From assembly GCA_003557485.1 (NCBI GenBank), contig PWOI01000176.1, forward strand, positions 1 through 20,194: 20,194 bases of DNA, given 5' to 3'. Positions 1-20,194 of this stretch are shown in pieces. Positions within the stretch are counted from its first letter, which is position 1. Each line of letters opens with the position of its first letter. A program made the translations under genes and the position numbers. The notes beneath the pieces were generated by a model that saw only the letters and a list, made by a program, of their open reading frames with translations, had not been told where the DNA came from and did not search any database. This stretch comes from Elusimicrobiota bacterium. GTDB taxonomy: Bacteria; CG03; SLGR01; PWQF01.

Positions 1-883
1 GCAGGAGCTGTCCGAAGAGAGTGCTCTGCGGATAGCCGGGGCAATAGAGAAAGAGTCAGAACACCCCATAGGAAAAGGAATAATCAGAACTGCCAGAGAG
101 CGGGGTATTGATATCCCCTCTGTATCCGGTTTTACGGCATTGAAAGGTAGGGGAGCGTCTGCTTCTTTGGAGGGAGTTGAGTACAAGATAGGGAGTCCGG
201 CAATGTTTGGCGAAGGGGAAGCTAATATTCCTTCCGGCCTTGAGGAGGCAGCAAAGCAAGCATCCCGAAAGGGAGAGAGCGCGATATACCTGTTTCGGGG
301 TAAATCTGCTCTGGCCGTTTTTTCTGTTGCAGATGTAATACGGTCCGAGAGCAGAGAAGCAGTGAGATCCCTTCAGGAGAAGGGAATTGAGGTTGCTATG
401 CTTACCGGGGACTCCAATGCGGCAGCAGAGTCCGTGGCGGAGGAACTGAATATAGATATTGTTTTTTCTGAAGTCCTGCCGGAAGAGAAGGCTTCAAAAG
501 TAAAAGAGCTCCAGGGAGAGGGAAAGAGAGTTGCCATGGTAGGTGACGGGGTAAACGACGCCCCTGCCCTGGCTACGGCTGATGTCGGGATTGCCATAGG
601 AGCGGGTACCGATGTTGCCGTTGAAGCCGGGCATATAGTTCTTGTAAAATCCGATCCCAGGGATATATCCCGCATAGTGAGCCTTTCCAGTTTTACCTAT
701 TCAAAGATGCTCCAGAACCTGTGGTGGGCAGCAGGCTACAATATAGTTGCCATACCCCTGGCGGCGGGGGCTCTATACGCGTGGGGTATACTTTTAACAC
801 CGGCAGTCGGCGCGGTTTTAATGTCTGCCAGCACTGTTATCGTTGCCCTTAACGCCCAGCTTCTCAGACGGGCCAGGCTCTAA
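1..883 (+). CDS. Heavy-metal P-type ATPase, CopB-like P1B-3 type, 3' part
   Basis: This is the C-terminal 293 residues of a membrane ATPase; the 5' end lies before the window and the reading frame is open from base 2. Visible in order are the P1B nucleotide-domain HP dipeptide (SEHPIGKG, about residue 21 of the visible part), the TGD motif (D137), the hinge motif GDGVNDAP (D182, D186) and two last membrane helices. Helix 7 reads N-x5-GYN-x4-P (N239 to P252) and helix 8 reads P-x6-MSxST-x5-N (P267 to N284). Those two signatures are those described for subgroup P1B-3 (CopB-like, copper or silver export) rather than P1B-1 CopA. The phosphorylated DKTGT and the helix-6 CPH/CPC motif are outside the window, so metal choice is inferred. 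The next item downstream is an ArsR-type fragment, consistent with a metal-response cassette. Confidence 0.92.
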   Translation, partial: QELSEESALRIAGAIEKESEHPIGKGIIRTARERGIDIPSVSGFTALKGRGASASLEGVEYKIGSPAMFGEGEANIPSGLEEAAKQASRKGESAIYLFRGKSALAVFSVADVIRSESREAVRSLQEKGIEVAMLTGDSNAAAESVAEELNIDIVFSEVLPEEKASKVKELQGEGKRVAMVGDGVNDAPALATADVGIAIGAGTDVAVEAGHIVLVKSDPRDISRIVSLSSFTYSKMLQNLWWAAGYNIVAIPLAAGALYAWGILLTPAVGAVLMSASTVIVALNAQLLRRARL

Positions 884-946
884 AACCGCAATAGTTAATA
901 TTTTGAACCCGGAGATAGCCTGGTTCTGTAAAGTAAAGTATTAAAG

Positions 947-1027
947 ATGCAGGCGAAGATATGTAAAACATTTGCAAATCCTAAAAGGCTTGAAATAATA
1001 AATGCGCTGAATGGAGAAAATAGATGA
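947..1027 (+). pseudogene. Truncated ArsR/SmtB-type regulator, N-terminal 26 codons
   Basis: A short frame begins with ATG at 947 and ends with TGA at 1025-1027. Its translation, MQAKICKTFANPKRLEI followed by INALNGENR, matches the first helices of ArsR-family winged-helix regulators (the usual pattern is a K-x-LANPxRLxIL-type helix ending in G-E). The DNA-recognition helix, wing and metal ligands are absent. A stop at 929-931 closes the frame upstream. The stop overlaps the start of the polyferredoxin gene as ATGA, and the fragment's GGAG (1013-1016) serves as that gene's ribosome-binding site. It is probably the remnant of a regulator cut by a deletion or rearrangement. It could still be translated and couple translation to the next gene. 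The family match comes from pattern recognition only. Confidence 0.6.
1013..1016 (+). promoter_or_regulatory. Ribosome-binding site of polyferredoxin gene
   Basis: GGAG lies 7 bases before the ATG at 1024. It supports that start and lies inside the coding frame of the ArsR-type fragment. Confidence 0.6.
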
Positions 1028-1713
1028 GTTATAAAGAGTTTTCAGAAAACAGAATAAAAAAACAGATACTGTTGTCAGTAGTACTGGCTTTGGTACTGGC
1101 AGCCGGGTGGAGATACCCGGTATTTGGCGGATTTATAGTTATCTGTATGTTCGGGGGTATAGTTATAAGTATATTCCGGGGCCGGAAGTGGTGTGACTGG
1201 TACTGTCCCAGGGGGAGTTTTCTGGACTATGCCGGGAAAAAAATAAGTCCCGGAAAAAATATTCCAGGGATATATAAAAATATATGGTTTCGTATGGGGA
1301 TAGTATTTGTTATGATGGGTTTGATCTTTATTCAGATCTCAGGGCGCTGGCCCGATCCTTACGAGATAGGTTTGTTTTTAGTGACTATGTTGACGGTCAC
1401 AACTATATTGAGCCTGATTTTTTCCGCAGTGCATCACCAGAGATCCTGGTGTTATATCTGTCCAGTAGGAACTATTTCAAACTGCGTCGGGAGAGGAAAA
1501 AATACGGTTAAAATTGATTCGGAGAGCTGCAATCTATGCGGCGCCTGCAGTGCGGTATGTCCTGTTCAGATTGTGCCGCATAGTTTTAGAGGCCAGGGTA
1601 TTCGCGAAATCACGGATCCGGATTGTATTAAATGCGGCCTTTGCTCGGAGGTATGTCCGCAAAATGCACTCTCACAACCCGGCAAGTCTCCGGTTAGCTT
1701 AAAAGGAGAATAA
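1024..1713 (+). CDS. NapH-like membrane polyferredoxin (4Fe-4S binding protein)
   Basis: A 229-residue integral membrane iron-sulfur protein. About four hydrophobic segments are visible (residues 14-29, 33-50, 90-105, 115-135). Two cysteine pairs sit at membrane edges, C57-x3-C61-P and C143-x2-C146-P, a layout known from the NapH/CcoG family. The C-terminus carries two classic 4Fe-4S ferredoxin motifs: C169-x2-C172-x2-C175-x3-C179-P and C201-x2-C204-x2-C207-x3-C211-P. By family it should pass electrons between a membrane donor and a partner redox protein. No nap, nos or other reductase partner is in view, so the partner is unknown. The start at 1024 is supported by GGAG at 1013-1016. Neighbouring genes suggest metal handling or a membrane redox role, but that is only context. 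Confidence 0.85.
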   Translation: MSYKEFSENRIKKQILLSVVLALVLAAGWRYPVFGGFIVICMFGGIVISIFRGRKWCDWYCPRGSFLDYAGKKISPGKNIPGIYKNIWFRMGIVFVMMGLIFIQISGRWPDPYEIGLFLVTMLTVTTILSLIFSAVHHQRSWCYICPVGTISNCVGRGKNTVKIDSESCNLCGACSAVCPVQIVPHSFRGQGIREITDPDCIKCGLCSEVCPQNALSQPGKSPVSLKGE

Positions 1714-1746
1714 GAAAAGATTCCTGGTAAAATTGATTTGTATTTT

Positions 1747-1752
1747 TATAAT
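1747..1752 (+). promoter_or_regulatory. Possible -10 box (TATAAT) close to the membrane protein start
   Basis: A perfect TATAAT ends 9 bases before the ATG at 1762. No convincing -35 box and no Shine-Dalgarno are visible. If used, it would give a nearly leaderless transcript. In such AT-rich sequence a chance match is possible. Confidence 0.3.
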
Positions 1753-1761
1753 TAAATATAA

Positions 1762-2475
1762 ATGACAAAAGAAAAAGACCAGATTCCCTTTATTATAGCG
1801 ATATCCTTTATGGCGGCCTTTATTTTAATCCGCCTGGGGGTATTTATTGCAGGCTCGGCGCAGAGTGAGTTTGCAGCCGCTGCCAAAGTGGGAGAGATGC
1901 CCGATGTCCGCTTTTATATAGGGCGGAACATCATACTTTTCGGATACCATATCCATCATTTTTACACGGGCATTCTGCTTATATGTGTTTCCGGATGGAT
2001 GGCAATTAACGAAACCAAACTGCTAAGCCGCCGTCAGCTGGCAATAATGTACGGTGCCGGATTGGGACTGTTTTTTGATGAGATAGGGCTACTTCTTACC
2101 TGGGGGGATTACTATTCGCATTTAAGCTATCTGCTAAGTTTGTTTATGATAGGGTTGTTTGCAAATATAATTTACTTCAGCAGGTTCTGGCAGGCGGTTA
2201 AGGAAAATATAGCCAAAGCGCCGCCTACCTCAAATGTAGCCCGTAACTTTTTCAGGTTTAACAGTTTTATAAAAGCTGCGGACTATATAAGCGAGAAAAC
2301 CGGAAATTCAACCGGCACGGCAATGTTCTTCACCGGGTTAATTTACATAATTATAAGTTTTACGGTATTTAAATTCCCCCAGTTTGTGCGCTATCTTATA
2401 GCAGTCGCTTTTTTTATACGCGGCGTAAACTATGTATTCAGACACAGGGAAATAGTTGAAGAAGGTAGATTATGA
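1762..2475 (+). CDS. Unrecognised multi-span membrane protein with HxHH and DE motifs
   Basis: A 237-residue membrane protein that I cannot assign to a named family. Hydrophobic segments are visible at about residues 9-30, 55-80, 93-113, 121-140, 185-204 and 207-222. Conserved-looking polar residues are embedded in the middle: H63, H65 and H66 (GYHIHHFYTG), D106 and E107 (GLFFDEIGLLLTWGDY), D116 and H120. Such buried His/Asp/Glu clusters suggest metal or cofactor binding, which is inference. The ATG at 1762 has no Shine-Dalgarno; the next in-frame Met is residue 17, inside the first helix, so 1762 is preferred. The gene overlaps the following 55-codon gene as ATGA, and that small protein resembles its C-terminal hairpin. 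Confidence 0.75.
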   Translation: MTKEKDQIPFIIAISFMAAFILIRLGVFIAGSAQSEFAAAAKVGEMPDVRFYIGRNIILFGYHIHHFYTGILLICVSGWMAINETKLLSRRQLAIMYGAGLGLFFDEIGLLLTWGDYYSHLSYLLSLFMIGLFANIIYFSRFWQAVKENIAKAPPTSNVARNFFRFNSFIKAADYISEKTGNSTGTAMFFTGLIYIIISFTVFKFPQFVRYLIAVAFFIRGVNYVFRHREIVEEGRL

Positions 2476-2639
2476 AATATGAGAAACTAAGTATATTGTT
2501 TGTGGGCCTTATTTATGTGGCGGTAGCGGTTTTAATACTGCTGCAGCCCAGGTTTTTTTACTACTGGGTTGCTGCGGTTTTCTTTATCCAGGGTGTTATT
2601 TCGTTGAGCCGCGCTTTTTTTAAATCAAAAAAGAAATAG
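2472..2639 (+). CDS. 55-residue two-helix membrane protein
   Basis: The frame starts at the ATG overlapping the previous stop (ATGA, 2472-2475) and ends at TAG 2637-2639. The product begins MKYEKLSILFVGLIYVAVAV and ends with a lysine tail, KSKKK. It has two hydrophobic stretches (about residues 7-25 and 28-46). Aligned without gaps at an offset of 180 residues to the C-terminus of the upstream membrane protein, 14 of 36 positions are identical (G12, L13, I14, Y15, P26, F28, Y31, A34, F37, F38, I39, G41, V42, R47). That and the start/stop overlap make it a believable real gene and a probable partial duplicate that may pair with its neighbour in the membrane. Function unknown. Confidence 0.65.
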   Translation: MKYEKLSILFVGLIYVAVAVLILLQPRFFYYWVAAVFFIQGVISLSRAFFKSKKK

Positions 2640-2670
2640 TTTAATATTTCAGTGAAATTCTTACCGGGTC

Positions 2671-2699
2671 TTGTAAAAATCTAAAAACTCAATTATAAT
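2671..2699 (+). promoter_or_regulatory. Promoter of the AbiEi-like gene
   Basis: A -35 TTGTAA (2671-2676) is followed after exactly 17 bases by a perfect -10 TATAAT (2694-2699). Transcription would start near 2706, about 50 bases before the ATG. The -10 box overlaps the left arm of an inverted repeat (2698-2708), which would allow repression by a protein bound there. Confidence 0.6.
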
Positions 2700-2759
2700 A
2701 CTTGTTGTAATATGCATAATTATACAAAAATGTATAAAATCGAATTAAACAACAAGTAT
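2698..2759 (+). promoter_or_regulatory. 11-bp inverted repeat, likely AbiEi operator
   Basis: The arms ATACTTGTTGT (2698-2708) and ACAACAAGTAT (2749-2759) are perfect reverse complements separated by 40 bases. The left arm covers the end of the -10 box and the likely transcript start; the right arm covers the first two bases of the AbiEi start codon. A smaller inverted repeat, TTATACA (2720-2726) and TGTATAA (2731-2737), and the palindrome TATGCATA (2711-2718) lie between. AbiEi proteins are known to bind paired inverted repeats upstream of their own gene and repress cooperatively. Use as an autoregulatory operator is therefore likely but inferred. Confidence 0.6.
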
Positions 2760-3543
2760 GGATAAGTATTTAGAAAAACTTCAATCTAAAGGTGTTTATA
2801 CTTTTACCAGGGATGATCTAAAAAAAAACCTTCCAATTTCCCTGGCCGGTATAAATATGAGTATTTCCCGTTATCTGAAAAGGGGAAAGATTGCAAGAGT
2901 CAAAAGCGGGTTTTATGTAATAGTTCCTCCTGAATACAAAAAATCCGGGATTTTACCTCCCTTCTGGTTTGCAGATGATTTGATGTCATATATTGATTCA
3001 GAATATTACGTGGGGCTGAGTAGCGCTGCGGCAATCTACGGAGCATCTCACCAACAGGCCCGGATTTTTCAGATTGTTTCAGCTAAGCAGGTAAAAGATA
3101 TAAGGGTTAAAAACTTAAAAATAAATTTCATATCAAAAAATAAAATCGAGCCTGAAAAATATATTCGCAGTAAGAAGACCGAAACCGGAAAAGTAAAAAT
3201 ATCTTCTCCGGAACTTACCTGCTTTGACCTTGTCCGCTATATCTCTCAGTCCGGCGGTATTAACAGTGTGACTACTGTTCTGCAGGAACTTCATGAGGAA
3301 ATTGAATGGAAGAAGCTTTTTGAACTTGCTGATTATTATAAGAAGGCAATTTATGTGCAGAGGTTGGGATACCTTTTTGAATACCTGGGATTTGCGGAAT
3401 CTGCCGTACGGCTGAATGAGTGGCTTGAGGGAAAAAATTCTTACCCGGTATATTTAGTTCCGGATAAAAGAAGAAAAAGTTTGCGAATGGACAAAAAATG
3501 GAAAGTATTGATTAACAGGCAGGTGGAATCGGCGGTTCAATGA
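2758..3543 (+). CDS. AbiEi-like antitoxin / transcriptional regulator
   Basis: A 261-residue protein with the layout of AbiEi, the antitoxin of the type IV AbiE toxin-antitoxin family. An N-terminal winged-helix region (residues 1-60, including ISRYLKRGKIARVKSGFYV) is followed by the family's central segment (YYVGLSSAAAIYGASHQQ, 83-100), then SPELTCFDLVRY (150-161) and RLGYLFEYLGF (202-212). Full length looks intact. The usual toxin partner, AbiEii, would lie directly downstream on the same strand. Here the next gene is convergent, 22 bases away, and belongs to a different two-gene module, so this looks like a solitary AbiEi. No Shine-Dalgarno precedes the ATG, but a strong promoter and an inverted repeat end exactly there, supporting this start. 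Confidence 0.82.
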   Translation: MDKYLEKLQSKGVYTFTRDDLKKNLPISLAGINMSISRYLKRGKIARVKSGFYVIVPPEYKKSGILPPFWFADDLMSYIDSEYYVGLSSAAAIYGASHQQARIFQIVSAKQVKDIRVKNLKINFISKNKIEPEKYIRSKKTETGKVKISSPELTCFDLVRYISQSGGINSVTTVLQELHEEIEWKKLFELADYYKKAIYVQRLGYLFEYLGFAESAVRLNEWLEGKNSYPVYLVPDKRRKSLRMDKKWKVLINRQVESAVQ

Positions 3544-3565
3544 CTTTGTCGTTTTTAAAAGGGGA

Positions 3566-4270
3566 TTATTTATTTTGTTGTTTTATGAAAACAGCTAGAA
3601 AGTCCATAATTCTTTGTGCGCGGGCATTTCTAGTAGGTCCGGGTTCTAAATGACATAAAAGCGCTTCTTCAAAATTACCTGATTTGATCAGCTTCCTAAA
3701 ATAATCTTTAAGAAAAGAAATCACATTTGTCGGGCCATTAAATAAAATATCGAGGTTTGCCTGGCCATCCAGGACAGTAATTATGTCTTCTATATCATAA
3801 CTTGTCCTGAAATCATTATTCCCCCGGCTTTTGAAAGCTTCAATTTTAGAAGCTATAAAGTGGTGTAGAGTAAAAGCTGAGATTGTAGTTCCGCCGGATA
3901 GAGTTATTTTAATGGCATTTTCAATTCCTTCCGGGTACCATGGATTTGAAAATCCCAGAATTGACGGTTCGGTTGGCATTATATCAACGATTGTGCTTTT
4001 ATAAATCCATCGGCAAATAGGGGCATCCTTTTTCGTATAGTGCCTAAAGCCTAATTCTTGCAATTTTTCTTCAAGTGTATAGTATTCTGTTCTGGTTGTT
4101 ACCTCAATTATACAATCAATGTCTTTGGTCTGGCGAATTTCCTGAACAGCAGGATCATTTATATATAATGAAACTGCCGCGCCCCCGATAAAATAAACGT
4201 TATCTTTCAGAGATTTTAGGGCCTTTGCTACTTGCTCAATTTTTTTAGTATATACTGATTGAAAAACCAT
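3566..4270 (-). CDS. Nucleotidyltransferase-fold protein (AbiEii/MNT-like), putative toxin
   Basis: A 234-residue protein with the nucleotidyltransferase signature: GG at 29-30 (YFIGGAAVSLY), the catalytic pair D50-x-D52 (TKDIDCIIEV) and a likely third acidic residue at D96 (TIVDIMPT). A later KIEAFKSRGNNDF segment and D159/E161/D162 (residues 142-162) resemble the K-x4-R...D element near the active site of AbiEii-type toxins. The reaction is probably transfer of a nucleotide to RNA, protein or a small molecule; the target is unknown. It starts immediately after the stop of the HTH gene (TAA then ATG with no gap on the minus strand), so the two are co-translated. It could be a toxin, a defence enzyme or a housekeeping transferase; no toxicity evidence is visible in sequence. 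Confidence 0.75.
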   Translation of the reverse strand: MVFQSVYTKKIEQVAKALKSLKDNVYFIGGAAVSLYINDPAVQEIRQTKDIDCIIEVTTRTEYYTLEEKLQELGFRHYTKKDAPICRWIYKSTIVDIMPTEPSILGFSNPWYPEGIENAIKITLSGGTTISAFTLHHFIASKIEAFKSRGNNDFRTSYDIEDIITVLDGQANLDILFNGPTNVISFLKDYFRKLIKSGNFEEALLCHLEPGPTRNARAQRIMDFLAVFIKQQNK

Positions 4271-4783
4271 TTATTTAATTATCTTTCTTATCTCTTTTTC
4301 TGCAATAGTTGTTTCTCTGGCTTTGCCGGTTCTAAGGCAGTCGATAAGGGAAAGGAGCTCATAGAGTTTTGGGTCTTTTAATGCTGCCCTCGGCACAGAG
4401 ACATACAATGGTTCTATTGAAATGCCGCGTACTTTGCCATATTCATATGGCCACACATACATGTCACTGTCAGCAGACTCAACAAATTCGGACATCGGTT
4501 TTGCAGAATGCGCAGTAGGTATTCCCCTGGAAATTGATCCCGGTACTACCGGAAAAGCATACTTAACGCCATGAAAGATAAATTCTTCTAATGACGATTT
4601 AATAGGTGTTTTACTTATTGGATTGTATAGCCCTGCGATATCGCATCTTTTTATAGCACTGTGGGTTTCAGATTTACTTAATTCGATGGATTCAGCCAAG
4701 CTTCCGATACTCCAGGGGTTTTTATCCAGGAGCAGGATTTTGACCATTACCAATATATCTTGAGGTTTTAGCTTACTATTCAT
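4271..4783 (-). CDS. HTH-type partner of the nucleotidyltransferase
   Basis: I place the start at the ATG at 4783 (170 residues) and not at the upstream ATG at 4855. A good minus-strand promoter lies between the two (-35 at 4850-4855, -10 at 4827-4832), and the extra 24 residues are hydrophobic and unlike the family. The N-terminal 50 residues look like a winged-helix fold (SIGSLAESIELSKSETHSAI, 25-44). The rest carries a distinctive block, GVKYAFPVVPGSISRGIPTA (72-91), followed by WPYEYGKVRG and LKDPKLYELLSLIDCLRTGKARE (135-157). From memory this type of protein recurs directly upstream of nucleotidyltransferase genes in diverse bacteria. It is likely the DNA-binding, antitoxin-like half of the pair. 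An inverted repeat just upstream may be its operator. Family function is not established to my knowledge. Confidence 0.72.
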   Translation of the reverse strand: MNSKLKPQDILVMVKILLLDKNPWSIGSLAESIELSKSETHSAIKRCDIAGLYNPISKTPIKSSLEEFIFHGVKYAFPVVPGSISRGIPTAHSAKPMSEFVESADSDMYVWPYEYGKVRGISIEPLYVSVPRAALKDPKLYELLSLIDCLRTGKARETTIAEKEIRKIIK

Positions 4784-4800
4784 AATTGTGCCGTTCTCAA

Positions 4801-4815
4801 TTCGCAAACTGCGAA
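4801..4815 (-). promoter_or_regulatory. Inverted repeat upstream of HTH gene, possible operator
   Basis: TTCGCA (4801-4806), a 3-base spacer, then TGCGAA (4810-4815) form a perfect 6-bp inverted repeat. It lies 18 bases before the HTH start codon and just downstream of the predicted transcript start (about 4820). Autoregulation by the HTH protein is plausible but inferred. Confidence 0.4.
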
Positions 4816-4826
4816 CGCTTATATGA

Positions 4827-4855
4827 ATAATAATAACAATCAAAAGAAAAGTCAA
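4827..4855 (-). promoter_or_regulatory. Promoter of the HTH-nucleotidyltransferase pair
   Basis: On the minus strand, TTGACT (4855-4850) is followed after 17 bases by TATTAT (4832-4827). Five of six bases match consensus in each box. It predicts a transcript start near 4820 and decides the HTH start codon at 4783. Confidence 0.6.
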
Positions 4856-4917
4856 CTTCCTTTTTGATTTTCTAAAAAATTAACATTTTGGCTTAGTAGT
4901 AAAACTTAACATTTATG

Positions 4918-4930
4918 TGTTGTAACAACA
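4918..4930. repeat. 13-bp palindrome TGTTGT-A-ACAACA in divergent intergenic region
   Basis: TGTTGT (4918-4923) and ACAACA (4925-4930) are perfect reverse complements around a single A. The site sits between the divergent HTH pair and the GAF-ANTAR gene, 30 bases before the latter's ATG. Its halves share TGTTGTAA and AACAACAA with the AbiEi inverted repeat at 2698-2759. It may be a regulatory site; no protein can be assigned with certainty. Confidence 0.35.
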
Positions 4931-4960
4931 ATTTCCTTTCCCGCTCTTGATTTTTTTATT

Positions 4961-5671
4961 ATGAGAAAGTATTATAAACCAGAAATGAAAGAGCAAGAGA
5001 TTAAATATTTTTCACAGATATCCGAAGCCATTGTTTCGGATAAGTATATCGAGGAGATTCTTAACCTTGTAGCGGCTATGACTGCCAAACTTATGGGTTC
5101 AAAAATCTGTTCAATAATGCTTCTTGATAAAGAGAAAAACGAGCTTTTTATCACCGCTACCCAGAGCCTCAGCCCCACCTACAGGAATAAGCCTAATATA
5201 AAGGTAGGGCAATCTGTAAGCGGGCGGGCGGTAAACGAGAAAAAGCCCGTTACGGTAATGGATGTAACGAGTGAAGCAAATTACATGTATCCGGAAATCG
5301 CAAAGCAGGAAGGGATTGTTTCTATGCTTGCGGTTCCGATGACCCTTAAAGGGGAGATAATCGGGGTTGTTAACAGCTATACCGAAACCGAACACGAATT
5401 CAGCGCGTCAGAAATAGATACTCTCCAGGCCGTTGCCAACCAGGCTGCTGTTGCTATAGAAAACACGAAACTGCGCAACGAAGTCCTTAAAACCAAGGAA
5501 GACCTTGAGAACAGAAAAAAAGTGGAAAAAGCAAAAGGGCTTCTTATGGAAAACCTCGGTATAAATGAAAAGCAGGCTTACGAGAAGATAAGAAAAAAGT
5601 CGATGGACTCGAGGAAAACAATGCCGGAAATAGCCGAGGCTATAATACTGGCACATGAATTGAGCAGTTGA
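4961..5671 (+). CDS. GAF-ANTAR transcription antitermination regulator
   Basis: A 236-residue cytoplasmic regulator. Residues 28-166 form a GAF sensor domain (SIMLLDKEKNEL, GQSVSGRAV, SMLAVPM, GVVNSY, LQAVANQAAVAIENTKL are typical). A helical linker (165-190) leads into an ANTAR RNA-binding domain (about 178-233) with the conserved AKGLLME (191-197), QAYEKIRKKSMDSR and MPEIAEAII (221-229). ANTAR proteins bind RNAs with two hexaloop hairpins and control expression of the gene behind them. Just such a pair lies in the leader of gltB downstream (5727-5789). The ligand of the GAF domain cannot be read from sequence; a nitrogen-status signal is inferred from the target. No Shine-Dalgarno is visible before 4961; an alternative ATG at 4985 would remove 8 residues only. 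There is no receiver domain, so phosphorylation control of the EutV type is not indicated. Confidence 0.9.
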   Translation: MRKYYKPEMKEQEIKYFSQISEAIVSDKYIEEILNLVAAMTAKLMGSKICSIMLLDKEKNELFITATQSLSPTYRNKPNIKVGQSVSGRAVNEKKPVTVMDVTSEANYMYPEIAKQEGIVSMLAVPMTLKGEIIGVVNSYTETEHEFSASEIDTLQAVANQAAVAIENTKLRNEVLKTKEDLENRKKVEKAKGLLMENLGINEKQAYEKIRKKSMDSRKTMPEIAEAIILAHELSS

Positions 5672-5689
5672 ATGCCGGCGCTGCCGAGC

Positions 5690-5718
5690 TTGACAAATTA
5701 AATATTTTTTATTAGCAT
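5690..5718 (+). promoter_or_regulatory. Promoter of the gltB operon
   Basis: A perfect -35 TTGACA (5690-5695) is followed after 17 bases by TAGCAT (5713-5718, four of six matches to TATAAT). The predicted transcript start near 5725 falls two bases before the first hexaloop hairpin, so the leader RNA would begin with the regulatory element. Confidence 0.55.
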
Positions 5719-5726
5719 TATTTTAC

Positions 5727-5789
5727 AAGACAAAGAAGTCTTACCAGGCAAAGCCCGCCTTTGATTGTTTATTCCGGACAATGATGTCC
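5727..5789 (+). promoter_or_regulatory. Two-hexaloop ANTAR target RNA in gltB leader
   Basis: Hairpin 1 has stem AAGAC (5727-5731) and GTCTT (5738-5742) around the loop AAAGAA. Hairpin 2 has stem GGAC (5776-5779) and GTCC (5786-5789) around the loop AATGAT. Both loops have exactly six bases with A at position 1 and G at position 4, the signature established for RNA bound by ANTAR domains. The 33-base linker can form a further small stem (CAAAG 5749-5753 with CTTTG 5759-5763). An ANTAR gene lies just upstream. Binding by that protein is inferred and no folding energy was computed. The second stem is short (4 bp). Confidence 0.7.
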
Positions 5790-5824
5790 TCTGTGTTAGG
5801 TTTGTGTTTTAATAAAACAGAGGA
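5787..5824 (+). promoter_or_regulatory. Stem that hides the gltB ribosome-binding site (or weak terminator)
   Basis: TCCTCTGT (5787-5794) pairs perfectly with ACAGAGGA (5817-5824) over 8 bp, with a 22-base loop. The 3' arm contains the gltB Shine-Dalgarno AGAGG (5819-5823), 12 bases before the ATG at 5836. The 5' arm shares bases 5787-5789 with the 3' arm of ANTAR hairpin 2, so both cannot form together. The bases after the stem (TTAAATTAATT) lack a U run, so translational masking seems likelier than Rho-independent termination. An inner alternative stem, TGTTTT with AAAACA (5805-5819), competes. Confidence 0.55.
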
Positions 5825-5835
5825 TTAAATTAATT

Positions 5836-8800
5836 ATGAAAACAAGGGGCCTTTACAGTCCTTCAAAAGAACATTCCAGCTGCGGTGTAGGATTCGCGGC
5901 TAATATAAACGGAAAACCTTCTCATTCAATTGTAGAAGACGGCCTTGATATGCTCAAAGGCCTTGTCCACAGGGGCGGGATGGGCAGTGACGGTGTCTCG
6001 GGTGACGGCGCCGGAATGATGACAGGAATTCCTAACAGATTTTTTTCCGGAGTTGTTGATTTCAAGCTTCCGGAAGAAGGCAAGTATGCCGTAGCTTTTC
6101 TTTTTCTCCCCCGGCAGGATAGCGAGCGGGAATTTGTAGTAAATGAATTTCTGAATATTACCCGCGGTGAAGGGGGCCGCATCCTCGGCCGCCGCGTTGT
6201 GCCGACCGATCCGGGATGCCTTGGAGAAGTAGCCCGGGAAAGTATGCCGGAGTTTATGCAGGTTTTTGTTGAGTTTCCCGGGACTGAAGGGGATGAACTT
6301 GAAAGAAAGTCCTATGTAACCAGGAAAAGTATTGAGAAAAAAATCCGTTCAAAAAGTATTCCTCCTGAAAAATTTTATATTGTCAGTTTTTCTTCCAGGA
6401 CGATTGTTTACAAAGGTATGCTGGCCGGTTTGCAGACAGGACAGTTTTATCCTGACCTGAAGGAGAAAAGTTACGAAAGCTCCTTTACTGTAATACACCA
6501 GCGCTACAGCACCAATACATTCCCGTCCTGGCCTCTTTCACAGCCTTTCAGGCATATAGCCCATAATGGCGAGTTCAATACTATTAAGGGAAATACCAAT
6601 TATATTCAGGCGCGTCAGGGTACATTCTCCTCATCTCTTTTCGGGGAAGATATAGAAAAGATAATTCCTGTTATAGAGAAGGGAAGCAGTGATTCGGCTG
6701 CCTTTGATAGCGTTTTTGAGCTCCTCTCAAAAAGCGGAAGGCCCCCGGAACACACTGCAATGATGATGATACCGGAGGCATTCGGGGACGCTTATCATAT
6801 GAGCTCGGCCAGAAGGGGTTTCTATGAGTTTCATTCCTCTTTTCAGGAGCCGTGGGACGGTCCGGCTGCGGTTGTTTTTACCGACGGGGTCAAAGTGGGG
6901 GCTACGCTTGACCGTAACGGGCTGCGTCCGCTCCGGTATTTTATAACCTCAAAGGGTAAAATAGTAATAGCTTCAGAGACCGGGCTGGTTAAAGCTCCTG
7001 CTTCTGAAATAAAGGAAAAAGGGCGGCTCGGACCCGGAAAAATGATAATAGTTGATCTTGCCGCCGGCTTGATTAAAAAAGATGACGAGATAAAGTCGGA
7101 TATCTCAAGGCGCCGGCCATACAGGAGATGGCTGAGCGAAAACAAGATAGAGCTTAAAGGCCTTCTTCAGCCTGCCGAAGCCCTGAATATGCCTGAAAAA
7201 GAAACAAAAATCCGGCAGAAACTTTTCGGGTATACCCTTGAAGATCTTAAAGATATTATGGCTCCAATGGCCGTCAACGGACAGGAGCCCGTGGGTTCTA
7301 TGGGAGATGACGAGCAGCTTGCGGTGCTTTCAAACAGGCCCCATATCCTGTTCAGGTATTTCCGGCAGCTTTTCGCCCAGGTGACCAATCCTCCGATTGA
7401 CCCGTACAGGGAAAGCCTTGTTATGTCTCTTATGAGTTTCATAGGAAGAGAGCATAACATACTGGATGAGACCCCCCTGCACTGCCGGCAGCTCAAGCTT
7501 GCCCATCCCGTTCTTACAAATGAGGATATAGAAAGGCTGCTTTACCGAAACGCGGGCGGATTGGGAGCCGGTAGAATAGATATTGTTTTTCCGGTTTCCC
7601 GGGGCACTTCCGGGCTGGAGGAAGCCCTGAAAAGTATATGTGACGAGGCAGAAAGAAAAGTAGACCAGGGGCACCAGATTTTGATACTCAGCGACCGGCA
7701 GGCGGACAGGGAGAGGGCTGCCGTCCCTTCCCTTCTTGCCGTCAGTGCGGTCAGCCGCCATCTTACCGATCAAGGTAAAAGGCATCTTGTCGGGCTTATA
7801 TGCGAGACAGGGGAAGCAAGAGAAGTTTCCGATTTTGCCCTTCTGATTTCTTTCGGGGCCAGTGCGGTTAATCCCTATATTGCACTTGAAAGCCTCAAGA
7901 TGCTTATAAGAGACGGCATACTGCCTTCAGAGATGAAAGAGGAAGACTGCCTCGATAATTACATAACAGCTGTCAAAAAGGGTTTACTAAAGATAATGTC
8001 CAAGATGGGAATTTCAACAATACGAAGTTACAAGTTTGCCCGTATTTTTGAAGCGGTTGGGTTGGGGCAGGAGCTTACGGAAAGATATTTTCCGGAGGTA
8101 GAATCCACTATCGGCGGCATTACTATAGAAGATATTGCCAGGGACTGCCTGAGGCGTCATGAAAACGCCATGGGTTCCGGCCTTGATAAGCCCCTTGAGT
8201 GCGGGGGAAGGTTCAGGTACAGGAAGAATTCCGACAAACATCTTCTTACTCCAGATGCGGCAGTCTCCTTCCGCCGCGCTGTCCGGGAGGGTGACAGGGA
8301 CGAGTATATGAAGTTTGCTTCCCTGGTAGATTCCTCCGGATGTACACTGCGCAGCGCCATGGAGTTTAAAGAAAGAAATAGTATTTCAATTGATGAAGTT
8401 GAAGGAGAGGAGTCAATATTGAAGCGCTTCTATGCTTCGGCCATGTCATTCGGAAGTATTTCCAAAGAAGCTCATGAGGCTATAGCCGCTGCAATGAACA
8501 GCCTGGGATGCGCCAGTAACAGCGGTGAAGGAGGCGAGGACAAGAAAAGATTCGGAACGGAGAAAGTTTCTGCGGTTAAACAGGTTGCTTCGGGAAGGTT
8601 CGGGGTAGACATAGAATACCTGGTAAATGCCAGGGAACTTCAGATAAAGATGGCCCAGGGCGCAAAACCCGGCGAGGGCGGGCAGCTGCCGGGCCATAAA
8701 GTTGACAGTACTATAGCCGATGTAAGGAATTCCACTCCCGGAGTTATGCTTATATCGCCTCCGCCCCACCACGATATTTACTCCATAGAGGACCTGGCCC

Positions 8801-10329
8801 AGCTTATATACGACCTGAAATGCGCCAACAGGGGCGCCAGGGTTTCGGTAAAGCTTGTAAGCGAGTCGGGTGTGGGAACAATAGCCGCCGGTGTTGCCAA
8901 GGCCGGGGCGGATATGATTCTAATAAGCGGCAGCGATGGGGGAACGGGAGCTTCTCCTCTTTCCTCTATAAAGGGTGCAGGCACTCCCTGGGAAATAGGG
9001 CTTTCCGAGACCCGGCAGATCCTTCAGCTAAACGGTCTCAGGGATTGGGTGCGGCTGCAGACGGACGGCCAGCTCCGGACAGGTACCGACATAGTGAAAG
9101 CGGCGCTGCTGGGTGCCGAGGAGTTCGGGTTCGGCACGGTTGCTCTTATGACAATGGGATGCGTAATGGTCAGGCAGTGCCATTCCAATACGTGTCCGGT
9201 AGGAGTTGCAACCCAGGACGGCCGGCTCAGGAAAAAGTTTGACGGACGGAGCGAGTACCTTGTTAACTATATGAGGTTCCTTGCCTGGCATACCAGGCAG
9301 ATAATGGCCTCGCTCGGATTCAGGAGTATAGATGAAATGGTCGGCCGTGCGGATATGCTCAGGGAGTCTCCGGAGGCTGTAAACAAAGGTGTTGATTTCT
9401 CAAAATTGCTGGTAGTTCCGGATTCCGGAACCGGAAGAATATATTCCGCCGGGAGCAGAAACGAAAAAAAAGAATCAAAGAGTCTAAACGGCCGTATTCT
9501 TAGCGTTGCGCGTATGGTCCTGGAAAAAGGCGGCAGTACGGAAATGACCTTTGATATTAATAACAGTGACCGGGCAACAGGCGCACCCCTGAGCGGAGAG
9601 ATCGCCACTAAATACGGCCGCAGCGGCCTTAAAGACGATACGTTTAAGATACTGCTTAATGGAAGCGCCGGGCAGAGTTTCGGAGCGTTTCTGGCAGGGG
9701 GAGTGACACTTCTTCTTGAAGGCGAAGCGAACGACTACCTCGGCAAGGGGCTATCCGGAGGAAGGATAATTGTCCGTCCCGGAAAGGATCTTCTTAAGTC
9801 GGGTTTTGATCCGGCAGAGAATACAATAAGCGGTAATGTTAATCTTTTCGGAGCCGTTGCGGGAGAAGTTTTCATAAACGGAATAGCGGGTGAGCGTTTC
9901 GCTGTCAGAAACAGCGGCGCCGAAGCGGTGGTGGAAGGGGTAGGAGACCACGGGTGTGAATATATGACCGGCGGAACAGTTGTTGTTCTCGGGGATACAG
10001 GTGTTAATTTTGCCGCCGGCATGAGCGGCGGAATTGCCTATGTCTATGACAGCGGGGGGCTTTTTGATACAAGATGCAGCCTTGATATGGTTGACATAGA
10101 AAATATTGAACTTGACGAGGACATTGAAAAACTTCGCCTTCTCCTTGAAAAGCACTATAATTTCACCTCAAGTCCTAGGGCGAAGCATATACTTGATAAC
10201 TTTTCCAGGGAGATTAACTTTTTCGTTAAAGTTTTCCCGCTTGATTACAAGAAGGCGCTCAAGCGAATGAGAGAAAAAGAGAAGAGAAGTTCGGAAAGAG
10301 AGATTGTTACCGAGGAGGTTTATCTATGA
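5836..10329 (+). CDS. gltB: Glutamate synthase (NADPH) large subunit
   Basis: A 1497-residue GOGAT alpha subunit: it hydrolyses glutamine and uses the ammonia with 2-oxoglutarate to form glutamate. The N-terminal type II amidotransferase domain begins at C16 (SSCGVGFAA), exposed after removal of a 15-residue propeptide. The central domain follows, then the FMN-binding synthase domain with the 3Fe-4S ligands C1109, C1115 and C1120 (MGCVMVRQCHSNTCPVGVAT), in the usual C-x5-C-x4-C spacing. The C-terminus is the GxxGG beta-helix (for example MTGGTVVVLGDTG, FAAGMSGGIAYVYD). Length is normal and all domains look intact. It is first in the operon and overlaps gltD as ATGA. Its leader carries the ANTAR hexaloop element and a stem hiding its ribosome-binding site. 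Confidence 0.97.
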   Translation: MKTRGLYSPSKEHSSCGVGFAANINGKPSHSIVEDGLDMLKGLVHRGGMGSDGVSGDGAGMMTGIPNRFFSGVVDFKLPEEGKYAVAFLFLPRQDSEREFVVNEFLNITRGEGGRILGRRVVPTDPGCLGEVARESMPEFMQVFVEFPGTEGDELERKSYVTRKSIEKKIRSKSIPPEKFYIVSFSSRTIVYKGMLAGLQTGQFYPDLKEKSYESSFTVIHQRYSTNTFPSWPLSQPFRHIAHNGEFNTIKGNTNYIQARQGTFSSSLFGEDIEKIIPVIEKGSSDSAAFDSVFELLSKSGRPPEHTAMMMIPEAFGDAYHMSSARRGFYEFHSSFQEPWDGPAAVVFTDGVKVGATLDRNGLRPLRYFITSKGKIVIASETGLVKAPASEIKEKGRLGPGKMIIVDLAAGLIKKDDEIKSDISRRRPYRRWLSENKIELKGLLQPAEALNMPEKETKIRQKLFGYTLEDLKDIMAPMAVNGQEPVGSMGDDEQLAVLSNRPHILFRYFRQLFAQVTNPPIDPYRESLVMSLMSFIGREHNILDETPLHCRQLKLAHPVLTNEDIERLLYRNAGGLGAGRIDIVFPVSRGTSGLEEALKSICDEAERKVDQGHQILILSDRQADRERAAVPSLLAVSAVSRHLTDQGKRHLVGLICETGEAREVSDFALLISFGASAVNPYIALESLKMLIRDGILPSEMKEEDCLDNYITAVKKGLLKIMSKMGISTIRSYKFARIFEAVGLGQELTERYFPEVESTIGGITIEDIARDCLRRHENAMGSGLDKPLECGGRFRYRKNSDKHLLTPDAAVSFRRAVREGDRDEYMKFASLVDSSGCTLRSAMEFKERNSISIDEVEGEESILKRFYASAMSFGSISKEAHEAIAAAMNSLGCASNSGEGGEDKKRFGTEKVSAVKQVASGRFGVDIEYLVNARELQIKMAQGAKPGEGGQLPGHKVDSTIADVRNSTPGVMLISPPPHHDIYSIEDLAQLIYDLKCANRGARVSVKLVSESGVGTIAAGVAKAGADMILISGSDGGTGASPLSSIKGAGTPWEIGLSETRQILQLNGLRDWVRLQTDGQLRTGTDIVKAALLGAEEFGFGTVALMTMGCVMVRQCHSNTCPVGVATQDGRLRKKFDGRSEYLVNYMRFLAWHTRQIMASLGFRSIDEMVGRADMLRESPEAVNKGVDFSKLLVVPDSGTGRIYSAGSRNEKKESKSLNGRILSVARMVLEKGGSTEMTFDINNSDRATGAPLSGEIATKYGRSGLKDDTFKILLNGSAGQSFGAFLAGGVTLLLEGEANDYLGKGLSGGRIIVRPGKDLLKSGFDPAENTISGNVNLFGAVAGEVFINGIAGERFAVRNSGAEAVVEGVGDHGCEYMTGGTVVVLGDTGVNFAAGMSGGIAYVYDSGGLFDTRCSLDMVDIENIELDEDIEKLRLLLEKHYNFTSSPRAKHILDNFSREINFFVKVFPLDYKKALKRMREKEKRSSEREIVTEEVYL

Positions 10330-11750
10330 AGGTTCCCGGAGGCTTTCTTAAACATCCACGCAGGGTACGCTCAAGGCGCCCGGCAGAGGAAAGAGTAAAA
10401 GATTTCCGTGAAATAGATAAATTTCCTGCCGCCGGGCAGGCCTCTATTCAGGCCGACCGGTGCCTGGACTGCGGTATTCCGTTCTGTCACGGCCTGGGAT
10501 GCCCTTTGGGAAACAGCATCCCGGATGTTAACGGGTTTGCCTCGCTGGGGAATATAGAGGAGGCCTGGAGAAGGCTGCAGGAAACAAATCCTATGCCGGA
10601 AATAACCGGAAGGATATGTCCTGCGCCCTGCGAAAAGGCCTGTACTCTTGCGCTTGGAAACGATGCGGTCTCAATAAGAGATATAGAACTTTTTGTCTCT
10701 GAAGAAGCTTTTAAGAGAGGCCTGGTAAAACCCGTTCGACCGAAGCGGGAGACAGGCAGAAAAGTTATTGTTATAGGTTCGGGGCCTGCGGGTCTTGCGG
10801 CGGCTTCCCGTCTCAGAAGAAAAGGGCATACGGTGACTGTAATGGAAAAAGCATTTCTTCCGGGAGGCATGCTTCGGTTCGGTATTCCTGATTTTAAACT
10901 TGATAAAAGTGTAGTTGACAGGCGGATAAAAATTTTTGAAGAGGAAGGCGTTGCCTTCAGAACCGGTTTCAGAGCAGGCGTTGATATGAAAGCTGAAAAT
11001 ATTTTAAAAAGCTGCGACGCCCTGCTTATAGCAACAGGCGCCCGCCAGCCGAGAGACCTTAATGTTGAAGGCAGGGAGCTTGAGGGAATATATTTCGCTA
11101 TGGAATACCTTTGGGGTATGAACTCTTTCTGCGCGGGTATGCAGAGAGAGGATAAAATTATTTCGGCAAAAGGAAAAAATGTTCTGGTAATAGGGGGGGG
11201 AGATACAGGCAGTGATTGTGCCTGTTCTGCTATCCGGCAGGGTGCAAGGGATGTTCTGCAGGTGGAGATTATGCCTCCGCCGCCGCAGGATAAAGGCGGA
11301 ATAAATCCCTCGTGGCCTGCAATGACCCCGGTTATGAAAAAATCTCCTTCCGACGAAGAAGGTGCCCGGCGTATGTGGTCGGTAGGCCTTGAAAAGTTTG
11401 AAGGAAAGGATGGCAGGGTAAAGAGCGCGCATCTGGCAGAGGTAAAGCAGTCTTCCGGCGGGTTTGAGAAAGTTCCCGGTTCTGAATTTGAAGTAGAGAC
11501 GGAACTTGTAATTCTCGCAATGGGATTTCTGCATCTGCGCCATGATGCCCTGATTGGAGAACTCGGATTAAAACTTGACGGCAGAGGAAATATAGAGACC
11601 AGCCGCAGTTTTACTTCCCGGGAAGGTGTTTTTAGCGCCGGCGACGCTGCCCGCGGAGCATCTCTTGTGGTTTCAGCCCTTGAAGACGGCATATCGGCTG
11701 CAGAAGATATTGATGCTTACCTGTCCGGGGATAAAAAGGAGAGGAAATAA
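10326..11750 (+). CDS. gltD: Glutamate synthase (NADPH) small subunit
   Basis: A 474-residue GOGAT beta subunit that oxidises NADPH and passes electrons via FAD and 4Fe-4S clusters to GltB. The N-terminus has the two cysteine groups of the family: C46, C49, C54, C59 (DRCLDCGIPFCHGLGCP) and C98, C102, C106 (ICPAPCEKAC). An FAD-binding GSGPAG (151-156) and an NADPH-binding GGGDTG (290-295) follow. A late FAD contact motif, VFSAGDAARGASLVVSA, is near the C-terminus. The start is supported by GAGGAGG seven bases upstream, inside the end of gltB. A long open frame on the opposite strand (10487-11692) is a composition shadow. Confidence 0.97.
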   Translation: MKVPGGFLKHPRRVRSRRPAEERVKDFREIDKFPAAGQASIQADRCLDCGIPFCHGLGCPLGNSIPDVNGFASLGNIEEAWRRLQETNPMPEITGRICPAPCEKACTLALGNDAVSIRDIELFVSEEAFKRGLVKPVRPKRETGRKVIVIGSGPAGLAAASRLRRKGHTVTVMEKAFLPGGMLRFGIPDFKLDKSVVDRRIKIFEEEGVAFRTGFRAGVDMKAENILKSCDALLIATGARQPRDLNVEGRELEGIYFAMEYLWGMNSFCAGMQREDKIISAKGKNVLVIGGGDTGSDCACSAIRQGARDVLQVEIMPPPPQDKGGINPSWPAMTPVMKKSPSDEEGARRMWSVGLEKFEGKDGRVKSAHLAEVKQSSGGFEKVPGSEFEVETELVILAMGFLHLRHDALIGELGLKLDGRGNIETSRSFTSREGVFSAGDAARGASLVVSALEDGISAAEDIDAYLSGDKKERK

Positions 11751-11751
11751 A

Positions 11752-11775
11752 ATGGATAAGGAGAAAGAAAAATGA
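11752..11775 (+). CDS. 7-codon leader frame before glnA
   Basis: ATG at 11752 encodes MDKEKEK and stops at TGA 11773-11775, overlapping the glnA ATG as ATGA. It has its own GGAG-containing site (about 11739-11743), and its body contains the AAGGAG of glnA. It may couple glnA translation to gltD, or be chance. No peptide function is implied. Confidence 0.25.
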   Translation: MDKEKEK

Positions 11776-13109
11776 GAGTCAGGAAAACTAAAAAGGAAGA
11801 TGTTTTCGAGGCAGTAAAAAAGAATAACGTAAAGTTTGTAAAGTTCTGGTTTACTGACATACTGGGACAGATAAAGTCATTCGCGGTTACGCCTTCCGAA
11901 CTTGAGGCGGCCTTTGAAGACGGAATGGGATTTGACGGGTCTTCGATAGAGGGGTTTGCCAGGATATATGAGAGCGATCTTATCGCTATGCCGGATCCTT
12001 CCACTTTTACGCTTCTTCCCTGGAGAGAGGGTGAAAGTAAAGTGGCAAAGGTATTCTGCGACATACAGACTCCTGAAGGTGAGCCTTACATAGGATGTCC
12101 GCGTTATGTGCTTAAAAAGAACCTGGAAGATATGAAAAAAGCCGGGTTTGATACCTTCAATGTCGGGCCGGAGCTGGAGTATTTTTATTTCAAGAGCGAT
12201 AAGGCTCCCGAGATTATGGACGAAGGCGGATACTTTGACCTTCTTCCTCTTGATCTCGGGCAGGACCTGCGCAGGGATACAATCCTCTCGCTTGAGAAAA
12301 TGGGGATACCGGTAGAGTACTCGCATCACGAAGTGGCTCCCAGTCAGCATGAGATAGACCTGAAGTATGCCCCGGCCATAGAGATGGCCGATGATGTGAT
12401 AAGCTACAAGGTTACCGTCAAGGCCATAGCGATGAACCACGGCGCCTACGCTTCTTTTATGCCCAAGCCGATAGCCGGAGTTAACGGAAGCGGAATGCAT
12501 GTCCATATGTCGCTCTTTAAAGACGGCAAGAACGCTTTCTACAACGCCGATGGTGATTATCACCTGACAGACGAGGCCCGCAGTTTCATCGCCGGTATAA
12601 TGAAACACTCCGGTGAGATATGCGCACTAACAAACCAGTGGGTGAACTCCTACAAGCGCCTTGTCCCCGGATATGAAGCTCCTGTTTACCTGGTATGGGG
12701 ACAGAAAAACAGATCGGCGCTTGTGAGGGTGCCGCGTTACCAGCCCGGCAAGGAGAATGCCACCAGGATCGAGCTCAGGTTCCCCGATCCGGCCTGCAAC
12801 CCCTACCTTGCCTTCAGCGTTATGCTGGCCGCCGGTCTTGAAGGGATAAAGAACAACTATCCTCTTGCCGATCCGGTAGAGTATGATGTTTTCGGCCTTA
12901 GCGAAGAAGAAAGGAAAGAGAAAGGGATAGAGACCCTCCCGGGAAGCCTTATAGAGGCCATACAGGTAGCGGAGAAATCCGAATTCCTGAAAAAAGCCCT
13001 TGGGGAGCATGTCTTTAACAGCTTCATAACAAACAAGAAAATTGAGTGGGACAGTTACAGGACACACGTCACCAATTATGAAGTTGATTCCTATCTGCCT
13101 ATTCTGTAA
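11772..13109 (+). CDS. glnA: Glutamine synthetase, type I
   Basis: A 445-residue enzyme making glutamine from glutamate, ammonia and ATP. Motifs in order: FDGSSIEGF (54-62), the metal ligands E134 and E136 (GPELEYFYF), HHEVAPSQHEID with E187 and E194, GMHVHMSL (241-248, H243 as the likely metal-binding histidine), and RLVPGYEAPVYL plus NRSALVRVP. The short length and the lack of the extra segment found in adenylylated enzymes point to the GSI-alpha type. R64 in GFARIYESD corresponds to the arginine that mediates glutamine feedback in Bacillus GlnA, so feedback inhibition is likely. The ribosome-binding site AAGGAG (11758-11763) is 8 bases upstream. It lies 21 bases behind gltD. Confidence 0.97.
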   Translation: MRVRKTKKEDVFEAVKKNNVKFVKFWFTDILGQIKSFAVTPSELEAAFEDGMGFDGSSIEGFARIYESDLIAMPDPSTFTLLPWREGESKVAKVFCDIQTPEGEPYIGCPRYVLKKNLEDMKKAGFDTFNVGPELEYFYFKSDKAPEIMDEGGYFDLLPLDLGQDLRRDTILSLEKMGIPVEYSHHEVAPSQHEIDLKYAPAIEMADDVISYKVTVKAIAMNHGAYASFMPKPIAGVNGSGMHVHMSLFKDGKNAFYNADGDYHLTDEARSFIAGIMKHSGEICALTNQWVNSYKRLVPGYEAPVYLVWGQKNRSALVRVPRYQPGKENATRIELRFPDPACNPYLAFSVMLAAGLEGIKNNYPLADPVEYDVFGLSEEERKEKGIETLPGSLIEAIQVAEKSEFLKKALGEHVFNSFITNKKIEWDSYRTHVTNYEVDSYLPIL

Positions 13110-13173
13110 GGCTGCATAGAGGCTGTTGCTGACGGGAGAAGGAGAATTTTACTGAGTTAAAGGTTAAATTAAA

Positions 13174-14700
13174 ATGATAGCAGTTATAGATTATGGTTCT
13201 CAGTACACGATGCTCATTGCCAGGAAGGTCAAGGAACTGGGCGTCAAAAGCCGGGTCTTTCCGGCCGGAAGTAAAATAGACTGTTCAAATCAGAATATAC
13301 AGGGAATTATACTTTCGGGTTCTCCTTCTTCCGTCAGTGAAAAAGGCAGCCTTATGCCCGATAAAAGCGTCTTTGAATCAGGCGCTGCGGTCCTGGGCAT
13401 ATGCTACGGCATGCAGGTTATTGTAAGCAGCTCGGGGGGAGTTGTCGGAAGAGGAAAAAAACGGGAGTACGGTAAAGGCGTTTTGAAAGTTAACGGAAAG
13501 AGTCTTCTTCTGGATGGACTTCCCGGTGAAAGCAGGGTTTGGATGAGTCATTATGACAGGGTTCTTGAAGTGCCTGAAGGGTTCAGCGTTACCGCTTCTA
13601 CGGATGACCTTGAAACCGCTGTTATAGAGAACACCGATAAAAACATTTTCGGCGTGCAGTTTCATCCGGAAGTTACACATACCGAGTACGGAACCCGTCT
13701 TCTCTCCAACTTTGTTTTTAATATATGCCGGGCTGAAAAAGACTGGAACCTGGGAGACTGGATAGACGATACGGTTGAAGATATAAAAAGAAGGGTCGGA
13801 GACGGCAAGGTTATAATGGCCCTTTCAGGAGGGGTGGATTCAAGCGTGGTATGCGTTCTTCTTTCCAGGGCGCTGGAGAACAACCGGTTCTTTCCTTTTT
13901 TTGTTGATCACGGATTGATGCGGCAGAAGGATATTGAAAGGATAAAAAGGGTTTTTATCGAGGGGCTCTCAATCCCCGTGACCATACTTGATGAAAAGAA
14001 AAGGTTTTTCAGGAAACTCAAGGGAGTCAGTGACCCCGAGAAGAAAAGAAAGATTATAGGAAATGAGTTTATAAAGGCCTTTCTCAGAGCCTCAGGAAAA
14101 ATAAAAGGAGCAACACATCTTGCCCAGGGGACGATATTTCCTGATATAATAGAATCGGCCAAATCAGGCAGTTCCGCTGCCAAGATCAAGTCCCATCATA
14201 ATGTGGGCGGCCTTCCCGATAAACTCAAGCTAAAGCTTCTTGAACCTCTTAAAGAACTATATAAGGACGAGGTAAGGGAGATAGGGATTAAAATTGGACT
14301 TCCGCAGGAACTGATAAAACAGCACCCTTTTCCCGGTCCCGGACTCGGGGTCAGGATAATGGGCCCCGTTGACAGCAGGAAGGCTGAAATATTAAATAAA
14401 GCCGACGCTGTCCTTGACCAGGAGCTTAAAGAAAACGGCCTTTATTACGATATGTGGCAGGCATTCTGCGTATTTCTACCTGTAAGGACTGTCGGGGTAA
14501 TGGGAGATGCGAGAACTTATGAAAACGTTGTTGCCCTGAGGTGCGTGAACTCGGTAGATGCAATGACCGCTTCATGGTCCGATATACCGCATAAAGTTCT
14601 TGAACGCATATCAACAAGAATTGTAAACGAGGTTGAAGGAATCAACAGGGTTGTTTTTGATGTAACCAATAAGCCGCCCGGGACAATAGAATGGGAATAG
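13174..14700 (+). CDS. guaA: GMP synthase (glutamine-hydrolysing)
   Basis: A 508-residue fused two-domain enzyme converting XMP to GMP with glutamine-derived ammonia. The class I amidotransferase domain has C77 (GICYGMQ), H164 and E166 (VQFHPEVTH). The ATP pyrophosphatase domain has SGGVDSS (218-224), QGTIFPDIIES and the C-terminal dimer domain ending in NKPPGTIEWE. The fused form is bacterial, whereas archaea usually have split subunits. The 64-base gap after glnA is the largest inside the operon and shows no clear terminator or promoter. AAAGG (13159-13163) serves as a ribosome-binding site 10 bases from the ATG. Its product draws on the glutamine made by the gene before it. Confidence 0.96.
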   Translation: MIAVIDYGSQYTMLIARKVKELGVKSRVFPAGSKIDCSNQNIQGIILSGSPSSVSEKGSLMPDKSVFESGAAVLGICYGMQVIVSSSGGVVGRGKKREYGKGVLKVNGKSLLLDGLPGESRVWMSHYDRVLEVPEGFSVTASTDDLETAVIENTDKNIFGVQFHPEVTHTEYGTRLLSNFVFNICRAEKDWNLGDWIDDTVEDIKRRVGDGKVIMALSGGVDSSVVCVLLSRALENNRFFPFFVDHGLMRQKDIERIKRVFIEGLSIPVTILDEKKRFFRKLKGVSDPEKKRKIIGNEFIKAFLRASGKIKGATHLAQGTIFPDIIESAKSGSSAAKIKSHHNVGGLPDKLKLKLLEPLKELYKDEVREIGIKIGLPQELIKQHPFPGPGLGVRIMGPVDSRKAEILNKADAVLDQELKENGLYYDMWQAFCVFLPVRTVGVMGDARTYENVVALRCVNSVDAMTASWSDIPHKVLERISTRIVNEVEGINRVVFDVTNKPPGTIEWE

Positions 14701-14707
14701 AGAAATA

Positions 14708-15172
14708 ATGCGAGTAGCAGTTGAAGTTTACCGCAGGGGAAACTGCCTTGAGGGCCGGGAGCTTTCCCGGGAAATAGAAGAACTCGGTATAGAAGAAAAA
14801 TACAGCGTATCGGTTTCTAAAATATATGTTATTGAGCTTGATGAAGATTCGGTTCCGGGAAATTCGGATGAAAGAATAAAAAGAATAGCCGGAGAAATAC
14901 TCATAGATCCCGTTGTAGAGAAATATTCTGTAGGGATAAGGAGTATGGAGGGTGTCTCCGTTGAAGTCTACTTTAAAAAGGGCGTTCTTGATATAGCCGG
15001 GCGCCGCGCGGCAGAGGCGGCAGAACTGGCGGGTTTGGGAGAAGGCCTTATATCCGTTTCGTCGGGAGACAGGTATGTTATAAGCGGCTCTGTATGCGAT
15101 ATGGAAAAGTGCCGCTATATTTCAGAGAAGCTTTTCTACAATAAAGTAATTCAGCAGGCAACCTGCAGATGA
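14708..15172 (+). CDS. purS: Tandem PurS: FGAM synthase accessory subunit, two PurS domains
   Basis: PurS is normally about 80 residues; this protein has 154 and contains two PurS-like units. Unit 1 (about residues 2-74) runs from VAVEVYRRGNCLEGRELSRE to IAGEILIDPVVEKY. Unit 2 (about 83-150) runs from VSVEVYFKKGVLDIAGRRAA to YISEKLFYNKVIQ. Both share the beta-strand/helix order, the GNCLEGRE/GVLDIAGR turn and the closing LxxxxVI(E/Q) motif. PurS bridges PurL and PurQ so that ammonia from glutamine reaches FGAR. The gene starts 7 bases after guaA and overlaps purL as ATGA. A double PurS followed by a PurSL-like PurL suggests a split version of the fused PurSL protein. Confidence 0.85.
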   Translation: MRVAVEVYRRGNCLEGRELSREIEELGIEEKYSVSVSKIYVIELDEDSVPGNSDERIKRIAGEILIDPVVEKYSVGIRSMEGVSVEVYFKKGVLDIAGRRAAEAAELAGLGEGLISVSSGDRYVISGSVCDMEKCRYISEKLFYNKVIQQATCR

Positions 15173-17523
15173 ACCTCAATATAACAGAAATGTCAGCCTG
15201 CCAGCTTAAAGATTTTTCCCGCAGGTATATCCTTTCCCTTACCCTTGAAGAGCTTCAAACTGTAAGAGACCACTTTAAAGAAAAAGGAAGGCAGCCTACC
15301 AGGCTGGAACTGGAATGCATAGCCCAGACCTGGAGCGAGCACTGCAATCATAAGACAATGACCGGCCGCGTAGAGTATACCGAAAACGGGAATACGAAAA
15401 CCTACGGTAACCTTCTCAAGGAAACAGTATTCAAACCGCTGGAGAGTATGGATACCGGTCACTGCCTCAGCGTATTTAAGGACAATGCGGGGATTATAAA
15501 ATTTACACCCGGCTGGGGGATAGCAATGAAAGCCGAAACCCACAACCATCCTTCTGCTATAGAACCCTATGGCGGCGCCGCTACCGGCGTTGGAGGAGTC
15601 ATAAGGGATATACTCGGCGCGGGCCTTGGCGCAAAACCGGTTATGAATATTGACGTATTCTGTTTTGGTGATCTGGATACTCCGCACTCTGAAATACCGG
15701 AAGGGGTGCTTCACCCCAGGAGAGTTTTTCGTGGCGTCGTTAAAGGTGTCCGGGATTACTCAAACAGAATGGGGATACCTACTTCAAGCGGGGCCATAAT
15801 TTTTGACGAAAAATACCTTTACAATCCCCTTGTTTACTGCGGAACAATAGGTGTAATACCCGAAAAGTGCGTAGATAAGCAGGTTGTTGAAGGAGATATA
15901 ATTCTTGCGGTAGGGGGCAAGACGGGAAAGGACGGGCTTCACGGAGCAACCTTTTCTTCAGTCGGGCTGGACGGCTGCGCCGATTCGGGGTGTGTCCAGA
16001 TAGGGGACCCTATAACTGAAAAACAGTTTGCCGATATACTGCTTAAACTCCGCGACGAAAACCTTTATAATGCCGTTACAGATTGCGGAGCCGGAGGGTT
16101 TTCTTCCGCTGTAGGGGAAATGGGCAGGGAGACCGGAGCTGTTGTCAACCTTGAGAAAGTTACGCTTAAACAAAAAGATATGGAGCCCTGGGAAATATTT
16201 CTTTCGGAGTCCCAGGAACGCATGGTACTAAGCGTGCCCGGGGAAAAAATTGAAAGAGTCCGATATCTTCTTGAGAGTGAAGATGTAGGGTTTGCTGAAA
16301 TAGGAAAATTTGGCGGCGGAAAATTGAAGGTTTACTATGAAGATAAACTTGAGTGCGAACTTGATATGGATTTTCTCCACGGCGGTTACCCGCGCACTGT
16401 TCGGACCGCCTTATGGACAGATAAAGAGTCTGAAGATATTTTCGTAAAAGAAACAGGCCCTGCCGATGTATTGATGAAAATATTCTCTGATCCCAATAAC
16501 GCCTCCAAGGAAAAAGTCATAAGGCAGTACGACCACGAGGTGCAGGGTTCTTCGGTAATAAGGCCTCTTGAAGGTATGGATCAGGATATGCCCCAGGACG
16601 GCTGTGTTATACGGCCTTTAAACGGCAGCAGCGCGGGAATAGCAGTCGGGCTTGGAATCAACCCTTTTTACGGTATTCAGGATCCCTTCCGTATGGCTGC
16701 AACTGTTGCGGAGGAGGCGGTCAGAAACGCCGTTTCCTGCGGAGGCGATATAAGGCGGGCGGGGCTTATGGATAATTTCTGCTGGGGTGACACGGAAGAC
16801 CCCGAAATACTCGGCGAACTTGTAAGAGCCTGCCAGGGATGCGGGGATGCCAGCGGCATACTCAAAATACCGTTTATTTCAGGGAAAGACAGCCTCAATA
16901 ATTTTTACTCAACTCCTTCCGCGGAAAAAATGAATATTCCCGGTACGCTCCTGGTCACTTGTGTAGCTCCGGTTGAAAATGTGGAGAAAGCCTGCCGGAG
17001 CAGTTTTACCGGGCCGGGAAACCTGATCTACCTTGCAGGTGAAACCCTCTGCGAGCTGGGTTATTCGGCACTCTCCAGGTCCGGTTTCTGCAGCGGAGGA
17101 GAAGTCCCTGCCCTGCGCAAGGAAATTTCACAGGGTGTTCTTGAGTTTATAAGGAAATGTATTGAGCGGGGTCTGTTAAGGAGCTGCCACGACTTGAGCG
17201 AGGGAGGTTTGGCTCTTGCATTCGCGGAGATGTGTTTTTCGGGAACGGGAGCGGAGATTGATATATCGGCGTTTGACCTTAAAGGGCGCTCCGGCTGCGG
17301 TGAGATGTGGGCAAAACTTTTTTCCGAGAGCAATTCCCGCTTTTTGATAGAAGTTTCTCCCGGAAACGCGGCTGAAGCCGAAGCCCTTGCGGATATCCCG
17401 CTGATAAGTATAGGAAGAACAACCGAAAACGGATTGCTGCAGGTATCGGATGGAGCTAAAACTGTTATCAAAAGCCCTGCGGACAGGTTTAAAAAGGTTT
17501 ATACGGAAGCGTTAAAATGGTAA
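15169..17523 (+). CDS. purL: Phosphoribosylformylglycinamidine synthase, catalytic subunit
   Basis: A 784-residue ATP-dependent enzyme for the fourth step of purine synthesis, FGAR to FGAM. It carries WSEHCNHKT (55-63, H58) and AETHNHPSAIEPYGGAATGV (122-141) with the glycine-rich ATP-binding stretch, then a second AIRS-like half containing DGCVIRPLNGS and CHDLSEGGLALAFAEM. No amidotransferase domain is fused; that role falls to PurQ, encoded next. Length is a little above the usual small PurL. Motifs such as FKDNAGIIKF and VFCFGDLD resemble the PurL part of PurSL-type proteins. It overlaps purS by 4 bases and purQ by 7 bases. Confidence 0.95.
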   Translation: MNLNITEMSACQLKDFSRRYILSLTLEELQTVRDHFKEKGRQPTRLELECIAQTWSEHCNHKTMTGRVEYTENGNTKTYGNLLKETVFKPLESMDTGHCLSVFKDNAGIIKFTPGWGIAMKAETHNHPSAIEPYGGAATGVGGVIRDILGAGLGAKPVMNIDVFCFGDLDTPHSEIPEGVLHPRRVFRGVVKGVRDYSNRMGIPTSSGAIIFDEKYLYNPLVYCGTIGVIPEKCVDKQVVEGDIILAVGGKTGKDGLHGATFSSVGLDGCADSGCVQIGDPITEKQFADILLKLRDENLYNAVTDCGAGGFSSAVGEMGRETGAVVNLEKVTLKQKDMEPWEIFLSESQERMVLSVPGEKIERVRYLLESEDVGFAEIGKFGGGKLKVYYEDKLECELDMDFLHGGYPRTVRTALWTDKESEDIFVKETGPADVLMKIFSDPNNASKEKVIRQYDHEVQGSSVIRPLEGMDQDMPQDGCVIRPLNGSSAGIAVGLGINPFYGIQDPFRMAATVAEEAVRNAVSCGGDIRRAGLMDNFCWGDTEDPEILGELVRACQGCGDASGILKIPFISGKDSLNNFYSTPSAEKMNIPGTLLVTCVAPVENVEKACRSSFTGPGNLIYLAGETLCELGYSALSRSGFCSGGEVPALRKEISQGVLEFIRKCIERGLLRSCHDLSEGGLALAFAEMCFSGTGAEIDISAFDLKGRSGCGEMWAKLFSESNSRFLIEVSPGNAAEAEALADIPLISIGRTTENGLLQVSDGAKTVIKSPADRFKKVYTEALKW

Positions 17524-18239
17524 AGAAAGCAATTGTAATCAAAGCCCCGGGAACAAACAATGATTTTGAAACGGCCCGGGCCCTGGAAATGGCGGGAGCC
17601 CAGGCAAGTATTGTCCATATAAACAGGATAGCTGCCGGCCAGACACGGCTTGATGATTTCTCAATAATGGTAATACCCGGGGGTTTTTCTTATGGCGATG
17701 AACTCGGTGCGGGAAAAATGTTCTCCCTTTTTTTAAAACACAGGTTCAGGGAAGAATTCGAAAAGTTTATAAAAAAAGGAAAACTTGTCGCGGGTATATG
17801 CAACGGCTTTCAGGTTCTTGTAAAGGCAAATGTTTTTCCCGAACTATGCAGTCCGCAGAGCCTGACCCTCACTTCAAACGATTGCGGTACTTTCATTTGC
17901 AGGTGGGTGGAGCTTGAAGTTGATACCGGCAAATTCTGGTTCAAGGGCCTTGATTGCCGGATAAGTCTCCCCATAGCCCACGCTGAAGGAAAATTTACCG
18001 GCACGGGTGAGACTCTTGATGATATTTCAGAATGCGGCCTGGCCGCGTTGACTTACATTGAAAACCCTAATGGTTCGTATAAGAATATAGCGGGAATTGT
18101 TAACAGGCAGGGAAATGTGCTGGGAATGATGCCCCATCCTGAAAGGTATGTATTTAGTTACCAGTATCCCGGTTTTTTCAGAAGGCCCGAAGAAATCTGG
18201 GGAATTAAAATATACAGGAATATAGTGAAAAATGCGTAA
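17517..18239 (+). CDS. purQ: FGAM synthase, glutamine amidotransferase subunit
   Basis: A 240-residue class I glutamine amidotransferase that releases ammonia for PurL. Catalytic residues visible are C95 (GICNGFQVL) and H207 with E209 (MMPHPERY). The N-terminal APGTNND (10-16) and PGGFSYGDELGAG (54-66) are typical of PurQ. The start codon lies inside the end of purL (7-base overlap, ATGGTAA) with no separate Shine-Dalgarno, so translation is probably coupled. The stop overlaps the purF start by 8 bases. Confidence 0.95.
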   Translation: MVKKAIVIKAPGTNNDFETARALEMAGAQASIVHINRIAAGQTRLDDFSIMVIPGGFSYGDELGAGKMFSLFLKHRFREEFEKFIKKGKLVAGICNGFQVLVKANVFPELCSPQSLTLTSNDCGTFICRWVELEVDTGKFWFKGLDCRISLPIAHAEGKFTGTGETLDDISECGLAALTYIENPNGSYKNIAGIVNRQGNVLGMMPHPERYVFSYQYPGFFRRPEEIWGIKIYRNIVKNA

Positions 18240-19572
18240 AGAGTACTGCGGCATATTCGGCGTTTACGGACATAAGCTTGCCGGGCGCCTTACCCACCTG
18301 GGGCTTTTTTCTCTTCAGCACAGGGGTCAGGAAAGCGCCGGAATTGTAGTAGATAATAGCGGAGAGTTTCACTCCAGACGAGGAATGGGTCTTGTAAGCG
18401 AAGTCTTTACAGGCAAGGATATTGAAGCAATAGTAGGGTCAAATGCCATAGGACATGTCCGCTATTCTACTACCGGACATAGCTCTACGGAAAATATCCA
18501 GCCCATACTTGTGCGCCATAAGGATATACCTATTGCAATGGCCCATAACGGCACAATTTCCCGTTCCAAACAGATACGCAGGGAACTTGAAGACGACGGC
18601 GTTATTTTCACTACCGGCACCGACAGCGAGCTTATTCTTAAAATGTATGCCAGGGAAAAAGGTTCCAGAAAGAAAAGGCTTACCAGTGTGCTTAACCGGC
18701 TCAAGGGGGCTTTTTCTCTCCTGATACTATTTCCCGGGGAGCTCTATGCCGCTCGCGATTCTATGGGATTCAGGCCCCTTGCAATGGGAAGAAAAAACGG
18801 CGCAGTTCTTTTTTCATCCGAGAGCTGCGCCTTTGACATAGAGGCAGCTGATTATGAGAGGGAACTGGAGCCGGGAGAAATAGTAAAAGTCAGCAAGAAC
18901 GGGATAGAAAGTTTTTTTCTGGAGAAGGCAGATCCCTGCCAGTGCATATTTGAGCTTATTTACTTTGCAAGGCCCGATTCTTATGTTTTCGGGCAGAGCG
19001 TTTATGAGGCCCGTCTTAATATGGGCAGGCAGCTTGCAATTGAATCCCCGGTGGATGCCGATATAGTTATGCCTATTCCTGATTCTGCCAATGTCCAGGC
19101 TCTGGGCTATGCCCGCCAGAGCGGAATACCCCTTGAGTTCGGACTCCTGAGAAACCATTACATAGGGCGGACTTTTATAGCCCCCCATCAGGAGATAAGG
19201 GACCTTGCTGTGAGGATCAAACATACCCCTATAAGAAAGGCGGTCAAGGACAAAAGAGTCATAATGGTAGATGATTCAATTGTCAGAGGGACAACTTCAA
19301 GGAAACTGGTAAGTATGATAAAAAAAGCCGGGGCCAGGGAGGTTCATATGCGCATATCCTCTCCTCCGATAACATCGTCCTGTTTTTACGGTATAGACAC
19401 TCCTACGAGGAAAGAGTTGATAGCCGGCCGAAAAAATGTAGAATCTATAAGAAAATTTCTGGCCGTAAAGACTCTTCATTATCTTTCAATGGAGGGGCTG
19501 AAAAAATCCTGCCGCAAGGAGAAAGGAGAAGGGTATTGTCTGTCTTGTTTTAACGGAAAATACCCTTTGTGA
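18232..19572 (+). CDS. purF: Amidophosphoribosyltransferase
   Basis: A 446-residue enzyme for the first committed purine step: PRPP plus glutamine gives phosphoribosylamine. The Ntn amidotransferase nucleophile is C6 (EYCGIFGVYG), implying loss of a five-residue propeptide. The PRPP-binding loop is VDDSIVRGTTS. Cysteines C238 (CIFELIYFARPDS), C384 (SCFYGID), C436 and C439 (YCLSCFNGKYP) match the four 4Fe-4S ligands of the Bacillus-type enzyme, so this is the oxygen-sensitive iron-sulfur form. It begins inside purQ, so the two are probably translationally coupled. Confidence 0.96.
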   Translation: MRKEYCGIFGVYGHKLAGRLTHLGLFSLQHRGQESAGIVVDNSGEFHSRRGMGLVSEVFTGKDIEAIVGSNAIGHVRYSTTGHSSTENIQPILVRHKDIPIAMAHNGTISRSKQIRRELEDDGVIFTTGTDSELILKMYAREKGSRKKRLTSVLNRLKGAFSLLILFPGELYAARDSMGFRPLAMGRKNGAVLFSSESCAFDIEAADYERELEPGEIVKVSKNGIESFFLEKADPCQCIFELIYFARPDSYVFGQSVYEARLNMGRQLAIESPVDADIVMPIPDSANVQALGYARQSGIPLEFGLLRNHYIGRTFIAPHQEIRDLAVRIKHTPIRKAVKDKRVIMVDDSIVRGTTSRKLVSMIKKAGAREVHMRISSPPITSSCFYGIDTPTRKELIAGRKNVESIRKFLAVKTLHYLSMEGLKKSCRKEKGEGYCLSCFNGKYPL

Positions 19573-19591
19573 ATAATAAGGAGAAGAAACT

Positions 19592-20194
19592 ATGGGAAGC
19601 GTAAAAGACCTGAGAGTAACGGAACCTGCTGAAAAAGGAAAGATGGGAAAAGGATATTTTACTTTCTCTGACAGGTATTCTGTATTTGACTGGGGAGAGA
19701 TGCCCCAGCAGATAGACGGTAAAGGGGCGGCGCTCTGTATTGCAGGGGCTTATTTCTTTGAAAGGATGAAAGAAATGGGTATCCTGAATCACTGCCGCGG
19801 CCTGGTTGAAGACGGGGATACAAAAAACCTTTCAGACCTGAGCGGGCCGTCCAACGTTATGGATGTGGACCTTGTAAGGGTTATAAAACCTCCCTTTGAG
19901 GGGGGAAAATACGATTACTCTGCGTATAAGGGCGAAACCTGTAATTTTCTTATTCCGCTGGAGGTGATTTACCGTAATGCGTTGCCGGAAGGATCCAGTG
20001 TATTCTCAAGATTTAAGGACGGCAGTTTAAATCCTTCCGATATCGGTTTTGAAGAAGTCCCGCCGGCCGGTACGGTTCTTGAAAGTCCGCTTGTAGATGT
20101 ATCGACCAAGCTTGAATCAAAAGACAGGTATATGGACTGGGAGGAGGCGCAGCAGATATCGGGGCTTTCGGATGATATGATAGAAAAAGTAAAA
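19592..20194 (+). CDS. purC: SAICAR synthase, 5' part (cut by window end)
   Basis: The first 201 residues of phosphoribosylaminoimidazole-succinocarboxamide synthase, which joins aspartate to CAIR using ATP. It starts MGSVKDLRVTEPAEKGKMG and includes FTFSDRYSVFDWGEMPQQID (the family's phosphate-binding SDR-S-FD element), IPLEVIYRNALPEGSS (matching the usual EVVVRN...G region) and VLESPLVDVSTKLESKDRYM. AAGGAG (19578-19583) is 8 bases before the ATG. The frame stays open to the last base. The DWGEMP variant recalls the longer form of this enzyme found in archaea and some bacteria. It is the last visible gene of the operon and the only enzyme in it not linked to glutamine. Confidence 0.93.
   Translation, partial: MGSVKDLRVTEPAEKGKMGKGYFTFSDRYSVFDWGEMPQQIDGKGAALCIAGAYFFERMKEMGILNHCRGLVEDGDTKNLSDLSGPSNVMDVDLVRVIKPPFEGGKYDYSAYKGETCNFLIPLEVIYRNALPEGSSVFSRFKDGSLNPSDIGFEEVPPAGTVLESPLVDVSTKLESKDRYMDWEEAQQISGLSDDMIEKVK

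Follow-up and report, generated by a model that had tools for sequence, protein, structure and literature searches.

A conserved three-hairpin leader before gltB as a likely RNA target of a GAF-ANTAR regulator, with a possible translational output, in an Elusimicrobiota bacterium

It has been shown that the ANTAR proteins EutV and NasR select RNA hairpin loops that carry A at position 1 and G at position 4 (A1/G4) and are closed by a C-G pair (PMC3369931; PMC7496416). In the structure of EutV, residues R142, K143, K147, K149, E160, Y164, R168, M172 and R175 touch the hexaloop RNA (PMC8934654). EutV requires two hairpins at a set spacing, which is 5-12 nt in Enterococcus faecalis eut, linkers of 3 and 14 nt both failing (PMC3369931), and extension of the linker by 20 nt abolishes EutV antitermination (PMC8934654). 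Two one-component ANTAR proteins have been characterised, neither of them of the GAF type (PMC7496416), and in the available text of PMC3369931 no GAF-ANTAR protein is characterised; in the ANTAR literature that we searched, we met no GAF-ANTAR protein whose RNA target is known. According to the same available text, ANTAR RNAs have already been predicted at glutamate synthase genes of Desulfotomaculum reducens (Ramesh et al., PMC3369931), as well as at P-II, ammonium transporter and glutamine synthetase genes, translational control being suggested for some of them (PMC3369931). The ANTAR RNAs of actinobacteria overlap the ribosome-binding site, and repression is their presumed effect (PMC8164766).

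The present analysis concerns a window of 20,194 nt, the whole of the stretch of DNA that was analysed, in which an earlier note had described two A1/G4 hexaloops in the leader of gltB next to a GAF-ANTAR gene. The features of this locus are as follows.

4961-5671, plus strand: gene for a GAF-ANTAR one-component regulator of 236 amino acids (GAF at about 30-167, long helix 149-199, ANTAR 178-229)
5690-5718, plus strand: sigma-70-like promoter TTGACA-17-TAGCAT of the gltB operon, with 10 of 12 consensus matches
5727-5742, plus strand: hairpin 1, AAGAC[AAAGAA]GTCTT, a C-G-closed A1/G4 hexaloop, pairing probability 0.99
5746-5760, plus strand: hairpin 2, AGGC[AAAGCCC]GCCT, a C-G-closed seven-base loop with A1/G4, between hairpins 1 and 3
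5776-5789, plus strand: hairpin 3, GGAC[AATGAT]GTCC, a C-G-closed A1/G4 hexaloop, the second hairpin of the earlier note
5787-5824, plus strand: Shine-Dalgarno-sequestering stem of 8 bp, TCCTCTGT (5787-5794) with ACAGAGGA (5817-5824), covering AGAGGA
5819-5824, plus strand: Shine-Dalgarno-like AGAGGA of gltB, 11 bases ahead of the ATG at 5836
5836-20194, plus strand: gltB-gltD-glnA-guaA-purS-purL-purQ-purF-purC, nine genes, purC cut by the contig end

Compared with EutV/EutW of E. faecalis eut (PMC3369931; PMC8934654), this locus has in common the A1/G4 hexaloops and nine of 11 RNA-contact residues; in an alignment to EutV (6wsh), the nine residues named above are identical in the regulator, while N173 is replaced by D and R177 by T. 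Both systems set the 3' hairpin in competition with a stem further downstream, which hides the ribosome-binding site in the gltB leader but terminates transcription in eut. Unlike eut, the gltB leader has three hairpins, one of them with a seven-base loop, and 33 nt between the outer two; moreover, a GAF sensor takes the place of the phosphorylated receiver, and the target is gltB-glnA-pur instead of the eut operon. NasR, a NIT-ANTAR protein acting at nasF in Klebsiella oxytoca (PMC7496416), is similar in being a one-component regulator of a nitrogen operon with the same loop and C-G closing preference, but differs in its nitrate-sensing NIT domain, in the use of antitermination and in its other target genes. 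The Desulfotomaculum prediction concerns the same target class, and its available text gives neither the regulator type nor a three-hairpin layout (PMC3369931). The actinobacterial ANTAR RNAs are also associated with translational control, although binding there presumably occludes the site and represses, and here would free it and activate (PMC8164766). The suggestion that such a control circuit was undescribed stands only in part: the GAF-ANTAR type has been named as uncharacterised, but glutamate synthase genes had been predicted before to carry ANTAR RNAs (PMC3369931), which makes the gltB circuit less new than had been claimed.

The identification of the neighbouring gene product as a GAF-ANTAR protein was confirmed by Pfam matches to GAF_2 (74.5 bits) and ANTAR PF03861 (68.1 bits; cut-off 27.3), and the genome encodes no other ANTAR protein. 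In an AlphaFold2 model of the regulator (mean pLDDT 88.8) the GAF domain, the long helix and the ANTAR helices are visible, and a fold search with the GAF domain returned generic GAF matches only (PtsP, cAMP-bound Lcd1 and fRMsr), none of them indicating a ligand. On the other side of the leader, the nine-gene run of nitrogen and purine genes was identified as previously read, from gltB through purC, with the contig ending inside purC; the enzymes encoded at 5836-19572 mostly make or use glutamine (gltB, glnA, guaA, purL/Q, purF), and the operon is possibly a glutamine-centred regulatory unit. Upstream of the regulator, the window also encodes an AbiEi-type antitoxin-like protein (2758-3543, plus strand), which matches Pfam AbiEi_1 with 93 bits; after it come two minus-strand genes (3566-4270 and 4271-4855) whose products have no Pfam match.

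Both hexaloops are present exactly as first described, and a third hairpin, at 5746-5760, had been overlooked. The loops were rightly taken to carry the ANTAR-type invariant bases, as A1/G4 together with a C-G closing pair, the latter found in all three hairpins, matches the preference of EutV and NasR (PMC3369931; PMC7496416). The distance of 55 bases between the ANTAR stop codon, which ends at 5671, and hairpin 1 is likewise correct, and since the promoter-like TTGACA-17-TAGCAT ends at 5718, the predicted transcript start at about 5725, just ahead of the first hairpin, is reasonable. Hairpins 1 and 3 are two stems of at least 3 bp, each bearing a hexaloop with A1 and G4, the arrangement that characterises ANTAR target RNAs. 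When the 164-nt gap was dinucleotide-shuffled 20,000 times, at least one such hairpin of four Watson-Crick pairs arose in 5.0% of the shuffles, and at least two such 4-bp hexaloop hairpins in 0.095%; GACAANGNNGTC occurs ten times in the 2.07-Mb genome, two of these being inside the gltB leader. All three hairpins are part of the minimum-energy structure of the nascent leader (5725-5791), in which hairpin 3 is drawn with an additional A-U pair within its loop.

The comparison of related gltB leaders that had been proposed as a check revealed conserved A1/G4 loops, with compensatory changes in stems 1 and 3 and an invariant stem 2. Within the phylum, the motif is located before gltB in four genomes (G000, G001, G003 and G005); G002 has it ahead of a ppsA-like gene that precedes gltB, and G014 ahead of amt-glnB-glnA. 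In all six leaders a promoter-like element (10-11 of 12 matches) lies directly upstream of hairpin 1. In G001, which belongs to the same genus, lemA- and htpX-like genes stand between the ANTAR gene and gltB, and the gltB leader preserves the three hairpins almost letter for letter. The leader of G003 reads AAAC[AACGAT]GTTT / GGC[AGAGCCA]GCC / GGAC[AATGCT]GTTC and that of G005 ATGAC[AATGAA]GTCAT / GGC[AACGCCT]GCC, the gltB leaders and the ANTAR genes of these two genomes being on separate contigs. Across the six aligned leaders stem 1 is 100% paired and shows two compensatory pairs, and hairpin 3, found in five of the six, is 95% paired versus 76% for shuffled partners, with compensatory changes at three of its four pairs. 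Hairpin 2 has a GGC/GCC stem and a loop with A1 and G4 in every one of the six seed leaders; this stem is invariant and thus uninformative on covariation. In L071, hairpin 2 has a true hexaloop, GGC[AAAGTT]GCC. That the leader hairpins arose by chance, a reading to which the shortness of each of them would lend itself, is extremely improbable in view of the presence of two in only about 0.1% of shuffled leaders, the near-identical hairpins of the sister species with a different gene upstream of gltB, and the compensatory changes in the stems.

A full ANTAR domain is encoded in six of the genomes G000-G015 (G000, G001, G002, G003, G005 and G014), and in the same six a covariance-model search detected the motif with E-values of at most 2.5e-7; the model did not find it in those genomes of this set without an intact ANTAR, and G010 and G012, which have gltB, lack both ANTAR and motif. 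The situation that had been named as a refutation, in which ANTAR gene and gltB are kept and the leader loops are lost, occurs in none of the genomes G000-G015 with an intact ANTAR. As the six positive leaders themselves served to build the model, the independent evidence consists of the absences and of G003 and G005, which were found via their gltB leaders regardless of ANTAR; in addition, the sample of the phylum is small, with incomplete genomes. The covariance model and C-G-closed patterns replaced a simple scan of all loci for A1/G4 pairs, which gave many chance pairs. The next match in the phylum, in G008 (E 0.0036), reads as coding sequence and was rejected, as were weak matches in other genomes (E 0.001-1), the few that were inspected resembling coding sequence by eye. 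In G006 (L040, about 10911-11632, minus strand) the GAF-ANTAR gene contains four in-frame stops and the gdhA leader keeps hairpin 2 next to a degenerate hairpin 1, as if regulator and site were being lost in parallel.

Retention of the hairpins with the regulator and their absence without it looks, at the level of sequence, like a real and little-studied control of nitrogen assimilation. Loop conservation, compensatory stems and the co-occurrence of motif and gene support the earlier proposal that the GAF-ANTAR protein may control the adjacent gltB operon, and the gltB leader is, on these grounds, very likely an RNA target of this regulator. It could also be proposed that the leader, which is structured and conserved, strongly so in the sequence of hairpin 2, is a metabolite riboswitch or a ribosomal attenuator with an incidental ANTAR neighbour; we regard this as quite improbable, as the leader matches no Rfam family (over the window, no family exceeded its gathering score, and no credible match fell in the leader), the motif follows the ANTAR gene even across different contigs, and the ANTAR loop signature occurs three times.

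With regard to the hairpins that an ANTAR target would present to the protein, hairpins 1 and 3 are 33 nt apart with another hairpin between them, and hairpins 1 and 2 are separated by 3 nt, loop 2 having seven bases. The 33-nt linker exceeds the tolerance of EutV, and the bound pair may thus be hairpins 1 and 2; either this pair or hairpins 1 and 3 is possible. A dimer on hairpins 1 and 2 only, with hairpin 3 as an anti-sequestering element or unrelated to binding, is an entirely conceivable if still tentative reading: hairpin 2 is found in six of six leaders versus five of six for hairpin 3, and the 3-nt linker is closer to the 5-12 nt of EutV than 33 nt is (PMC3369931), but a 3-nt linker failed in EutV too, the loop of hairpin 2 is mostly of seven bases and its stem without variation, and hairpin 3 likewise retains A1/G4, the C-G closing pair and compensatory changes.

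As for the consequence of binding, the sequestering stem at 5787-5824 has a folding energy of -13.5 kcal/mol (z -3.6, stronger than shuffles) and a pairing probability of 0.99 in the full leader. This stem and hairpin 3 are mutually exclusive because positions 5787-5789 are common to both, and their competition suggests translational activation. In the sister species G001, in spite of substitutions and an indel, a similar stem covers the AGGAG of that leader. Column-wise compensation between the two sister species was considered and rejected, as the register shifts with the placement of a 2-nt indel (MAFFT); the MAFFT alignment sets the strands in another register, and therefore only the preservation of a stem is claimed. 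This stem is clear in just two species of one genus, and the leader of G005 has neither the third hairpin nor a sequestered site, so that the output differs even inside the phylum.

Outside the phylum, orthologs of the GAF-ANTAR gene with about 40-63% identity occur in Omnitrophota, Nitrospirota, Methylomirabilota and Desantisbacteria, among others, where their neighbours are gltB or an FMN-type glutamate synthase gene, gdhA, glnA, amt and glnB. Downstream of the GAF-ANTAR gene, C-G-closed A1/G4 hexaloops occur shortly before U-runs in L042, L047, L053, L067, L083 and L089, and in several relatives from other phyla A1/G4 hexaloops overlap intrinsic terminators. In L042, L047, L053, L067 and L089 these hexaloop-plus-U-run leaders lie 60-130 nt past the ANTAR stop. 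Some such leaders precede genes for glutamine-dependent NAD synthetase (the next gene in L042, L047, L067 and L089) or glutamate synthase. Within the phylum, G002 has before gdhA (L034 10463-10540, minus strand) GAGAC[AAAGGC]GTCTC, which contributes the 5' arm to a strong terminator whose tail is U7 (z -6.2), a single hexaloop next to the GAF-ANTAR gene in a textbook antiterminator layout. In the Methylomirabilis locus L046 (4390-4478, before gdhA) there are three successive A..G six-base loops, the last running into the Shine-Dalgarno region. The overlap of hexaloops and terminators downstream of the orthologs indicates that the clade probably acts on such RNAs, and classical antitermination is very probably used by the GAF-ANTAR clade in many places.

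These relatives, together with the gdhA leader of G002, are what favours an EutV/NasR-like antitermination at the gltB leader as well, with the 5787-5824 stem acting as a weak or Rho-assisted terminator. Such a mechanism is nevertheless unlikely at this site: neither in the window (ATTAAATTAATT) nor in the sister species is the stem followed by a U-tract, no intrinsic terminator of the EutV/NasR type, overlapping the 3' hairpin, was found in this leader, and the sole terminator-like prediction in it coincides with hairpin 3, whose tail is poor. The output for which we find a modest balance of probability is release of the ribosome-binding site, which is more likely than antitermination.

Taken together, a model in which the gltB leader binds the neighbouring GAF-ANTAR protein, thereby freeing the ribosome site for translation of the operon, appears probable. 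Transcription would begin shortly upstream of hairpin 1, and with the GAF domain in its active state, for which nitrogen status is the likely signal, the ANTAR dimer would engage the RNA and grip two A1/G4 loops of the nascent leader, either those of hairpins 1 and 2 or those of hairpins 1 and 3. The folded hairpin 3 would then withhold 5787-5789 from the Shine-Dalgarno strand, allowing translation of gltB and the remaining operon; if the protein is absent, the longer 5787-5824 stem would win and the ribosome-binding site would be hidden. What the computation shows is that the hairpins exist, are conserved, covary and accompany the regulator, that they begin just past a promoter-like element, and that a rival stem can form; binding, activation over repression, a translational output and the signal are what we add by inference, and the direction of the switch could be the opposite, namely repression. 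In its widest form, in which a GAF-ANTAR protein clamps a three-hairpin leader with A1/G4 loops of six, seven and six bases and frees the ribosome site, as a translation-activating ANTAR switch within a wide clade of nitrogen regulators, the proposal is tentative.

In conclusion, this analysis links one clade of GAF-ANTAR proteins to its predicted RNA and to gltB, gdhA, glnA, amt and glnB in several phyla. It appears that one and the same type of contact between protein and RNA leads to antitermination in some lineages and to release of the ribosome site in another. The analysis further suggests a control of ammonia assimilation in poorly studied, mostly uncultured bacteria.
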